Below, piece by piece: positions 1 through 64,000 of a DNA stretch of 64,000 nt. Under the pieces are notes generated by a model. The model worked only from the letters and a program-made list of their open reading frames with translations. It had not been told where the DNA came from and ran no database searches. Source of the stretch: a virus; the IMG/VR virus record IMGVR_UViG_3300034101_003795, positions 27,953 to 91,952 of that record; one strand, 5' to 3'. The stretch's first letter is position 1. Every line of letters starts with the position of its first letter. Both the position numbers and the translations under genes were made by a program.

Positions 1-1
1 A

Positions 2-709
2 TACTTTGAGTGTTTTGTTGATGCTAAATCACAAAATAAACTATTAATGCGATTTTCTGTAGATGGTGGTAGTCAAAACTTAATACCAAAAAATAGTAGC
101 AATAGTATTTATACTAGCATCAGCGGATTTACCAATTTGACAAGTGTAAGATTTTATTCTATGTCATGGGGTGTAGCAGATGGGTTTTCTAATACTGCAA
201 GGAGAACATTAGATGATTTATATATAAACGGTAGTGGTAATGCAGATACTTGTCTGTTAGGATCTGATACGAAAATTCACAGAATAATACCAATTAGTGG
301 TACCCCAATTAGTGGATGGATAAGTAATACTAACAACCCTGTAAATAGTATTATTTCTGCAGATGGAGATGCTTCTTATATATATGCTGATCTTCTTACT
401 AGTGGAGTTCAAAGCTTGTTTGTTTTTAGTGATGTTCCTGCAGGTGCTCCAACAGGATTAATTTTAGTAAAATCTATTAATATTGCTAGAAAAACCGCAA
501 TAGATACTAATGGTAAATTTATTAATGTGATGAGATCTGGAACAACGGGTACTGTTACTGAATTAGGAAATTCATATACTATTAGTGGTCTTGATTATAG
601 TACATTTTCTAATTTTATATACAATAATCCTGTTACCGGAAGCGGATGGAAATTATCTGAAATTAATAACATGCAGATTGGTATTAAAACTCAAGGAACT
701 GGCGTTTGA
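2..709 (+). CDS. virion lectin/LamG-like structural protein, 5'-truncated
   Basis: The frame is open to the left edge of the window, so the real start lies upstream; the first ATG, at 47, is internal. The remaining part contains a DDLYING-type strand about 65 residues after that ATG and ends in a module of the form ARK...NVMRSGTT...NPVTGSGWKLSEINNMQIGIKTQG. That layout recurs in tail or capsid-surface proteins of environmental phages, which have a concanavalin-like sandwich followed by a small beta domain. It is rich in Ser, Gly, Asn and Thr and lacks Cys clusters. It lies 25 bases before the giant adhesin gene on the same strand, so a structural role in the tail or fibre is inferred. The match is by pattern only. 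Confidence 0.6.
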   Translation, partial: YFECFVDAKSQNKLLMRFSVDGGSQNLIPKNSSNSIYTSISGFTNLTSVRFYSMSWGVADGFSNTARRTLDDLYINGSGNADTCLLGSDTKIHRIIPISGTPISGWISNTNNPVNSIISADGDASYIYADLLTSGVQSLFVFSDVPAGAPTGLILVKSINIARKTAIDTNGKFINVMRSGTTGTVTELGNSYTISGLDYSTFSNFIYNNPVTGSGWKLSEINNMQIGIKTQGTGV

Positions 710-734
710 ATTAATTGGTAATTAGGATAAATTT

Positions 735-3700
735 ATGGTTTCTCCAGGAAATAATACATCAAACTATAGTAGTAAAGCTGTTTGGAGTGGATCGTCGGCA
801 AAACCAACTACGGTTGGTACAAATGGTGGTCCAAGCTATTATGGAACCTATGATCAAGATGGAAATGTAAGCGAAATTGTACTAGGAAGTTTCCCTAATA
901 CTGGAACACCAGACTCTAATGCATTTCCCTACGGGGCTGGCGGAAACTTTTTCAGTAGTGCTGTTGGAAGAAATGTAAATTATTTTACTAACTTTGGAGC
1001 GAATTTAAATTCTGGTGGTTTTAGGCTCGTAGCAAAAGAATATACTAATATACAAATTTCATCTGTTAGTCCAGAATTTTTTAATCCTAATTCCGGTATT
1101 GTTCAATCTTTTTATATTAATAATTATGAAAATTTTCCTATTACTGGACTACAGATATCAGGATATTATAAAAATATTCTTAATCCAGTATGGTCTGGTT
1201 CATACGATCCATCATCATCTGGTACAATAAGCGGCACAGGGAACATATTAATAAATTGTACTCTTGGATCTAGTGGCAGTTTAATTATTAACTTTAGTGG
1301 AATTCCTAAATCTGGACTTTCTATATTATCTAATAGAATAACATTATATACTTCAAATAATTATAATCTACAACAAAATTATTATAAGATTAGTAGTACA
1401 ATTTCATCAGATAATGAAATTAATAGTTTGAATTACCAGCATAAATTTTCTCAACTTAATTGGGGTAGTATAAGCCCTAATTCTTTTGTTGTGGTTGACG
1501 ATATAGGAAATTCAAATGCTTTTGATGTTTATCAAAATAATTTAGGATCATATGTAGGAGGAGTAAATTATTATTATAATATTACTAAATATTACATCAC
1601 AAATAATGAATATTGTTTATTTTTAAACAGCGTGGATCCACAAGGAACAAATCCACAAAATATTTATTCCACATACGTACCAAATACAATAACTTATTCA
1701 TCTGAAAATATTAATGGCAACAAATATAGTGTTATAACTTCAGGATACAATAGAGGGAATAAACCAATAGATAATATTCCAGTAGCAAATATGTTGCGAT
1801 ATTGTAATTGGTTACATAATGGAGGCAAAAGATATAATACAACATCATCTGGAATTTCTGCACCACAAAATACCGGTTCTTATAACGTTGGTACTGGTGT
1901 GAATGTTCTCCCAACGATACCACAGGGCACAGGAAGATTTAGACTACCAAATGCTCACGAGATAACCAAAGCATCTTATTACAGAGGTAGTGATGGTATT
2001 TATTGGAATTTTGGAACAAAAACAAATAGTGCTCCACTAAGCGCTGGTATACATGCTCCAACAAGAGATAGTCAGCTACCTAGTGGAGTTAGTGGATTAG
2101 AATTACGACAATCATATAATACTGCAAATTTTGGTACTGCATTAACAACAGCAGGAACTAATGGCGCTTCAAGTCCATATGGATTATATGATGTTGAAGG
2201 TTCTGTTATGGAAGTAACTCATCACGGAAGCAATTTTTTTGCTATGCGCAATTCGTCATGGAGGAGCACCACAACAATAGCCAGACTGAACTCACTTTTA
2301 TTTGTTAGCGTGGCAAATATTGATACAGAATTTAATGCTGGGTATGCTTATGGTTTCAGAGTAGTATCTAGTGGATTGATAGGCGATATCGGTTTAGATT
2401 TAGAAAGTGCGGGAATTTATTATAATCAATCAATCCCTATTGAAGCAACAGCAACAATAGAAAATAGTTTCAATATTCCAAGTACTTTTTCAGTTCTTTT
2501 ATCAGTATCTGGACAAAATACTAGTCCTGGATATTGGACACCTTATTATTTTAATGGAGCTACTGGACCAAATGTAGTTCAAAATAATATAGGGTCTAGT
2601 ATATCGTTACCATCAGATGATAGTAAAGTTATATTTACTTTAGCTGGCGCCACGCCAAATGAAGTAGCAACAACTCCAATAGTTATAAATGGAACCATTA
2701 CTCCTATTGGTTTTGGTGATCTATCATTAGAAAATAATAGTGATAGTATTATTAAATATATTGATCCACAGACAAATCTAGGAGTATCAATAACAGGATC
2801 TCAAGTGGTAAACAAGGGAGAGAATATAAGTTATGATATAATAGTAAGTAATACTGGTAGTAGTTATGTTAGTGGTATAAATCTGTCTACTAATATATCT
2901 CCATTAAATAATATTAATTACAGATGGAACCAAGATCTTAGCCGTAGCACATCATCTATAGTGTCAGTTCCGCCATCAGGAACTGGAAATATAGTATCAA
3001 ATATTTCGCTTTTACCAAATACGTATTCTATATTTAGTATAAGTGGTTTAGTTACTAATACTTATTATCCTATAACAGCATATTCTAGCATTAGTGTTAC
3101 GGGAAATCAGAGTGGATTTAAGGAGAGCAGCGCATCAACATCGTTTGGGCCAACAGATCTACAAATAAGATATACCGGGATTCCAATCTACCATTCTGAT
3201 GGACAATTTGTAAATTATAAAATATTAATTACTAATTCTGGTAGTAACGATTCTATAAATTCAAGATTCTTTCATAACTTTACTAGTTTATCTGGTATAA
3301 ATTGGTCAATTGTTTATGGACCATCATCAACTGGAATAACTAATGGATCAGGAATTATTGACGCTTATATCCTTTTAGGATCAAACAGTAGTGCTACCAT
3401 TAATGTAGATGGTATAGCTAGTAACTCAAAGTATGGGGATATATTATTAACATCATCTATCACACCAACAGTAATTACTGATAGTAATTTATCAAATAAT
3501 ACTGCAATTATTAATATACCTCATAGTATAGCTATAAAAAATATCAAGTATAGTGAGAATAGTTGTGATAATAATGGTTATATTACCATTGGAATAACTG
3601 GAGGAATACCACCATATTCATATACTATCAATAATGAAACAATATCTTCTAATGATACTATACTCACAATAGAAAATCTAGAGGCTGGCTCATATACTCC

Positions 3701-5615
3701 ATTAGTATCCGATAGTACTAATACTGTATATTATTATCCTGAAACTATTACAATTATAGATAGTTCTATTACTGCTACTGTGGGAAATATTTATTCTCCA
3801 TTATTATTAGATAGTTATGGTGTTGTTAACTTGTCTGTTGCTGGTAGCGGTGCTCCTTATGCTTTTGTGTTTACAAATTCAACAGATAATAGCATATCAA
3901 TTCCATCACTGGAAACCAAGTATATTGTTTCTTCAGAAACAGATAACTCTTTAATTAATTATAGATTTGATAATCTATTAACTCCAGACAGTTATTCATA
4001 TCTGATACAAGATAAGTATGGATGTCGTTCGTCAGGATCTTTTAATATTCCAAATATATCTGAATTAAGCGTGCAGGTTTCAACAATTGATAATAATCCT
4101 ATAGTCACAGCTATTCCATCATTAACATTAGATATTTTTGATACTATATTGATACCATATAAACATATTAAAAATAATACTAATCTTTGGAAATTAATTA
4201 AAACATTAGATCTGAAAGACTATATTAGCATATTAATTAATAATGAAAAATATGAATTTAGAATAGTCAGAGATATGCTTGATAAGCACTGTGTTGATAC
4301 TCAAAACAATATAGAATTATTAAGATTTGGTAATTCTGAAGAAGATTGGTATTTCTTCTTTTATATCGCTCCATCTGTTGATTTGACAAATGATCAAACC
4401 AATATTGATAGTTCTTTTGAGATTTTAGATACTAATACTCAAGAAAAGTTCTTATTAACATTAGGTTTATCAGAAACTAATACGTTAGAACAAGACAATC
4501 CAAGTTTAATAAGAGGCAGTTTTATTCTTAATGGTTTGGGCTATAATGAATATTCAGATAATACTGAAGCTAATATTTCAATAGGATATAATTCAGATAA
4601 TCAATACAATTATTATATTAATAATATTAAGAAAATACTACTCAATAATATATATAGCGTGGGATTTGTTACTACTATCAGTTTTCTAGAACAATTTAAT
4701 ATTGCTAGAGAATATATTACTATTGGACAAACATCGTGCAGTCTATCTAAAGAAGACTATCAATATAAATTAAATATTAAAAATCTACTTATAGATATCA
4801 ATAATTTTAATAATGTTAATAATGTTTATATATTAAATGCTAATAGTATTTCTAATAATGGACAATTAAACACATTCATACTTGGTAATGATACTTTTAT
4901 AACTGAAGATGGAACTTTAACTAATTCTTATACTATAGAATATTTTACTTTTGACAAAAATTCAACTAGTTTCAAACATTTTGAGATGAATAATGAAATT
5001 ATTAAAGATATTAATGTAATTAGTGAATTAGATTCAAGATACATAATTATTAGAGCTAAAGATACATATAATAATATACCAAAGAGTATTAGTATTAATG
5101 GAGTAGTATCGTCTTATGATAATCATTTTATAATAGCTCAAAGAGATTTACAAAATTATAATAATTCTATATTATCAGAATTTAAGTACGGTGATATTTT
5201 AGTATTTATCAAAGATCTATCTACTATTAATAGTGTTGATAACGAAGTATCCGGACTAGATCCTAATACTGGTTTACCTGGAACTACCGTTTTAGGAGGA
5301 ACCACCAATTCGCTTGTGACAAATATTATTGAACAAACAAAAGACTCGTCAGGTACTGGATCATTGTTACTACAAATACCTTCTAAAACAGAGGTTGAAG
5401 TATTTGGCCCTAATAAATACTTTATTAAAGTTAGTTCTGATACAACATTTAAAAATTTAATTCCTGGACTTTATATTATTAAAGGAAATGAAGACAGTTT
5501 AAAGAAGAATAATCTTTATCAAAATGAACTAAGAATTTTAATATCTAAGAATATTCTTTCGACTATAACAATTGAATTTACTAGTTATACAAATAAATTA
5601 TTTATTAAGGATTAA
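735..5615 (+). CDS. giant tail adhesin with SUMF1/FGE-like (C-type-lectin-type) and Ig-like/SprB-like domains
   Basis: This 1626-residue protein starts at ATG 735 behind a TAGGA ribosome site; a stop at 723-725 closes the frame upstream. Residues about 1-103 look like the C-terminal half only of a formylglycine-generating-enzyme/PvdO domain (YGTYDQDGNVSEI, then GGFRLV). Residues about 240-550 form a complete copy: YYYNITKYYITNNEYCLFLN, NMLRYCNWLHNGG, FRLPNAHEITKA, YGLYDVEGSVMEV, YGFRVV. After this come DUF11/CARDB-like sandwiches near 690-930 (KGENISYDIIVSNTG, then a second copy), a SprB-like segment near 940-970 (GYITIGITGGIPPYSYTINN) and a long Asn/Ile/Ser-rich C-terminal third. In phages this fold often serves as a ligand-binding surface, so host recognition is inferred. 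No catalytic Cys pair is evident, so enzyme activity is unlikely. Confidence 0.75.
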   Translation: MVSPGNNTSNYSSKAVWSGSSAKPTTVGTNGGPSYYGTYDQDGNVSEIVLGSFPNTGTPDSNAFPYGAGGNFFSSAVGRNVNYFTNFGANLNSGGFRLVAKEYTNIQISSVSPEFFNPNSGIVQSFYINNYENFPITGLQISGYYKNILNPVWSGSYDPSSSGTISGTGNILINCTLGSSGSLIINFSGIPKSGLSILSNRITLYTSNNYNLQQNYYKISSTISSDNEINSLNYQHKFSQLNWGSISPNSFVVVDDIGNSNAFDVYQNNLGSYVGGVNYYYNITKYYITNNEYCLFLNSVDPQGTNPQNIYSTYVPNTITYSSENINGNKYSVITSGYNRGNKPIDNIPVANMLRYCNWLHNGGKRYNTTSSGISAPQNTGSYNVGTGVNVLPTIPQGTGRFRLPNAHEITKASYYRGSDGIYWNFGTKTNSAPLSAGIHAPTRDSQLPSGVSGLELRQSYNTANFGTALTTAGTNGASSPYGLYDVEGSVMEVTHHGSNFFAMRNSSWRSTTTIARLNSLLFVSVANIDTEFNAGYAYGFRVVSSGLIGDIGLDLESAGIYYNQSIPIEATATIENSFNIPSTFSVLLSVSGQNTSPGYWTPYYFNGATGPNVVQNNIGSSISLPSDDSKVIFTLAGATPNEVATTPIVINGTITPIGFGDLSLENNSDSIIKYIDPQTNLGVSITGSQVVNKGENISYDIIVSNTGSSYVSGINLSTNISPLNNINYRWNQDLSRSTSSIVSVPPSGTGNIVSNISLLPNTYSIFSISGLVTNTYYPITAYSSISVTGNQSGFKESSASTSFGPTDLQIRYTGIPIYHSDGQFVNYKILITNSGSNDSINSRFFHNFTSLSGINWSIVYGPSSTGITNGSGIIDAYILLGSNSSATINVDGIASNSKYGDILLTSSITPTVITDSNLSNNTAIINIPHSIAIKNIKYSENSCDNNGYITIGITGGIPPYSYTINNETISSNDTILTIENLEAGSYTPLVSDSTNTVYYYPETITIIDSSITATVGNIYSPLLLDSYGVVNLSVAGSGAPYAFVFTNSTDNSISIPSLETKYIVSSETDNSLINYRFDNLLTPDSYSYLIQDKYGCRSSGSFNIPNISELSVQVSTIDNNPIVTAIPSLTLDIFDTILIPYKHIKNNTNLWKLIKTLDLKDYISILINNEKYEFRIVRDMLDKHCVDTQNNIELLRFGNSEEDWYFFFYIAPSVDLTNDQTNIDSSFEILDTNTQEKFLLTLGLSETNTLEQDNPSLIRGSFILNGLGYNEYSDNTEANISIGYNSDNQYNYYINNIKKILLNNIYSVGFVTTISFLEQFNIAREYITIGQTSCSLSKEDYQYKLNIKNLLIDINNFNNVNNVYILNANSISNNGQLNTFILGNDTFITEDGTLTNSYTIEYFTFDKNSTSFKHFEMNNEIIKDINVISELDSRYIIIRAKDTYNNIPKSISINGVVSSYDNHFIIAQRDLQNYNNSILSEFKYGDILVFIKDLSTINSVDNEVSGLDPNTGLPGTTVLGGTTNSLVTNIIEQTKDSSGTGSLLLQIPSKTEVEVFGPNKYFIKVSSDTTFKNLIPGLYIIKGNEDSLKKNNLYQNELRILISKNILSTITIEFTSYTNKLFIKD

Positions 5616-5617
5616 TA

Positions 5618-8600
5618 ATGACAACCACCAGAAGAACTATAAACGCTAATATGTCTCTCTCGTATGCTCTTGGTGGCAATGTTTTTGGTGGAGATATAAG
5701 ATTAAGTAATTTTGCTTTAAATATTGGAATAGGAAGTCAGTCATCAAATCTTGATGTAGAATTCATCTACGACACATGTGGACAAGCTGGAGGGGTATCA
5801 AGACCAACAGTAGGTAGAGCTGTTAGATTTCAATGTAATTCATTAGTATTTGGTGGCATTATTAATAGTGTATCATATGGTGAATCTGCTGGTGGATCAG
5901 TTTATAAATTAAAAATTATTGATCCAAGAAAAGTATTAGAAAATGTGTCTATTCTTTTACAAGGATACTATTGTGATTATGGTATACAAGCTCCAAATTT
6001 TATTAATATTGCTTCTTTTATAGAGAATGGTGTTGCTATTTGTCCTCCTGGCGAGGATACTCAAAATTGGCCACGAGTTGGGAACTGTAATAATTTTGGG
6101 AGAATTAATAGTGCTAATGGTGTTTTCTTAAGAGAAGCTTTGGCTGGAATACAAAGGAAAAACCCATTTGTATATACCACCACTGGAGAACCATTGTATC
6201 TAAATTTGGGCAAAATTATAGCAATAACGCCAGGATATGCTAAAACAGAGGCTTCTACATCAAGTTTATTAGCTCTAATAACTCAGGCTTGCGACGAAGG
6301 CGCTTGTGATTTTATTGTATCATTAGTTGGTACAATAATAGATATCATGCCAATTAATAGAGGAACACAGCCACCTTCTGGTTTAATAGGTCAGGTAATA
6401 AGTAGTGCTCAAAACACAGGAACATTAATAAGTGGAGAAGTTGGAGAAGAAGAATTATATGAAAATAGTAATAAAGTAGTATTGGGGGAAAATGTACAGT
6501 ACTTAAGAACAATTCAGTCTCCTGGTAATGTGGCAATGATGTTGGGAACTGACTTAAACGATAACGCTATTAGAGTTTATAATACTAATTTTAGAGTACC
6601 AATTAATATATCTACATTAGCAGCAGGATTTGCATCACAAGGATATTCTCTTCCTTATATGTTTCCAGTTTCAGAAGAAGAGATATTGGCCGCTGGAACT
6701 ACAGAATTATGGAAATTATATGGATTAGCAAACGAAAATAGTTTGTCTGGAAATTTATTATCATTATTAAATATGAGAGAACCATTAGGGGATACGCTTA
6801 AAGCATTTAATTTATTATTAAATACAAGTAATCTTAATGATTTTAATAAAAGTTTAGATGCTGTAAATAATATAACCTCAGCAGTTGCAAAAGCTAGGAA
6901 TGCACATTTATATGAACTAGCATACGAATGGTTTGCTCAAGATTTTATATCAACATATTATGGTAAAAAATGGCTTGTCCCAATAAGTTATATATGTGCA
7001 AATCCTGCTCCTCAGTCAAATAAAGTGGCTGATGGAGGTTATATTAATTTATCAGACGTTCCTTCTGATGGAGGATGGCCAAATGATTATAATCTTTTAG
7101 GATTAACTTATGGATATAATACGTCTTTGTTTGAAACTCCAGATGGTAGATTGAGTGGATTTTTACGCATGAATACTGCTCAATCTTTACCACGAAGAAT
7201 AGGTCTAAGATCTGTAAACTTTGTTGTTTCTCCAGAAGGACTAGATCCTAGCTCTATGCTTATAGTAGGACAAAATTGTTATGTTAAGGTGCAAACAGAA
7301 GGAGAAATGTTTAGAAGATCTCCATCCGTAGCGGAAGTTCTTATAACTTCTCCTTTTTTAAGTATGACTCCCGTTATTAATACCGATATTGTTTCTGAGG
7401 GATTAAGAACTTTAGCTGTAATATTAGGAGATGGTACTTTACCAAGAAAAATTGAGAAGAGTGAGACTGGAGCTTCGATGAAATCTGGTGCAAATATTTT
7501 TAAAATGGGTAAGCCTTGTTGTTCGTTCGACTACGTTTCTGTGCCAATGAAAAGCAATATTTACGTTTATGGGCCATGGACAGGCAGCAAAGGATCTATA
7601 GGATCCACCACTGTTGAACAAACAAATTTGAGTCCTTGGAATTATGGTGGTTTTTCAACAATGAATATGGTGGGCCAAGCATTGGCTCAAAATGGATTAA
7701 GACTAAGTAATAAAACAGAGTCTGGATCTATGACATTGGCCGAACCACCTGGGTATAGTATAGAATATTTTATTAATGCTGCTATTGTTATTAATAGTAT
7801 TGGTGTTAATTTTAATTCTGGCGGCGCTACAACGACATATAGCTTTCAAACATATAGTCAAAAATTTGGACAGTACGGTAAGGCTATTTCAGATAGTATC
7901 CAAAAGTCAGTAAAAATAAGAAGTGAAATTTTAGGATATATTCGAACACAAAGAAGGAATTTAATAACAGCTAGTAATTCAATTAGAAAAGAAATGGCAA
8001 GGTTTGATATTAAACAGGGTAAGTATGCTTTTCAAAAACAGCCGCCAGCCACATCTAAATCTTCTCCGTCTTATTTACTTGTCGGCGGATATTACGATCC
8101 ATCATCTGCAGATAAAGCTTATACTGTTGGATTAAATTCTACTAATCAATTTGAAACATCTACAGAAGGTCCACCTTTTCAAAATTTAGCAATTATGTCA
8201 TTAGATGGATTATTATCTCCGGTATCTTTACAGGGACGAGGGGGTAGACTTCCTAGATTTGCAACTTCGTGGGGTTATGAAAAAGGAGACAAGTCACACA
8301 CAACAAGACCATGCATGCCCCCTATCGATAATCAAGAACCATTAGCTATCAATAGAAAGTATTTAAATCCTATTGTTAGTAGAACATTTTTACAAACATG
8401 GGAAGGAAGAGGATCATCGAACAGTTTTAATATTAGAGTTATTGGATTTGGACAAAACAATAGTAATAATAGTATTTTTAATGTGTCAGACACTAAGTAT
8501 GATAATGAAACTGATTTTGGTTTTTATGCATTAAGAGGTCCATTAGTTTTACAGTCTTGGGGTTATGACACTGAAGGGAAACCTATTCCAAATGCTGTTG

Positions 8601-9310
8601 ATGATGCTTCTAGTACTGCTGGTGGAACATTTGTAAACGAAGGGACAAAAAATAAATTTATGGATAATTGGTTATCAAAACCAGAAAGTTGGCCAGTTGG
8701 ACCAATAGATTTAAGATATGACCGAGACAGAGGAGTGTGGGTCGCCCCAGCCAAAGAAAGAATACTATTAGCTAAATTAACAGATAAACTAGATGCCTCT
8801 GGTGTGGTTAATGCTACATTAATGAATGAGACTGTTGAAAGTATGAAATTTCATGAGAACTATAAGGTTTGGGGACCGAATGGAGAAGATATTATGTCAG
8901 ATATTGAATCTCATGAAATAAAAATATATAATTATTTAGATAATTCATTTGATAAGGACGAAGTAGTTTATGCTGTTTGGAATGATGATAAATATCTTGC
9001 TATTCCTAAAGGAGGAACTGGCTCTACAATTAGAGTTGGAAAATTTAGTGATGAAAGCTGGAACATAGGAGCAATAGCAAGAGTATCAGCTTATAAAGTA
9101 AATCCAGACTCAGATCCTGAATCTAATATCAATGATCCATCTATTGGTGGTCTTGTCGTAGAGGATGATGTTAAATATGAAAATTTATATGCTTTAAATT
9201 TATTTGCTGATATTGAGAACAGCGGAAGCAAATCACTTTGGGTTGCAGTAGCTAATATTGGTAAAGATTTCCATATACTGATAGATGCTGAATGCTCAAC
9301 TGAAGAATAA
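5618..9310 (+). CDS. large tail/baseplate structural protein, family not identified
   Basis: The 1230-residue product starts two bases after the adhesin stop, behind an AAGGATTAATA ribosome site, so the two are co-translated. The N-terminal 130 residues (RAVRFQCNSLVFGGIINSV, then YKLKIIDPRKVLENV) resemble the opening beta domain of baseplate-hub or tail-associated proteins, in which a short beta-strand repeat contacts the tube. There are scattered Cys residues but no signal peptide or transmembrane segment. The rest is glycine-, serine- and asparagine-rich with aromatic-rich patches. Position and size indicate a virion protein, most likely part of the tail or baseplate. The hub assignment is a weak pattern resemblance. 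Confidence 0.5.
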   Translation: MTTTRRTINANMSLSYALGGNVFGGDIRLSNFALNIGIGSQSSNLDVEFIYDTCGQAGGVSRPTVGRAVRFQCNSLVFGGIINSVSYGESAGGSVYKLKIIDPRKVLENVSILLQGYYCDYGIQAPNFINIASFIENGVAICPPGEDTQNWPRVGNCNNFGRINSANGVFLREALAGIQRKNPFVYTTTGEPLYLNLGKIIAITPGYAKTEASTSSLLALITQACDEGACDFIVSLVGTIIDIMPINRGTQPPSGLIGQVISSAQNTGTLISGEVGEEELYENSNKVVLGENVQYLRTIQSPGNVAMMLGTDLNDNAIRVYNTNFRVPINISTLAAGFASQGYSLPYMFPVSEEEILAAGTTELWKLYGLANENSLSGNLLSLLNMREPLGDTLKAFNLLLNTSNLNDFNKSLDAVNNITSAVAKARNAHLYELAYEWFAQDFISTYYGKKWLVPISYICANPAPQSNKVADGGYINLSDVPSDGGWPNDYNLLGLTYGYNTSLFETPDGRLSGFLRMNTAQSLPRRIGLRSVNFVVSPEGLDPSSMLIVGQNCYVKVQTEGEMFRRSPSVAEVLITSPFLSMTPVINTDIVSEGLRTLAVILGDGTLPRKIEKSETGASMKSGANIFKMGKPCCSFDYVSVPMKSNIYVYGPWTGSKGSIGSTTVEQTNLSPWNYGGFSTMNMVGQALAQNGLRLSNKTESGSMTLAEPPGYSIEYFINAAIVINSIGVNFNSGGATTTYSFQTYSQKFGQYGKAISDSIQKSVKIRSEILGYIRTQRRNLITASNSIRKEMARFDIKQGKYAFQKQPPATSKSSPSYLLVGGYYDPSSADKAYTVGLNSTNQFETSTEGPPFQNLAIMSLDGLLSPVSLQGRGGRLPRFATSWGYEKGDKSHTTRPCMPPIDNQEPLAINRKYLNPIVSRTFLQTWEGRGSSNSFNIRVIGFGQNNSNNSIFNVSDTKYDNETDFGFYALRGPLVLQSWGYDTEGKPIPNAVDDASSTAGGTFVNEGTKNKFMDNWLSKPESWPVGPIDLRYDRDRGVWVAPAKERILLAKLTDKLDASGVVNATLMNETVESMKFHENYKVWGPNGEDIMSDIESHEIKIYNYLDNSFDKDEVVYAVWNDDKYLAIPKGGTGSTIRVGKFSDESWNIGAIARVSAYKVNPDSDPESNINDPSIGGLVVEDDVKYENLYALNLFADIENSGSKSLWVAVANIGKDFHILIDAECSTEE

Positions 9311-9349
9311 TATATAGTGATTATTTACATCTAAAATTTTTAAGAAATA

Positions 9350-9895
9350 TTATGCTAATGAAAAACCTTTTTCTGGCACATTAGTTCTACCATCATATTC
9401 ACAGATACTTATTGAACCGGGTGTTTGCCAAGCACTAGAGGTATACATGTCAACGCTTGACCAAGCCATACGATAATTTTCAAATTGCGATTGAGGATAC
9501 ACAGAACGCCAATTAACGTTATTTATTATGGTTGGTCCTTTTACAACAACAAATGGATCTCCGACATAATTTGTGGCCGCATACAGGCAAGCAACAAAAC
9601 CATCTTTTATGGCAATTGAATCAAAAGAACCGGCAATCGCCCGTGGAAAAGAGTTAGAGGCTATATCATAACATCCGGCGTCAAGAATATCCATGTAAAC
9701 CCTCGGGCAACAACAAGAATTAAATGGCTGATCTGATTGACCGCCTACGCATAGACCACCCATTAAGGCTCCGCTTGCACAAAAAACCCTAGGAACTTTA
9801 CGTCTATTGCCTTTACAACCAAAACACTTACAGCCTTTTTTACAAAAACAGTCATACGCACCAAAAAATAAACCTCCTTTAGTAAAACTAGACAT
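9350..9895 (-). CDS. Cys-rich protein with a beta/gamma-crystallin-like domain
   Basis: The 181-residue protein has an unusual cysteine-dense first third (CFCKKGCKCFGCKG near residues 16-29, then CCCP near 61-64) that could bind metal or be disulfide-linked. The middle (residues about 92-130: SIAIKDGFVACLYAATNYVG, then a GP...INNVNW stretch) follows the Greek-key pattern of beta/gamma-crystallins, where 'vtLYe..nf.G' strands alternate with 'kvSSikv' strands. It is the last minus-strand gene before the convergent junction and overlaps the upstream gene by one base. Crystallin-like modules bind calcium and stabilise secreted or surface proteins, so a virion or surface role is inferred only. Confidence 0.45.
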   Translation of the reverse strand: MSSFTKGGLFFGAYDCFCKKGCKCFGCKGNRRKVPRVFCASGALMGGLCVGGQSDQPFNSCCCPRVYMDILDAGCYDIASNSFPRAIAGSFDSIAIKDGFVACLYAATNYVGDPFVVVKGPTIINNVNWRSVYPQSQFENYRMAWSSVDMYTSSAWQTPGSISICEYDGRTNVPEKGFSLA

Positions 9896-10215
9896 TACTT
9901 ATCCTTACTCCATTTGTGCCAACCCTTATTTGATAAGTAATTTCCTTCGTCATCTTTTCGCTTTGGGAATAAAGTGCCACCCTTTTTGTGTTGTCCAAAT
10001 CCTAGGATTGCCCCACAATCATTACATCGTAATTCATAATAGTCATTCCCGTCAACATTTCTAACAACAAAACGAATATTATCTTTGCCACACAAACCAC
10101 ACTTTTCTTCACCAAAAATTTCTTGAATTAGGGCCAATTCTTTAAAAATTTCTTTTTGGCCTGCTCCTTCTAATTCAAAAGCTAATTTATTATTGATATT
10201 ATATATAACTTTCAT
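9895..10215 (-). CDS. small zinc-ribbon protein, conserved in phages
   Basis: This 106-residue protein begins with a short beta-rich segment ending in an acidic helix. It then carries a four-cysteine zinc ribbon (CGLCG at about 39-43 and CNDCG near 64-68) and a tail with GFGQHKKGGTLFPKRKDDEG. The same architecture recurs as a hypothetical protein in many environmental phage genomes, and the basic tail would suit nucleic-acid binding. It starts behind a clear GGAGA site at about 10224. It follows the 229-residue gene closely, which suggests the two are expressed together. Function unknown. Confidence 0.6.
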   Translation of the reverse strand: MKVIYNINNKLAFELEGAGQKEIFKELALIQEIFGEEKCGLCGKDNIRFVVRNVDGNDYYELRCNDCGAILGFGQHKKGGTLFPKRKDDEGNYLSNKGWHKWSKDK

Positions 10216-10227
10216 AATATTCTCCTA

Positions 10228-10917
10228 TTATTTCCAATTAATATCATATCCCTTTAAATCTTCTGGGATATTTGATATATTTTGTTGATATGATGACAGA
10301 TTTTTAATAATGTCAACAGCGACACTATGTTCTATATTATAGATATTTTTATCAGTATGTCCACTGGCTATCAATAATTTCTCCATATTAATGTCTAATC
10401 TTTTAGCCAATACATCAATAAAGTTAATCTGATTAGAACTAATTTTGGATACAGAATCACCATCAGGATTATCTTCAATTTCTTTGGCTATTTCGTCTGC
10501 TGTGACTATCTTGCGAAGTCTTAATCCTCGACGTAATGAACGACCTTCTGCTCTTGTTTCAGCCACGGCCACAGGATGACTACGATAAATTTTATCACAA
10601 TTACCCCAATAAACATCAGCAGCGCCACTAACGGTCCTTAATGTTTTGCTTTTGTCCATATTAAGAATATAAGATAATTTATGAACAACAGTTGCTCTCT
10701 TTTCATTATCAATATTAGGAGATTGTACAACATCCGATATTGAAGATATTATTTCACATTCCATAGCCATCTCAAATATCCTGCGTAATCCATCAGTTGT
10801 TGGGTTTCCTTCTATTTTTTCATCATCATTTAATAAACCCAACACATAATCATTCCATTCAATATCATGATATGAAATCTTCTTCTTTGAGTCCTTATCT
10901 TTGTCTTTGTCTACCAT
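10228..10917 (-). CDS. conserved phage protein of unknown function
   Basis: The 229-residue protein opens with a Lys/Asp run, followed by WNDYVLGLLNDDEKIEGNPTT and GLRRIFEMAM. It has a central AVAETRAEGRSLRRGLRLR stretch of the kind seen in phage proteins near DNA-metabolism genes, and a helical C-terminus. The alanine/arginine helix recalls segments of single-strand annealing proteins, but no defining motif is present, so that idea is weak. The start follows the previous stop directly (TAAATGG), with an AGAGGA ribosome site inside the upstream gene. Confidence 0.45.
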   Translation of the reverse strand: MVDKDKDKDSKKKISYHDIEWNDYVLGLLNDDEKIEGNPTTDGLRRIFEMAMECEIISSISDVVQSPNIDNEKRATVVHKLSYILNMDKSKTLRTVSGAADVYWGNCDKIYRSHPVAVAETRAEGRSLRRGLRLRKIVTADEIAKEIEDNPDGDSVSKISSNQINFIDVLAKRLDINMEKLLIASGHTDKNIYNIEHSVAVDIIKNLSSYQQNISNIPEDLKGYDINWK

Positions 10918-11715
10918 TTAATTATCCTCTATTGTTATTAGTCTATTATCTATGTCAGGAAATTTATTTTCTATTTCCTTGATAGTATCCTTTAATTTGT
11001 CCCAAATAATTTTTGCACGAGTTGGAGAAAAGTCCCTCAACTGTTTTATTCTAATCAAGACTGAGCCTTTTCCAAGAAGAAGTCCTGTTTTTTTATTATC
11101 GTACTTGATATTCCTATTAAGGGTATCTGCTCCCCAAACTGGTTCAAAATGAGATGGACCATCCACCTCTATTGCGGTATTAAGCTTGGGAATAAAGATA
11201 TCTATTTGTAGTTTAGTATTTGATAATATTTGTTCTTTATGAAAATCAACTCTATAACCAGCTTTGATTAATTCAGATAGTAGGTATTTTTCTAGTTTAG
11301 AACCATGTTTACTAGTATCTCTAACAGCCTTTATTGCTGAATTTATCATATTTTGCTGTTCTTCTTTAGACAAACTATTCCACTGATCTCTAGACTTTTG
11401 TCTTCTATCTTCAAGTTCTTGTGGTGTTAGATTTTCCCAAGAATTAATCAGACCTTTTCCTATTTTTTCTTTTGTCTCGTCAGAGCGTAAGGTTCCTTTC
11501 GTGGGGTGCTTGTGAGACCCTGTAGTTAAAGCATTTTTCTGTGCTTGACTTTTATCACGAATAGGTATTTTAAATTTGATAGCGTCTCTTCTGATCTTAT
11601 TAGCATAGGTTTGTAGATCCTCAGCTATCTGCTGAAAAGACTTATTTTGTTTATGATAATAATTGTTTACTATTATTTTTTTTTCATTATCTGTCATATC
11701 GTCATATTTTTTCAT
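10918..11715 (-). CDS. NUMOD3/Vsr-fold endonuclease, probable mobile or homing-type nuclease
   Basis: Of 265 residues, the first 55 form a helix-turn-helix-like DNA-binding region (SFQQIAEDLQTYANKIRRDAIKF). Residues about 70-115 carry a NUMOD3-like segment (RSDETKEKIGKGLINSW). Residues about 140-245 form a restriction-endonuclease-fold domain of the DUF559/Vsr type: GSKLEKYLLSELIKAGY, then LQIDIFIPKLNTAIEVDGPSHF, where the Asp and Glu of D...EVDG are candidate metal ligands. HTH plus NUMOD plus nuclease is typical of free-standing homing endonucleases. It sits between two unrelated gene groups and its start overlaps the upstream stop by four bases. It may also resolve or nick phage or competitor DNA. 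Confidence 0.65.
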   Translation of the reverse strand: MKKYDDMTDNEKKIIVNNYYHKQNKSFQQIAEDLQTYANKIRRDAIKFKIPIRDKSQAQKNALTTGSHKHPTKGTLRSDETKEKIGKGLINSWENLTPQELEDRRQKSRDQWNSLSKEEQQNMINSAIKAVRDTSKHGSKLEKYLLSELIKAGYRVDFHKEQILSNTKLQIDIFIPKLNTAIEVDGPSHFEPVWGADTLNRNIKYDNKKTGLLLGKGSVLIRIKQLRDFSPTRAKIIWDKLKDTIKEIENKFPDIDNRLITIEDN

Positions 11716-12086
11716 ACAATTTCCTTAACAGAAGATATCTTTGTAACTCCAGCATTTGCCATTTTTTCTGTAAAGTCTGAAGCCATACAATAGTATTTAT
11801 TATTACTAAAATGATTAGTCAGCCACAAATCATTGTCATTAGATATAATAATATTATTAAATTTTGATCCTATATATAATGTATTTAATATAGGAAGATA
11901 AATATTTTGGTTTAAAAGATTAGCGTCTGTGAATATATTATATGTATAATTAATTAGATTTTCTTTTTGAGATAATATTTCATTAATTTCTATAAAAGCT
12001 TTATTTGAGAATATTTTATTATCAGTTTCTTCTGTGAATATTCCGATACTAGTTGGGGTTTTTTTTGATAAATTTTGATATTCCAT
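11712..12086 (-). CDS. hypothetical protein in a glycan-modification cluster
   Basis: The 124-residue protein has no motif I recognise. It is rich in Asn, Ile and Ser and has a possible Rossmann-like start (TSIGIFTEETDNKI). It overlaps the upstream nucleotidyltransferase-like gene by 38 bases and the downstream endonuclease gene by four, so translational coupling is likely. Position among glycosyltransferase-type genes suggests an accessory role in glycan synthesis, which is inference only. Confidence 0.4.
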   Translation of the reverse strand: MEYQNLSKKTPTSIGIFTEETDNKIFSNKAFIEINEILSQKENLINYTYNIFTDANLLNQNIYLPILNTLYIGSKFNNIIISNDNDLWLTNHFSNNKYYCMASDFTEKMANAGVTKISSVKEIV

Positions 12087-12717
12087 TTTTTTGTCTCGTA
12101 TTGTTAAAGTAAATAAAATCTTTTAAAGATACTTGTTGTTTATTAAAAATAGAATTATTTTCTATTAGTTTATTAATAATCTCAAAATATAATAAGTTTT
12201 TCCTTTTAAAAAAATCTTCATTTTTTATTATTTTGGTTTCTTGTTCTTTCAGATAGAATATGTTACAAAACTTATCTTCAGGAAGATCAAGATACATATG
12301 TTCGATCTTATCATCATCGCAAATGCATCCAACGTCAAGATCTCTATTGTCTTTCATAGTAACTATTTTTGATGTTTTAGCATTTTCTAATTTTGTTAAA
12401 ATCTCTGGATTAAACATGCACCCATAATCTATAAAACAAATGCCTTGATCTTTTGAGTTTATGCATCCTGTATATATTGGATTAAAATTATCTATTTCAA
12501 CAACTAGTGCTTCATTATTAAAAGTTTTATATATTTTCTGATAATCAAAATCACAAACTATAACTATCTCATGTTTTAGTTTTGTTGCCTTTTTAATCCA
12601 TGCTATTTGATGTTCTAATAATTTTTTATTTTGAAACACCATTAATCCTTTTGATCCAAGAGATTTCATGCCTTTATCGGCATAACAAGCTAAGATCACA
12701 TATGTTATATTTTTCAT
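12049..12717 (-). CDS. GT-A-fold nucleotidyltransferase/glycosyltransferase-like protein
   Basis: The 222-residue protein begins with ITYVILACYADKGMKSLGSKG and continues ...FQNKKLLEHQIAWIKKA. This matches the 'vIlAaG.g.Rm...KgLl.~.gkpll~h~i' pattern of NTP-transferase domains that activate sugar phosphates. The middle (GICFIDYGCMFNPEIL) occupies the place where a DxD-like metal site is expected but has DYG instead, so catalytic competence is uncertain. It is shorter than typical sugar-nucleotide pyrophosphorylases. It abuts the 140-residue gene upstream (start and stop overlap by one base). It could activate a sugar for the neighbouring glycosyltransferases. Confidence 0.5.
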   Translation of the reverse strand: MKNITYVILACYADKGMKSLGSKGLMVFQNKKLLEHQIAWIKKATKLKHEIVIVCDFDYQKIYKTFNNEALVVEIDNFNPIYTGCINSKDQGICFIDYGCMFNPEILTKLENAKTSKIVTMKDNRDLDVGCICDDDKIEHMYLDLPEDKFCNIFYLKEQETKIIKNEDFFKRKNLLYFEIINKLIENNSIFNKQQVSLKDFIYFNNTRQKNGISKFIKKNPN

Positions 12718-13139
12718 TATTTTTCAGCTTTTACATAATATTGAATTCCGTTAATGAATTTTGTTTCCAATATACTAAAATTATTTAATCTTAAAAGATC
12801 AGTAACTCTTTCTAGACTTTTTATATGTTTTTTACCAGTGCTAAAGATCATATTATTGTACATTTCTATATCAATATGTTTATTCAATAATGATGAGCTG
12901 ATAGAAAAAATATCAATAGATTGTACTTCAAGAGTTGTCTTAGACAATATTTTATTATTAATTTTTTTAAGGATAGAATCAGCTTCTTGTAAAGATACGC
13001 TGTCTAATAAATCAAAGATAAAAAGATCTGATGAAATAGAATCGTCCTCTATATCATCTAGTTTTTTAATATCCATATAATCATATTTATCTTCTAGAAT
13101 ATCTACTTCTGAATGGTATAAAAATATTTTTTTGTTCAT
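12717..13139 (-). CDS. methyltransferase-C-terminus-like hypothetical protein
   Basis: The 140 residues read like the second half of a Rossmann methyltransferase: a DLFIFDLLDSV strand-helix, a later helix, and a final LLRLNNFSILETKFINGIQYYVKAEK-type hairpin (first part quoted from about residue 115). The glycine-rich SAM-binding loop is absent, so this is either a non-catalytic relic or an unrelated fold. It overlaps its neighbours by one to four bases inside the glycan cluster. Confidence 0.35.
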   Translation of the reverse strand: MNKKIFLYHSEVDILEDKYDYMDIKKLDDIEDDSISSDLFIFDLLDSVSLQEADSILKKINNKILSKTTLEVQSIDIFSISSSLLNKHIDIEMYNNMIFSTGKKHIKSLERVTDLLRLNNFSILETKFINGIQYYVKAEK

Positions 13140-13588
13140 GATAAAATTAATGATTTTCGTTTGAGATTATTGAGTTCTGATAACCACTTATCTGTAAGGC
13201 TTTTGTCGTTTGATCTATAAGGCAAAACCATATCTGCTATTTTATTCCAAGACTGATAAATTTCTTCTGAGGTGGCTATTTGTAAAACTGGACTAAAATT
13301 AAAGTTTTTATTTTCTATATTCATAGAGGGCTTAACATCATGATCTACTATGATTAATGGACAATGAAAGAATATCGCTGATTCTATACACTTGTCCAGA
13401 TACATTAGTCGATTATTGCATAATACAATATCAATATTATATCCACCAAAATAGGTATAGTCAAAATCTACTAAATTACACTTCAGCGTTTTCTGTAAAA
13501 AATTTTTAAACATTATACTATCACAGTTTGTCCATAGTATATTTATTTCTTTTGATAGTTCTTTATGTATTATTGATGATATTGTCAT
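13136..13588 (-). CDS. hypothetical protein, possible GT-B half
   Basis: The 150-residue protein contains alternating strands and helices (NILWTNCDSIMFKNFL, IDIVLCNNRLMYLDK, CPLIIVDHDVKPS) that resemble the N-terminal Rossmann half of GT-B glycosyltransferases, but no nucleotide-sugar site is visible. It overlaps the upstream GT4 gene by four bases (ATGA), so it is co-translated with it and may act with it. Unrecognised otherwise. Confidence 0.35.
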   Translation of the reverse strand: MTISSIIHKELSKEINILWTNCDSIMFKNFLQKTLKCNLVDFDYTYFGGYNIDIVLCNNRLMYLDKCIESAIFFHCPLIIVDHDVKPSMNIENKNFNFSPVLQIATSEEIYQSWNKIADMVLPYRSNDKSLTDKWLSELNNLKRKSLILS

Positions 13589-14688
13589 AGTATATTTTCT
13601 AGTAATTCTGATATTGCTTTCATGCTGAAATATTGAATTTTTTTATCTTGTGCTTTAATTCTATCTCTTTTTTGAATATCAGATTCTAGTAGTGCTTTTT
13701 CCATAGTATTTATTAAATCGTTTAGTATTGGCTTTGACCATATTTGTCTTATTGTATTGTACATGAAGAATATTTTATTATTATCTAAACAATTTGTATA
13801 CTCACTATCAACAATAAGGCCACAATTATCTTCAATAATCTCAGATTGTGCAGTATCGTTCAAGGCTATAATATTGTTATTAAATACCATAGCTTCTAAT
13901 ATGGAACAAGAAAAACTTTTACCAGAAGATATATCTATTAAGCAGTCGCAATTGTTATGCATTGCTAAGACCTTAGAATAGTCTGTCTCTCCATTAATAA
14001 TTGTTGGTAATGTTCTAGAGTGATCTGCTGGAAATAGACTATAAATATTATTTATTATTTCTTTAAATGTGTTTTCACTAAAATTAGTTGATTGTTCAAT
14101 TTTTATTATGAGTTCTATATTTTGATATTTCGACGAGATAACAAGAAATGCTAATAGAATTGTTTCTATATTAGATTTAGATATAAAGTCATCTATAATA
14201 TAAAAACTATATTTATTATTAGATTTTTCAGGAAGAGCATTCTTGAAACTATCAATTTCAACTAAATCTATTGGAACAGGGACGGTATAAATTTTATTTT
14301 GATCTACGCCACAACCTATCAATGATCTTTTAGAAAATTCAGACGGTACAATAATAATATCCATCTGATTTATATAATTAAAATAATCTAGACCATAATT
14401 TAAACATTCTGGATTAACGATTGCTATATTTTTTTCAAATTTAGAATCATAACACAATTGATGAGGAAATGCGTGCTGTATAACAATATCATATTCGTCT
14501 TTTTTATTGTCCTCTAATTCCAATACGGAACTATTAATATTTGTTTGTGGATATGATTTTAATAAATTATAAAATGGTTTTACTGCAATATTATTTTTAG
14601 TTAAACTTAATGACTGTATATATTTTCTAGATATAATTCCAGTATCAGAAAATTCTCTATATGGACCTATATATAATATATCTTTCAT
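13585..14688 (-). CDS. GT4-family glycosyltransferase
   Basis: This 367-residue GT-B protein has a start of the form DILYIGPYREFSDTGI, a middle linker with IIVPSEFSKRSLIGCGVD (about residue 120), and a donor-site segment near 270-300 (SCSILEAMVFNNNIIALND, then EIIEDNCGLIVDS) corresponding to the 'E.fG...lEAma.G.PVia' motif of glycosyltransferase family 4. One base separates it from the preceding gene. It probably transfers a nucleotide-activated sugar onto a phage or host glycan; acceptor and donor are unknown. Confidence 0.7.
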   Translation of the reverse strand: MKDILYIGPYREFSDTGIISRKYIQSLSLTKNNIAVKPFYNLLKSYPQTNINSSVLELEDNKKDEYDIVIQHAFPHQLCYDSKFEKNIAIVNPECLNYGLDYFNYINQMDIIIVPSEFSKRSLIGCGVDQNKIYTVPVPIDLVEIDSFKNALPEKSNNKYSFYIIDDFISKSNIETILLAFLVISSKYQNIELIIKIEQSTNFSENTFKEIINNIYSLFPADHSRTLPTIINGETDYSKVLAMHNNCDCLIDISSGKSFSCSILEAMVFNNNIIALNDTAQSEIIEDNCGLIVDSEYTNCLDNNKIFFMYNTIRQIWSKPILNDLINTMEKALLESDIQKRDRIKAQDKKIQYFSMKAISELLENIL

Positions 14689-14689
14689 C

Positions 14690-16288
14690 TTAATAATTTA
14701 AAAAGCTATCAGATAATTTAATTTCCCCAGACCTAACTTGTTCACAAAAAACTTTGTGATTAACATAGTTTTCAAGAATCTTGACGGCTTCTTGTCTAGT
14801 GAAGTTGGTTGGAGAAGCTATACTTAGATATCCTTCATATAATGCTCGTATCATATTTTGAATATAGTGTGTTCTTAATAAGGATTCTTCTTTTAGAATA
14901 TTAGTAACAATAAAATTAATAAATTGTCTATCAGAAAGATTATCTGGAACGTTTATAGATACATCGGTTTCTAATTTATCTTCCCATTTATTTTTTGGTT
15001 CCATCTTATCAAAAACAGACATCAATACTTCAGCCGTCTTATCCCAACTATAATTATCTAATAAAAGATTTCTGGTTTTTATAGATAGATTTTTCTTTTC
15101 TGGCTTAGACAATTCCATAAACTTTATTACTTCGGTTATGAAATGTTCATTATCTGGAGTAGCCCTGTCTGCTCCTGTTTCAAGTTCTTTACTAAGTAAA
15201 TAATTTAATTTAATACCATCAATTTTTGTAGTAATTTCTTCCATACCACTATAGTTTATAGAAAAAACAGGAACACCACAAGAAGCTGCCTCTAGTTGAG
15301 GTATACCTAAACCTTCACAGATAGCATATTGAACATAAATATCAAACAAATTATATACTTCGTTAAGTTGCTGATTAGATATACCATGCACAACATTAGG
15401 AATAACAGCAAACGTTGAAGGATCATCAAAACATTTTATTTTTGGCCCTTTATATGTTGATACGTATAACTTTTTAGGACCAGGAGCATAATATGAGAAT
15501 AGCACGTTATTTTCAACACCAAATTCCTGTAAGAGTTCTGGTATATTCCAGCCGTGTGTTTCAGGAAAAGAGGTGTGTAGATATAGATATATTGATGGAT
15601 TATTAGTTCTATCTATTATATTTCTTAAAGACTTAAATAATTCTGGTATAAGTTTTCTTTTTTGGTTTCTCATAACAGACCCAATAATAAAAGCGTCTGG
15701 AGACAGACCAAATTTTGTTCTGTGATAAGATTTGGTATAATTAACCGGCTTAAAAACTTTGGAATCGACAGAATCAGATACAGATGGGCCAACATTTATA
15801 TTTCTATTTAATGATTTTAGATAATCACCAGCCCAATCAGTATGTGTTAGAACCATATCTGCATTTTCAAACGTTTTCAACCACTCTGGTTTTTGTGGGA
15901 CAGAATCTACTGTTGGTGCAATTACCCAATTAAAATATTTTCTTAGTGGTGAGATCTCTTGATATGCAAACATCCAATAATCTCTAATATCAAAAACTAT
16001 ATCAGGTTTAAAATGAAGAACTGTTTTTTCAAATCTCCATTGACCAAATTGATTTGTTGGATTAGATCTATAATATTCTAATTCTTTTTCATTATTTCCT
16101 GCTGGCTCATTTGGATAAACTTTCCACGGCACCTTTTTTTCTCTATCTTCCTTATAATAAGAAGAAAGCTCGGCAACTTCATAATTAGGATTTTTGTAAA
16201 GTCTAGACATAATCTCATATGTATATCTACCAAATCCAGAGTTTACATCGTGAGCTTCTGCACACATTAATATTCTTTTTTTTGTCAT
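14690..16288 (-). CDS. GT4-family glycosyltransferase with C-terminal extension
   Basis: The 532-residue protein starts with RILMCAEAHDVNSGFGRYTYE, where SGFGRY is the acceptor-side loop common in GT4 enzymes. It has a central IIGSVMRNQKRKLIPELF and a donor site YAICEGLGIPQLEAASCGVPVF (first 20 residues, near 320-340). About 110 extra residues follow the canonical fold from about 425 and end in a helical tail. It is the first gene after the ssb terminator, starts behind AAGAAG, and begins the leftward glycan-gene run. Likely function is virion or host-surface glycosylation. Confidence 0.75.
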   Translation of the reverse strand: MTKKRILMCAEAHDVNSGFGRYTYEIMSRLYKNPNYEVAELSSYYKEDREKKVPWKVYPNEPAGNNEKELEYYRSNPTNQFGQWRFEKTVLHFKPDIVFDIRDYWMFAYQEISPLRKYFNWVIAPTVDSVPQKPEWLKTFENADMVLTHTDWAGDYLKSLNRNINVGPSVSDSVDSKVFKPVNYTKSYHRTKFGLSPDAFIIGSVMRNQKRKLIPELFKSLRNIIDRTNNPSIYLYLHTSFPETHGWNIPELLQEFGVENNVLFSYYAPGPKKLYVSTYKGPKIKCFDDPSTFAVIPNVVHGISNQQLNEVYNLFDIYVQYAICEGLGIPQLEAASCGVPVFSINYSGMEEITTKIDGIKLNYLLSKELETGADRATPDNEHFITEVIKFMELSKPEKKNLSIKTRNLLLDNYSWDKTAEVLMSVFDKMEPKNKWEDKLETDVSINVPDNLSDRQFINFIVTNILKEESLLRTHYIQNMIRALYEGYLSIASPTNFTRQEAVKILENYVNHKVFCEQVRSGEIKLSDSFLNY

Positions 16289-16330
16289 AATTCTTCTTAT
16301 TTATATAGGATGATGAAAAGATAATAAAAA

Positions 16331-16350
16331 GGGGGCATGTTTGTGCCCCC
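16331..16350 (-). terminator. rho-independent terminator of ssb
   Basis: A 7-bp G+C-rich stem (GGGGGCA/TGCCCCC) with a 6-base loop is followed on the minus strand by TTTTTATTATCTTTT. It lies 18 bases beyond the ssb stop, so ssb can be made as its own short transcript. Confidence 0.9.
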
Positions 16351-16367
16351 AATTTATTAAACTTGAA

Positions 16368-16730
16368 TTAGAATGATACGGCTTCTTCCACTTCCTTCTT
16401 TTTAATTCTTGTAACCTTTGAAAAGTTATTTACTCTGACCTTGAGAGTTGAGTGCTTTACGCCATCCTTCTCCCAATTATCATTTCTCAAACTTCCTTCT
16501 ACCATTACAAGATCGCCCTTTTTAAAAGATGATCCAATAATTTCAGCACCGCTATCCCAAGCCTCGCACTGAATATATGAAACAATCTTATCCTTTGTCC
16601 CATTAGCTCTAGTAAATTCCTTAGATACGGCAATAGTGAAAGAAACAACAGAAGTTTGCTTTTCTCCGCTATTCACTACTCGTAGTTCTGGATCCCTAGT
16701 AAGATTTCCCTTTAGTAAAATAATATTCAT
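16368..16730 (-). CDS. ssb: single-stranded DNA-binding protein
   Basis: The 120-residue protein is a compact bacterial-type OB-fold SSB: NIILLKGNLTRDPELRVVNSG at the start, SFTIAVSKEF, then VSYIQCEAWDSGAEIIGSSF and GDLVMVEGSLRNDNWEKDG, the same order of strands as in bacterial SSB. It lacks the long Gly/Pro-rich linker and acidic DDDIPF tip that bacterial SSBs use to recruit partners; it ends instead in EVEEAVSF. It binds exposed single strands at the phage replication fork. It has its own consensus promoter, an AAGGAGA ribosome site and a terminator, so it is probably expressed strongly and independently. Confidence 0.93.
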   Translation of the reverse strand: MNIILLKGNLTRDPELRVVNSGEKQTSVVSFTIAVSKEFTRANGTKDKIVSYIQCEAWDSGAEIIGSSFKKGDLVMVEGSLRNDNWEKDGVKHSTLKVRVNNFSKVTRIKKKEVEEAVSF

Positions 16731-16774
16731 CTAAATCTCCTTAAGAGTATACAAAATATAAACACAACACTTAT

Positions 16775-16802
16775 ATTATATTGAAACCATCCAGAATGTC
16801 AA
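16775..16802 (-). promoter_or_regulatory. sigma70-type promoter of ssb
   Basis: The minus strand carries TTGACA (16797-16802) and TATAAT (16775-16780) separated by 16 bases, both perfect consensus. The leader of about 35 bases contains AAGGAGA before the ssb ATG. The -35 box lies right next to the stop codon of the upstream polymerase gene. Confidence 0.9.
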
Positions 16803-16803
16803 G

Positions 16804-18408
16804 TCAAACCGTAAAGCATTTTTTAACGATTGGTGTATTGTTTTGTCCACCCTTTTGACCATTAAACATCAACACCCTACCCTCTTGTAAAAGATCCTTA
16901 TTGTTGAGGTAATCTTCTGGAAATAATACTACAGAATCAACACTGCCATTAGAATCAGACAGTCTCAAAAAACACATTTCTTGTCCAGGATTCTTACCTC
17001 TCTTAGTAACTATAACACTCATACTATCTATTTCTGCAATCATAAAAAATTGTTTGCTATTTGGAAAATTCTTAATATCTTTACAGTCTGTATTGGCGTA
17101 TGAAGAATCATAGAAATCAGTCTTAGCAAAACTTATAGACGCCCCAAGCAAATCTCTTTCATTATTTGATATCCATTCAGGATCATCCTCAATAGAATAC
17201 GGTGGATTATTAATCTGATTAATCATACTAATAATTTTTGGTTGTCTATTTTTTAGAATCTTCTCCCTAGAAAGCAAATTCTTTAAAATTTCAGAGGTTG
17301 TAGATATTTTTTTATCTGAAGAAATATTTTTACATTTTTCTGTTTCTCTAGCTGTTAAATTAATAATCATATTAAAGTCTAATAGCATTTTATTTCTTGA
17401 TAACTTGTAATGATCTAAAGCACCAGATAAAATTAATGATTTGGCAGATGCCGAGTTGATATTTGCCAAAACAGAAAATAATATTTGGGTCCATGTCATT
17501 TCTTTAATATCACACTTATTGATATGATCTAACAGCTTATTATATACTGATTCTCCAAGACCTTTTATATTTGTCAATCCAAAATAAATTTTATTATTAA
17601 TAATTTCAAATTCTTTATTTTTCATTAATAAACTTGGTCCAAAAACACTAATATCCATATCTTTAGCATTACTTATTAAGTCCAATATCTCTTGTTGAGG
17701 ATCTATCTTGTCTTTGGCCAGTCTTAAATAAGACAAAAAGAATATTCGTGGAAAGTGTGCTTTCGCATATGCTGATATGTATCCGTTAATAGCATAACTA
17801 ACAGCATGACTTTTATTAAAAGAGTATCTCTGAGATTTTTCAATCCAGCTAAAAATTTGTTCAGATTCGTCTCTATTGACTTTTCCAACAGCAAGGCAAC
17901 CATCAATAAATTTAATTTTAATTTTTGCCATTTCTTCTGGCTTTTTCTTACCGATAGCTTTTCTTAGCATATCAGCTTCTTGAAGATTAAAACCGGCTAT
18001 ATCTTTGGCTATTTGCATAGCTTGTTCTTGATATACCATTTCTCCATAAGTATTTTTAAGGATTGGTTCTAATGATTCATGAAAATAATCAACAGATTCT
18101 AAACCATTTTTCTTATCTATATAATGATAAGATACGCTTTTACCGTCTCTAATAGCTTCTAAACATCCTGGCCTAAGAATAGATATTAGCGCCGATAGTT
18201 CTTCTATGTTTGATGGCTTGAGTTTTTTACTCATAGACTGTCCCAGTCTACTTTCTAATTGAAAACAACCTTTAGTGTTTCCATCAGAAATAAGCTCCCA
18301 AGTTTTTGGACAATCTAAATTAATCTTTGTTATATCAAAATCAATTGATGTTTTATTATCAATATCTTTGGTATTAAAAGAACAACCACACTCAAATTGA
18401 ATCGTCAT
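16804..18408 (-). CDS. dnaE: DNA polymerase III alpha subunit, C-terminal half (fingers, HhH, OB)
   Basis: The 534-residue product carries what the upstream polymerase gene lacks: GCFQLES near 47-53, the fingers with SALISILRPG, YQEQAMQIAKDIAGF near 125, LRKAIGKKKPEEM, FNKSHAVSYAINGYI near 195, a helix-hairpin-helix segment (ITNIKGLGESV) and a C-terminal OB-like domain (AEIDSMSVIVTKRGK...FLRLSDSNGSVDSVVLFPE). The short N-terminus has a CGC motif (residues 7-9) not seen in ordinary DnaE. I chose ATG 18408, which has AAGGA 11 bases upstream; the longer frame from 18444 has no ribosome site. It overlaps the exonuclease gene by 17 bases. With the N-terminal half it totals about 1160 residues, the usual DnaE length. 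Confidence 0.9.
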   Translation of the reverse strand: MTIQFECGCSFNTKDIDNKTSIDFDITKINLDCPKTWELISDGNTKGCFQLESRLGQSMSKKLKPSNIEELSALISILRPGCLEAIRDGKSVSYHYIDKKNGLESVDYFHESLEPILKNTYGEMVYQEQAMQIAKDIAGFNLQEADMLRKAIGKKKPEEMAKIKIKFIDGCLAVGKVNRDESEQIFSWIEKSQRYSFNKSHAVSYAINGYISAYAKAHFPRIFFLSYLRLAKDKIDPQQEILDLISNAKDMDISVFGPSLLMKNKEFEIINNKIYFGLTNIKGLGESVYNKLLDHINKCDIKEMTWTQILFSVLANINSASAKSLILSGALDHYKLSRNKMLLDFNMIINLTARETEKCKNISSDKKISTTSEILKNLLSREKILKNRQPKIISMINQINNPPYSIEDDPEWISNNERDLLGASISFAKTDFYDSSYANTDCKDIKNFPNSKQFFMIAEIDSMSVIVTKRGKNPGQEMCFLRLSDSNGSVDSVVLFPEDYLNNKDLLQEGRVLMFNGQKGGQNNTPIVKKCFTV

Positions 18409-19093
18409 TGAAAAAAGAATCCTTAAAAACAATTTTTGGAACAAGTCTTCTGTGTAACTTCATAAATCTAATCAAAATCTTAGCACAATCCTGAACATCT
18501 TTTAGTGCGTCGTGAGCACCCTCTTTTGATATTCCTAAATAATCTCTCATAGAATCTAAGGAATAACTTTTTAGACCTTGGCTTTCAAACCAATAAAAGA
18601 CTAAATTCATTATATCTAGAACGTCTCTCGGATAAAAAACAGTAGATGTTTTTTCTTTGTTATCGACATTCTTATATTTTTCACTAAGTCTTTGTATAAT
18701 TTTTAAATCAAATCTATTTATATTATATCCTGCTGCTATTGGGGCGGAGAACATACTCTTTTTCTTTCCTCCAAAGCAATGATATTTCTCTAAATATGAG
18801 ACAAAAGAATTCCATGTTACTTCTTGTGAAGGATATTCTCGCCATTTTGCATAAATCTCATCCTGAGAACATCCCTTAACTTTAGCATGAAAATCTATAA
18901 TATCTGTTTCATATTTGTAATTTGCATCTGATTCCATAACTTCTGGCTTACAAAAACCATTAAATTCCGACCCCTCGACAATTTCTAGTTTTACAGGATC
19001 GACAATGATAGCAGAAATTTGAACCGGACTACAAACCAATGGATTTGATCCATCTGTTTCAAAATCAAAAACGCAAATTTTTTTGGTTAACAT
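18392..19093 (-). CDS. DnaQ-like 3'-5' proofreading exonuclease
   Basis: This 233-residue DEDDh nuclease has ExoI DFETDG (Asp10, Glu12), ExoII YNINRFDLKII near 120-130 and ExoIII HDALKDVQDC near 190-199. These give all four metal-binding acidic residues and the general-base His. In bacteria the epsilon subunit binds the PHP domain of alpha to proofread. Here the gene lies directly between the two halves of the polymerase gene and overlaps both neighbours (TAATG with the 56-residue gene, 17 bases with the C-terminal half), which strongly suggests one complex. The start is ATG 19093. Confidence 0.9.
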   Translation of the reverse strand: MLTKKICVFDFETDGSNPLVCSPVQISAIIVDPVKLEIVEGSEFNGFCKPEVMESDANYKYETDIIDFHAKVKGCSQDEIYAKWREYPSQEVTWNSFVSYLEKYHCFGGKKKSMFSAPIAAGYNINRFDLKIIQRLSEKYKNVDNKEKTSTVFYPRDVLDIMNLVFYWFESQGLKSYSLDSMRDYLGISKEGAHDALKDVQDCAKILIRFMKLHRRLVPKIVFKDSFFNDDSI

Positions 19094-19263
19094 TATATTT
19101 TGTCAATTTCGTCTAAAGGGGCGAACACTTGGGTTTGTCCTGTGGTGACGGATTTTGCATTTTCTTTAATCTTACAACAAGAAATCCTAACCTCAGGAAT
19201 CTTTTCATACTCTTCATTATTTATTCTAAATTTTTCACCAACAGCTAATTCATGAAATTTCAT
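19093..19263 (-). CDS. 56-residue conserved small protein between polymerase genes
   Basis: Reading from ATG 19263 gives a protein beginning MKFHELAVGEKFRINNEEYE, with a central VRISCCKIKENA and ending PLDEIDKI. The opening 'kf.eL.vGekF...g.eY.Ki' pattern recurs in small phage proteins with a beta-barrel look. Its start lies inside the end of the N-terminal polymerase gene and its stop overlaps the exonuclease ATG (TAATG), so it is translationally coupled at both ends. Function unknown; a polymerase accessory role is inferred from position only. Confidence 0.75.
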   Translation of the reverse strand: MKFHELAVGEKFRINNEEYEKIPEVRISCCKIKENAKSVTTGQTQVFAPLDEIDKI

Positions 19264-21127
19264 CTTTAACACCTTTCTGTAAAAAGTCTGATATAAACAT
19301 TATTTTATCTAACATAGCAACGCCAAGAATATCAAATTTAACAACACCTATAGTCTCCAAATCTTCCATTTCCATACCAGCGATTCTGGTTTTGGTTTTT
19401 GAATCATAAACCATTGGACAAATAGTTGACAAATCCGAGTCTGCTATAACTACTCCTGCCGCGTGTTTGGATTGGTTGACTTTAGTGCCTTCTAATCTAA
19501 TAGCCTGTTCAAATCTTTTTGCAAGTGGTCCTTGTAATTCATTATTTTCGTCAATGAAGCACCAATCTTTGAGCTTGTCTGATTGATTCTCCAAAGCCCA
19601 TCGTATAATAGAAGCGTCTCCTGTTTCATCTTTCATTTCTTGCAATTCATCTGCAATCTTAGCTTCGTCAGGAATATTTTTGGTAATATTATTCATTTCC
19701 TCAAAGCTTACGTTTCCATAAACTCTAAGAACGTCCTTAATAGCTCCTCTACCCTTAATGGTATTAAAAGTGACCATTTGTGAAACTTGACTATCTCCAT
19801 ATTTATCTTTAATATAAGAAATAACGTTTTCTCTTTTATTAATAGGAACGTCAACATCAATATCTGGCATACTTACTCTATCTTTAGTATTTCTTCCAGA
19901 ATTATAGAATCTGTCAAAAATTAAACCATAATCTATAGGATTAATTCCAGTAATACCTATTAAGTAAGAAACTAAACAGCCAGCAGCACTACCTCTTCCT
20001 GGTCCCGGAAGCCACCCATTATTCTTAACATAGTTCACAATATCTTGAACAATTAAAAAGTAACTGGATAGTCCAGCCCCTTGTAAAATATCAAGCTCAT
20101 ATTTAATACGATCTATATATTGAGATTGACTATCTTTTGGTATAATATTTTGAATTTTATTTCTCCAACCATTTCGACACAACTGTCTTAAATATTCATC
20201 TGGAGATTCGCAATTAAAAGGAGGTAGTCTTGGTCTGCTGCCAATATCATATATATCACACATCGCAGATACTAACTGAGTGTTCTCTATCTCTTCTTCT
20301 GTATGTAATAGTGTCATTTCTTCCTGCGAAAGAATATGATAGTTGTCCGATGTGAAGAAACACCCCATGGGAACATCTAGTCCAGAATTAATCTTTCTGC
20401 TAATTTCTGGCATAGTTGTTTTTAAATTATTACATAATAATATTCTTTGATCAGAAGCGTCTTCTTTATTTGAATAGTGAGCATCTGGAGTACAAATTAT
20501 TTTAGTATTAGTTAATTTTCCCAATTCTCTAATAGTTTCGGTTAGTTGTTGTTGAATAGGAATATTATCTTTATCCATTAATTGAGATTCTAAAAAGAAA
20601 TTATCATTACCAAATATTTCTTTTAATTTAGATATAAGAGGTATCGCTATGTTTTTCCAGTCTGGATCTATAGTATTATTGACAATAATCTTGTCAGCAA
20701 TCAGGGATCCAAGATGGCCGCATATACCTATCATATTGCCGTCACAAAACCTTCCAAGGTTCTCTAGATCGATCCTGGGCTTGTGATAATAAAAGTCTGG
20801 CCTGTTGCACTCTGAAACTAAACGGATCAAATTGTGCCAGCCAGTTAGATTTTTGGCCAAAACAATAAAATGGCTCAATTCTTTGTTTGACTTGTCCTTA
20901 TAGGTCGCGTCATCAGATATGTAAAGTTCACAACCTAATATTGGCTTAATACCAGCTTTTGTCATTTCTCTATGAAACTTGATTGATCCAGCTATGTTGC
21001 CATGATCCGTCAAAGCACACGATGTTGCTCCAATTTCTAGACACCTATTGGCTATCTGAGACGGTTTTGATAGACCATCCAAAAGACTATACATTGAATG
21101 ACAATGTAATGGATTATATTTTTTCAT
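19250..21127 (-). CDS. dnaE: DNA polymerase III alpha subunit, N-terminal half (PHP and palm)
   Basis: The 625-residue product contains the PHP domain (PLHCHSMYSLLDG at 6-18, LTDHGN at 39-44). It also has the beta-NT palm: PGRGSAAGCLVSYLIG near 374-390, PDIDVDVP near 420 with two catalytic Asp, and VKFDILG near 597 with the third Asp. It then stops 20-odd residues later, before the fingers. All catalytic acids are therefore here, while the nucleotide-binding fingers, HhH and OB domains are encoded separately downstream. No intein motif (initial Cys, terminal HN) is visible at either break. It overlaps the start of the nuclease gene upstream by four bases. Confidence 0.92.
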   Translation of the reverse strand: MKKYNPLHCHSMYSLLDGLSKPSQIANRCLEIGATSCALTDHGNIAGSIKFHREMTKAGIKPILGCELYISDDATYKDKSNKELSHFIVLAKNLTGWHNLIRLVSECNRPDFYYHKPRIDLENLGRFCDGNMIGICGHLGSLIADKIIVNNTIDPDWKNIAIPLISKLKEIFGNDNFFLESQLMDKDNIPIQQQLTETIRELGKLTNTKIICTPDAHYSNKEDASDQRILLCNNLKTTMPEISRKINSGLDVPMGCFFTSDNYHILSQEEMTLLHTEEEIENTQLVSAMCDIYDIGSRPRLPPFNCESPDEYLRQLCRNGWRNKIQNIIPKDSQSQYIDRIKYELDILQGAGLSSYFLIVQDIVNYVKNNGWLPGPGRGSAAGCLVSYLIGITGINPIDYGLIFDRFYNSGRNTKDRVSMPDIDVDVPINKRENVISYIKDKYGDSQVSQMVTFNTIKGRGAIKDVLRVYGNVSFEEMNNITKNIPDEAKIADELQEMKDETGDASIIRWALENQSDKLKDWCFIDENNELQGPLAKRFEQAIRLEGTKVNQSKHAAGVVIADSDLSTICPMVYDSKTKTRIAGMEMEDLETIGVVKFDILGVAMLDKIMFISDFLQKGVKDEIS

Positions 21128-22170
21128 TCCGCACTTCCTGGAGCTTTATATTTACCAAATGAATGATTTTCTGCCTTATATTCTGATACTACAGTATCCA
21201 TTCCTTTTACCTCAATATCATGTTTAATTTGTTCACACTTTGTCATGAATGTGTCTTTTTTACAACATTGACTGTCTCTATATTCTATTACTGGCAATAT
21301 GCTGTTATGGTCTTGAAAATCGCTTTTGCCAAAATGACATAATTTATTGCACATCCATGTTTTATTTAGTCTTGGTTTTTGTGTTTGTCTTATGATCTCA
21401 AATTTCTTTTGTAGCATTTGCTCTGTTCTTTGCAAATCGCTTTTATCAAATAAAATTGAGAAAGGGCCTCCATCATTAATAAAGTATATTGTTATCATAA
21501 CACTATCATATTCAGGATATAATTTGCTAATAGCATAATGATATATCAATAACTGAGGATCTGTCTGAAGTTTTTCTGGTGTTTTTTCTTTACCAGTGGC
21601 CCAATCTAGTCTTCGTCCTGTTTTCCAGTCGATGACCTCGATTGTATTATCGCTGGCCTTGGTGATTAAGTCAATAGTGCCTTTTAGTCCAAGATAGCCT
21701 TGCAGTTTACCTTCGGGTGTGTCAAAAGAATATTTTGCCCAAGGCTTTTTAATTTCAAAATCAAAATGTTGTTCTGGACATAATATTTCTCTATTCCTAG
21801 GATCAAAAGCTCCGTCATGATATGATATGGCTTTATTAACCCAGTTATGACAATCCTTATAATCTTTTACTTCCCAAGTATGATGAGAGAATTGACTAGT
21901 ATAATACTTATATGTTTTTTCTATAATAGTATTTAAACTATATTTTTTCGTATATACTTTACCTATAACATCATCTTCAAAAGAATCTATTCCGTCTTGT
22001 TCGCTCTTTTTTATTATTGCTAGAATTTCTAAGGCTTTATGACATATAGTTCCTTTATCAGCCTTTTTATTAGATGGTCCTCTCATACCGAGCACATATT
22101 CTATAAAATATTGTTGTTCACACATATTATGTGTGTTGAAAGAACTGCTTCTAAAATATGTGGTTATAAT
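21124..22170 (-). CDS. PD-(D/E)XK nuclease of the RecB/Cas4 type, ATT start proposed
   Basis: The nuclease core reads GTICHKALEIL near residue 43 of the long form, LGLKGTIDLI, then IEVIDWKTGRRL (the D...D.K.G motif) and later QLLIYHYAIS, the helix that closes the fold in AddB, RecB and Cas4 relatives. The first in-frame ATG (22125) cuts into the conserved start and has no ribosome site. The open frame continues upstream as TTYFRSSSFNTHN, matching the usual 'S.~~~~.~C..~yf~.YvLg' beginning of this family. An ATT at 22168-22170 sits 8 bases after AAGGA, so I propose it as the start. It probably processes DNA ends for recombination. Confidence 0.8.
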   Translation of the reverse strand: MITTYFRSSSFNTHNMCEQQYFIEYVLGMRGPSNKKADKGTICHKALEILAIIKKSEQDGIDSFEDDVIGKVYTKKYSLNTIIEKTYKYYTSQFSHHTWEVKDYKDCHNWVNKAISYHDGAFDPRNREILCPEQHFDFEIKKPWAKYSFDTPEGKLQGYLGLKGTIDLITKASDNTIEVIDWKTGRRLDWATGKEKTPEKLQTDPQLLIYHYAISKLYPEYDSVMITIYFINDGGPFSILFDKSDLQRTEQMLQKKFEIIRQTQKPRLNKTWMCNKLCHFGKSDFQDHNSILPVIEYRDSQCCKKDTFMTKCEQIKHDIEVKGMDTVVSEYKAENHSFGKYKAPGSAE

Positions 22171-22751
22171 GGTAGTATTCCTTTATTTTGTAAAAAATCA
22201 TAAATTAATTTATTTTGTTCTTCAATCGTAAGTTCTTTATTGTCTATTATCAAATCAAAATTATTCTGATCATAGTTTTCAGGATCTAAAGCTATTTCAC
22301 TAGCATGATTAGAATGATAAAGATTCCTACATAGTTTAATAACTATTCCACCACTATTCTTAATTGCTTCTACTTCATTTGGAAATCTACAATCAGCAAT
22401 CAAAGATAATGGATGTTGATCTTTATTAATAGTTCTAATTGTAGCACTCGCCCACACATTATGCTGCATGGTTCTGAACATCTCTGTCCCAACTAATTGA
22501 AGAACCTCTCTGGCGGAAAGTTGTTTATTGTTCCAATAACAGTCAACCAATTCATTTTTTTGATCATCTGTTCCATAGCATTGGTCATATGTTAAACCAA
22601 AAATACTGATACACATCATCTTAAGAGGATCAGCAAAATTATAGACTTTTGCATTACCTAGTTTATTATCTAAGAAAATTTTTGTAACGAATTCCGCACA
22701 TGTTGTTTTTCCAGACTGTTTTCTTCCTGCGAACGCTATTATTTGTGTCAT
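22164..22751 (-). CDS. deoxynucleoside monophosphate kinase (T4 gp1-like)
   Basis: This 195-residue P-loop kinase has GRKQSGKTT at residues 9-17, an early NFADPLK segment binding the nucleoside, LQLVGTEMFRTM and a late IADCRFPNEVEAIKNSGG. This combination is characteristic of the phage dNMP kinases related to T4 gene 1. It phosphorylates dNMPs such as dGMP, dTMP or modified dCMP to the diphosphate for phage DNA synthesis. It overlaps the primase gene by four bases, in line with coupling to replication. Confidence 0.85.
   Translation of the reverse strand: MTQIIAFAGRKQSGKTTCAEFVTKIFLDNKLGNAKVYNFADPLKMMCISIFGLTYDQCYGTDDQKNELVDCYWNNKQLSAREVLQLVGTEMFRTMQHNVWASATIRTINKDQHPLSLIADCRFPNEVEAIKNSGGIVIKLCRNLYHSNHASEIALDPENYDQNNFDLIIDNKELTIEEQNKLIYDFLQNKGILPL
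22168..22184 (-). promoter_or_regulatory. ribosome site and ATT start codon of the RecB/Cas4-type nuclease
   Basis: On the minus strand AAAGGA is followed by ATACTACC-type spacing and then ATT ATA ACC. The ATT overlaps the stop of the dNMP kinase gene (ATTATAA). No ATG, GTG or TTG is available between the upstream in-frame stop and the conserved residues. Confidence 0.5.
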
Positions 22752-23896
22752 AAAAATCTCTTTATCTGATTATTAATTTCTTCTTTAGTCATTTCGGCAA
22801 CATCTGATTTCGTAATAGAAATTCTTTTTACCTTATATGTATTTTTACATTTTTCTTCAATTATTTTGGCTGCTTTATCACCAGCGTCATCATTATCGGT
22901 AAGAATAATAATATTCATAGCTCCTGACCCATCTAAAAGTATCTTTTGTCTATCACTTAATGAAGACCCAAACATAGCAACACTATTATGTATTCCTTCT
23001 TCTTCTAATCTCCATACATTGCCAGGGCTTTCTACAAGAATAACCTGAGAACTATCTAAGATAGAGTCTTTAGCAAACCAAAAATTATACAAGTGGTTTT
23101 GACTTTTAAAGTCTTTATTATGTTTCCACTTACAATATTTCCATAGTTCTTCTGATCTTGGACAATCTTCTGCGTGGTCATGATAATGTTTACACTTGCT
23201 ACATTTCTCATAGACACTTCTTCCAGAACATCCTACTACATATTTGTAAGTTATATCATATATAGGAACAACAGCCCTACCATACATTTCTTTATTTTTG
23301 TTTGAGCAGGTTCCAACGTCGTATCTATCTAAGATCTCAGACCCAAAAGACCTATCAAGAAAATATTTACTTGGTATAGAGAGTGATTTTCTAACAATTT
23401 TTCTAGTGATATCTTTATTATGTGTCTCATTATTGTTTTTAGTAATATTATTTACAATATTTAAGAATTTCTTTTTCTCGATTTCATCATTAGATATTTT
23501 TATATCGTCAAGATTCTCATTTAAAAACTCTTCAACAAAAGACATTGTATCATTAAAAGATATTGAAGAGTCTCCATTTTTACTCCAATTATTTTTTTTA
23601 TTAGATAACACGCCTCTTATAAAACCAATGATAGAAGATTTAAATGTTTTCTCGCATCCATGAGTTCTACATTTCCAATTTCCTCTATAGGCATCCCCAG
23701 TAGGATATAGATTAAATGCAGACATATTATCGCCATCATGTATGGGACACGGCCCCACAAACATTTTACCATTTTGTTTTAATTCAGATATTCCTAAAGT
23801 TAATAGTAGTGATTCAAAATTATCACATAGTTTATCACATATAACTTTTAGTTCATGCTGATTATATGAACGGGATATTTTGGTCATCATTGTCAT
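22748..23896 (-). CDS. dnaG: DnaG-type DNA primase
   Basis: The 382-residue protein has a CHC2-like zinc site (FVGPCPIHDGDN about 45-56, then WKCRTHGCEKTF about 74-85) and a TOPRIM domain: ILVESPGNVWRL near 287 and IIILTDNDDAGDKAA near 325-340, which supply the Glu and the DxD metal ligands. It is shorter than bacterial DnaG and has no C-terminal helicase-binding domain, as in several phage primases. A second cysteine cluster (CSKCKHYHDHAEDC, near 231-244) lies in the middle. Its start lies 35 bases inside the end of the helicase gene, which points to coordinated synthesis of primase and helicase. Confidence 0.9.
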   Translation of the reverse strand: MTMMTKISRSYNQHELKVICDKLCDNFESLLLTLGISELKQNGKMFVGPCPIHDGDNMSAFNLYPTGDAYRGNWKCRTHGCEKTFKSSIIGFIRGVLSNKKNNWSKNGDSSISFNDTMSFVEEFLNENLDDIKISNDEIEKKKFLNIVNNITKNNNETHNKDITRKIVRKSLSIPSKYFLDRSFGSEILDRYDVGTCSNKNKEMYGRAVVPIYDITYKYVVGCSGRSVYEKCSKCKHYHDHAEDCPRSEELWKYCKWKHNKDFKSQNHLYNFWFAKDSILDSSQVILVESPGNVWRLEEEGIHNSVAMFGSSLSDRQKILLDGSGAMNIIILTDNDDAGDKAAKIIEEKCKNTYKVKRISITKSDVAEMTKEEINNQIKRFL

Positions 23897-25328
23897 TTGT
23901 TATATTAAATCCATTTGTTTTACTATTTTTGGTTATATTATTAGAAATTTCTAATTTGGTTCTTCCTTCTACTATTTTAGCACACCACCCCTTCATGTGA
24001 CAATTAATATAATCATTATCGTCTAATCCTCCTCCGTGCCTACTGATTAAAGGAACCAATTTTCTATTTCCTTCATTTGGTCCATCTTCTGCTATTTCTT
24101 CTTCGCTCTTCTTTTTGAAAATACTAAAATTACTACACAACCAAATGATTCTATCAGAACCGCTTGCTGTATCTGTACTTTCTTTATTGATACCGTCTCT
24201 ATTTAATTGAACAAAAGCAACAACAGGCACTTTATATCTGGTAGCAAAATTATGTAAACTAGTCATCATGAATCCAAGAACCTGATATTCTTTTAGATCT
24301 TGACTCATTCCAGCACTATCCATTAGTTTTAAATAGTCATAAAATATTACACATGGTTTTGCGGACCCATCATCATTTAAACCAACCTCCTTAACTATCC
24401 ATCTTCTCATGATAGACAATTGTTCTTCAAATGGTTTTCCTGCAATACTTTTATAAAATAGTTTAGTATTTTTTAATTCTTGAACCGCTTTTATAACTTT
24501 ATTATTCTTATCTTGAGATTGAGAGAACTTACCAGTTTCAATATGATTAATCTCTGTCTCTGTCATCATAGCTAAAATTCTATTAATATGATCTTCTTTT
24601 GTCATTTCTGTATCCATATTTAATACAGGAATATTTTGTTTAGCTATATTAAAACCCATATTATCTGATAATAGTGTTTTGCCTGTCTTTGGTCTGGCCG
24701 CTATTACATTAACTGTGCTTTTTCTTAAACCACCACCAATGGCTTGATCATATACAGGAAACCCTGTTGGAATACCAACTTGATCTATTGGATTATTAAT
24801 TAATTGATTTATATAATCATCAATATCTGATCCTATAGCAACAGGATTTGATTCACTATCATTAATTAAAGAAGTAAAATCAAAAACAGTATCTTCCGCA
24901 ATAGATATAATAGAAGTTATTGGTTCACTACCATTTATATCTAACAGTTTAGATTTTGCATTTTCTAGTTGTTCATGCAATAATCTCGCTATTTGTAATT
25001 TTCTAATCTTTGCTGCAAATTTTGGAATGTTGTCCTTATTTACAGGAAAATCCATTATTGCTCTGAGATGCTGAGTCTCTTCTTTTTTAGAAAGAATTTG
25101 TGATACACCCAATTCCTGAGCAATAGAATAAATGGATGCTATATCTATGGTTTTTGTTTGTCTTTCACAAAGCTCTTTTAAGCACTTGAATATGATAGCA
25201 TTACTATCTATAGTAAATGATGTTTCTTGAAGTATATCTGCTATGTCTAGATATACATCTTCTCCATATCTATAGATACCAGATAGAACTGCTCTTTCAG
25301 CAGATGGATCGGCTAAAACTGTAGGCAT
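23862..25328 (-). CDS. dnaB: replicative DNA helicase, DnaB family
   Basis: The 488-residue protein begins with the DnaB N-terminal domain (PSAERAVLSGIYRY) and follows with a RecA-like motor: Walker A ARPKTGKT near 208-215, NMDTEMTKEDHINRILAM, Walker B VIFYDYLKLMD near 328, and VAFVQLNRDG. It unwinds duplex DNA 5'-3' ahead of the polymerase. The tail is Asn-rich. It is followed by a small zinc protein gene on its 5' side and overlaps primase on its 3' side. Start ATG 25328 follows directly from the preceding stop. Confidence 0.93.
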   Translation of the reverse strand: MPTVLADPSAERAVLSGIYRYGEDVYLDIADILQETSFTIDSNAIIFKCLKELCERQTKTIDIASIYSIAQELGVSQILSKKEETQHLRAIMDFPVNKDNIPKFAAKIRKLQIARLLHEQLENAKSKLLDINGSEPITSIISIAEDTVFDFTSLINDSESNPVAIGSDIDDYINQLINNPIDQVGIPTGFPVYDQAIGGGLRKSTVNVIAARPKTGKTLLSDNMGFNIAKQNIPVLNMDTEMTKEDHINRILAMMTETEINHIETGKFSQSQDKNNKVIKAVQELKNTKLFYKSIAGKPFEEQLSIMRRWIVKEVGLNDDGSAKPCVIFYDYLKLMDSAGMSQDLKEYQVLGFMMTSLHNFATRYKVPVVAFVQLNRDGINKESTDTASGSDRIIWLCSNFSIFKKKSEEEIAEDGPNEGNRKLVPLISRHGGGLDDNDYINCHMKGWCAKIVEGRTKLEISNNITKNSKTNGFNITNDNDDQNIPFI

Positions 25329-25335
25329 ATTTTAT

Positions 25336-25731
25336 TTAACCATTTGATGATGAACACTTGTTACATTTATATCTGTCTGCTGAGTCTGGTAAAATGGCTG
25401 GATTTATAGATTCCTTTTTACCACAAACCCTACAAGCAACTTTTATTGGTTCATACTCTCTATTTCTTTTTGTTGGTGGGTGGCAACATAGTTTTTTATC
25501 TATTTCAACATCAGATTTATGCATATTCATTTCTGGCATTTCAAGAAATTTATTATAAGCTTCTTCCTGCTTACTGCTTCTTGTTTTTGTCTTAATATTA
25601 TTATTAAGTTTTGGCTGTTTGTTCTTCTTTGTTTTTTCTGGTTTTACGGTGGTCTCTTCTTTTGGTAAAAGACCCTGTAGTAAAGTTATAAGCTGCTTAA
25701 TTTGTTCTGGATTAGATATATCAGGTTCCAT
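25336..25731 (-). CDS. zinc-ribbon protein adjacent to helicase
   Basis: The 131-residue protein has a helical start (EQIKQLITLLQGLLP), a Lys/Thr/Asn-rich disordered middle and a C-terminal four-Cys ribbon (CRVCGKKESINP near 99, CNKC near 123). Position 7 bases before the helicase gene and the basic linker suggest a DNA-binding accessory or loader, but no loader motif is present. It overlaps the upstream gene by 11 bases. Confidence 0.55.
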   Translation of the reverse strand: MEPDISNPEQIKQLITLLQGLLPKEETTVKPEKTKKNKQPKLNNNIKTKTRSSKQEEAYNKFLEMPEMNMHKSDVEIDKKLCCHPPTKRNREYEPIKVACRVCGKKESINPAILPDSADRYKCNKCSSSNG

Positions 25732-26233
25732 GTTTCACCTTAGTCCTTTGTACAGAGAGTATGATGTCCGATAGGTTCTTAACACTATTAGCTAAGTAAC
25801 TAAGCCTATCCATGCGTTGATGAGCGTATTTTTTAATTTTATTCAAGTTAGTGGCTTTATCATTATGTTTTATGGCCTGCAATGATTTCTCTACGAAGCC
25901 ATATCCTTTATAATTATTTATTTCATCTGCTATTGTTTCTTTAATACTCTCTTCAGCCCAGTTATGCCTAGCTATTTCTCTATTAAGTGTTCTTTGTAGG
26001 AAAAATGCGTATTGTGCAAGTCGATATGATATTTGAGCACAATCTTCTGGTGTCAATTTCTCTACCATATCCCTACTCATTGTAAAATAATTGTTTAGTT
26101 CGGTTTCTGTAAAACTATGAACTTCTGAATACTGTCCTAAACCTATTGATGATTCGTACTCATCTAGGATCTTATCCCAATGATCCACCTGTTCTTTAGT
26201 TGTTGACAATGCTATTTCTCCATTCTGTTTCAT
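25721..26233 (-). CDS. helical protein, possible UvsY-like recombination mediator
   Basis: The 170-residue protein is almost entirely helical. Its core (SYRLAQYAFFLQRTLNREIARHNWAEE from about 88, then KYAHQRMDRLSYLANSVKNL) has the general layout of UvsY-type mediators: a 'ya.wLq...nre.a.~.w' helix followed by an arginine-rich helix. It lies between a zinc protein next to the helicase and a RecA-like recombinase with its nuclease, the place where T4-like phages keep uvsY. The similarity is in pattern and context, not in a diagnostic motif. Confidence 0.4.
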   Translation of the reverse strand: MKQNGEIALSTTKEQVDHWDKILDEYESSIGLGQYSEVHSFTETELNNYFTMSRDMVEKLTPEDCAQISYRLAQYAFFLQRTLNREIARHNWAEESIKETIADEINNYKGYGFVEKSLQAIKHNDKATNLNKIKKYAHQRMDRLSYLANSVKNLSDIILSVQRTKVKHGT

Positions 26234-26600
26234 TATTATATGGTAGTGATATATATTTTATATTATTAATTTCACACCATTCTTGTTTTTCCCTATCTCT
26301 TTTTTGTGATTTTAAAAAGTTCAATATGTTTGAATGATAAAATGGCACAAACTTATAGTGTTGTTCTCCATGAACCTCAAAACAAGTTTTCTTTAATGGA
26401 AGATAAAAATCTAAATAAAGAGTTTCATTTCTTCTTAGTTGTATTGGTACTTCTTCTAGTATCTGTAAAGTAGGATAAATTTCAGTTATAAGATTTCTTA
26501 CGGTTAGATGATATGATGATTTATTAACAACTTTACCTTTTGACATATTACCAGTTAATAACCAATTATGATTATTACCATCCAGATCTTTAATCAGCAT
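26196..26600 (-). CDS. PD-(D/E)XK-type phage endonuclease
   Basis: The 134-residue nuclease has LYLDFYLPLKKTCFEVHGEQH near 60-80, where Asp, Glu and the Gln-His follow the D...E.hG.QH form of a restriction-type active site, then FLKSQKRDREKQEWCEINNI and a C-terminal LPYNNETEWR. Similar small proteins accompany recombination genes in many environmental phages. It overlaps the recombinase gene by seven bases and the UvsY-like gene by 38, so it belongs to the recombination operon and may process branched or single-strand DNA. Confidence 0.65.
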   Translation of the reverse strand: MLIKDLDGNNHNWLLTGNMSKGKVVNKSSYHLTVRNLITEIYPTLQILEEVPIQLRRNETLYLDFYLPLKKTCFEVHGEQHYKFVPFYHSNILNFLKSQKRDREKQEWCEINNIKYISLPYNNETEWRNSIVNN

Positions 26601-27607
26601 TTTAATCCCATAGTTGTTTTAATATTTTTTACTAGATCAGTATATGCTGATTCATTTTCTAATAAATATTGTCTAACCTTTTCGCTTCCTTGAAATTTTG
26701 GCTTGTCTGGTAGTCCTGTTAGAGTATACCAAGCCCCGCCTTTGTGTATCAATCCCATATCAGATGATAGTGTAATGGCTTCCATGTATTTGTCAACCCC
26801 CTGACCATAACGAATATAACTCGTAATCTGTCCACCGGGAGGACCAAGTGCTGAACATATAACTTGCCATTCTATCTCTTGTCCTATTTGTGTACTATCG
26901 GCACTAAGTGTCCAGGGCTTAAATGTTTTTGCTCGTAATTTAATATCTGTCTGATACGCAATAGCCTGACCACTCTTCTCTTTAAATTCTGCACCATAAC
27001 CAGTAGGATTACCCATTAAATGAGTAATACCAATAACAATATTCTTATTTACAGGAATTACATTAGCAACCTTACGACAGAATTTAGCTAATAACTTTGC
27101 CCCATCTGCTCGTTGCATCTTATCCATATCGCTAGTAATTTCAGCTTCTGTGCATAATGCAGAATATGAGTCTATGATTAATAAACTTCCTGGTATTTCA
27201 TTAATAATTTTCTCTGCTATTTGAAGATACTCTTCCGCATGAAGAATCTTACCTTGTTGAGACCCTATAACATGAAATCTATCTAAATTTAACCCTGGTA
27301 TTCCTTCTAGGTCTCTTTTTTTCAATCTACCTTCAATATTTAGATAGTACACTTCTCTTGGATCTTTTAAGTCTCCTTGATATTCTGGCTTCTGTGCTGT
27401 TGCTGCGAAATCCAATGATGTTGTGGTTTTTCCACATTTGGGCTGTCCAGTTAATACAACAAAACTACCTTCTGGAATTCCACCGTTCAATATAATATCA
27501 AGCGATGGACTAACTGGTATAACGACACTTTTCTTGTCTACAATAGCATTTCCAGTTAATATAATATCGTCTCCAAAACTTTTAACAACGTCCTCTTTTA
27601 AACTCAT
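26594..27607 (-). CDS. recA: RecA/UvsX-like recombinase
   Basis: The 337-residue ATPase has Walker A GQPKCGKTT near 54-62, an acidic loop near the Glu of YYLNIEGRL, Walker B SLLIIDSYSAL near 141-151, and L1/L2-like loops with IGITHLMGNPTGYGAEFKEKSG. The domain order is that of RecA, without its N-terminal helix and with a shortened C-terminus as in phage UvsX. It pairs homologous DNA in replication-linked recombination. It overlaps the upstream gene by four bases. Confidence 0.9.
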   Translation of the reverse strand: MSLKEDVVKSFGDDIILTGNAIVDKKSVVIPVSPSLDIILNGGIPEGSFVVLTGQPKCGKTTTSLDFAATAQKPEYQGDLKDPREVYYLNIEGRLKKRDLEGIPGLNLDRFHVIGSQQGKILHAEEYLQIAEKIINEIPGSLLIIDSYSALCTEAEITSDMDKMQRADGAKLLAKFCRKVANVIPVNKNIVIGITHLMGNPTGYGAEFKEKSGQAIAYQTDIKLRAKTFKPWTLSADSTQIGQEIEWQVICSALGPPGGQITSYIRYGQGVDKYMEAITLSSDMGLIHKGGAWYTLTGLPDKPKFQGSEKVRQYLLENESAYTDLVKNIKTTMGLKC

Positions 27608-28014
27608 TCTAGTTCCTTTAATTTAGATAATATAGATTTTTTATTTGACGAATTATTTAGAAATTTCTTATCTTCAGATCTATCAAACTCTACAGATACG
27701 TTTTGATTTTGATTTTCTAAAATCTCAGTTTGGTTATCTATGATAGCTATAAGGTGCGGTGCTCGCAAAGAAAAGATTCTTTCAGCTTCTTTAGTCTTCA
27801 AAGCTTTAATTATAGCAATTTCTGGATATTTTTTTATTAACTTATTAGCTGTTGCAATCTGGTCTCTATAAAATTTTGACCAAGTAGGATTGGTCCAGAA
27901 TCTATAGTGTAAATCTTTCTTATCTATCCTAGCCTTATTCTCACAAATAATTTCCGTTATATACTGAGCCGCCGATACTTCCTTACCATTCGAATATTTT
28001 GATGGATATTTCAT
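27604..28014 (-). CDS. conserved phage protein next to recA, unknown function
   Basis: The 136-residue protein begins MKYPSKYSNGKEVSAAQYI and has TEIICENKARIDKKDLHYRFW and later AERIFSLRAPHLIAII. Proteins with this opening occur beside replication genes of environmental phages, but I know no function. The Arg/Lys-rich helices suit DNA or protein binding. It overlaps recA by four bases, so it is presumably made with it. Confidence 0.55.
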   Translation of the reverse strand: MKYPSKYSNGKEVSAAQYITEIICENKARIDKKDLHYRFWTNPTWSKFYRDQIATANKLIKKYPEIAIIKALKTKEAERIFSLRAPHLIAIIDNQTEILENQNQNVSVEFDRSEDKKFLNNSSNKKSILSKLKELE

Positions 28015-28343
28015 TTCTTCTTCATTTGAAAGATAGAATTCTTTGTTGTCCTAGATATTGGTTGTTGTATAGTCTTTTTAAAAGCATCATTTACTTCAGA
28101 CGCTGATTTAGTCATTATTGATACATTTTTGGTTCCCTTGCCACTTGTTTCCATTATCATTAAATCTTTACTATTTGTTCTTGATGAGGTAGTTCTTATA
28201 TTATTTTGCTTATCTTTTACTGGCTTGGGCATATGCTTCTTGACTTCTGTTAATTTTATACCCAGCTCTTTAGCAATTTCTTTTTGCTCAATTCCTTGAT
28301 TTACTAAATACAAGATTGCATATTTTGTAGTATTATTATTCAT
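28011..28343 (-). CDS. small helix-turn-helix protein
   Basis: From ATG 28343, behind AAAGGGAATTAAC, the 110-residue protein begins NNNTTKYAILYLVNQGIEQK then EIAKELGIKLTEVKKH, a helix-turn-helix of the Sigma70_r4/HTH23 type. A basic, Ser/Thr/Lys-rich low-complexity tail follows. The 10-residue extension available upstream (from 28373) lies in the previous gene and has no ribosome site. It could regulate this operon; targets are unknown. Confidence 0.6.
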   Translation of the reverse strand: MNNNTTKYAILYLVNQGIEQKEIAKELGIKLTEVKKHMPKPVKDKQNNIRTTSSRTNSKDLMIMETSGKGTKNVSIMTKSASEVNDAFKKTIQQPISRTTKNSIFQMKKK

Positions 28344-28714
28344 GTTAATTCCCTTTCGGCATTGTTTAGCCATGCTAGATTTTTTGTTCTTAAAAAGTTT
28401 AAATACATATTGAATACTTTACTATTCACCTTAGTAAAATTATATTCTTGTTTACCCACTTTAGATAGGAATTTATTTGATTTTCCTTCTGAGTATAAGC
28501 CTATTGGATTATATACTTTTCCGTGCAAGCCTATTTTTAAATAGTATTGCTCGGTATCTGTGCCTTTGATATAGGCTAAGCATTTTTTTTCATCATCGGT
28601 TAGTGGATTTCCTGCCATATCGATATCATCATGCTGGCCAAAAAGGGTATATCTTCTATAAGTACTTTTGGCTTCTTGTTTATCTGGATTTATTTTGAAT
28701 ACATCATTTTCCAT
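28340..28714 (-). CDS. conserved phage hypothetical protein
   Basis: The 124-residue protein has a central YYLKIGLHGKVYNPIGLYSEG and a C-terminal FLRTKNLAWLNNAEREL. The latter recurs as a 'Fl.tKN..WL..AeRe' ending in uncharacterised phage proteins near HNH and zinc-ribbon genes. It overlaps both neighbours. No catalytic pattern is visible. Confidence 0.5.
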   Translation of the reverse strand: MENDVFKINPDKQEAKSTYRRYTLFGQHDDIDMAGNPLTDDEKKCLAYIKGTDTEQYYLKIGLHGKVYNPIGLYSEGKSNKFLSKVGKQEYNFTKVNSKVFNMYLNFLRTKNLAWLNNAERELT

Positions 28715-29090
28715 TTAGTTTTCTCCTTTTTTTACCTTGAGTCCCAGGCCATTTTACCTTTTCTTTTTTGCTTACTCTGCTCATGCCAGATGGTAGATCT
28801 TTAAGCTCTTTAGTATCGTACTTGTATTCATTATGTTTCATATTTAAAGCAGTTAATTGATCTTCACTCATCCTATCTCTGTTTCTGTTTGCTAAGTCTC
28901 CGAGTGTTTTTAGTTCAGTATCGCATTTCCTAACAGATGTGCTTTGTGTCGCAACATCTACAATATATCGTCTAGTAGTTTGATCTGATCCACAATTATC
29001 ACAATTTGGAGTAGAATTATAGTCTTTTATATAAAAGAATAATTCAAAATCATGATTACATTTGGTACAATTATAGGAATATGTCGGCAT
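28704..29090 (-). CDS. FmdB-type zinc-ribbon protein
   Basis: The N-terminal 45 residues (PTYSYNCTKCNHDFELFFYI, then PNCDNCGSDQTTRRYI) form the two-CxxC zinc ribbon of the FmdB/CxxC_CxxC_SSSS family. A Lys-rich C-terminal tail follows. In phages and bacteria such proteins are thought to be regulators or scaffolds binding nucleic acid; no specific role is known. It lies one base downstream of the HNH gene. Confidence 0.75.
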   Translation of the reverse strand: MPTYSYNCTKCNHDFELFFYIKDYNSTPNCDNCGSDQTTRRYIVDVATQSTSVRKCDTELKTLGDLANRNRDRMSEDQLTALNMKHNEYKYDTKELKDLPSGMSRVSKKEKVKWPGTQGKKRRKLNGK

Positions 29091-29091
29091 G

Positions 29092-29670
29092 TTAAAAATA
29101 GGACTCTGGTAAGTAAATTTTCCATTCTACTGGTATGTCCTTTATCTTAACTAAGTAGGACGCTATAGGCAAGTACTTCATATTTTTTTGAGGCATTATT
29201 GGCAAATTTCTAAGTGGCATATTTGCTTGTTTAGGAGTTTTATTCCCTTTTCTTCTATTACAATAAACACAAGCGGTAACTATATTAGTCCAACTAGTCG
29301 GAGATATCTTATCATTATTCCATAAAGATTTAGGTATTACATGATCATATGTAAGTTGGTTTATTTCTACTTGATTGCCACAATATTGACAAGTATAATT
29401 ATCTCTAATAAATAAATTTTTTCTAGAAAATTTTACTTTGGAATTATTTATACGAAAATATCTTGCTGTTTTAACAACAGCGGGGATTGGATATTTTTTA
29501 TCATTAGAACAAAGAATATAATCGTCTTTATAAAAATCAATTATTTCAACACCAATCTTACGGTTGGCCTCGTGTTTAAAAGACCAAACAATAGCTTTTT
29601 GCCAATGAATTATAGTAATAGGAGTATAGTCAGCATTTAATACTAGACATTTAGTATTTTGTATTTTCAT
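29092..29670 (-). CDS. HNH endonuclease
   Basis: Of 192 residues, the first 85 (LVLNADYTPITIIHWQKAIV) match the N-terminal domain of the HNH family common in Cyanobacteria and phages. An HNH motif follows with zinc cysteines YTCQYCG near 93-99, the DHVIPKS His near 110 and TACVYCNRRKGN near 132. It hydrolyses DNA with a metal ion; phage versions serve as homing, packaging or recombination nucleases. It overlaps phoH by 20 bases, so it is probably an ordinary operon member and not a recent invader. Confidence 0.85.
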   Translation of the reverse strand: MKIQNTKCLVLNADYTPITIIHWQKAIVWSFKHEANRKIGVEIIDFYKDDYILCSNDKKYPIPAVVKTARYFRINNSKVKFSRKNLFIRDNYTCQYCGNQVEINQLTYDHVIPKSLWNNDKISPTSWTNIVTACVYCNRRKGNKTPKQANMPLRNLPIMPQKNMKYLPIASYLVKIKDIPVEWKIYLPESYF

Positions 29671-30385
29671 TTTCTATTTGACTTAATCTTCCTAATATTT
29701 TAACAATTATAGGATTTCTAACTATATCAGAACCCAATAACTGCACAATACCAATACTATCAATATCATTTAAGGCATTTATCATTTCGGCAAATCCGCC
29801 TCTTTGACTTTTGTGGAGATCGCTTTGTCCAACATCTCCAGTAAGTACCATTTTACTATTATTTCCAGTTCTTGTCAATAACATTTTTAATTGATCATAC
29901 GACGCATTTTGACATTCATCGGCGACAATAAAAGCATTATGAAAATTACGACCTCTCATTAATCCTAATGGAACAACTTCAATTTTATTATTCAATCTTA
30001 ATGATGCATAATGGGATGGGCTTATAAAGTGATTAATTTCATCTAATATTGGTAATAGATATGGATGAAGTTTCTCTTCTGCTGTTCCGGGTAAATAGCC
30101 AATTTTTTCACCAGCCTCTATCACTGGTCTTGTTATTATGATCTTTTTTACTTTATCATCAAGTAAATACTCAAGAGCCATACCAATAGCAATATGTGTT
30201 TTACCACTACCAGCCAATCCCTGGCAAAATGTTATCGTATTTTCAGCTATCATACGAATATATTCTGCTTGATTATCTGTTCGTGGCTTCAATCTATTTC
30301 GATATGCATGACCAGCATTTTCATTCACCAATGGTTTTGTTGCATCAATTACTTTCTTTTTCTTGCTTCTTGTGTTTTTTCTCAA
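29651..30385 (-). CDS. phoH: PhoH-like ATPase
   Basis: This 244-residue P-loop ATPase has Walker A GLAGSGKTHIA near 56-66, ITRPVIEAGEKIGYLPG near 84-100, Walker B AFIVADECQNA near 147 and TGDVGQSD near 178, all as in PhoH proteins widespread in marine phages. The start is TTG at 30385, 6-7 bases after AAAGGG; no ATG is nearby. Role is unclear: RNA/DNA helicase-like activity or stress response has been proposed for the family. Confidence 0.88.
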   Translation of the reverse strand: MRKNTRSKKKKVIDATKPLVNENAGHAYRNRLKPRTDNQAEYIRMIAENTITFCQGLAGSGKTHIAIGMALEYLLDDKVKKIIITRPVIEAGEKIGYLPGTAEEKLHPYLLPILDEINHFISPSHYASLRLNNKIEVVPLGLMRGRNFHNAFIVADECQNASYDQLKMLLTRTGNNSKMVLTGDVGQSDLHKSQRGGFAEMINALNDIDSIGIVQLLGSDIVRNPIIVKILGRLSQIENENTKY

Positions 30386-30406
30386 TGGTTACCCTTTGCT
30401 ATAGAG

Positions 30407-32602
30407 TTAAATTAGACAAGCGCCACCAGCACAACTAATTTCCTCTATACCAGTAGTATTGTCCTCAGTCTCTGATAGTTGTGTATAATCAACCTTTTTG
30501 AAACTATTAAATAGATCACAATATATCTTCCAATTATGAACATCCTTCATACAGTATGTTAGCCGTTTAATGTCTCCATCAAAATATTTACCAGCAAAAT
30601 TTTTGGCCTTAGTTATGAATAATAGTTTATCTTGACTATCATTTTCTTTGGCCTGATCCATATTCACATAATCACACGCAGCCCATAAATTATTATCAAA
30701 TGAATTTAAGGCAAGCTCAATCAGTCCCGAACACCAAAGAGCAGCATCTCCATATTCTTTTACAATTTCACGACTAGTATAAACTGTAGTAAAAGGAGCT
30801 TGTGGATAGTCTTTATCTCCGCTTTGAGGGATTAAACTAATACCAGCAAAATATTTACGATTATTATAAATATATTCCGTCACACTATCCCACTCGTCTG
30901 GCTTTACTGTTACTGTATTACTCACATTATGGCTTAAAAACTCTTGAGTACATAAGGTTTTGTTTTTACCAGAATTTACCCAATTCTTTTGTGTGTCCTT
31001 AACCACAGAAAGCATTTCGACTGCTGGTAATTGATTTTTTAATTTTGCACCATCAGGCACTTCAATAGGAAACTTGACAACTTCATCTGTGTTATTGGCA
31101 GACCATCTTGATTTCTCGCAGGCTTGAGGATTATAAGTTTTAAAGTGTTGGTATGGTGCTTCTAAAATATTGGCCTGTACGTGCCTTATATAGCGTTTAG
31201 CGTGATGAGGATGAATACCAGAGCTTGTTCCAAGCATACTAGAAGAAGTACCTTCTGGTTTTAAACAGGTCACTCTTGCTGCTTGGTTAATTTTTATTTT
31301 TTCGGCAAATTTCTTATTAGTTTCTACTGCTATTTTAGCACCCTTGGTTAATACCTTTTCTGTTAGTACTAAATCATGCTTTTCCATAGTACCAGTCAAA
31401 GACACCCCTAATAAGGCTTCTCTTTCAAATATTTTTTTACTTATATTTCCAAGATATTCAAGATTTGTAAATCCAGCTTGTAGCGTTCCTATTATTGCTG
31501 CCGCTTTACATCTTTCATAGAAATCGTCTTCGTCTATAACACTAGAACAATTTATAGTTGTTAAATTACATCCTTGCCATCCGCTCTTACCACTCTCTTC
31601 ATCAACAGGCCACATCCCAATTTCTACACATGGATTAAAAATCATTTCTGTTGATTCGCTCCAAATAAATCCTGGTTCTCCAAACTCCTTCACACTTTCC
31701 ATAAGGGTTTGAAATTCTTCAAATGTTGTTTCATTTTTTAGTAATAGAGCAGAGTTGTTGCTTCGTGCTCTTTGTGGATTTTCTATATACCAGTTTCCTG
31801 TTTTAGCCTTAGCCATTTCTTCGTCTTCTGGACTAAATAATGCTAAACTAGCAGACCGACGAACGCCACCACTTAGCACAGCATCACTGCTATGCATTAC
31901 TATATCATAAGCATCAATAGGACGTAGTTTTTTTTGTCCATTCTCTATACAACGATCAAGTAAAGTTCTTATCTTTTCTAGACCGTTTTGGAGTGGCTCA
32001 AATCCTGGTGCCTTACCAACGCCAGAACTTAAATTAGAACCCTTAGATCGTATATTAGAATAATCAAATATAACATAACTATTTTTATACATCTTAAATT
32101 CTTCAATAGGCTTACTAACATAACTGCTAAGAAGAACACCCAATGCATCAGCCCATCCTTCAATACTATCTTCAATAATATATTTCATTCCTTCATTATT
32201 ATCAGGAATATCATGTTCTAGTGATGGCAATTTAGCAACGTGATGCTTTTGAACACTAAAGCCCGTGCCACTGCCACACAATAATAGCCAGAAACATTCT
32301 TGAAAAAATCTTAGTCTATCACAATAAGAGCTTGTGCAATTATAAATCTTTGCGTGTCTTTTTAAGATTGGATCTCCGCCGAACTGAAGTGCTCTTTGAC
32401 TACCAAGAACCTTCTTTTTATACATTATATCATATGACCAATCAATATCTTCTGATATTCCAAAATCAGCATACTTAGTATGCATCATATTTTTAACTCG
32501 CTCTACGGCTTCTTTCCAAGTTTCTCTACGATTTTTATCTTCTAACCAGCGAGCATATTTACTAACGAATGTATAATTTTGAAGTTCTTGAAGAGCAGAC
32601 AT
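30407..32602 (-). CDS. nrdJ: class II (B12-dependent) ribonucleotide reductase
   Basis: The 731-residue monomeric enzyme reads LGSQRALQFGG...IYNCTSSYC early and CGSGTGFSVQKHHVAKLP near 108. It has a central CNLTTINCSSV region and CLKPEGTSSSMLGTSSGIHP, and ends CAGGACLI, the mobile redox Cys pair of the Lactobacillus-type triphosphate reductase. It converts ribonucleotides to deoxyribonucleotides using adenosylcobalamin, so no small subunit is needed. I chose ATG 32602, behind CCAGGAGATAAT; the longer frame to 32653 has no ribosome site. It precedes phoH with a 21-base gap. The reductant partner (thioredoxin/glutaredoxin) is not in the window. Confidence 0.93.
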   Translation of the reverse strand: MSALQELQNYTFVSKYARWLEDKNRRETWKEAVERVKNMMHTKYADFGISEDIDWSYDIMYKKKVLGSQRALQFGGDPILKRHAKIYNCTSSYCDRLRFFQECFWLLLCGSGTGFSVQKHHVAKLPSLEHDIPDNNEGMKYIIEDSIEGWADALGVLLSSYVSKPIEEFKMYKNSYVIFDYSNIRSKGSNLSSGVGKAPGFEPLQNGLEKIRTLLDRCIENGQKKLRPIDAYDIVMHSSDAVLSGGVRRSASLALFSPEDEEMAKAKTGNWYIENPQRARSNNSALLLKNETTFEEFQTLMESVKEFGEPGFIWSESTEMIFNPCVEIGMWPVDEESGKSGWQGCNLTTINCSSVIDEDDFYERCKAAAIIGTLQAGFTNLEYLGNISKKIFEREALLGVSLTGTMEKHDLVLTEKVLTKGAKIAVETNKKFAEKIKINQAARVTCLKPEGTSSSMLGTSSGIHPHHAKRYIRHVQANILEAPYQHFKTYNPQACEKSRWSANNTDEVVKFPIEVPDGAKLKNQLPAVEMLSVVKDTQKNWVNSGKNKTLCTQEFLSHNVSNTVTVKPDEWDSVTEYIYNNRKYFAGISLIPQSGDKDYPQAPFTTVYTSREIVKEYGDAALWCSGLIELALNSFDNNLWAACDYVNMDQAKENDSQDKLLFITKAKNFAGKYFDGDIKRLTYCMKDVHNWKIYCDLFNSFKKVDYTQLSETEDNTTGIEEISCAGGACLI

Positions 32603-32644
32603 ATTATCTCCTGGTTTGATTATTGCATAATGAAAGAAGTCCGA

Positions 32645-32689
32645 GTAACACACTAGTATGGAAAGAAAAAGTAATCATTTCTGTGTTAC
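32645..32689. repeat. 8-bp inverted repeat upstream of the reductase
   Basis: GTAACACA (32645-32652) and its exact reverse complement TGTGTTAC (32682-32689) flank a 29-base A+T-rich spacer in the 150-base leader of the ribonucleotide reductase. It could be a regulator site or a long-loop RNA hairpin. No -10/-35 pair is clear in this leader. Confidence 0.35.
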
Positions 32690-32752
32690 CACTAATCCAT
32701 CTATAATAGATATAAAAACATAAACTTATATAAAATGATAATTGCTGTATAT

Positions 32753-33220
32753 TCATATTACACCGCAAACATTAGTAAGCCAAGAAAGATCAGACTCAAT
32801 TTTAATAATTTCAATACCACTTAATTTTACAAATTTATTAAAAATTTCTTGTTCTTTATCATCAAAAAGTTTTGTCCCATGATCATTTGACATAATTACT
32901 TTTGTTATTCCTTCTTGCCAAAGAGACATGATGCAATCATTACAACATTGTCCAGTAACATATGCTATACCATTATCTGGTCTAACAACACAATTAGATA
33001 AGGCGTTTTGTTCTGCGTGTATCATCCATGAATATTTCTCTGGCCTATCTAACGGCAATAAGGAATCATCGAGTCCTTTTGGAAAACCATTATATCCAAC
33101 GCCAAGAATTCTATTATTCTGATCTGTAATTACGCAACCGTGCTGCGTATGAATATCATGACTTCTTTGAGAAGCCACCTTGGCTAGTCCTAAAAAATAG
33201 TTTGTCCATGTTGGTCGCAT
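32753..33220 (-). CDS. dCMP deaminase
   Basis: The 155-residue zinc deaminase has WTNYFLGLAKVASQRS at the start, ILGVGYNGFPKG near 36-47, the HAEQNAL site near 66-72 and the second zinc site GQCCNDCIMSLWQEGI near 89-104. The usual PCxxC is CCNDC here. It supplies dUMP for thymidylate synthesis and balances dCTP. The ATG lies only six bases after a TATAAT box, implying a leaderless message. Confidence 0.88.
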   Translation of the reverse strand: MRPTWTNYFLGLAKVASQRSHDIHTQHGCVITDQNNRILGVGYNGFPKGLDDSLLPLDRPEKYSWMIHAEQNALSNCVVRPDNGIAYVTGQCCNDCIMSLWQEGITKVIMSNDHGTKLFDDKEQEIFNKFVKLSGIEIIKIESDLSWLTNVCGVI

Positions 33221-33226
33221 GGAGTT

Positions 33227-33255
33227 ATTATACTTGGTGTTCTGTCACAGGTCAA
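33227..33255 (-). promoter_or_regulatory. promoter of dCMP deaminase gene (leaderless)
   Basis: TTGACC (33250-33255) and TATAAT (33227-33232) are spaced by 17 bases. Transcription should start at or within a base or two of the ATG at 33220, and no ribosome site can lie on such an mRNA. Confidence 0.75.
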
Positions 33256-33257
33256 GA

Positions 33258-33506
33258 CTATTTTGTAACGAGCTTGTTATATAGAACAAGCGTTAGAATA
33301 CCACCAGCAACACCCATCACAACACCCGCTGGAGATAAAGCGTCATAACTACCAAGCAGATAGAGTATTGCTCCACCCATATAAGAGCCTGCTACTCCCA
33401 GTGCTACTGTTTTTACAAATCCAAAATTTTCTTCACCAGGAACAATACTCTTTGATATTGAACCAACAAATAAACCATAGACACACCATACTAAAATATT
33501 AAACAT
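33258..33506 (-). CDS. small membrane protein, GlsB/YeaQ/YmgE-like
   Basis: The 82-residue protein has three hydrophobic segments (about 1-17, 33-52 and 60-78), with GLFVGSISKSIVPGEENFGF between the first two, as in the transglycosylase-associated (GlsB/YmgE) membrane family. The role in bacteria is obscure; in a phage it may assist envelope changes or lysis. It overlaps the upstream gene by eight bases. Confidence 0.65.
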   Translation of the reverse strand: MFNILVWCVYGLFVGSISKSIVPGEENFGFVKTVALGVAGSYMGGAILYLLGSYDALSPAGVVMGVAGGILTLVLYNKLVTK

Positions 33507-33894
33507 TTGCTGCCTCCACTAAAGTTACTACTTGATCATCCGTGAGGTTTTCTCCTTCATCTAATATTGCATATAACAGTTTCTCTCCGTGTTCTTTATA
33601 TTGATCACGGTCTAGTTCTCTACGTATTATTTTTCTGATTTTCATTTTGGTAAACCATCCGCGTTTTTTGCTGAAGTTCCTTATATCTGTTCCATATAAA
33701 GAGAACCTATCATTGGCGTTAGACAGAGCTGATATCTTCTCTTTATTACATTCTTGAATAACTCTAATTATTGTTAATATAATACTTATAACCATTAATA
33801 TAGCTATAATACTACCATATTTTTCTTCTTGTGGAATTTGTGCTTTTTTAAGAATTGCAATAGCGATTGGTTTTAGTTTTTCATTATCTTGCAT
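33499..33894 (-). CDS. single-span membrane protein, unknown
   Basis: From ATG 33894 the 131-residue protein has a hydrophobic helix near 30-50 (IIAILMVISIILTIIRVI) followed by a basic, cytosolic-looking domain (FTKMKIRKIIRRELDRDQYK). The start is preferred over 33930 because the latter lies inside the upstream gene. Its place among membrane proteins and a protease suggests a lysis or envelope role. Confidence 0.5.
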   Translation of the reverse strand: MQDNEKLKPIAIAILKKAQIPQEEKYGSIIAILMVISIILTIIRVIQECNKEKISALSNANDRFSLYGTDIRNFSKKRGWFTKMKIRKIIRRELDRDQYKEHGEKLLYAILDEGENLTDDQVVTLVEAANV

Positions 33895-34225
33895 TATTAA
33901 TACTCTTTTGTGGTATTGGACAATTACCATTTGGACAATCTTTTTGTTGTATTATAACTGGAGAATGAGTTATAATTTTTTGTTGTGTCTTATCTGGTTC
34001 GCAATATCCACAGTCTACTTTCTTAATACCATCTCCACTAATATAAAATCCAGTTCCTTTACAAATAGGACAATCTTTTCTTTTATATTTTTTAGAAGCA
34101 TCAGTGTGTTGAGCTTTAATTATTCCTCCAGCAATCACTACTGCTGGTAATGTTGATCCATTATATTTATATGTACTAAATAACAAAACTGATCCTATCA
34201 ATAGAACATTAAGAATTTTGGTCAT
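33884..34225 (-). CDS. secreted/membrane protein with DnaJ-type CxxC motifs
   Basis: From ATG 34225, behind GGAGAAATAAAG, the 113-residue protein has a hydrophobic N-terminal segment (LNVLLIGSVLLFSTY) like a signal peptide or anchor, then CPICKGTGFYISGDGIKKVD and CGYCEP. This is the CxxCxGxG pattern of the DnaJ zinc domain in a two-site form, and a second CPNGNCPIP occurs at the end. It may be a zinc- or disulfide-stabilised envelope protein. Confidence 0.5.
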   Translation of the reverse strand: MTKILNVLLIGSVLLFSTYKYNGSTLPAVVIAGGIIKAQHTDASKKYKRKDCPICKGTGFYISGDGIKKVDCGYCEPDKTQQKIITHSPVIIQQKDCPNGNCPIPQKSINNAR

Positions 34226-34379
34226 CTTTATTTCTCCATGGTAGAATCTTTTTACGTTTTGGTTTAGGCAAATCAATATTATCTATAGATTTAGGAGCAA
34301 AAATTTTAATTAATCCAAGTATAAAATTAGTAATAATGCTAATTAAACGATTTAATGCTATCTTATCTAATATTCTCAT
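34209..34379 (-). CDS. 56-residue single-span membrane protein
   Basis: ATG 34379 overlaps the stop of the papain-like protease gene (ATGA). The product has a hydrophobic helix near 12-27 (LISIITNFILGLIKIF) and a basic C-terminus (PKPKRKKILPWRNK). Its end overlaps the next gene by 17 bases. Size and topology resemble small phage lysis or membrane accessory proteins. Confidence 0.6.
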   Translation of the reverse strand: MRILDKIALNRLISIITNFILGLIKIFAPKSIDNIDLPKPKRKKILPWRNKDDQNS

Positions 34380-35302
34380 AAATAATCCTCAAACCCATAT
34401 GATGGAAGTTTTTGAACAGGAAAACCATCAAAATTACTAAAAGCATAACTACCATTTGCTGCTAACATTCCAGCAGCAACTTCAGCACGAATAAGAAATG
34501 ACCCATCAGGAATTGGACCCCATTCTGGATGACCACCATCATTCCATTTACCCCAACTATTTTGTACTAAAAATAATGGCTCACTACCAGTATCATCACA
34601 GGCTATCCAGGCCATAGCGTGGGCCCAATTACCACTAGTATTTGCTATTCCTTTTTTATCTCGTTTATTACTAAATCCATAATTAGAACATACCGATAAT
34701 CCATAACCATTAGCTATTGCGTCTCGTGCTTCTTCTATTGTTCGTACTAAACTAACAGTTTTAATTTGGTGATCATTAGCAAGATCAATCACAGGGTCTG
34801 GTAATCCTCTTCCTCCCCAACCAGCACCAAGATTACCATTGTATTTAGTAAAATCAGCAATACCGGGATAATTTTTTCTTAATACTATACCGCCATTTTT
34901 ACTTACAAATTCAGCGGCTCTTGAACAACTCATGCCTTGTCCACTCCAACCTCTAGCACCGTAAATTGCTTCTGTCGCTCCTTTTGCTATCCATGCTTCT
35001 CTTTCTCCATTGACATCTATTTCTACTGCTCTACTAACATCACAAGCATTCCGTGTTGCATGACTAACACAATCTCCAGTAGTTTGTCTTTCATTATATG
35101 GATTTTTATCAAATTTTAATACACTCTTGTATGGTGTTGATAATTTGCCCTTACCATTATTTTTAATTTTTTTGCTAGCGTCTCCAAATAATGGATATTT
35201 ACTATTTTCCATTAGATTATCAAATATCTGCTGTTCCCAAATACAGCCAGAGAAACCTTTTTTATAATTTTTATATAATTCTTCTGGAGATAGTTTTGTC
35301 AT
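34376..35302 (-). CDS. papain-like (C1-type) cysteine protease
   Basis: The 308-residue protein has the complete C1 triad: Cys78 in TTGDCVSHATRN, His228 in NWAHAMAW and Asn248 in LVQNSWGKWNDGG. In cellular cathepsins the order Cys-His-Asn and the QNSWG motif are identical. There is no signal peptide and no long pro-region. It lies among small membrane proteins and holin candidates, so it may be a virion or lysis protease, or may digest a host surface protein. It overlaps neighbours by one and four bases. Confidence 0.82.
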   Translation of the reverse strand: MTKLSPEELYKNYKKGFSGCIWEQQIFDNLMENSKYPLFGDASKKIKNNGKGKLSTPYKSVLKFDKNPYNERQTTGDCVSHATRNACDVSRAVEIDVNGEREAWIAKGATEAIYGARGWSGQGMSCSRAAEFVSKNGGIVLRKNYPGIADFTKYNGNLGAGWGGRGLPDPVIDLANDHQIKTVSLVRTIEEARDAIANGYGLSVCSNYGFSNKRDKKGIANTSGNWAHAMAWIACDDTGSEPLFLVQNSWGKWNDGGHPEWGPIPDGSFLIRAEVAAGMLAANGSYAFSNFDGFPVQKLPSYGFEDYL

Positions 35303-35802
35303 TATTTACTTCCTTCGTTACATGCCCAGGCTAGTGCCTTAAACCCATTAACTGCATTTTCTCTTAATTCTTTATTTAGTAATACATTATCGTCACCAAT
35401 CGATTGTACAATCAATGCTTTTGCCGCTTCTGGTAAATCGGGATACTTACTTTTAATATCAAGTCGAAGTAAAAGACCGGCTAGTCTATTAGCTTGTCTA
35501 ATGTCTTCTGTATTTTTAATAACTTCATTCTCTCCATCTAAACTAATTAGAGTAGCCATATCGTTGTATAAAGATGCTAATCTTTTGCCGTCTATCTTAC
35601 GATCAGAATTTGAAGATAGTGCTTTAATGATATCTTTACTTTTGGTTAATAGTTCATCTGAGGATGGAGCCATTAGATCAAGATTATCAACTACATTAAC
35701 TGAAGGACGATTACTGTCTAAAAAGTTATTTAAATTTGGTTTAAAAATACCTATAGCAATTAGTAGTAATGCGATTAAGAGTAATAAATTTTTTGAATTC
35801 AT
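35302..35802 (-). CDS. membrane-anchored hypothetical protein
   Basis: The 166-residue protein has an N-terminal anchor (NLLLLIALLLIAIGIF) followed by a helical, soluble domain (SNSDRKIDGKRLASLYNDMA, then RQANRLAGLLLRLDIKSKYP). It abuts the protease gene (one base overlap) and overlaps the upstream one by four bases, so the three are co-translated. Function unknown. Confidence 0.5.
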   Translation of the reverse strand: MNSKNLLLLIALLLIAIGIFKPNLNNFLDSNRPSVNVVDNLDLMAPSSDELLTKSKDIIKALSSNSDRKIDGKRLASLYNDMATLISLDGENEVIKNTEDIRQANRLAGLLLRLDIKSKYPDLPEAAKALIVQSIGDDNVLLNKELRENAVNGFKALAWACNEGSK

Positions 35803-36227
35803 AAATCACCTACAGTCTTTTTGTTTTCTGTTTTTAATATGCTATTATTTATTGGGGTGGTTGAGTTACCACAAACATTTGGAGATAGATACGGAAACAT
35901 TTGATCGGCAGCTTTTACTGCGTCATCACAACCACTCTCAACCGCTAAATCTCTTGTTTGTTTCCATGAAGCCACAAGTTTAAAGAATATATCTTCTTTT
36001 GTGATTACTACTGGTTTGACAGTAGGAACAACTACGGAGACCGGATTTACAGATTTTAATGAGGGTGAGCTTTTTATCTTTTCAATAGTGGTTGATAAGA
36101 AATTTTGGACTGGACTCATTTTATCTTTGAATAAAACCCATAGTATTAAGCCGGCTCCAGCATATAGGGCTAAATCTGTAGTTGATAACTTACTTGCAAA
36201 CTGATCAAATGTTTCTGTATAGTTCAT
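35799..36227 (-). CDS. membrane-anchored hypothetical protein
   Basis: The 142-residue protein has a hydrophobic segment near 17-34 (TDLALYAGAGLILWVLF) and a C-terminal helical domain with one Cys pair (ESGCDDAVKAADQMFPYLSP ... NVCGN). It belongs to the run of small anchored proteins leading to the papain-like protease. Unrecognised. Confidence 0.45.
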   Translation of the reverse strand: MNYTETFDQFASKLSTTDLALYAGAGLILWVLFKDKMSPVQNFLSTTIEKIKSSPSLKSVNPVSVVVPTVKPVVITKEDIFFKLVASWKQTRDLAVESGCDDAVKAADQMFPYLSPNVCGNSTTPINNSILKTENKKTVGDL

Positions 36228-36252
36228 ATAATATTCCTTTTAAATTAAATCA

Positions 36253-36636
36253 TCATTTAGAATTAGATTGTAAAAATACTCCAGTTTCTCTAAAAGTAGT
36301 TACCATAGCATCTATGGTAGATCCAACAAGAATCATTAGAAATGTTTTTACATATTTATGTATAAGAGGTTCTATGAGAGGTGGTATGAATGGTATGTCT
36401 ATTATAGTAAATACCTTATCATAAAAATTATTTAACAGATCCATTGCGACAGTCTTTTTATCTTTTCCTGTTTCGTTTATAGATAATACTTCTATCTTTT
36501 GAATTATATTAGCTACTGCTAATTGTAAAATCTTCCACGCCTGACCTATAGCTACTCTTTTAACTTCATTTAAGGAAATTTTACTTTCGTTTATTAGATT
36601 TTCTAGCTCTGGTTTTAACAATTCTGCTAGTTTCAT
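36253..36636 (-). CDS. small amphipathic/membrane protein
   Basis: The 127-residue protein is helical, with a hydrophobic C-terminal half (IDIPFIPPLIEPLIHKYV, then KTFLMILVGSTIDAMV). It overlaps the holin-like gene by 56 bases. This suggests a lysis or membrane-remodelling cassette, although no family is recognised. Confidence 0.45.
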   Translation of the reverse strand: MKLAELLKPELENLINESKISLNEVKRVAIGQAWKILQLAVANIIQKIEVLSINETGKDKKTVAMDLLNNFYDKVFTIIDIPFIPPLIEPLIHKYVKTFLMILVGSTIDAMVTTFRETGVFLQSNSK

Positions 36637-36922
36637 CTTTTTTGCCTCTTTTACTATTTGTTTTATTAGCTATTACTCTTTCTTCTGGAGAAGCTGTGTT
36701 CCACCAAGTATTTTTTACTTCTGTACGACCTTTAATATATTTATATAAAACAGTTAATTGACCACCAATAAGAATTATAGCTTCTACACCACGAGTAGTT
36801 TCGTGGATTAAATCTTCTTTTTGATTATTAGTATCTAATAATCCTAATAAATATAATCCGCTAAACATAAAGCTTACTAAGGTAAACCAAAATTCGCTAG
36901 TTCTATAACCAGGTTTAATCAT
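36581..36922 (-). CDS. holin-like membrane protein
   Basis: The 113-residue protein has two hydrophobic stretches (about 10-30, WFTLVSFMFSGLYLLGLL, and about 48-65, AIILIGGQLTVLYKYI), a short charged turn between them and a strongly basic C-terminal tail (KRGKKDETSRIVKTRARKSN). That is the topology of class II holins, and the TSEFWFTL opening occurs in holin-like phage proteins. No amidase or lysozyme is next to it, so the cognate endolysin may be elsewhere, or the papain-like protease acts in lysis. Confidence 0.5.
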   Translation of the reverse strand: MIKPGYRTSEFWFTLVSFMFSGLYLLGLLDTNNQKEDLIHETTRGVEAIILIGGQLTVLYKYIKGRTEVKNTWWNTASPEERVIANKTNSKRGKKDETSRIVKTRARKSNKRK

Positions 36923-36968
36923 ATTATATTACCTCAATTATTAATACACCAAATGGATTAATTGCAAT

Positions 36969-37289
36969 TTATGTTCTTTCAATTCTTTCTTCTAAAGCTT
37001 CTAGAGTTTTACCGAGTGTTGCTATCTGAACTTTTAGTTCGTTCATAACCTCGGTATTTCTTTGTAACATACCAGTTAATGCTGCTTGTGTTTCTTTATT
37101 AATAGCTAGTCTTTCCATGATAAACTGACGATCTTGAAGATATGGAGATTCATTTTTTATCATATCTGAAATATCTTCTCTATTTACTATTTTTCTTCCA
37201 ACGCCAACCCAGAATCCTACTAGCGTAACAATTATACCAAAACAAGCAGTCGCTATTGATTGCCAGAAATGAAGAATGTGTTCATTCAT
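36969..37289 (-). CDS. membrane-anchored coiled-coil protein
   Basis: The 106-residue protein has one N-terminal hydrophobic helix (ATACFGIIVTLVGFWVG, about 13-29) followed by a long heptad-like helix (LTGMLQRNTEVMNELKVQIA). The layout recalls Rz/spanin-like or holin-accessory proteins. It is the first gene after the terminator at 37307-37341. Start ATG 37289 behind AAAGG. Confidence 0.45.
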   Translation of the reverse strand: MNEHILHFWQSIATACFGIIVTLVGFWVGVGRKIVNREDISDMIKNESPYLQDRQFIMERLAINKETQAALTGMLQRNTEVMNELKVQIATLGKTLEALEERIERT

Positions 37290-37306
37290 AGTAGAAGCCT
37301 TTCAAG

Positions 37307-37341
37307 AAAAAAAGTCATCGAACTTTATAGTAAGATGACTT
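37307..37341 (-). terminator. rho-independent terminator after the 184-residue gene
   Basis: AAGTCATC and GATGACTT (8-bp stem, 14-base loop) are followed on the minus strand by a T-run (TTTTTCTTG). This ends the message of the gene at 37381-37935. Confidence 0.75.
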
Positions 37342-37380
37342 GATTTCGGTAAAAAGAATATGATTTATTATAACTAAATA

Positions 37381-37935
37381 TTACCAAATTGATCTTGGTT
37401 TATATGTTGAATTAGGACCAGTATAAAGAGGATTCTTTCCACCAGCCATATAAACAATTTGACCAGGAATAGCTTGGGTTGGAACAGCAGCATTGTCTGT
37501 GCCAGGTGAATCCACAGCATTGGTTGGTTGTGTAGAAAATCTGCCACTATAGATATTCCAGTATCCAGCACGGATAGCGGTTGTTAATCTACGAGTTCTT
37601 AAAGTTTCTAGTTTTTGAATACTTCTGACTAATTCAGGTCTAGCAGCACCAGTCTGTAAGAAAGAGTTGCTTGTTCCTGCTATCAGTATGGAGTATCTTT
37701 TTGCTACTGGTTTTTGGTTATTATATGCAAAAGTACCAGCAGATAAAGCACTGGTTGCATAGTCAACAACTGTTGAAGCAGATGAGATAACTGTTGAAGC
37801 GAATACACTACTATTTGAACGAGCAGCACTAACATTATCTAATAATAAAGATGTGCCAGCCTTGATAACTGCACCACCTTTATTCTTTGTGGATGTATCG
37901 GTTGTTGCTGTACCATTTACTTGCTGAGTTGCCAT
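37381..37935 (-). CDS. self-contained unit encoding a probable abundant virion protein
   Basis: The 184-residue protein is Ala/Ser/Thr-rich in its first half (GTSLLLDNVSAARSNSSVFA), has a basic central stretch (KLETLRTRRLTTAIRAGYWN) and a Pro/Gly-rich C-terminus ending KPRSIW. It has no Cys and no membrane segment. It is the only gene here with a strong AAAAGGAG ribosome site, its own candidate promoter and its own terminator, features typical of an abundant structural or DNA-binding protein. No homologous family is recognised. Confidence 0.5.
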   Translation of the reverse strand: MATQQVNGTATTDTSTKNKGGAVIKAGTSLLLDNVSAARSNSSVFASTVISSASTVVDYATSALSAGTFAYNNQKPVAKRYSILIAGTSNSFLQTGAARPELVRSIQKLETLRTRRLTTAIRAGYWNIYSGRFSTQPTNAVDSPGTDNAAVPTQAIPGQIVYMAGGKNPLYTGPNSTYKPRSIW

Positions 37936-37964
37936 TATTAGCTCCTTTTTGGTGTTATATTAAA

Positions 37965-37992
37965 ATAATACACACAATACGATTGATTTGAA
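37965..37992 (-). promoter_or_regulatory. candidate promoter for the 184-residue gene
   Basis: TTCAAA (37987-37992) and TATTAT (37965-37970) are 16 bases apart, and the start codon follows with AAGGAG in a leader of about 25 bases. The -35 match is only four of six, so the case rests on spacing, position and the downstream terminator. Confidence 0.4.
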
Positions 37993-38002
37993 TTAAAATT
38001 AA

Positions 38003-38656
38003 TTAAGTAGAAAACTCATTAAATAATCTTACACCATTTAGTGTATTTGTCCTAATTTGGTCAATTTTATATTTATTTAATTTTTCTATATGATTTTTAT
38101 TCCAAATATTGCCAGTAAAAATGGTGCTTATTCCTGTTTTTTCTTTGAGCAAAATACTAGCAATAATATTATCATCAATATTATCTATCATATTACCAGT
38201 AGATGGATAGACACTTTTAAGACCAAATTCTTGTATAATATCACAAGCCTTGATTAAAGAATGATGAGTAAAAATTCTATATTCTAGATAGTATGTTATT
38301 GGAATATTATTAATTGCACAAATATCTATATTGCTTTTTATGTCGTTTCTAATTTTATCATATTTTCTATTACTTAATAAATTGTTTTGAATAACTATTT
38401 CTATCTTTTGAGCGCCATTAACTATGGCGTTTTTGACAGCAGAGTTTCTTGATTTAGTATCAGAAAGTCCGTGTGGATAGTCTATAGAATTAGAAACTAT
38501 TATCTGGGTATCTTTAACTAGAGACTTAACTAGTTTAGTATAGAAGTATGGTATAGATATACAATTTATATTTAATGATTGGGCATTTAAAATTTTAACT
38601 TTTATTTCTTCTTCGTCCAAATCAAGATCATAGATGGCATACTCTATATTTTTCAT
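38003..38656 (-). CDS. deoxyribose-phosphate aldolase-like protein lacking the Schiff-base lysine
   Basis: The 217-residue TIM-barrel-like protein follows the DeoC order: SIDYPHGLSDTKSRNSAVKN (56-75, for GfPHG...K..E...A), NGAQKIEIVI (80-89, for GA.EiD.V), a helix, SVYPSTGNM (148-156, for fiKTSTG) and ISTIFTGNI at the end. The Schiff-base lysine position is Tyr150 and the aspartate of the active site is Glu86; the second lysine region is also gone. So it looks like a catalytically altered or dead aldolase. It overlaps the ClpP-like gene by four bases. Confidence 0.6.
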   Translation of the reverse strand: MKNIEYAIYDLDLDEEEIKVKILNAQSLNINCISIPYFYTKLVKSLVKDTQIIVSNSIDYPHGLSDTKSRNSAVKNAIVNGAQKIEIVIQNNLLSNRKYDKIRNDIKSNIDICAINNIPITYYLEYRIFTHHSLIKACDIIQEFGLKSVYPSTGNMIDNIDDNIIASILLKEKTGISTIFTGNIWNKNHIEKLNKYKIDQIRTNTLNGVRLFNEFST

Positions 38657-39333
38657 TGTTTTTTAATTATTGTTTTTAAGTAGTCTATATTTGGATACTT
38701 TTTACTACCCAGTATACCATCTGCAAAACCATAATGAACTGCTTCGTCAGCAGTTAAAATCCAATCTCTCTTTGTTGCTAATTGAGTAACGATATGTTTG
38801 CGAACAATCATTCTCTTCCAATTTTTTTCTTTGGCTATTCTACTACTAATACACTTTTCAGTGAATATTTCTATCATCTTTTCGCTCTCTTTTTCACTCC
38901 ACTGAACCATACTTAGGGCCGCTTTATGTTCATTATCAATACTTAATGATCCATAATGGATTAAAAAATTAGTATTAGGAGTTAATATTCTTAAATCAGC
39001 AGCTTGTAATAAAACACTACTACTAGATTCTACTTTTGCATATGCTATTATAGCAACTTTGCTTTTGCTTGCTTTTATAGTATCATATATGCCTAAACAA
39101 TCCTGCCAATCGCCACCAGGAAGATGCATATGAACAACTATTGGTTCTAGAGATATAAGATTTAAATATCTTAAATTTTTTTCAAATGTTATTGCTGATC
39201 TATAATCAACACCAACTTCTTCAGAGTCCGCAAAATGAGAATGTAAGTATAGTTCTCTATTTTTAATATCTATATTATAGTTATGAAGAAGAGTGAGATC
39301 CACATCTGTTTCTTTGTTCTCTGTTTGGGTCAT
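38653..39333 (-). CDS. ClpP-like serine protease
   Basis: Of 226 residues, HMHLPGGDWQDCLGIYDTI (68-86) corresponds to the ClpP 'iNSPGG....g.aIyD.i' motif. The nucleophile region is AKVESSSSVLLQAADLRILT (99-118, Ser at 104-106) and the His is in FLIHYGS (123-129). The Ser-His pair is present; the Asp is not obvious. It could mature capsid proteins or act as a free protease ring. Unlike housekeeping ClpP, an ATPase partner is not adjacent. Confidence 0.75.
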   Translation of the reverse strand: MTQTENKETDVDLTLLHNYNIDIKNRELYLHSHFADSEEVGVDYRSAITFEKNLRYLNLISLEPIVVHMHLPGGDWQDCLGIYDTIKASKSKVAIIAYAKVESSSSVLLQAADLRILTPNTNFLIHYGSLSIDNEHKAALSMVQWSEKESEKMIEIFTEKCISSRIAKEKNWKRMIVRKHIVTQLATKRDWILTADEAVHYGFADGILGSKKYPNIDYLKTIIKKQ

Positions 39334-39755
39334 TTGATATACTCATATATGTTTGAGTTTATTTTTCTCATTACTTCAGAGTCACTAAACGCTTTGCCAA
39401 TAGCAATCCTAAATCTATATCTAGTGAATACATCTAATGTCTCAACACCTTCAGTATCTTCTATAATATCAACAATATTATTTGTTATGGTAAAATTAGA
39501 ATGACCGGTCCAGAAATTAAAAATTTTACCAGATGCGGTAAATTCATTATATGGAATAGCTCCCATAGGAGTTATTAATATTTTACATTTGACTTCTTTA
39601 CTATTTGTACTTATAGTACTATCGTCTTCTTCGTATGGATTATATATTTCTTCATCGTCTGGTTGTTCAGTAATTGAAGGGTGGTCCTGCTCATCTTCAT
39701 CACTACCAAAAGGATCTCTCCATTTTTCCCATACGATAGTATATGATTTTTTCAT
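39330..39755 (-). CDS. conserved phage protein, acidic N-terminus
   Basis: The 141-residue protein has a long acidic stretch (DEDEQDHPSITEQPDDEEIY) and a conserved-looking domain VKCKILITPMGAIPYNEFT...FNFWTGHSNF...RYRFRIAIGKAF. Proteins with the latter pattern occur in environmental phages without known function. It overlaps the ClpP-like gene by four bases. Confidence 0.45.
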   Translation of the reverse strand: MKKSYTIVWEKWRDPFGSDEDEQDHPSITEQPDDEEIYNPYEEDDSTISTNSKEVKCKILITPMGAIPYNEFTASGKIFNFWTGHSNFTITNNIVDIIEDTEGVETLDVFTRYRFRIAIGKAFSDSEVMRKINSNIYEYIK

Positions 39756-40141
39756 TTTGATATGTGTTTAGTAAATACTTCTGTAGGATAGATGAAAGCT
39801 TTTTCAAATTTTGGTTTTCTTTTTTGTTTTTCTATAATAGACCAAAAAGTAACAATATTGTCAATTAATAAATTATTATTTTCTTTTTTTATCTGGTTTA
39901 TTAAAATATCTAATATTTGTTTTTTTAATTTGCCGCTATTGAGTATGTGAAAAAACTCCGCACATTTTTCAGAATACTCTACAATGTCATGATCTATTGC
40001 TTTGTTAGCATCGTCGATAAAAACAGACACATCTATTCCTGAATTTTTATTAAGAGAAATAATAACATCTATAATAGATTCGTCTTTTTTAGATTCTGTT
40101 TTCTTTTTTGGATATAGAAAATTTTTAATATAATTAATCAT
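39752..40141 (-). CDS. hypothetical protein
   Basis: The 129-residue protein is Lys/Ile/Asn-rich and helical (KCAEFFHILNSGKLKKQILD). Four-base overlaps with both neighbours indicate co-translation with the sigma-like factor group. No motif recognised. Confidence 0.4.
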   Translation of the reverse strand: MINYIKNFLYPKKKTESKKDESIIDVIISLNKNSGIDVSVFIDDANKAIDHDIVEYSEKCAEFFHILNSGKLKKQILDILINQIKKENNNLLIDNIVTFWSIIEKQKRKPKFEKAFIYPTEVFTKHISK

Positions 40142-40563
40142 AATATGCTTTTTTGTACTGTCGTGTCGATAAGAGCAAAAATTGGATTATCTATTTTTTC
40201 GTCTAGAGTATAGTCAAACTTTGTCCAAAATAATTTAGATGTTGACTTTTTATTAGTTATAACGCCACATAGTAAAAATAAATCATTATCAAGATCAAAA
40301 ATATTATTGTCTATTTTCTTGACATATTCAAGGAGTATATCATTTTGAATATCTATATATGATATAATAACTTCTTCAATAAATTTGACTATACCAGTAT
40401 CAAACATATTTTTAACATTATATTTGATTTCATTAATCATCACTCTGGGAGTTGATATTTCTGAATAAGGTAATACGATATTGTTTTTATCTGTTGATAA
40501 TATATAATTTTCGTTTTTATTTATATCGCTACTTATTATATTAAAAAACGTATATAGTTTCAT
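40138..40563 (-). CDS. hypothetical protein
   Basis: The 141-residue protein mixes beta strands and helices (LPYSEISTPRVMINEIKYNV, then KFIEEVIISYIDIQNDILLE) and has no recognisable site. It overlaps the sigma-like gene by four bases. Confidence 0.4.
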   Translation of the reverse strand: MKLYTFFNIISSDINKNENYILSTDKNNIVLPYSEISTPRVMINEIKYNVKNMFDTGIVKFIEEVIISYIDIQNDILLEYVKKIDNNIFDLDNDLFLLCGVITNKKSTSKLFWTKFDYTLDEKIDNPIFALIDTTVQKSIL

Positions 40564-41198
40564 ACTAACTCTCTTATCTTTTTAATTGAAGACTTTATGC
40601 TTTGTCTGATAGCCTCTCTTGTAACATCATATTTTTCTCCAATTTTTTCTAGAGTATAGTTCTCTAAAAAGTATAATTTAATATGGTCTTTTTGTTTGTC
40701 TGTGAGAATATCAGAATTAAGAAGCTCATTGACAAGACCACATGTAGTATTATTTTCTTCTTCTTTTATAAGAATATCAATAGGATCTTTTTGTTTTTGA
40801 TCAGAAATAAGTTCTGTCAATAACGCATCTTCGTCAGATAAACTAAAAGAGGACATAGAGAATGATCTCTTTTTACTTTTATTTAATTTATATTTTTTAG
40901 TAATATATGTTTTAATAGCCCAAATAGCACATTGATTTCTATAAGAATACAATGTTTTATTTTGCTTTTTTTCGTCGCTCTTTTCCCATCTCCAATCACC
41001 CATCATTATAGCATTAGCAACGAACGATACAGCATCCTCATTCTTTAGCATTTCTTTGGATAGTCCAGAAAAAAATGTTGGTGCTAATTTTGCTATAATT
41101 TTTTGAGATAAGTTCAAATAAAAATCTAGGGATTCAAATTGAATACCTGAATGATCTTTATATTTAATCTTCTGTTTACCAATTGATGGTATAATCAT
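40560..41198 (-). CDS. sigma-70-like transcription factor
   Basis: The 212-residue protein has a C-terminal region-4-like helix-turn-helix (LTDKQKDHIKLYFLENYTL, then EKIGEKYDVTREAIRQSIKS from about 177). It also has an N-terminal region-2-like stretch with RWEKSDEKKQNKTLYSYRNQ and CAIWAIKTYI. This is the layout of short phage sigma factors such as T4 gp55-type late factors. It probably directs host RNA polymerase to late promoters. Its ribosome site is AAAGGA. A lone TTGACA at 41256-41261 lies upstream but with a poor -10. Confidence 0.65.
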   Translation of the reverse strand: MIIPSIGKQKIKYKDHSGIQFESLDFYLNLSQKIIAKLAPTFFSGLSKEMLKNEDAVSFVANAIMMGDWRWEKSDEKKQNKTLYSYRNQCAIWAIKTYITKKYKLNKSKKRSFSMSSFSLSDEDALLTELISDQKQKDPIDILIKEEENNTTCGLVNELLNSDILTDKQKDHIKLYFLENYTLEKIGEKYDVTREAIRQSIKSSIKKIRELV

Positions 41199-41249
41199 AC
41201 TTTTTGTCCTTTTAAATAATGTCCTAAAAATCTTTTATTAACCGTTAAA

Positions 41250-41732
41250 TCAGTCTGTCAATTTTTTCCACTGTTTTGGAGCTGGTCTATCTTTATCCCC
41301 AGGCTTTGCTGGACGATATTTCTTACCTTCTTTTTCTTTTTTCTTGCGAATATTTTCCCATAAACCAGGTAGATTCTTTGCTGCCTCCGCTCCTTCAGTA
41401 TCGGTTTCAGTTTCTCCGAACATGAGGAAATTGTGGATGGTAACCATATAATCTTCTGTTAATGCGATTTTACCCTGTAGCCAACTCTCTGTCAAGCCTT
41501 CTTTAACTGATGGATTTTCTAATGCATCTACTATTGCTTGTGCATGTTTAGCAATTGACATTATTGAGCCTAAACTCATTTGATAAAAATCATATTTATA
41601 TTCCATAAGTTCCATTTCTGGAGATTCTACTTCCATATCTTCAACTTTGGTAAAATCACCATCTTCAGCTTTCGATATTTTCTTACTAACTGTTTCATTA
41701 ACAGAATTTAAAATATCATGAATACGATCCAT
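41250..41732 (-). CDS. conserved helical phage protein
   Basis: The 160-residue protein is mainly helical: ELMEYKYDFYQMSLGSIMSI near 41-60, IAKHAQAIVDALEN and a LQGKIALTEDYMVTIHNFLM helix. It has a basic tail ENIRKKKEKEGKKYRPAKPG. Similar helical proteins with this tail recur near structural genes in large phages. A capsid or assembly role is possible but not shown. Confidence 0.45.
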   Translation of the reverse strand: MDRIHDILNSVNETVSKKISKAEDGDFTKVEDMEVESPEMELMEYKYDFYQMSLGSIMSIAKHAQAIVDALENPSVKEGLTESWLQGKIALTEDYMVTIHNFLMFGETETDTEGAEAAKNLPGLWENIRKKKEKEGKKYRPAKPGDKDRPAPKQWKKLTD

Positions 41733-41762
41733 ATTGCACCTCTATATGATGTTAATAAATAT

Positions 41763-42272
41763 TTACCATGATTTACATGCCCAATATCTTGCTTTCCATT
41801 TTGGGCCAGGAGTTTCACATCTCATTCTTGCTCTAAAACTTTTTCGTCTAGCAGGAATATCTTTCTTGATTTCCATATTAGGATCACCAAAGTTAACCTT
41901 AACTACATTTCCACTTTCATTTTTTACATAAACACTAAACTTTTTAGGGCCATCTGGAGTTCTAAATGGTTTATTTAATGTCACTTTGCGACCATTTTTT
42001 TCTGCTGCTATGACTTTACCATCTTCATCATATATCTCCTGTGCTTCAATTTCCCAAATAAACTCATCCCATTCATCATCCCAAGAACAATTTTTAGCAA
42101 ATAATTCATCATGAACTTCTTCAATTAAATTACCTTTTGTTCTTGTTTGACCTAAACATATTGCAACTCTTTGTTTAGAATCTGGATAATCCTTTTTCAT
42201 TACTTCACTACTCATGCAGCGACTAACAAATTTTTCTTTATTTTCGTTTGATTTTTTTGATGGTATTGGCAT
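41763..42272 (-). CDS. conserved phage protein with DUF-like head-associated domain
   Basis: The 169-residue protein begins PIPSKKSNENKEKFVSRCMS...YPDSKQRVAICLGQ and ends in VTLNKPFRTPDGPKKFSVYV...GDPNMEIKKDIPARRKSFRA...GPKWKARYWACKSW. Both segments recur together or apart in phage proteins located near prohead protease or portal genes. Lysine-rich beta content suggests a structural or assembly role, and no enzymatic site is seen. Confidence 0.5.
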   Translation of the reverse strand: MPIPSKKSNENKEKFVSRCMSSEVMKKDYPDSKQRVAICLGQTRTKGNLIEEVHDELFAKNCSWDDEWDEFIWEIEAQEIYDEDGKVIAAEKNGRKVTLNKPFRTPDGPKKFSVYVKNESGNVVKVNFGDPNMEIKKDIPARRKSFRARMRCETPGPKWKARYWACKSW

Positions 42273-42274
42273 AA

Positions 42275-43351
42275 TTAATTTCCATAGAGATCGTTATAAA
42301 TAATATTAGCTGTATTTGTCCAAGTATATTGTTTGGCCGTATTAAATCCGTTTATATTATCTTTGATATTATTATTATACACGAACCTCATATGTTCAAC
42401 CAATTGTTCTATCTGTCTATCTCCAAGATCAGCCCATTTTCCATAACCATCAAAAAACTTATCATCTTGTGCTTCTGTTAAGTTATCAATATCTACTAGA
42501 TAAGAATTATCTTTAGTCGCATATTCTGTATGAGCAGAGTAATTGGTTAGAATAACAGGCTTGTTCATAGCCATAACTTCCATAACTTCATTATTCCATC
42601 CTTCTGCTCTTGCTGGAAAAACAGCACAATCTGATAACGAAATAATACCAGCTAAATCTGAATGATTAGGTAGTCTCGGTAGGATTCTAATCTTTTTACC
42701 AAGCTTACTATTTAGATACATCTTAGCCCATTTTTCATTGTCTTCTTGAGATAAGAAAGGATTATGATTAACCATCCACAACTCAACGTCATCAGCTTCT
42801 GTAAACGCATTATTAAATGCTTCTAATAAAATATCATGTCCTTTTCTAAGTTCCCATTTTCCAATATTAATAAATACGTAGCTATTATTCTCTTTTTTCA
42901 TAGGTGGTTTGGCATGAATATTGAATATATTATGATTAACCCCTAAAGGAGAAATGATAATATTTGTTGTAACACCATTGTTTAATAGTATATCTTTTGC
43001 CCATTTTGAAGCAACAAAGACAGTATCTGTACAATTAATCATGTGTGTCTCTAATGGTTTCAACCTATCAATTTCAAAGAATGTAAGGGCTCCATATTTA
43101 CCTTTACCAATCCTAGTAGCTAAATCATATTGATGCCATATTTTCAGATATGGTGAATTTGGATCATAATTAATTATTTTATTAGTATCTTCTACAATAG
43201 ATTTTTTATCGTCTTCACTATCTAACGATACTGAACCACCTATTGGAAATAGTGTTATATCAAGTTTAGGTCTAAGTTCTTTATAAATATTTAATGAGGT
43301 TATACCGTACCCTGTTAATCCAAGCGGACAATTTAAATTAAGTTTTTGCAT
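42275..43351 (-). CDS. GT4-family glycosyltransferase
   Basis: The 358-residue GT-B protein has NCPLGLTGYGITSLNIYKEL at the start, a linker with TVFVASKWAKDILLNNG, GKWELRKGHDILLEAF near 168 and the donor site CAVFPARAEGWNNEVMEVMA near 244-263 followed by KPVILTN. I place the start at ATG 43351, nine bases after AGGA; an ATG two codons upstream is too close to the ribosome site. It overlaps guaC by 14 bases. Likely substrate is a nucleotide sugar from the cluster. Confidence 0.75.
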   Translation of the reverse strand: MQKLNLNCPLGLTGYGITSLNIYKELRPKLDITLFPIGGSVSLDSEDDKKSIVEDTNKIINYDPNSPYLKIWHQYDLATRIGKGKYGALTFFEIDRLKPLETHMINCTDTVFVASKWAKDILLNNGVTTNIIISPLGVNHNIFNIHAKPPMKKENNSYVFINIGKWELRKGHDILLEAFNNAFTEADDVELWMVNHNPFLSQEDNEKWAKMYLNSKLGKKIRILPRLPNHSDLAGIISLSDCAVFPARAEGWNNEVMEVMAMNKPVILTNYSAHTEYATKDNSYLVDIDNLTEAQDDKFFDGYGKWADLGDRQIEQLVEHMRFVYNNNIKDNINGFNTAKQYTWTNTANIIYNDLYGN

Positions 43352-44474
43352 TTTCATAAATCCTATTGTGTGTGTCGTTTACTAAAATAAATGTTGTTTT
43401 TTTACCGAAGTCTTTAATTTTATCGGCCCCAATATATGTGCAAGCACTACGAAGTCCTCCACAAATATCTGATATAATATATTCTGCTGGGCCTTTATAT
43501 GCAACGGTAACTGATTTACCTTCTGCTGTTCTATATTTTGCTACTCCATTATGATGTTTATTCATAGCGTCTAATGAACTCATTCCATAATATTTTAAAG
43601 AAATTTTTCTTTTTATGTTATCGTTTTCTGGATCTACAGGTTGCCAAAAACCAGGAGAGCAAGATCCTGCTTCAACTAAATATTCATATTTCCATTCTCC
43701 TTCACACTCATCTGTACCAGCAAATATGCTGCCTAGCATAACAAAATCAGCATTTCCACCAAATGCTTTGCAAATATCTCCCACTACTTTACAGCCTCCA
43801 TCAGAGCAAACGTGTCCACCAAGACCATGAGCAGCGTCTGTACATTCCATCACAGCACTTAATTGAGGGTATCCCACGCCAGTTTTTAAACGGGTGGTAC
43901 ATACACTACCCGAACCTATACCAACCTTGACTATATCGACCTTGCCATGAATTATTAATTCTTCTGTCATTTCTGGAGTAACCACGTTTCCAGCCATAAT
44001 GATAATTTCTTCATATAGTTTACGAATATTACTTATTATTTTTACAAATTGTTCTGTATATCCATTTGCAACATCGATACAAATATTAGGCAATGGATAA
44101 TTAAATTTTCTTATTTGATTAAATACTTCTGTTAATTTCTCTAAGTCCTTTTGTCCAGTCCCAACAGAATAGAAAACTAAATCTTTGTTAACAATACTAG
44201 GGTCAGTATAAAAAGCAACATATTCATTTATCTTATAGTGCTTATGTAAGCAGGTTATGGTCTGATGTTTACATAGAGACTCAGCCATATTAAATGTTCC
44301 AACAGTATCCATATTAGCAACCATAATAGGAACACATAATAGTTCTCTTGTAGAATACTTAAAAGAAAAATTCCTATTCAAACATACTTCTGATCGACTA
44401 TTAAGTGTTGATCTTTTTGGGCGAATAAGAACATCATCAAAATCTAGTTTAATCTCATTAATTATTTTTTGCAT
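43338..44474 (-). CDS. guaC: GMP reductase
   Basis: The 378-residue barrel enzyme has LDFDDVLIRPKRSTLNSRSE near 10-29, the catalytic Cys loop GIGSGSVCTTR near 186, GVGYPQLSAVMECTDAAHG, CSDGGCKVVGDICKAFGG and ADFVMLGSIFAG. These distinguish GMP reductase from IMP dehydrogenase, and no CBS domains are present. It converts GMP to IMP with NADPH, recycling guanine nucleotides or drawing down GTP. The gene overlaps the deoxyribosyltransferase-like gene by 17 bases. Confidence 0.88.
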   Translation of the reverse strand: MQKIINEIKLDFDDVLIRPKRSTLNSRSEVCLNRNFSFKYSTRELLCVPIMVANMDTVGTFNMAESLCKHQTITCLHKHYKINEYVAFYTDPSIVNKDLVFYSVGTGQKDLEKLTEVFNQIRKFNYPLPNICIDVANGYTEQFVKIISNIRKLYEEIIIMAGNVVTPEMTEELIIHGKVDIVKVGIGSGSVCTTRLKTGVGYPQLSAVMECTDAAHGLGGHVCSDGGCKVVGDICKAFGGNADFVMLGSIFAGTDECEGEWKYEYLVEAGSCSPGFWQPVDPENDNIKRKISLKYYGMSSLDAMNKHHNGVAKYRTAEGKSVTVAYKGPAEYIISDICGGLRSACTYIGADKIKDFGKKTTFILVNDTHNRIYENAKT

Positions 44475-44997
44475 CGAAAAAGTACCATCTATTAAAAGTA
44501 TTAATTTTTGAATTTGTATTTATATATTTAAGATATGATTTAATTTCATCCCATGAAGAAAAAATCATTTCATGAGGAATAGTTCCAAATAGCCAATCTG
44601 GTGATCTATGTTTGCCTTGAACCATATGAATCAATATTGGTTTTTTTTGTCGATTACCCCAAAAAATTTCTTCATATGTGCCACAAGGATGTATATCGAG
44701 ATCAAGATTTACGATTAAAAAATCACTAATATCCACTAGTCTAAGATCAACAGATCGTATAGTTTTCATTAAGTCTGATAGTTCAGAATATTTTTGATCT
44801 TTTTTAAGTTGTTGTTTTAATAGCTGTGTTTTTTCATCTTCTAATCCTATTGTGCTTGGCTTTTTGATGGGATTAAAGACAATAACGCCTAAATCTTGAA
44901 GAAAAGGAGTTATGCTATCTCTCCAGCCATTTCCTCTGTCTGCTACTCTATCCATAGCACCAGCCAGATAAACTCTTTGATTTTGAAGACGTTTCAT
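44458..44997 (-). CDS. nucleoside 2-deoxyribosyltransferase-like protein
   Basis: From ATG 44997 the 179-residue protein begins KRLQNQRVYLAGAMDRVADR...GWRDSITPFLQDLGVIVFNP. A later DISDFLIVNLD is followed by HPCGTYEEIFWGNRQKKPIL, in which Glu of GTYEE sits where the catalytic nucleophile lies in this family. It may exchange bases between deoxynucleosides or hydrolyse deoxynucleotides. An ATG at 45030 is another possible start. It lies between GMP reductase and the aminotransferase-like gene, suggesting nucleotide-pool control. Confidence 0.65.
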   Translation of the reverse strand: MKRLQNQRVYLAGAMDRVADRGNGWRDSITPFLQDLGVIVFNPIKKPSTIGLEDEKTQLLKQQLKKDQKYSELSDLMKTIRSVDLRLVDISDFLIVNLDLDIHPCGTYEEIFWGNRQKKPILIHMVQGKHRSPDWLFGTIPHEMIFSSWDEIKSYLKYINTNSKINTFNRWYFFDAKNN

Positions 44998-45047
44998 TAA
45001 TATATTTAAAAAAGAAAACAACAGAGACATAATGGTGTCGCACAATA

Positions 45048-45075
45048 ATTATAGTCAACACGAAGAAAAATGCAA
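45048..45075 (-). promoter_or_regulatory. promoter for the deoxyribosyltransferase-like gene
   Basis: TTGCAT (45070-45075) and TATAAT (45048-45053) are spaced by 16 bases in the gap after the aminotransferase-like gene. Transcription would begin near 45041, before both candidate start codons. Confidence 0.65.
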
Positions 45076-45101
45076 TGATCTCTTGTTTTGCGTTTTACGA
45101 T

Positions 45102-45118
45102 TAATAAAAAATTTATTA
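45102..45118 (-). terminator. weak A+T hairpin after the aminotransferase-like gene
   Basis: TAATAAA and TTTATTA form a 7-bp stem with a three-base loop at the gene end. No G+C pairs are present, so termination is doubtful. Confidence 0.25.
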
Positions 45119-46258
45119 TCCAGAAATGAGGGTTTTGATATGATTGCATACATAATCTACATCATCAATAGTCATACCATGATGAGCACCAAGCAAGAAT
45201 CCATTTTTCATAATTTGATCTGAATTAGGGAATTCTTGTAGATATTGTCTGTAAACTGGATGTCTTGTTATATTGCCAGCAAAAGTTACTCTGGTCTGAA
45301 TATTTTGATTTTCTAAATAATTCAATAATTCATATCTTTTATTGTACTGTAATGGTATAGCCAACCAGTTTGGATTAAGTGAATCATCTGGCATAACTAA
45401 TTCTTCAATATGCTGTAAATTACTTATATATCTTTCAAAATTATTACGACGAATTTGTTTAAATTTCTCAAATCTATTTAATTGTACTAGACCAAATGCA
45501 GCATTCATTTCAGAGCTTTTGAAGTTATATCCTAGAACACCATATAAGAATTTATAATCATATGGTATACCATCAACACTATGATTAAATCTATCAGCCA
45601 TTGCCTCAGAATTATCTCCTATTCTACCCCAATCTCTGAATTGTAAGCAAACATCTCTATATTTAGAATTATTAAACATCACCATACCACCAGATCCACC
45701 AGCAGTGATTATATGACTAGCATAAAAACTAGTAGTACTGATGTCGCTTTCAGTAGTATGGGTAATAGTATCAGCAGAGTCTTCAATTAAAATTATATCT
45801 TCTCTATTAATTTTTTGCAGTTCTATTTTTAATCGTTGCCAATCTGGTTTATTTCCAATAAGATTTGGCAACATAATTACTTTTATAGTATCATCTACTA
45901 ATTCTAGTATAGAATCTATAGATGGTACATAGGTTGTAAGTTCCACATCACAAAATACTGGTTCTAAACCCAATTGAATCATTGGTGCAACAGTGGTGGA
46001 GAACGTACACGCTGGTGTAATAATGCGACTACCTTTTGGTAATTGTAAACTAGCTAATGCTAATAAACAAGCTGATGATCCAGAGTTGACGAATACCCCA
46101 TATTTTTTACCGAATACAGCAGATATCTTTTGTTCAAATTCTACACTTCTTGGTCCGAATCCTGCTAACCATCCGTCTTGCAAACAATCTTTTACTGCAT
46201 CAATTTCTTCTTGACCGTATGATTCAAATTGATTTGGTGCATACCATACTTTTTTCAT
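45116..46258 (-). CDS. ColD/RfbH-like sugar 3-dehydratase (DegT family, His in place of PLP lysine)
   Basis: The 380-residue protein follows the DegT/RfbH order: YGVFVNSGSSACLLALASL, PACTFSTTVAPMIQLGLEPV, IEDSADTI, then SFYASHIITAGGSGGMVMF where the PLP-binding Lys of aminotransferases is His. Further parts read FRDWGRIG, IPYDYKFLYGVLGYNFKSSE, FAGNITRHP and LLGAHHGMTIDDVDYV, closely paralleling RfbH and ColD. His instead of Lys is the hallmark of 3-deoxygenating enzymes. It would remove the C3 hydroxyl from an NDP-4-keto-6-deoxyhexose. It overlaps the reductase gene by 35 bases. Confidence 0.82.
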   Translation of the reverse strand: MKKVWYAPNQFESYGQEEIDAVKDCLQDGWLAGFGPRSVEFEQKISAVFGKKYGVFVNSGSSACLLALASLQLPKGSRIITPACTFSTTVAPMIQLGLEPVFCDVELTTYVPSIDSILELVDDTIKVIMLPNLIGNKPDWQRLKIELQKINREDIILIEDSADTITHTTESDISTTSFYASHIITAGGSGGMVMFNNSKYRDVCLQFRDWGRIGDNSEAMADRFNHSVDGIPYDYKFLYGVLGYNFKSSEMNAAFGLVQLNRFEKFKQIRRNNFERYISNLQHIEELVMPDDSLNPNWLAIPLQYNKRYELLNYLENQNIQTRVTFAGNITRHPVYRQYLQEFPNSDQIMKNGFLLGAHHGMTIDDVDYVCNHIKTLISG

Positions 46259-47036
46259 AAAATCTTTCTTGTATTTTTTTAAATGTTAATTTGATTCCAT
46301 CAAACAGACCTATTTGCTGTATTCCTAGATCATAATAATTTCCTATATATGGACTGTCATGTTTTTTTTCATTAATAATAATATCTACTTTAGTATCATT
46401 GAGTTGATTAATAAAATTTGCTATGTCAGATAGCCAGTACTTATCCTTATAAACACAATCCAATTCTTTTGGCATATTATTATTTGTAATAAATAAATTA
46501 ATGATTTGTATTAAATCTAACATATATATAAAATCCATTTGTTTATTAGAGTGTATTATTAAATTTTTTTTATTTAAGTATCTATCTAAATTAGATTTAA
46601 TAAATCTTGTTTCAATTTCATCCTCATCAAAAACTCCAAAAATTCTAAGATTAAAAAAATTATTAGTATCTAAAATAATATTACTAATTATTTTTTTAGA
46701 AAAACCATAAGGACTATGAGTTGCAGATAATTCTGCTCCAGATCCAAATGAAATTAATTTATTAAATTTATGTTTATATCTATAAAGATTATAAAATATA
46801 GTTAAATTATCACTAATAACTTTTACGGTGTCTGTTTTTAGTCTACTTCCCCCAACAGCGGCTGAGTGAATAACACAATCGAAAAATCCATGTTCATTAA
46901 AAATTGACTCTACACATGAAGTATCTGTTAAATCACAAATAGTCCTATTGATTAGGACTAATGTATGATACTTATATAAGTATTTATATATAGCCTGTCC
47001 TAAATATCCATTACTACCAGTAATAAGTATCTTCAT
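46224..47036 (-). CDS. NAD-dependent epimerase/reductase-like SDR
   Basis: From ATG 47036 the 270-residue protein begins MKILITGSNGYLGQAIYKYL (GxxGxxG at 7-13). It has VIHSAAVGGS, FGSGAEL, SPYGFSKKI (YxxxK) and DFIYMLDLIQIINLF. This is the short extended-SDR pattern of GDP-fucose synthase/YerF-like reductases. It probably reduces or epimerises a keto group on an NDP sugar from the preceding steps. The start directly follows the upstream stop (TAAGATG). Confidence 0.75.
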   Translation of the reverse strand: MKILITGSNGYLGQAIYKYLYKYHTLVLINRTICDLTDTSCVESIFNEHGFFDCVIHSAAVGGSRLKTDTVKVISDNLTIFYNLYRYKHKFNKLISFGSGAELSATHSPYGFSKKIISNIILDTNNFFNLRIFGVFDEDEIETRFIKSNLDRYLNKKNLIIHSNKQMDFIYMLDLIQIINLFITNNNMPKELDCVYKDKYWLSDIANFINQLNDTKVDIIINEKKHDSPYIGNYYDLGIQQIGLFDGIKLTFKKIQERFYEKSMVCTKSI

Positions 47037-47037
47037 C

Positions 47038-47568
47038 TTATTTAGATTTATAAAAATCAGAAAATTCAACTAATATTGTGCTGCCATTTCTTGTTAAAGC
47101 ATTAGTATATTCAGTTACTATTTGAGAAGGCTCATATAATTCTGATATGTGTATATTTTTAAGCATTTTTTGAAATGCTTCACTAAAGTTGCCTTTATGC
47201 TGACATTGAGGGTCTATAGGATACTCACTACCTACAGCAACTCTTATAATAACTTTTGGATTATATCTACCCCCTGACATTGTAACAAATTTATCTAAAT
47301 GATTCACTATTTGATCTGTAGCCATCAATAAGAAATTCCATCTTGGAAATGTCGAAATAGGAATTAGCCCTGCTATCGCCATACCATTTGCCATACCAGA
47401 CTGTAGATATTCAGCAACAGGTAGTTCTAATTTTTTATTTGAAGATATATGTTTCATGGAATCAAATAGTCCAGTACCTTCGTACTCAACTGCTTGACCA
47501 ATAAAAATAGTATTAGAATTTTTAGCTAAAAGACTCATAGCCTTTTGTATTTCTTCATAATATTTCAT
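47038..47568 (-). CDS. thiamine-diphosphate enzyme beta subunit (E1-beta Pyr domain only)
   Basis: The 176-residue protein contains just the Pyr domain: NSNTIFIGQAVEYEGTGLFD, LELPVAEYLQSGMANGMAIAG (the Glu that activates the cofactor sits in LPVAE), FLLMATDQIVNHL, VTMSGGRYNPKVIIRVAVGS and STILVEFSDF. The C-terminal transketolase-type domain of ordinary E1-beta is absent. Together with the alpha gene (one base overlap) it would form a minimal two-chain enzyme. Confidence 0.78.
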   Translation of the reverse strand: MKYYEEIQKAMSLLAKNSNTIFIGQAVEYEGTGLFDSMKHISSNKKLELPVAEYLQSGMANGMAIAGLIPISTFPRWNFLLMATDQIVNHLDKFVTMSGGRYNPKVIIRVAVGSEYPIDPQCQHKGNFSEAFQKMLKNIHISELYEPSQIVTEYTNALTRNGSTILVEFSDFYKSK

Positions 47569-48197
47569 TAGAATTGAACCCTTACACCTGCTCCGGCATG
47601 TGGATATTTTGTATTTGTATATTGATAGTAATAAAGATGTTTTTGTTTTAATACTCCTCCATTATATGATTCATTTAAATAGTATGGAGTATCTCTACCC
47701 CAAATCATAGGAGTTGGTGTGCATACAGATTTATGATTATCTTCTACTATAAATACAATTGGTAAATCATGATTTAGACTATATTTATATGCTTCATGAA
47801 AAGCTCCAGTTTCAGCACTCATGTCCCCAACCCAACACCACACTTTATTGTTTTGATTTTTAATCTTGATAGCAAGAGCGATACCCGTTGCAATAGATGG
47901 TATACCTCCAACTATAGAACTACATATAAATTTATATTCCGGTAAGTTCATTACCATTGATTTACCTAATAAAATTTGTTCTTTAACTATTTCTGATGGT
48001 ATGCCTTTCAACAATGCTTGATAATGATTTCTCCATGTACAACATACCCAGTCATTCTCTATATCAATATCTTTAAAGATTTCAATCATTTGATCTTCAT
48101 TATCATGATACAGATGTATTGGGGCTTTAATTTTGCCAGTATTAAAGCAATTTCCTATATCGTTTTCAAAATTGATTAAATCTTCTTTAGTTACCAT
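47568..48197 (-). CDS. thiamine-diphosphate enzyme alpha subunit (E1-alpha PP domain, short)
   Basis: The 209-residue protein has CCTWRNHYQALLKGIPSE, ICSSIVGGIPSIATGIALAI and a cofactor motif VWCWVGDMSAETGAFHEAYK with LPIVFIVEDN. This corresponds to the GDG...N site of E1-alpha, with GDM instead of GDG. It is about 100 residues shorter than pyruvate dehydrogenase E1-alpha. With the beta gene it likely decarboxylates a 2-keto acid and transfers a two-carbon unit. It overlaps the 4,6-dehydratase gene by seven bases. Confidence 0.78.
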   Translation of the reverse strand: MVTKEDLINFENDIGNCFNTGKIKAPIHLYHDNEDQMIEIFKDIDIENDWVCCTWRNHYQALLKGIPSEIVKEQILLGKSMVMNLPEYKFICSSIVGGIPSIATGIALAIKIKNQNNKVWCWVGDMSAETGAFHEAYKYSLNHDLPIVFIVEDNHKSVCTPTPMIWGRDTPYYLNESYNGGVLKQKHLYYYQYTNTKYPHAGAGVRVQF

Positions 48198-49153
48198 ATA
48201 AATTTGTGTTTATAATATTTTACTATATCAATTATATCTGAATCAAAAGAATGTGTACTTCGCCATCCTAATTGTTTTAATTTATCGTCATTCAATGCGT
48301 ATCTTAAATCTTGGCCATCACGATTATATGAAAGATCTAAATACATATTAATATCAATATTGTCATTATTAAAATAATTTTTGATAATTTTTTCTACTGT
48401 AGTAATATTTGTTTGTTCAAAACCTCCACAGATATTATATATTTCATTTTTAGTAATATTATGATTATTAATGATAACATCTATTGAGTTAGCAGTATCT
48501 TCTACATGAAGCCAATTTCTAATTGGTGTTCCATTATTATGTAATGGAATTTTTCGATCTAAAGATAAAAATTTACATGTTTTAGGTATTAATTTTTCAA
48601 CATATTGACCAATACCATAATTATTTGTTGGTCTAACTATTGTATATTCTATATTGTATGTTCGTGACCATGCTTGAATTAACATATCTGCTGCCGCTTT
48701 AGTAGCAGAATAGGGATTACTGGGTTTTAGAGTATCAGTTTCTATATGTTCACCGGATAAGATATCTCCGTATACCTCATCAGTACTAAAATGTATCAGC
48801 CTTGGAGTGTGCTTGTGTTCTTGACGATAGTTCCTAAGCAATTCTAATAAATTTTGTACGCCACCGATATTCGATTTAATAAAGTCATCACTTTTAACAA
48901 TAGAATTGCCAACATGAGTTTCTGCTGCTACATTAATAATGTAATCACAATCATATAAGAATTCTATGTCATTAATATCTTTATGTTCAAAAACAAATGT
49001 AGGATATTGTTTAAATTCAGTTAAGAGATCTATATTTGCTGCATAGGTTATTTTATCAATACCTCTGATATAGTATCCTTTGTCTAAAAATAATCTGGTA
49101 ACATAGGAGCCTATGAATCCCAAACATCCAGTAATATAGATTATTTTTTGCAT
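48191..49153 (-). CDS. rmlB: NDP-glucose 4,6-dehydratase (RmlB-like)
   Basis: The 320-residue extended SDR has GCLGFIGSY (9-17), NVAAETHVGNSI near 74, FSTDEVYGD near 122 (Asp-Glu catalytic pair), NPYSATKAAADML near 146 (YxxxK), RPTNNYGIGQY and PIRNWLHVEDT. This is the RmlB pattern. It makes NDP-4-keto-6-deoxy-glucose, the entry intermediate for the next enzymes. Its ATG is five bases from a TATGAT box, so the transcript should be leaderless. Confidence 0.87.
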   Translation of the reverse strand: MQKIIYITGCLGFIGSYVTRLFLDKGYYIRGIDKITYAANIDLLTEFKQYPTFVFEHKDINDIEFLYDCDYIINVAAETHVGNSIVKSDDFIKSNIGGVQNLLELLRNYRQEHKHTPRLIHFSTDEVYGDILSGEHIETDTLKPSNPYSATKAAADMLIQAWSRTYNIEYTIVRPTNNYGIGQYVEKLIPKTCKFLSLDRKIPLHNNGTPIRNWLHVEDTANSIDVIINNHNITKNEIYNICGGFEQTNITTVEKIIKNYFNNDNIDINMYLDLSYNRDGQDLRYALNDDKLKQLGWRSTHSFDSDIIDIVKYYKHKFIW

Positions 49154-49158
49154 GATTT

Positions 49159-49186
49159 ATCATATCTGATCCAGATCAGTTGTCAA
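49159..49186 (-). promoter_or_regulatory. promoter of the 4,6-dehydratase gene (leaderless)
   Basis: TTGACA (49181-49186) and TATGAT (49159-49164) have a 16-base spacer. The start codon A at 49153 lies at the expected transcription start. The -35 is inside the end of the preceding GT34-like gene. Confidence 0.85.
49166..49179. promoter_or_regulatory. palindromic operator candidate in the promoter spacer
   Basis: CTGATC-CA-GATCAG is a perfect six-base-arm palindrome filling the -35/-10 spacer of the dehydratase promoter. A dimeric repressor bound here would block RNA polymerase. It also contains the stop codon of the GT34-like gene, which limits how it could have arisen. Confidence 0.4.
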
Positions 49187-49901
49187 GATCGCCTTTTACA
49201 TGTTGTAAAAAATTTAAAGCTAAATTAATTCTATTATCATTATTCATACCTGGCCAATGTACAAGAAAATCACCTTCTGACCATGATCCTGGATTACCTT
49301 TACAGTCTAATGCTCTTTGATGCCAGGGTGATGGATATAAGTGATATAAGTATGAATTCATAAATTTTTGATTCATTGGTTTGATTATATTTTTGTATTC
49401 AGTATATTTATGATATAAATCTATCATTGCTCCTTGTTCTGCCCATGCTCTTGCTCCCCCATCTGGTAATTTTAATCCATGATCAATAGGTTTTCCAGTA
49501 TCATCTATATATTCATTATATAAACTTAAAATATGTTCAAAATATTTAATAGCTTGAGAACTATTTTTAATTAAAAAAGAATCAGAATTAAAATCCCATA
49601 CATCATAACTAATAATGAATTCATAATTATCGTCTATCATACTCTCCAAAGTAATATCATAATTAGTAATCATAGTATCGCAACCACACCAATATATCCA
49701 ATCATATTTATTAGTTTTTAAAGTCTTTAATACAAAATCTATTTTGGCAAATCCTATATCTTTATATGTAAAATTATTTGTCTGTACTATAAGATCATAA
49801 TTATGTTTTTCGCAATATTTTCTTTTGTTATACTCTGTAGTTACTACTGCTAATGGCAATATGTTTTTTGTATATATACTTAATATAGCAAATTTATTCA
49901 T
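49176..49901 (-). CDS. GT34-like galactosyltransferase-type glycosyltransferase
   Basis: The 241-residue GT-A protein has LAVVTTEYNKRKYCEKHNYD near 18-37, KTNKYDWIYWCGCDTMITNY near 62-81 and WAEQGAMIDLYHKYTEYKNI near 153, with GDFLVHWPGM near 215. This is the GMA12/MNN10 (GT34) order. The usual DxD metal motif is replaced by CGCD, so metal coordination would depend on one Asp. It begins the run that supplies the promoter of the dehydratase. Confidence 0.65.
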   Translation of the reverse strand: MNKFAILSIYTKNILPLAVVTTEYNKRKYCEKHNYDLIVQTNNFTYKDIGFAKIDFVLKTLKTNKYDWIYWCGCDTMITNYDITLESMIDDNYEFIISYDVWDFNSDSFLIKNSSQAIKYFEHILSLYNEYIDDTGKPIDHGLKLPDGGARAWAEQGAMIDLYHKYTEYKNIIKPMNQKFMNSYLYHLYPSPWHQRALDCKGNPGSWSEGDFLVHWPGMNNDNRINLALNFLQHVKGDLDN

Positions 49902-49910
49902 AATTTTTAT

Positions 49911-50615
49911 TTAAAAGTATTGGATGTTTTGTCTATTAAAAATATAATTAGCAGCACCAGGACAATATTCTATAAAAGCATTTTTACCAAGTCCTGTCGC
50001 AATTGCACATATAAGAGATTGATTCCCCACAAATGTTGGAATACTATTAATGATACTTGCCAATTCTAGTGATGTTGGAGTTTTAATGTAATCAATATTT
50101 GGATTACCAAAATCTTTATTAAAACTATCATATTCTTCTTCTAGGCCCAAAAATAATAATTGTGATACGTGAAAGTATTTTAAAAAATCATAGTAAAATT
50201 GATTATTTCCATGATATCTATGAGTTCTATTAATAATAATTTTTTTATTTTTAATTGCTGGATCATTATTTATTGGAGCATATAGCCAGGGTTGATGGAT
50301 TCTCTCATCGTCAATTAAATTAAATTTAGAAGCATGATAATTTGTTAAGTTTGTACCAGTAATTACAGGAATATTGTCTGGATGGTCGCCATAATTATAA
50401 TCATAATTTTGATTTGAATAAAGCGTAACTTTATTTTGTAAATACGGTTGAAATTCTATTAACGGTAATAAAAAATTAGCAGATTTCCAATTAAATTTTA
50501 CAGTGTTACATCCTCCATCTATGAAAAGTTTTTGTATCTCTAGTATTTTGGTGAATAATAATGAATATATGGTATCTCCCATATCAACACAAATTTTAAG
50601 ATTATTGATTTTAAT
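49911..50615 (-). CDS. GT9-like (heptosyltransferase-type) glycosyltransferase, ATT start proposed
   Basis: The product has KIIINRTHRYHGNNQFYYDF near 125 and STIFVGNQSL-like GNQSLICAIATGLGKNAFIE near 200, the donor loop of GT9 ADP-heptosyltransferases. The only ATG (50582) omits the first beta strand. Upstream, IKINNLKICVDMGDTIYSLL is open and a stop precedes it, leaving ATT at 50613-50615 as the sole start-like codon, 10 bases after AAAGGA. I therefore extend the gene to 50615. It probably transfers a heptose-type sugar. Confidence 0.6.
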   Translation of the reverse strand: MKINNLKICVDMGDTIYSLLFTKILEIQKLFIDGGCNTVKFNWKSANFLLPLIEFQPYLQNKVTLYSNQNYDYNYGDHPDNIPVITGTNLTNYHASKFNLIDDERIHQPWLYAPINNDPAIKNKKIIINRTHRYHGNNQFYYDFLKYFHVSQLLFLGLEEEYDSFNKDFGNPNIDYIKTPTSLELASIINSIPTFVGNQSLICAIATGLGKNAFIEYCPGAANYIFNRQNIQYF

Positions 50616-50631
50616 TTTTTATATATCCTTT
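50613..50631 (-). promoter_or_regulatory. ribosome site and ATT start of the GT9-like gene
   Basis: AAAGGA (50626-50631) is followed by a 10-base A+T spacer and ATT AAA ATC. The frame has a TAA two codons earlier and no ATG/GTG/TTG before the conserved strand. Confidence 0.45.
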
Positions 50632-51175
50632 ATATTAATTTTAATACTGCTTCAGATATTGAACTAGGATCAATAGTATTTATTCTATTTAATGGATCGT
50701 CTTCATTAAAGATAGGTTTATTTTTATCATTAGGTTCAAATAAAATAATTTTATTTTTATTAGAGAAATATGGACCAGTATTATTAGCAAAATGACTATA
50801 TAAACCTACAATCTTAATATCATAATATGATGCTAAGTGTATTGGGAAACTATCGTATCCAAGATGAAGCGAAGAGTTTTTGATTAAAAAGGCCAGACTA
50901 TTATAATTAGTTTTGCCAAGATATGATGTATCAACATTATCATATTTTTTGTCTGATGAACAACCAATTTGAATAATATGATATTTAAAATTTATATTAT
51001 TTATTAAATTATCTATCACTATTTGCCATTTGTCATATTGACGAGTTGAACCTTTAGGATTAAATCCATGAAAAGTTATATAGTTTTTTTCTGGCAATAA
51101 AATTGGTTCTTCATGAATAAAACATTTATCTATCTTACATCCAGCAACACAAGCATATGTTTCTAATAAATGCAT
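50630..51175 (-). CDS. C-terminal half of a GT9-like glycosyltransferase
   Basis: From ATG 51175, behind AAGGAATAAATTT, the 181 residues begin HLLETYACVAGCKIDKCFIH and contain NYITFHGFNPKGSTRQYDKW (sugar-nucleotide domain) and LGYDSFPIHLASYYDIKIVG, the donor loop of GT9 proteins. The first Rossmann half is missing here but is supplied by the gene immediately upstream (51180-51602). So one glycosyltransferase appears to be made as two chains. Confidence 0.6.
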   Translation of the reverse strand: MHLLETYACVAGCKIDKCFIHEEPILLPEKNYITFHGFNPKGSTRQYDKWQIVIDNLINNINFKYHIIQIGCSSDKKYDNVDTSYLGKTNYNSLAFLIKNSSLHLGYDSFPIHLASYYDIKIVGLYSHFANNTGPYFSNKNKIILFEPNDKNKPIFNEDDPLNRINTIDPSSISEAVLKLI

Positions 51176-51179
51176 AAAT

Positions 51180-51602
51180 TTATTCCTTAGAATAACGAAG
51201 ATCAAAAGCGACACAACCAATACCATTATTTAGATAATTAATCAATCTTTGTGTCATTACACTAGCCATAATTGATATATCAAACAATCCGACCCATTTA
51301 CCGTATCCCTCCATAAACGGTTGTATATCCATTATATTATCATATTCTAATGTTTTTTTAATATAAGGATTATTTTTTAAGATATCAAAATATTCTTTTT
51401 TACAAGCAAAATAGATATCGCAATCATCCATATCTAGCTCATTAGCTTTATTCTGATATATCTCTTTTAGAGATCTTAGTAAGCTGGTAGCAAGAAATAT
51501 ATCTCCAGCACTTTCTGGTAGAATAAATAATATTTTTAAATTATTGTTATCTACATCAATTTCTGTTAAGATTTTTTGTAATATTTCGTTAGTATTAAGC
51601 AT
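51180..51602 (-). CDS. N-terminal half of a GT9-like glycosyltransferase
   Basis: The 140 residues have LKILFILPESAGDIFLATSL near 23-42, the heptosyltransferase opening, and an acceptor-side helix, then stop after CVAFDLRYSKE. The downstream gene in another frame (offset by one base) continues with the donor domain. The pair could be a real gene split with its own ribosome site or an ancestral frameshift. It overlaps the nucleotidyltransferase gene by eight bases. Confidence 0.6.
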   Translation of the reverse strand: MLNTNEILQKILTEIDVDNNNLKILFILPESAGDIFLATSLLRSLKEIYQNKANELDMDDCDIYFACKKEYFDILKNNPYIKKTLEYDNIMDIQPFMEGYGKWVGLFDISIMASVMTQRLINYLNNGIGCVAFDLRYSKE

Positions 51603-51987
51603 AATAATATTTTATTAAATTAGATGTTGATTTATCAGGATTTTTTTTAAAAAAAATAACTTTTGCTATATCAGATCCTATGACTCTTTTATTTTTATAA
51701 TCATCTCCGACTACAATTATATCTATATTAGAATTTTTTATTGTATTTACCAAATTTTGTTCATCATTAAAAATAACTACTTCATCAATATACTTAATAC
51801 TTTCTAGAAATAATTTACGATCTGATTCATTATTAATAGGTCTATCATAACCTTTTAAAGATTTTACTCGTAAATCACTATCTATTCCAACGGTCAGATG
51901 ATCTCCTAATCCTTTAGCATATTTTAATAAATCAATATGTCCTATATGCAAAATATCAAAACATCCATTAGTCCATACTTTAGTCAT
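51595..51987 (-). CDS. HldE-type cytidylyl/adenylyltransferase
   Basis: The 130-residue protein has the HxGH signature TNGCFDILHIGHIDLLKYAK (6-25), LTVGIDSDLRVKSLKG and KSTSNLI, as in the nucleotidyltransferase domain of HldE/RfaE and glycerol-3-phosphate cytidylyltransferase. It would activate a sugar-1-phosphate (ADP- or CDP-). In Escherichia coli HldE the kinase and this domain are fused; here they are separate genes overlapping by four bases. Confidence 0.82.
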   Translation of the reverse strand: MTKVWTNGCFDILHIGHIDLLKYAKGLGDHLTVGIDSDLRVKSLKGYDRPINNESDRKLFLESIKYIDEVVIFNDEQNLVNTIKNSNIDIIVVGDDYKNKRVIGSDIAKVIFFKKNPDKSTSNLIKYYYA

Positions 51988-52751
51988 ATCGTTGTGACCC
52001 CAAATTTAGATACTACTTTTGCCGAACACACATTAGCAAACCTTATTGATTCTTTTATATTAGAAGTTTCAATATATTTGACTACTAATGATGCCAAAAA
52101 TGTATCTCCAGCACCACAGACATCTCTTAGAAAAACAATATCTGTTGGAAAATGTTCAATAGTTGTTGAAGATTTTTCATAAAGAGTCGCACCATGCTCA
52201 CCATTGGTAACTATAATAGATGACTTTTTCCTAATTGTATCTATATCATAGATATTATCTTGATATTCCTTATTATTAATTTTAATAAAATCAATGCCTT
52301 CAAGCATTTGTGAGACTAATTTTTTTTTAGTATCTATAAAAATAGTACTATTATGTTTTTTATGATTTGCAATATATTTTATGTCTTCTTCTGTTAAAAA
52401 TCCTTTACAGTAATCAGATATTATAATATAATCATATATAGAAAAATCATATTTATTTATATCAATACGGTTACATTTATCATTAATATCTTGTCTAAAG
52501 ATAATTGTATTATATTTAGTATCAATAAATCTACGTTTAATAATTTTTATTTCTGGTTTTATATGATTTATATTTAGAGTAGGATCTATTGCTTTTAAAT
52601 TATTATAAACATTACCTGACATACCAAAATTTTCTTTTATTATACCACTATCTAAAAAACATAATGCAGATGCTTCGGGACAAACTCTATCACAATACCC
52701 GTAAATATATTCATCAATACATATTTCTCCTATCAATAATATTTTTTTCAT
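51984..52751 (-). CDS. PfkB-family sugar kinase (HldE kinase domain-like)
   Basis: The 255-residue kinase has ILLIGEICIDEYIYGYCDRV at the start, an early GMSGNV loop, DYIIISDYCKGFLTEE, SIIVTNGEHGATLYEKS and the catalytic GAGDTFLASLV (Asp) near 221. This matches the ribokinase-fold HldE kinase domain, which phosphorylates heptose-7-phosphate at C1. Substrate here is not established. It overlaps the cupin gene by four bases. Confidence 0.8.
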   Translation of the reverse strand: MKKILLIGEICIDEYIYGYCDRVCPEASALCFLDSGIIKENFGMSGNVYNNLKAIDPTLNINHIKPEIKIIKRRFIDTKYNTIIFRQDINDKCNRIDINKYDFSIYDYIIISDYCKGFLTEEDIKYIANHKKHNSTIFIDTKKKLVSQMLEGIDFIKINNKEYQDNIYDIDTIRKKSSIIVTNGEHGATLYEKSSTTIEHFPTDIVFLRDVCGAGDTFLASLVVKYIETSNIKESIRFANVCSAKVVSKFGVTTI

Positions 52752-53116
52752 ATACTTTCAATTATTCTGTAAGAATCATTATCATCGTGGTGTGTTGAAA
52801 TTTCTATAAAATCACAAGGATAATTTAGATTGGAAGTAAAGCGATGAACCATCATTGGCTCTAGAATAAATGAACAACCTTTAGGTATAATAATTTCTGT
52901 AACTAAAGATTTTTCCCATATCTCTAGTTCTAAAGATTTAGAATATTGAAGTTTTAGTTCTCCAGATATGACATAAAATGTTTCATGTTTTATTTTATGA
53001 TAATGAACAGAACACCATTTATTTGGTAGAACATGAAGATGTTTACCACAATACATTGAATTGTTCTCAATCCAAATCTCATAACCCCATTTTTTATTAT
53101 AAATATTATTTAACAT
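52748..53116 (-). CDS. cupin, mannose-6-phosphate isomerase/WbuC-like
   Basis: From ATG 53116 the 122-residue single-domain cupin reads KKWGYEIWIENNSMYCGKHL, SVHYHKIKHETFYVISGELK (the HxHx(n)E...G metal motif) and PMMVHRFTS. Such cupins accompany heptose and other sugar kinases in lipopolysaccharide clusters. It may isomerise a sugar phosphate or be a binding protein. The upstream ATG region available at 53149 lies within the preceding gene and has no ribosome site. Confidence 0.7.
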   Translation of the reverse strand: MLNNIYNKKWGYEIWIENNSMYCGKHLHVLPNKWCSVHYHKIKHETFYVISGELKLQYSKSLELEIWEKSLVTEIIIPKGCSFILEPMMVHRFTSNLNYPCDFIEISTHHDDNDSYRIIESI

Positions 53117-53642
53117 ATATACATACTGGTATATTAGTCCATATATCACTAATTAGTTCTTCAACAAAATTCCAATTACCTCCAGCAAGACCACAGCCAA
53201 ATCTTGGGGCATGAATTTCTACGCGAGTATCATTATTAAAGTTTTTAGATACAAACATATTAATCTGATTCATACATTTTACTAATGCTAAATAATTCAA
53301 TGGTCTTGGATTCTTTTTACTAATAGTGCCTTTTTGGGCTATCATATTTGCAAAAATAAGCCTATGACCAAAAGTAGAATCCTTATATACTTCAACAAAT
53401 TGTACATATCCTAGATTATTTTTTAAAAAACTAGATCCTAAAAGGTGGTAGTTTTCTTTGACTATTGGGTAGTGCTTAGATAATTCTCCAGCAAACCCAG
53501 CACCAAAAGCATTAATATTGTTACAAACATGTGGAACTATAATACTTGATCCATTATTTCCTGATCTGGTAATTTTTTCAACATAATTAAAAAGATCTCC
53601 ACGAACAATCGGAAATGTTTCTTTATTAGATATTGTTTTCAT
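53106..53642 (-). CDS. macro-domain protein (ADP-ribose binding/hydrolysing)
   Basis: From ATG 53642 the 178 residues begin KTISNKETFPIVRGDLFNYV and have the macro loop HVCNNINAFGAGFAGELSKH near 41-60 and EIHAPRFGCGLAGGNWNFVE near 146-165. These are the phosphate-binding and distal ribose loops of Appr-1''-p/macro proteins. It would bind or remove ADP-ribose or ADP-ribose-1''-phosphate, for example to counter ADP-ribosylation or to recycle NAD products. Neighbouring sugar genes do not explain it. Confidence 0.85.
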   Translation of the reverse strand: MKTISNKETFPIVRGDLFNYVEKITRSGNNGSSIIVPHVCNNINAFGAGFAGELSKHYPIVKENYHLLGSSFLKNNLGYVQFVEVYKDSTFGHRLIFANMIAQKGTISKKNPRPLNYLALVKCMNQINMFVSKNFNNDTRVEIHAPRFGCGLAGGNWNFVEELISDIWTNIPVCIYVK

Positions 53643-53644
53643 GA

Positions 53645-53902
53645 TTATTTCTTTATAAGACTTTTCCATTTTCCTACTGGACATTCTTGATCAGCCCAAG
53701 CTAATTTATTCATGAATATTTGTTTCTTATTAAGATTGCACCCACAGACCAAACATTGAGAATTCTTACTGTCAAAATCATCACAATCAAGACAAATAGA
53801 ATATCTGTCTAATATTTGTGATTGCGTACTTTTAGGAAATCCCCAATATATATGCCATATCAAAGAATTTAAAAAGGTAAATATTTTATTTTTAAAGTTC
53901 AT
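53645..53902 (-). CDS. small zinc-binding protein
   Basis: The 85-residue protein has FLNSLIWHIYWGFPKSTQSQ, RYSICLDCDDFDSKNSQCLV, then CGCNL and LAWADQECPVGKW. The Cys spacing (CxxC...CxxCxC...C) indicates a zinc site. The combination 'NKLAWADQeCP.gKW' recurs in small phage and bacterial proteins of unknown function. It overlaps the upstream gene by 11 bases. Confidence 0.65.
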   Translation of the reverse strand: MNFKNKIFTFLNSLIWHIYWGFPKSTQSQILDRYSICLDCDDFDSKNSQCLVCGCNLNKKQIFMNKLAWADQECPVGKWKSLIKK

Positions 53903-54122
53903 CTTTTTTAGTTTCTTTTATTGGTAGTATATTATTTGATTCGTCTAAGGTATAAATCTCTATTTTATTTACTATTATTTCTGGCAAAAACCATTTTGGA
54001 AAACCTGACTCTAAATCAAAGCATAATTTAGAATTATCTTTTTTGAAATCTGAAGTTATTATAAATAATCTATCCTCAGATTTAAAACAATCACCAGAGA
54101 ATAATTCTTCTATGTATTTCAT
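53892..54122 (-). CDS. hypothetical protein
   Basis: The 76-residue protein (KYIEELFSGDCFKSEDRLFI ... DLESGFPKWFLPEIIVNKIE) looks like a small beta-rich domain. No motif is recognised. It overlaps neighbours by four and 11 bases. Confidence 0.4.
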   Translation of the reverse strand: MKYIEELFSGDCFKSEDRLFIITSDFKKDNSKLCFDLESGFPKWFLPEIIVNKIEIYTLDESNNILPIKETKKDEL

Positions 54123-54307
54123 TTATATTCATCGTTCCAATCTTCCCATAGTTCTTCTTGTCTAATATCTTCTATCTTTGATTTAAACTGTTTTTTTGTT
54201 TTAGAAACAAATCTTTGTTCTTCAGAGACTTCATTAAATCTCTTCTGCTTGTTGCTAAAATTTTTCTTACCAGCTTCTTTTCTGTCTTTATTATCGAAAT
54301 CGTTCAT
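54119..54307 (-). CDS. small basic hypothetical protein
   Basis: From ATG 54307 the 62-residue product is highly charged (KDRKEAGKKNFSNKQKRFNE, ending WEDWNDEYK). The longer frame from 54343 is rejected because its first codons are the -10 box of a strong promoter at 54339-54366. It is the first gene of a leftward transcript. Confidence 0.5.
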   Translation of the reverse strand: MNDFDNKDRKEAGKKNFSNKQKRFNEVSEEQRFVSKTKKQFKSKIEDIRQEELWEDWNDEYK

Positions 54308-54338
54308 TTTTGAAAAAGTCTCGCGTTGAATACAACAT

Positions 54339-54366
54339 ATCATACCTTTGTCTTTGGGTGTGTCAA
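54339..54366 (-). promoter_or_regulatory. strong promoter for the 54.3-kb leftward genes
   Basis: TTGACA (54361-54366) and TATGAT (54339-54344) with a 16-base spacer give a transcription start near 54332, about 25 bases before ATG 54307. Confidence 0.88.
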
Positions 54367-54381
54367 GAAAAATATTTCATA

Positions 54382-54410
54382 TTGACATGTTCCGCTTTGA
54401 TAACTATATA
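54382..54410 (+). promoter_or_regulatory. possible rightward promoter, antisense to the protease gene
   Basis: TTGACA (54382-54387) and TATATA (54405-54410) with a 17-base spacer face right, back to back with the leftward promoter. Any RNA would run antisense into the trypsin-like protease gene. The -10 is only four of six, so this is tentative. Confidence 0.3.
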
Positions 54411-54437
54411 TGATACAGGTCGGTGAGTAATATATAA

Positions 54438-55202
54438 CTACCTATCCATCTCTTCTATGTTCAAATTAATCCATTCTATATGATCACTAATTCTAGTGTG
54501 TCCTGATTCATCTCCATATGTTGAGTCTGGTTTTTTATCAATAGCCATTACGCATGAGTTGATTCCAGCAAGCCTGTCATCTATGAATAAACCACCCCCA
54601 CTGTCACCAGAAGAAATTAAAAACTCAAGGTCAGATGGGCTTGTATCGCTCATATGACGAGATGGTGTGCATATCAACAGACCTCTTTCTATCTGGTCTA
54701 TAGTATTTGATCCAGCCCTTCTCTCTGTGTCAGAGTAAATACAACCAGAATCAAATGTTCCATTTAAACCAAATCCACTAATTGTACATTTTTTATTAAC
54801 TTCATTGTTTTCTTGATATAACACTGGATAGGATTCTAGACCTATATCTTCATTAAGTGAGCATATTGCTATATCATACCAACCAAAATTATCTTCTTCA
54901 AAATCTCTATGACAAACTATATTTTTTACATGTATTTTTTTATTATTAATATGAATAACACACTTATCTGCATTCTTAACAACATGAGCAGCTGTTAATA
55001 TTATTCTTTTTCTTATAGCAACAGAAGATGCACAAAATATTTTGCCATCTCTATAAGAACCACATAATCTTCCAACATGTGGAAATTTTCTTCCAAAATC
55101 TATATATCTACTATCTTCAACTAAAGGATGTCGCGTCCCAGCATATCCTATATTAGATAATATGATCAAAAAGAATAGAATTATTAATTTAATTAGTCTC
55201 AT
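54438..55202 (-). CDS. secreted trypsin-like serine protease
   Basis: From ATG 55202 (GTGGAG ribosome site) the 254-residue protein has a hydrophobic signal segment (LIKLIILFFLIILSNIGYAG), then His in LTAAHVV near 73, Asp in WYDIAIC near 110 and Ser in SSGDSGGGLF near 201. This is the complete S1 triad with the GDSGGG oxyanion motif, and there are six or more cysteines that could form disulfides. Phage-encoded S1 proteases are rare. It may be exported or attack host or competitor surface proteins. Confidence 0.82.
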   Translation of the reverse strand: MRLIKLIILFFLIILSNIGYAGTRHPLVEDSRYIDFGRKFPHVGRLCGSYRDGKIFCASSVAIRKRIILTAAHVVKNADKCVIHINNKKIHVKNIVCHRDFEEDNFGWYDIAICSLNEDIGLESYPVLYQENNEVNKKCTISGFGLNGTFDSGCIYSDTERRAGSNTIDQIERGLLICTPSRHMSDTSPSDLEFLISSGDSGGGLFIDDRLAGINSCVMAIDKKPDSTYGDESGHTRISDHIEWINLNIEEMDR

Positions 55203-55264
55203 TTCTAACTCCACTTACTGGTGGAATTGATATCCAAACTAATTAATACACCCTATTATAGATT

Positions 55265-56266
55265 TTATAATACTTTTGATGCTATTAAACATCCTTTAGA
55301 AACAGCATGTAATGGATCTGATGCGTGTTTTACTTCTTTTATTGATAGTGGAAAATTATTTTCTTGTAATTTTTTAGTAAAAATATCCACATATCCTTTG
55401 GCTTGTGATGTGCCGCCAGCAACCACAATAGTCAATGGATTTTTAAACTTAGGTAATAACTTATGGTCTGTTAAAGCATGAGATAGTTGTTTTGTTGTAT
55501 AATCAATTAATCTATCATAGTATGAAGAAACGGCAGCCAGAATAGGATTATCATTAGGTTCACCTATATTAAAATCACTACCCTCTTTCTCTGCTTGAAC
55601 AACACTGTCCGTTTCACCAGTTGCAACAGCACTCATTCTATCAACCCAGTCTCCAGATTTTGTGGTACTAAAGACAACGGTTGGTTCACCATTAAGCATA
55701 ACACAAACATTTGTCATACCAGCACCACAACTAATTGCTATACCAGTATAATCATCGTTTTCTAACTCAGCATAACATAACGCTTCTGCTTCATTAATTG
55801 CTTTTGCGTCATATCCACATTCTGACAATACGGTTTTTATAACATCCTCATGATAGCCCACATCAAAATCCTCATCTTCTTGATCAACTGGTTGTGCAGG
55901 AACACAGAATACCAATTTTTCAAAGGGCTCGGATGATTCCCCGACTACTTCTTTCAAAATAAATGCTAATATTCTTTTGGCGTCTTTTTCTTTTGAAGAA
56001 ACAACACCCCTATACATTGGTCTTTTTGCTGTATCGTTTCTCTCAACCGCTTTTTCTATAGCATCTTTTCCTAGTATAATAAACGACCCATCACTATCTT
56101 TTATGAAAGTTTTTCCAGATAGTCCTTTTTCTATCATTTTTGTGGCAACGACTGTAGTTGGTTTTATAATATAAAAGGCATCTCTAAAATCCTTATAGAC
56201 AACTCCATCATCAGAATCTTGAGATAAAACAATAAAACTTGTACCAACATCTAGTCCCTTTGCCAT
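55265..56266 (-). CDS. actin-like ATPase (ParM/MreB/StbA family)
   Basis: The 333-residue protein has phosphate-1 GLDVGTSFIVLSQ near 4-16, phosphate-2 IAISCGAGMTNVCVMLNG near 175-192 and adenosine motif VVAGGTSQAKGY near 287-298, as in actin/Hsp70-fold ATPases. The size matches ParM-type proteins. Such proteins form filaments that segregate plasmids or position phage DNA. No obvious ParR-like adaptor is annotated, although the next gene (56269-56577) encodes a small anchored protein. Confidence 0.78.
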   Translation of the reverse strand: MAKGLDVGTSFIVLSQDSDDGVVYKDFRDAFYIIKPTTVVATKMIEKGLSGKTFIKDSDGSFIILGKDAIEKAVERNDTAKRPMYRGVVSSKEKDAKRILAFILKEVVGESSEPFEKLVFCVPAQPVDQEDEDFDVGYHEDVIKTVLSECGYDAKAINEAEALCYAELENDDYTGIAISCGAGMTNVCVMLNGEPTVVFSTTKSGDWVDRMSAVATGETDSVVQAEKEGSDFNIGEPNDNPILAAVSSYYDRLIDYTTKQLSHALTDHKLLPKFKNPLTIVVAGGTSQAKGYVDIFTKKLQENNFPLSIKEVKHASDPLHAVSKGCLIASKVL

Positions 56267-56268
56267 AT

Positions 56269-56577
56269 TTAGCCTTTCATGTTTTTTAATTTATTAATTG
56301 AGGATGATATATTCTCATTTGATGTTTTTATATCTCCAAGATCTTTATATTTTTTTTCTAAATTATCCGTCTTAATATCTGTTACAAATGTTTTATCATC
56401 AATCTGAATTTTGTCTTTAGTAGATACCTGAGTATTATTTTTTCTAAAAACATTATTGTCTTTTATAGATACACCCTCGCTAGACCTAGGAATCAAATAT
56501 CCTATACAAAAACACATTACATTATTTACTAATAATATGGCTATTATTATATAATATATATTATGATCATAGGTCAT
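56269..56577 (-). CDS. small single-span membrane protein
   Basis: The 102-residue protein has an N-terminal membrane helix (YYIIIAILLVNNVMCFCIGY) and a Lys/Asn/Asp-rich soluble tail that could be coiled (KYKDLGDIKTSNENISSSIN). It lies between the actin-like gene and ruvB, overlapping the latter by 11 bases. It might anchor one of them to the membrane. Confidence 0.45.
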   Translation of the reverse strand: MTYDHNIYYIIIAILLVNNVMCFCIGYLIPRSSEGVSIKDNNVFRKNNTQVSTKDKIQIDDKTFVTDIKTDNLEKKYKDLGDIKTSNENISSSINKLKNMKG

Positions 56578-57463
56578 ACTTATTTAATAGTCTACCTTTC
56601 TGTGATCTTACAACATAGCCTTTTCTAACCATGTATGGTTCAATACTATTTTCTATTGTTTCTATTGAAATTCCAGTTAAAGAAGAAATTGTCTTCAATC
56701 CAATAGGAGTTCCTTTAGATTTTGCTAGTGTTTCAATATATAGTTTATCATACACATCAAAACCATTATGGTCAATGCCTTGTATGTTAAATATCTCATC
56801 AATAGAAGCATCATCTTTGTTACACAGTTTATAATTTTTGTACCATTGTAGTCTAGCGTTCAGGATTCTTGGTGTGCCTTTGCTTCTTTTTGCAATCTCT
56901 AGTAGATCGTCATCTGATATATTAATATCTAGTTTTTGTGTATTCAACTTTGCTAGTTTAGCTAAATCACTATCACTATAAAAAGACAGATGTTCTTTAA
57001 TTGTGAAACGATCATAGAATGGCTGACTTAAACTTCCACCAGTTGTTGTAGCACCAACCAGAGTAAACATTGGAATATCAATAGTTTCTATATTATTTTC
57101 TATCGACATACTAAGTTGAAAATCCTCCATAATAGGATATAAGAATTCTTCAACTATTTTTGGCAATCTATGAATTTCATCAATAAATAAGATTGATCGT
57201 GGACTTATACCCATTAGATATGGCATAAGATTCTTAACGCTTCTCAGGTTTGCTGCGTTTGCTATGTATAGGTTCACGTTCATTTCGTGTGCTATAGCAC
57301 CCGCTATGGTGGTCTTACCAAGGCCAGGAGGGCCGTCTATTAAAACGTGAGGCATCACAGCACCCTCGCTTTTACAACCGCTCACCATGATCTTTAGACG
57401 ATCAAGAACATTTTGCTGACCAATTATATCGTCAAATTTAGTTGGTCTAATAATATTAGCCAT
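56567..57463 (-). CDS. ruvB: RuvB-like Holliday-junction branch-migration helicase
   Basis: The 298-residue AAA+ protein has RPTKFDDIIGQQNVLDRLKI at the start, Walker A GPPGLGKT (44-51), Walker B LFIDEIHR (92-99), sensor TLVGATTTGG near 134 and the arginine-finger region PFYDRF. A C-terminal winged helix (KTISSLTGISIETIENSIEP, then YMVRKGYVVRSQKGRLLNKY) binds DNA, as in bacterial RuvB. It drives branch migration. The downstream-to-upstream neighbour is the zinc-ribbon/RuvA-III protein. It overlaps both neighbours. Confidence 0.92.
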   Translation of the reverse strand: MANIIRPTKFDDIIGQQNVLDRLKIMVSGCKSEGAVMPHVLIDGPPGLGKTTIAGAIAHEMNVNLYIANAANLRSVKNLMPYLMGISPRSILFIDEIHRLPKIVEEFLYPIMEDFQLSMSIENNIETIDIPMFTLVGATTTGGSLSQPFYDRFTIKEHLSFYSDSDLAKLAKLNTQKLDINISDDDLLEIAKRSKGTPRILNARLQWYKNYKLCNKDDASIDEIFNIQGIDHNGFDVYDKLYIETLAKSKGTPIGLKTISSLTGISIETIENSIEPYMVRKGYVVRSQKGRLLNKYDL

Positions 57464-57869
57464 TCAAACCTCCAATAGACTTTAGTGCTTTTTTAATTAG
57501 CGTGGAACAATCTTCTGTTATATTCTTTATATAACTAGAAATTAATAATTTGTGTGATTCTTCTTTGGTGAATCCATAATTGACCAGAGCTTCTGTGCTC
57601 TTTTCCAAAAGGTCATTTGGTATTGTGTCTTTCTCTGGTTGCTTAGTTTCTGTATGTTGTGATTCTTCTTTTTCTAAGTAAACAATTCTTATTTTTTTAA
57701 TTTGTTTTGGTGAAAAAGTAGTTTCACAATCACAAACAACTTTAAAGTTTTTTGTTTTAGTCTCTTTGATAGATAACCAGTGGTCACAATTACATTTATT
57801 ATTAGGGCATCTATATTTTAGATGCAAATCGTAATCAATCGGTTTCTGGTTTTTCTTTTTTGTATTCAT
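57456..57869 (-). CDS. zinc-ribbon protein with RuvA domain-III-like C-terminus
   Basis: Residues about 20-52 form a zinc ribbon (CPNNKCNCDHWLSI, then VVCDCETTF). Residues about 95-135 (ALVNYGFTKEESHKLLIS, then TLIKKALKSIGG) follow the RuvA-III pattern 'a.LvalGy...EA.~~......~.~~LIr.AL', the three-helix domain that binds RuvB. The OB and helix-hairpin-helix DNA-binding parts of RuvA are absent. It overlaps ruvB by eight bases, so it likely recruits or regulates RuvB with the ribbon as DNA-binding part. Confidence 0.7.
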   Translation of the reverse strand: MNTKKKNQKPIDYDLHLKYRCPNNKCNCDHWLSIKETKTKNFKVVCDCETTFSPKQIKKIRIVYLEKEESQHTETKQPEKDTIPNDLLEKSTEALVNYGFTKEESHKLLISSYIKNITEDCSTLIKKALKSIGGLNG

Positions 57870-58260
57870 CTTTTACCCAAAAAATAAAATCATCAATATC
57901 GTTGTCATAACCTGTTTCAATAACGCCCTTATTAACTAGACCATTCAATATATTACTTGTCATTCTATCCCCTAGAGACTGTATAATTTTAGTATATATG
58001 GTATCATTAATTAATAGTCTGCGTTCTTTAGTTTTTTTGTTTTTTTGATGTTTCATTAACGATTTGATAATCATTGATGATTCATTAAGTGGTAGTATTT
58101 TATTTAATTCTTCTTTTTCTTTAGTTGTTAATACAATTATATCATCTGATTCTGTATCTTGATCTTCTTCTTGCTTACCGTAAGCATTATATATAATTTT
58201 TCTAGTGTGATCTATAAACATATCTAAATCTTTTATAACAAACCACTCATCTTTATTCAT
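57835..58260 (-). CDS. hypothetical protein
   Basis: The 141-residue protein is charged and helical (IIKSLMKHQKNKKTKERRLL) with an acidic patch (EEDQDTESDDIIVLTTKEKE). It overlaps the RuvA-III-like gene by 35 bases. No family recognised. Confidence 0.4.
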   Translation of the reverse strand: MNKDEWFVIKDLDMFIDHTRKIIYNAYGKQEEDQDTESDDIIVLTTKEKEELNKILPLNESSMIIKSLMKHQKNKKTKERRLLINDTIYTKIIQSLGDRMTSNILNGLVNKGVIETGYDNDIDDFIFWVKDEYKKEKPETD

Positions 58261-58269
58261 AAATATTTC

Positions 58270-58674
58270 CTAGTTGAGTATTTCAAATAATCCTTTATAG
58301 TATCGTGGTTGCCTAATAATATGTCCAGCATGACTCTGTAAATGTAATTCGTAGTCTTTGTGTAATTTATTATAAACAAAATATTTCATTTTCCAAATTC
58401 CTTCATTATACTGATTATTCCCCAAATACAGGGAGGTTTTATTCACCACTGTATTGGAGAAGTAATCATTCACAGGCAACGAAACAAACTGGAATCCATC
58501 AACAGGTTCGATTTTATATTGAGGTAGTTTATCAATAATTTCTTCTAATACTTCTTTATCTATCCATTGATAATCTATTTTATTCAATAAACTATCCATA
58601 TATTTCTTGATCCACTCAGTATCTATCTGAAAGTAGAATTTATAAGGATCGTCATTATTTTCTTTATCGTTCAT
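58270..58674 (-). CDS. hypothetical protein downstream of the tRNA-like element
   Basis: The 134-residue protein is aromatic-rich (WIKKYMDSLLNKIDYQWIDK ... IWKMKYFVYNKLHKDYELHL) with no known motif. Its ATG at 58674 has no clear Shine-Dalgarno sequence; the 3' end of the tRNA-like element lies nine bases upstream. Confidence 0.4.
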   Translation of the reverse strand: MNDKENNDDPYKFYFQIDTEWIKKYMDSLLNKIDYQWIDKEVLEEIIDKLPQYKIEPVDGFQFVSLPVNDYFSNTVVNKTSLYLGNNQYNEGIWKMKYFVYNKLHKDYELHLQSHAGHIIRQPRYYKGLFEILN

Positions 58675-58682
58675 AATTTAAA

Positions 58683-58746
58683 AAGGAATTAGGGGATCGA
58701 ACCCTAAGAGTTAGCACTAACTAATCCAGTCCCCAGACTATTCCTT
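58683..58746 (-). ncRNA. tRNA-like element with perfect acceptor and T arms, no clear anticodon
   Basis: On the minus strand AAGGAAT pairs with ATTCCTT (7-bp acceptor), and TAGGG-TTCGATC-CCCTA is a perfect T arm directly before it, as in a real tRNA. But only 33 bases lie between the 5' acceptor and the T arm, where about 41 are usual. They contain a short AGTC/GACT hairpin and a palindrome AGTTAG-TG-CTAACT in place of a standard D arm and seven-base anticodon loop. It is therefore a degenerate tRNA, a tRNA mimic or a pseudo-tRNA. It ends in TTTTTAAATT. Confidence 0.45.
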
Positions 58747-58755
58747 TGCTTTTAA

Positions 58756-59622
58756 TCAGTTATAACCATCCATATGATTATCTTCATCATGATAATAGGT
58801 TTCATCAATATCTTCCTCATCATCATTCCAGCCCCAATCATAATCATCATTAAGATCCTCTTCATCATCATCGTAGTCATCTTCAGTAAAGACAGACGAA
58901 TAAAGAGGCTTGAGAAGTTCGCCTTGATACTCTCCGACAACTTCATATCGGCAAGTGCGAAGTTTCTCATAGTTACAATCACTAGGAACACTCACAACAT
59001 CAGCAGGATTAATCTTAACGATAACAATCTTATCGCCAGATTCAAGACTTCCATAACCGGCCACATAATTCAATGCACCAGCATGAAGCCCATTAGAACA
59101 ACCTCGGCCACGATCATCATCTACTTTTGATCGTGTCATTTCGCAAACATTGCCAACATGATTATCAAAGACTCCGCGATATTTGTCCATGTAATCTGAC
59201 CTGACTGCCTTATAAGCAAGGAAATAACCATCCTCAGTAATAGGCAGATGCTCATGCTCAAGGAAATCATAGAGTTCCTTTTGACTCTGCATACTAGGAT
59301 TTTCCATAAGATTATTCAGGAAATTAACAAGAGGCTGAAAAGGAAGACCCTTACTCATAAACTCCAGAATTCTCTTACTGATAGATCCGTGAACAACCTC
59401 ACCCTCATAAGTTACCTGACCATTCTTGATCTCAACAAGACCGTCACTAAAAGTAGCAACTGCCTTCTCAATATCAATCATTTCAAGCAACTCGTCAGAT
59501 GTTGCAGTAGGCAATGCCTCCAGAATCATCTTATAGTTAAGATGGTCAGGCAGAACTTGAAAACTCTTGTTGTTCAGCACAACCGTCAGATTACCATCAA
59601 CAAACATAAACGGAACACTCAT
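58756..59622 (-). CDS. rIIB: rIIB-like protein
   Basis: The 288-residue protein has FLNNLMENPSMQSQKELYDF near 100-120, PITEDGYFLAYKAVRSDYMD near 127, CSNGLHAGALNYVAGYGSLE near 175 and VKINPADVVSVPSDCNYEKL near 202, the conserved T4 rIIB order. It ends in a long acidic tail (DDYDDDEEDLNDDYDWGWND). With rIIA it is part of a lysis-inhibition/anti-exclusion pair. Start ATG follows AGGAG. Confidence 0.85.
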   Translation of the reverse strand: MSVPFMFVDGNLTVVLNNKSFQVLPDHLNYKMILEALPTATSDELLEMIDIEKAVATFSDGLVEIKNGQVTYEGEVVHGSISKRILEFMSKGLPFQPLVNFLNNLMENPSMQSQKELYDFLEHEHLPITEDGYFLAYKAVRSDYMDKYRGVFDNHVGNVCEMTRSKVDDDRGRGCSNGLHAGALNYVAGYGSLESGDKIVIVKINPADVVSVPSDCNYEKLRTCRYEVVGEYQGELLKPLYSSVFTEDDYDDDEEDLNDDYDWGWNDDEEDIDETYYHDEDNHMDGYN

Positions 59623-59658
59623 GATATAAACTCCTATTGTTTTTAGTTACCTTGTGAA

Positions 59659-62319
59659 TTACTTAATCAAACTACTCAACTGAATCTTAAACAAATCAAC
59701 CTTATCACTATCCATAGTCTCAACCCATATAGCATTATTTCTCTTACCATAATAATTATCAGCAAATTGAGAGATAGGATTATTCTTACTGTCCAAATGT
59801 CTAAGACTGCCGTTATTTTGGTTGCTTCCCATAACATACTTCAACATCGGGTTCTTGTCAACCTCGACTTTAAGAATTTTCTTCAAGTCTGCCGCTTTGG
59901 TCAACTTATACTTGATTGCTTTAGTCTCAGACTTAAACAACTTAGTATATCCCTCAATATCGTCAGAATGGTCAAACATCTGATGTTGAATATTTATAAG
60001 AGTGTTATACTGTACATTTTTCTTTTTGAGTTCCTTACTATCAAGATTATCAATACCTCGATCCTTGAGCAAAGAGTTAATATGGTCAAAATATTCAGTC
60101 TGAGAGAATAGTTTCAGATCAAAAGTTTCTCTGTGCATAGTATCAGCAAAGAATTCCATTACAAGAAAACTATCAATAACATTGGATAGTTCAGTATTCT
60201 TGATATATTTCTTATAGTCAAGACCAAAAATACTCAACATATGACAAGAGAACTGGCTAACCAGTGTTCCATAATTGTAATAATGATTATCGTTATCTCC
60301 ATCCTTACTGATAAATTCCTTTTTGTAGAATTCAACAATAGAGTTGTACTCATTGGTATTGTTAAAATAATTCTTAATCTTTGTTGAGAGAATCTTCTTG
60401 AACCAAGTGTTAAAGTCAACAAGATTGTGTCCTTCACTAGTCATTTTTGCTACAAAATTACTCTTGATAGCATAAACCTTCACATCTCCAAATAGTCCCT
60501 TGATATTCTCATTACCAAATAGCGATACAATCTTATTAATCTTGGGAAACTCTGGTGTGCTTTGATAACGAAGAATAGGAACATAAATGATAGAATCACT
60601 ATCACTCAATTCATCTAGTTCGTCACTTGTAAGAGTCTTCAAACTAAGAGCATCGTTATATTCGACACTAAGTTTACCAGAATCCTTAGACTGACCATGA
60701 ATAAAGAATATATCTTGATCGCTAACACTTCCATTACTATTCCTAACTCCAGTTTTACGAGGGCCAGAACTTTGAGTAAGATGCTTATAGTCAGAAACCT
60801 TTAACAGATTGTCAGCACCAACATCATTAATCAGATCATCAAAACCCTTGTCGCTTTGAGTATGATCCTTTGTGTCCATAATCATGTAAGCAAAACAATC
60901 ATTTTGATTACAATAACGTGTCACAATCTTCTTGGCAGTTTCTTCACCCTTAACGTCACAAACAAAAAAAGCAATTTTCCCATTCTTCTTCTGACTATTC
61001 CAGTAAGAATATCCCTTACCAGTAAGAGTATCATGATGGATTTTGTCTGTTAGAGAAATAAGGCGTCGTGAACGATACCCGCTGCTCTTGTAATTAAAAA
61101 CGTACAGGTTCTTGCCAGCCTTGATTTTATATTCAAGGTCAGCACCACTATTAATATTGTGGCTCTTACCATTAGGGTCAGTCCAAGATGCACCAACACC
61201 CCATCCACCAGACAATTCATTCATCTGATAATATGTTGTGATAGCCTCGATCTTAGTCTTAGCAGCAGAAATCTTCTTACTAAATTCATCCTTCATCTCA
61301 AGATAAATCTCTTGAGTCTTTTGACGCAGACTCTTAATTACGCTCTTAGTATACTGCAAACCTTCACGGGAAACATCCATTTCCAGTTCGCCAATACCAA
61401 AATCAAGTTCCAGATAAAGACCAGAGTTAATGATCTCACTAACAAAACTCTTCCACGAATCAATATCGGCCTTCTGGAAAGCCCTATTCCACTTGGCAAT
61501 ATGATCTGGTTGATCCTCCTTCTCCTGCCCAATAATCTGAGCAGTCTGAACAGGATACGCAATATTACCCATGATAGCAACAACACCACTATCAATACGT
61601 TGGTAGTTATTAGGATAATACTGGGTATCGTTATTAAGTCTGCAAACTCTCCAGCCGTTACCACTAATAACAATATTGGTATTGCTATACTTATGATCTT
61701 GCAGATTATCTCCAAGTCCACCTTCAATAATGGGTTTCATTCGGAAATAATGGAAAATCCTGATAGCCTTATTTGTAAACTCACTAAAATCGTGGTTCTT
61801 AACAGCAAAACTGATTTCAAGACCATTAGCCTCATCAGTTTCGCAAGTATTAAAAAGATTCAGAGTGGGAACACCGCTATCATCAATAGCAGCAATATAG
61901 GTATACTTAGTTCCATTAAAATAAGAACTGGTGGTAAAACTCTTGGTATAAGCAAACGGACTCTTGCTACCAAGACCAAGACAACCAACAAAATCGTTGC
62001 TATCGTTTTTATTAGAAGCACCGTAGGTTGTATACAGGTTCTCCATATCGCCCTGACTAAGACCAGTGCCATAATCACGCACGGTAAAAGAAGGATTAGC
62101 AGATGTTGGCAAGATCACCTTGAAGGGATTCTTATTACCAGCACTAATATGACTATCATAAGCATTAGTAGACAGTTCACGAATAACTGCCATCACCTTA
62201 TCGGAATAAAGAGAATCCGAAAGGATTTTAAACATTTTGCTGGTCTGAGCGATTGTAAAACCAGACTCGCTACGAACACCAGCACTATGAGTCTCAATAA
62301 CGCGATCTGCCAACTTCAT
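59659..62319 (-). CDS. rIIA: rIIA-like GHKL-ATPase protein
   Basis: The 886-residue protein starts with a GHKL ATPase region: RELSTNAYDSHISAGNKNPF near 46-65, FTVRDYGTGLS near 75, GCLGLGSKSPFAYTKSF near 112. It continues with a large rIIA-type middle (FGIGELEMDVSREGLQYTKS). These match T4 rIIA and its relatives. With rIIB it protects against lambda Rex-type exclusion in T4; a general role in phage-host membrane functions is presumed. Strong promoter and GGAGA ribosome site upstream. Confidence 0.88.
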   Translation of the reverse strand: MKLADRVIETHSAGVRSESGFTIAQTSKMFKILSDSLYSDKVMAVIRELSTNAYDSHISAGNKNPFKVILPTSANPSFTVRDYGTGLSQGDMENLYTTYGASNKNDSNDFVGCLGLGSKSPFAYTKSFTTSSYFNGTKYTYIAAIDDSGVPTLNLFNTCETDEANGLEISFAVKNHDFSEFTNKAIRIFHYFRMKPIIEGGLGDNLQDHKYSNTNIVISGNGWRVCRLNNDTQYYPNNYQRIDSGVVAIMGNIAYPVQTAQIIGQEKEDQPDHIAKWNRAFQKADIDSWKSFVSEIINSGLYLELDFGIGELEMDVSREGLQYTKSVIKSLRQKTQEIYLEMKDEFSKKISAAKTKIEAITTYYQMNELSGGWGVGASWTDPNGKSHNINSGADLEYKIKAGKNLYVFNYKSSGYRSRRLISLTDKIHHDTLTGKGYSYWNSQKKNGKIAFFVCDVKGEETAKKIVTRYCNQNDCFAYMIMDTKDHTQSDKGFDDLINDVGADNLLKVSDYKHLTQSSGPRKTGVRNSNGSVSDQDIFFIHGQSKDSGKLSVEYNDALSLKTLTSDELDELSDSDSIIYVPILRYQSTPEFPKINKIVSLFGNENIKGLFGDVKVYAIKSNFVAKMTSEGHNLVDFNTWFKKILSTKIKNYFNNTNEYNSIVEFYKKEFISKDGDNDNHYYNYGTLVSQFSCHMLSIFGLDYKKYIKNTELSNVIDSFLVMEFFADTMHRETFDLKLFSQTEYFDHINSLLKDRGIDNLDSKELKKKNVQYNTLINIQHQMFDHSDDIEGYTKLFKSETKAIKYKLTKAADLKKILKVEVDKNPMLKYVMGSNQNNGSLRHLDSKNNPISQFADNYYGKRNNAIWVETMDSDKVDLFKIQLSSLIK

Positions 62320-62362
62320 CTTTATGTCTCCAAATGTCCTGTGAATCGTTCCTGTGATAGTC

Positions 62363-62390
62363 CAATCATACCACAGTGTTATCGGTTGTC
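62363..62390 (-). promoter_or_regulatory. promoter of rIIA/rIIB
   Basis: TTGACA (62385-62390) and TATGAT (62363-62368) with a 16-base spacer lie 45-70 bases before the rIIA start, with GGAGACATAAAG as ribosome site. Confidence 0.9.
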
Positions 62391-62631
62391 AAGCCCCTCT
62401 ATCTTTAGATTGTATCGCCATCCATCCTAAATATGCCGTAAGGATTCCAAAAAATCTGAGTAAATTAACTGGCAAAAAACACCAATATATTCCTATTAAA
62501 ATGCTCAAAAGTCCCATTATGTATATTACGAATTTTGGAATGAATCTTGATTTACTTAATAACCAAGTTGCTGGCCCAAGTAGCACCACAAATAAAAACA
62601 TTAGTGATACTAATAGTGCTAAACTAGCCAT
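62389..62631 (-). CDS. small membrane protein
   Basis: The 80-residue protein has two hydrophobic helices (LVSLMFLFVVLLGPATWLL and FVIYIMGLLSILIGIYWCFL) and a short basic end. It lies just upstream of the rIIA promoter. Function unknown; it abuts the coiled-coil gene (one base overlap). Confidence 0.5.
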   Translation of the reverse strand: MASLALLVSLMFLFVVLLGPATWLLSKSRFIPKFVIYIMGLLSILIGIYWCFLPVNLLRFFGILTAYLGWMAIQSKDRGA

Positions 62632-62984
62632 TAACTTTCGTCCTCACGGCTATTCCATTCGCTTTCTTCTTCCTCATCTTCATCTTCTTCTTCGTCATCA
62701 TCATAAGCGAAACTTCTTTCATCATAAGGAGTCCAATCTTCTTCGTCATCTGAATCATTCATTGATTCGGCATCTTCAATAAAGACTGTAATAGTATTAA
62801 GTATATCAAATAACTTAATAAGAGTATCGTCCATAGACTTTATCTTATTTTCTATATTTTTGACACTTTTTTTAAGATCAGCAATTTCTTTAACTACTTC
62901 TTTAGATATACTATTATCTATACTATGTAGTTCTTTATTTTGCTTATTGATTTCTCTGATTATATCGTTAAATTCTTTAGACAT
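62631..62984 (-). CDS. coiled-coil protein with acidic tail
   Basis: The 117-residue protein has a heptad-rich helix (EIADLKKSVKNIENKIKSMD) and an acidic C-terminus (SDDEEDWTPYDERSFAYDDD and onward). The tail resembles that of the rIIB-like protein. Function unknown. Confidence 0.45.
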   Translation of the reverse strand: MSKEFNDIIREINKQNKELHSIDNSISKEVVKEIADLKKSVKNIENKIKSMDDTLIKLFDILNTITVFIEDAESMNDSDDEEDWTPYDERSFAYDDDEEEDEDEEEESEWNSREDES

Positions 62985-63017
62985 AAATAATACTCCTTAT
63001 ACTAAAGAATACACCAT

Positions 63018-63548
63018 CTAATCACACCAATAACCATTACCACAACAACAAGAATATCTATTGCAATACCCGCATTTTGGGCCAGGAGTTGCCATTCCCC
63101 AAGCATTAGCATTACAGTCAAAACTCTCAGGCCCAGTATCAATACATACTAATTTAGCCTTATTGTTTCTTTTAATATATCCCACATTCCAATAATGACA
63201 ATCCCAAAATCTCAGTTTCGTTTTATTTTCAATAGTTTTTACTAGATTTTGAATATCTCGCAGACGTTTTTTCATCACCTTTTCGTCAAGAATTTTTGCA
63301 CGTTCTGTAACATATCCCCAATCAGTATCATCGCCCCATTCGTATTTTAATTTGGTTATTTTACCAATAACTTTTGGAGCAAGATCAAATTTACTCAATA
63401 GTTTTTGTTTGTTATAGGCTATAGTGGCACTCTTTTTACTACCAAATTGTTTGAATCCAAGAGTTTTATCCTCTTTTATCCAATAAAATTCAGCACAACC
63501 ACCTTCCTCAAAACAACCAAAACCATCATCGTGAATTGTATACTTCAT
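63018..63548 (-). CDS. kinase-fold protein, compact and probably atypical
   Basis: The 176-residue protein has an N-lobe-like Lys strand (LGFKQFGSKKSATIAYNKQK), a WGYVTERA hinge, the loop RFWDCHYWNVGYI in the place of the kinase HRDxxxxN and LVCIDTGPESF in the place of DFG. The C-lobe is truncated and a Cys-rich end follows (CGYCNRYSCCCG). This suggests a protein-kinase-like or aminoglycoside-kinase-like fold, possibly inactive. Confidence 0.4.
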   Translation of the reverse strand: MKYTIHDDGFGCFEEGGCAEFYWIKEDKTLGFKQFGSKKSATIAYNKQKLLSKFDLAPKVIGKITKLKYEWGDDTDWGYVTERAKILDEKVMKKRLRDIQNLVKTIENKTKLRFWDCHYWNVGYIKRNNKAKLVCIDTGPESFDCNANAWGMATPGPKCGYCNRYSCCCGNGYWCD

Positions 63549-63864
63549 CTTCTCTGATAATATTCCCTGTTAGTTGTTCAACAATATCAATTGCAGTTTT
63601 TAGTTCACTTGTTTCCAGAATTTTAATAGGAGTTCGTGCAAAATCAAACTTAAATGTTCCAGTAACCATATAGTACGGCTCATCAATTCCTATACCATCA
63701 ACGTTAAAGTATTCTTCTAAAGAATTTACTTCTTCTGGTATGAGTCCGCCATTATAGTCACTAATATCTCGAATAGTGTCAATATGATAATGAAGAATAT
63801 GAGATCGTGGATTACCTTCATTAGAACACCATCCCTTAAAATACCTATTTGGATAACTTACCAC
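63526..63864 (-). CDS. hypothetical protein
   Basis: The 112-residue protein starts at GTG 63864, 9 bases after AAGGGG, and reads SYPNRYFKGWCSNEGNPRSH ... GTFKFDFARTPIKILETSEL. No motif recognised. It overlaps the kinase-like gene by 23 bases and the edge gene by 20. Confidence 0.4.
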   Translation of the reverse strand: MVSYPNRYFKGWCSNEGNPRSHILHYHIDTIRDISDYNGGLIPEEVNSLEEYFNVDGIGIDEPYYMVTGTFKFDFARTPIKILETSELKTAIDIVEQLTGNIIREDEVYNSR

Positions 63865-64000
63865 TTTTCCAATCCCCTTTTAGAAATTCTTCTCTGTTTG
63901 AATAGAGAGGTATTAGTCTATCATCCTTGTCATCAAATCTATTATAGTGCAAAGTTAGATTGTATAGGTCATGTCGGTCATTGATTAAACCATAAGCAAC
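63845..64000 (-). CDS. C-terminal end of a hypothetical protein, 5' part outside window
   Basis: The last 51 codons of a minus-strand gene enter from the right edge (VAYGLINDRHDLYNLTLHYN, ending KSGKLSK, stop at 63845-63847). No motif recognised. Confidence 0.45.
   Translation of the reverse strand, partial: VAYGLINDRHDLYNLTLHYNRFDDKDDRLIPLYSNREEFLKGDWKSGKLSK

Follow-up and report, generated by a model that had tools for sequence, protein, structure and literature searches.

A five-gene phage cassette with a minimal two-gene E1-type thiamine enzyme, predicted to make a C4-branched deoxysugar

Based on five back-to-back genes on the minus strand (45116-49153) of a virus of bacteria, located in a window of 64,000 nucleotides from IMG/VR record IMGVR_UViG_3300034101_003795, we propose that the encoded proteins probably constitute a pathway to an NDP-linked C4-branched deoxyhexose, operating through the following steps, each of which we infer. 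An RmlB-type enzyme would convert NDP-glucose, most likely dTDP-glucose of the host, to NDP-4-keto-6-deoxyglucose, from which a His-type, Fe-S-free ColD-like enzyme would, using PMP and glutamate, eliminate the hydroxyl at C3, yielding NDP-4-keto-3,6-dideoxyhexose. A two-gene minimal E1 enzyme would then use thiamine diphosphate (ThDP) to decarboxylate a 2-keto acid, in all likelihood pyruvate, and place the two-carbon unit onto the C4 ketone, generating an acetyl-branched tertiary alcohol; as the parts serving E2 are missing, the pair would operate without E2 or lipoamide. Next, a short-chain dehydrogenase/reductase (SDR) would reduce the ketone of the acetyl branch, so that a yersiniose-like octose carrying a hydroxyethyl group results, and a glycosyltransferase of the phage or of its host would attach this sugar to a glycan. 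We consider it highly probable that the E1 pair works as a carboligase on a keto-sugar, and see in it a phage analogue of YerE that most likely moves acetyl from pyruvate to C4 of an NDP-4-keto-3,6-dideoxyhexose. The exact product, with conversion of acetyl to hydroxyethyl at C4, is slightly favoured.

Transcription runs from the RmlB-like gene through the E1-alpha-like, E1-beta-like and SDR genes to the ColD/RfbH-like gene, and neighbours overlap or lie 1 nt apart, the E1-alpha and RmlB genes sharing 7 nt. On the same strand, a Glyco_transf_34-like glycosyltransferase (49176-49901; PF05637, 4e-16) is found upstream of the cassette, a GT9-like glycosyltransferase fragment or protein at 50630-51226 (PF01075, 4e-6), and a GT4-like glycosyltransferase downstream (42275-43357; weak NCBIfam GT4 matches, best 4e-10, below cut-off). 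Judged by position only, the first is a possible transferase of the sugar. A sugar-1-phosphate nucleotidyltransferase, which would reveal the nucleotide, was sought in the 92-kb record and none was found. The DNA polymerase is ~29% identical to those of many phages, which is uninformative for host assignment.

The 4,6-dehydratase and the SDR of the original prediction are both borne out by Pfam and NCBIfam matches and by motifs. The former (320 aa, 48191-49153; Pfam GDP_Man_Dehyd/Epimerase) retains STDEVYG and a YxxxK motif (YSATK) and matches NCBIfam dTDP_gluc_dehyt at 2e-84 and 283 bits (cut-off 365), whereas CDP-glucose 4,6-dehydratase and gmd reach 76 and 48 bits, respectively; by score it thus appears to be of the RmlB (dTDP) rather than the CDP type. 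The SDR (RmlD/epimerase-like, 270 aa, 46224-47036) is read from an ATG, while the listed open reading frame begins at a TTG at 47069. It carries GxxGxxG and YxxxK motifs (Epimerase, 4e-17) and is 40-47% identical to SDRs adjoining YerE-type and transketolase-type carboligases. A viral scan with SDR peptide patterns returned no matches because these patterns are too variable. We propose that it is a YerF-like reductase of the acetyl branch; its site of action could also be the ring rather than the branch.

The last protein, a ColD/RfbH-like NDP-4-keto-6-deoxyhexose 3-dehydratase by its matches (380 aa, 45116-46258; DegT_DnrJ_EryC1, 6e-70), shares with ColD and RfbH (E1) the DegT fold and a histidine in place of the PLP lysine. 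As the original prediction had it, His182 occupies the lysine position: it aligns with the catalytic histidine of RfbH/E1 (position 220; PDB 3bcx), with the lysine of the mutant 3bb8 and with the histidine of ColD, and a histidine is present there in all aligned RfbH/ColD-like proteins. The protein is intermediate between the two, being nearer to RfbH by score (3bcx, 3e-56; ColD 3gr9, 6e-35) yet lacking the cysteines of the RfbH Fe-S cluster, whose columns are conserved in 59 long RfbH-type relatives and absent from 10 short-type proteins, including that of the cassette. A His-type DegT fold free of Fe-S is the ColD arrangement. Hence the predicted His-type 3-dehydratase stands, and its step would be ColD-like rather than RfbH-like, since the Fe-S cysteines are absent.

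The central pair consists of an E1-alpha-like ThDP-binding (PP) domain protein (209 aa, 47568-48197; E1_dh, 9e-16; PDH_E1_alph_y, 4e-22), with conserved R-N-H and GDM...EDN motifs, and an E1-beta-like pyrimidine-binding (PYR) domain protein (176 aa, 47038-47568; Transket_pyr, 1e-6; PDH E1 beta, 3e-15). E1_dh and Transket_pyr were the only such domains found, in place of the single-chain YerE-like TPP_enzyme_N/M/C architecture. AlphaFold2 models of both proteins (mean pLDDT 90 each) find their best PDB fold matches in PDH/BCKDH E1-alpha and E1-beta, that of E1-alpha including human E1-alpha and that of E1-beta reaching TM 0.85-0.88. In profile alignments, E1-alpha covers only residues 48-211 of the 365 of human E1-alpha, with the GD...N ThDP/Mg motif kept, and E1-beta covers residues 7-172 of 329 of human E1-beta, the match stopping before the transketolase C-terminal domain, which is therefore missing. 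Glu53 of E1-beta aligns with the glutamate of the E1-beta T/LP-x-x-E motif and is invariant in our alignment (A4). These partial alignments agree with the predicted E1 halves devoid of the usual extra domains. All relatives lack the two stretches that serve E2 docking and lipoyl access, namely the C-terminal half of E1-alpha and the C-terminal domain of E1-beta.

The five-gene set is kept over 80 viral loci, which rules out a chance association. Among these viral contigs with a related E1-alpha, E1-beta is present in 79, RmlB in 76, the SDR in 74 and the His-type 3-dehydratase in 68, so that the deoxysugar context supplying a keto-sugar accompanies the pair, and the yersiniose-type combination of 4,6-dehydratase, His-type 3-dehydratase, ThDP carboligase and reductase in one cluster is retained in relatives. 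The E1 pair is accordingly present in this phage as predicted, but not peculiar to it: such pairs are common among viral contigs, where they are interchangeable with two other types of enzyme. In 12 of 63 unique E1 loci, some of them truncated, no RfbH/ColD was seen in the available sequence, and 3-deoxygenation may therefore not be universal. Outside viruses, scanning cellular genome contigs with an E1-alpha profile gave only 10 relatives, the best at 55%, several of them on MAG contigs whose DNA may be viral in part, and none pointed to a bacterial donor whose glycan is known. An E1 pair again occurs with a His-type DegT protein in two loci, adjacent in one (L086) and ~8 kb off in the other (L087). 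A plasmid collection returned only ordinary PDH-like matches (<36% identity).

The strongest evidence for function is provided by converse scans that start from the dehydratases. Within six genes of RfbH, a ThDP enzyme was found in 48 of 56 unique loci, being of the E1 type in 9, of the transketolase type in 16 and of the YerE/acetolactate-synthase (AHAS) type in 23. As a background, when phage sugar loci were collected by their GDP-mannose dehydratase, a ThDP enzyme accompanied 6 of 12 with RfbH versus 3 of 62 without (p=3e-4). The slot beside the dehydratase is thus common to an E1 pair, a split transketolase pair and a YerE/JanthE or acetolactate-synthase type enzyme, and the E1 pair is genetically equivalent to the other two. 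Between one locus with the E1 pair (L105) and one with the split transketolase (L106, at 9140-10218), the dehydratases are 97.6% and the SDRs 89.8% identical, and a third (L104), with a dehydratase at 92% identity, holds a large YerE/AHAS-family enzyme in the slot. The large enzyme of L118 matches JanthE (8rph) with 557 bits against 240 for acetolactate synthase, while some other large ThDP enzymes of the slot, as in L174, are nearer to acetolactate synthase than to JanthE. On the dehydratase tree, the three carboligase types require at least 29 changes. Exclusion is not strict, as both an E1 and a YerE/AHAS-type gene are present in seven unique loci. The original prediction of an E1-type pair in the role of YerE is supported, as in related phages this pair and a YerE/JanthE-like enzyme are found at the same position beside the same dehydratase and SDR.

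The yersiniose A pathway of Yersinia pseudotuberculosis comprises a 4,6-dehydratase, an RfbH-type dehydrase, YerE and YerF. The logic proposed here is the same, i.e. 4,6-dehydration, 3-deoxygenation, ThDP-dependent C4 branching and branch reduction, but the phage-encoded cassette differs in its two-gene E1-type carboligase in place of YerE, in a 3-dehydratase without Fe-S cysteines and in an RmlB-like rather than CDP-type 4,6-dehydratase. In related phages, the slot of the E1 pair is filled by a YerE/JanthE-like enzyme. YerE itself acts on CDP-3,6-dideoxy-4-keto-glucose, and the E1-type pairs AviB1/AviB2 (avilamycin), Pau11/Pau12 (paulomycin) and KbDH-alpha/beta (kibdelomycin) form acetyl branches, as proposed or shown, KbDH transferring acetyl only from pyruvate (PMC12247030, PMC4425429, PMC4753412). 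Like the predicted phage enzyme, these alpha-KADH2 enzymes are two-gene E1-alpha/E1-beta-type ThDP enzymes adding a two-carbon branch to a keto-sugar with pyruvate as donor (PMC4425429, PMC12247030). They belong to actinomycete antibiotic clusters, in contrast to the predicted 3,6-dideoxyhexose pathway of the phage, and full-length subunits are larger (~325 and 345 aa, as in Pau11/Pau12, against 209 and 176 aa with PP and PYR domains only); the AviB and Pau pairs are here set beside that of the phage by description. The same minimal domains, 41-43% identical, occur as one fused gene in phrog_34187 (cyanophages S-SM2 and P-TIM68), whose sole annotation is 'transketolase central region', with a Zn-alcohol dehydrogenase and heptose-type genes as neighbours and no RfbH/ColD match beside it.

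The identity of the donor is the point at which an alternative fares best. Keto-acid-making genes (PanB, MhpE, NeuB-like, HpcH-like, aminotransferase) occur in 26 of 39 loci with only the YerE/AHAS type, versus none of 64 E1-only and none of 25 transketolase-only loci (0/89 combined, p=8e-18), which fits an E1 using a central metabolite. Together with the characterised E1-type relatives, of which KbDH is limited to pyruvate, this points to pyruvate and a two-carbon unit. The pair could instead act on the same keto-sugar with a donor other than pyruvate, such as 2-oxobutyrate, a hydroxylated keto acid or a ketose phosphate, in which case the branch would not be a two-carbon acetyl or hydroxyethyl: JanthE and ErwE accept longer or hydroxylated keto acids (PMC12247030), transketolase-type pairs fit the same slot, and the donor cannot be read from sequence. 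We regard this as unlikely. Less likely still, the RmlB-ColD trunk and the SDR would make an ordinary unbranched 3,6-dideoxyhexose of the paratose, abequose or ascarylose kind, with the E1 pair catalysing an unrelated reaction. Some RfbH phages without a ThDP gene have an SDR (k87) directly after RfbH, as simple C4 reduction predicts, and more distant E1 pairs adjoin heptose-type kinase/nucleotidyltransferase, Zn-alcohol dehydrogenase or radical-SAM genes, indicating that the class of minimal E1 pairs also has other roles. However, in nearly all of the 80 loci the E1 genes lie within the cassette even though gene order is permuted, and the only replacements seen in the slot are other carboligase types for which branching of keto-sugars is known or proposed (PMC12247030). 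A remnant or phage form of pyruvate dehydrogenase E1, feeding acetyl or NADH to central metabolism, is very improbable despite the PDH/BCKDH E1 sequence and fold family, and a function in the PDH complex was rejected, because no relative retains the C-terminal regions needed to interact with E2 and to acylate its lipoyl group, and the genes sit within nucleotide-sugar clusters with no E2/E3 seen.

In conclusion, we here present a phage cassette with a minimal E1 pair that is probably a variant of known branched-sugar pathways. C-branched sugars occur in O-antigens and actinomycete antibiotics, and our literature search found no report of viral C-branched sugar biosynthesis, nor of phage gene modules for branched sugars, ThDP enzymes or rfbH. 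JanthE is a characterised YerE-like carboligase (PMC12188165), and a 2025 review lists the very superfamilies found in the slot, E1, transketolase and YerE-like enzymes, as the known or proposed ketone-branching ones, and describes the role of transketolases as 'still pending' (PMC12247030). The phage loci represent a natural swap experiment, in which three differently built ThDP enzymes share one slot with nearly identical partners, rendering the function of the split transketolase and the minimal E1 pair directly testable; the latter would offer a carboligase of ~385 residues for tertiary-alcohol synthesis. The slot options comprise the minimal E1 pair, the minimal split transketolase and YerE/JanthE-like enzymes with or without their own keto-acid supply. 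Our data suggest that phages vary a rare surface sugar, and it is reasonably likely that environmental tailed phages share a common NDP-4-keto-3,6-dideoxyhexose trunk with one slot for varied ThDP carboligases, cassette exchange diversifying the branched sugar on the phage or host surface in a glycan arms race.

The virus record (91,952 bases in IMG/VR, of which bases 27953-91952 form the window) carries phage replication genes for DNA polymerase and ribonucleotide reductase, and its viral origin is therefore sound. All on the minus strand and in transcription order, the sugar cassette comprises an RmlB-like dehydratase (49153-48191), an E1-alpha-like protein of 209 aa (48197-47568), an E1-beta-like protein of 176 aa (47568-47038), an SDR (47036-46224) and a ColD/RfbH-like protein (46258-45116). 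Adjacent genes overlap or are separated by 1 nt, so the five read as one translationally coupled unit, and glycosyltransferases flank them on both sides. The five-gene arrangement in the original prediction is thus borne out by gene calls, domain matches and conservation over 80 viral loci.

Nearby on the minus strand, HldE kinase-like and HldE adenylyltransferase-like proteins are encoded by separate genes (51595-52751), which suggests a second activated sugar, possibly heptose-like, from the same cluster. An IMPDH/GMP-reductase domain protein (43338-44474, minus) and a weakly matching nucleoside deoxyribosyltransferase-like protein (44458-45045, minus) adjoin the sugar genes. The window also encodes a ClpP-like protease (38653-39333), a trypsin-like serine protease that seems to carry a signal peptide (54438-55214, minus; Pfam Trypsin, 1e-16) and, in a phage, an actin homologue (55265-56266, minus; Pfam Volactin, 4e-65) of a family known from haloarchaea.

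In Pfam, the alpha protein matches E1_dh (9e-16) and, more weakly, DXP_synthase_N, and the beta protein Transket_pyr (1e-6). AlphaFold2 models of both, built from alignments of the locus sequences, have a mean pLDDT of 90, and their top PDB matches are PDH/BCKDH E1-alpha (E 1.8e-10) and E1-beta (TM 0.85-0.88), respectively. Profile alignments cover residues 48-211 of 365 in human E1-alpha, a stretch that holds both the GD...N motif for ThDP and the R-x-H motif, and 7-172 of 329 in human E1-beta, whose motif glutamate aligns with Glu53, invariant in 25 sequences. The pair thus keeps the active-site halves and lacks the PDH regions for E2 and lipoyl transfer. Such short lengths are the rule among 83-86 relatives. 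Distant minimal pairs, which occur in cyanophages, megaphages and MAGs, sit among other genes and need not catalyse the same reaction. In a 735-kb phage (L003:8388-10606) and in archaeal and Desulfobacterales MAGs (L092, L093), radical-SAM genes, in place of deoxysugar genes, flank the pair or are interspersed with it. Contig L014 carries a more divergent second pair (13787-16459); the protein encoded just before it resembles B12-dependent radical-SAM proteins, and a similar protein shares a cluster with the pair in MAG contigs L086 and L087.

His182 of the ColD/RfbH-like protein aligns with the histidines of RfbH (3bcx) and ColD and with the lysine of the H-to-K mutant 3bb8, and histidine occupies this PLP-lysine position in 74/74 aligned sequences from E1 loci. 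Fifty-nine E1-locus dehydratases are of the RfbH type (~440 aa, conserved cysteines); the window protein belongs to a 380-aa type without those cysteines (10 sequences). ColD-type enzymes require only PMP and glutamate, and by analogy the same would suffice here.

Searching viral contigs with E1-alpha yielded 107 relatives, and the 80 loci kept and read contain E1-beta (79), RmlB (76), SDR (74) and RfbH/ColD (68). The gene set is kept despite varied order (RfbH-E1a-E1b-SDR-RmlB, RmlB-E1a-E1b-SDR or RmlB-x-RfbH-E1a-E1b-SDR), which reflects selection for co-function and not inherited synteny alone. RfbH is not visible in 12 of 63 unique E1 loci, some of them truncated; there, the product may be a 6-deoxy rather than a 3,6-dideoxy branched sugar.

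In converse viral scans, using the short dehydratase and a long RfbH as queries, most dehydratase loci lack E1 and hold a different ThDP enzyme in its place. One type, a transketolase/DXS-type enzyme split into a pair (families k18/k21, 202 + 159 aa), is cut down to the PP and PYR domains. The other, family k6, is a TPP_enzyme_N/M/C protein, occasionally in two parts (k6 + k35). JanthE (PDB 8rph), a YerE-like ketone carboligase (PMC12188165), outscores acetolactate synthase for the k6 members of L118 (557 vs 240 bits) and L005 (386 vs 265), and falls narrowly behind in L174 (253 vs 288), so the whole family is better named YerE/AHAS type. The 56 unique loci of the RfbH scan divide into E1 (9), transketolase type (16), YerE/AHAS type (23) and none (8, one truncated); in several of the last, an SDR (k87) adjoins RfbH, the arrangement that simple C4 reduction would call for. 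Short-dehydratase loci are less uniform: of the 41 unique loci, the YerE/AHAS type is in 13 and the transketolase type in 8, and another 14, all untruncated, have no ThDP gene.

Contigs L104, L105 and L106 have k20 upstream and k29 downstream in common, together with the short dehydratase and the SDR. The slot between dehydratase and SDR holds a YerE/AHAS-type gene in L104, an E1 pair in L105 and a split transketolase in L106; L105 and L106 are 97.6% identical in the dehydratase and 89.8% in the SDR. The same exchange recurs beside RfbH in L174, L160 and L164. A quick tree of 140 dehydratases, poorly supported in its shallow parts, gives approximately 29 or more changes among the three carboligase types, and its well-supported branches alone force 10-14 changes per group. 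Among control phage sugar loci, for which GDP-mannose 4,6-dehydratase served as the unrelated query gene, a ThDP enzyme accompanies 3/62 loci without RfbH and 6/12 with it (p = 3e-4). In L006, L007 and L040, a unit of four genes (HpcH-like aldolase, SDR, AroB-like cyclase and YerE/AHAS-type enzyme) is inserted between E1-beta and SDR, and both carboligase types coexist.

The types also differ in keto-acid genes, present in 26/39 YerE/AHAS-only, 0/64 E1-only and 0/25 transketolase-only unique loci (Fisher p = 8e-18, relatedness of loci ignored), on a list compiled after inspection of the loci, with the 2-keto-acid role of each gene inferred (ketopantoate hydroxymethyltransferase, 4-hydroxy-2-oxovalerate aldolase, NeuB-like synthase, HpcH/HpaI-like aldolase and class I aminotransferase). 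This pattern agrees with the use of long or hydroxylated keto acids by ErwE and JanthE (PMC12247030), and with pyruvate and ketose phosphates as donors for the E1 and transketolase types. Acetaldehyde dehydrogenase (MhpF type), 4-hydroxy-2-oxovalerate aldolase or PanB lies beside the YerE/AHAS-type enzyme in L217, L126 and L140, where donor synthesis in situ is possible.

We propose the following pathway, in which family membership is the basis for every step except the third. The RmlB-type enzyme would convert NDP-glucose, probably dTDP-glucose since the 4,6-dehydratase scores as RmlB, to the 4-keto-6-deoxy sugar, and the ColD-like enzyme would yield the 4-keto-3,6-dideoxy intermediate. The E1 pair would then use pyruvate to form the 4-C-acetyl sugar, as argued by the exchange with YerE-type enzymes and by the E1-type AviB1/AviB2, Pau11/Pau12 and KbDH (PMC4425429, PMC12247030, PMC4753412), prior to reduction to 4-C-hydroxyethyl by the SDR. 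No nucleotidyltransferase was found across the 91,952-base record, hence the host would supply NDP-glucose; candidate acceptors of the branched sugar are the virion, the host envelope and DNA. The proposal that an E1 pair replaces YerE in a branched-sugar pathway thus gains support from the slot exchange. The cassette is a variant of an already known kind of pathway, and the exchangeable carboligase slot represents a larger finding than the cassette itself.
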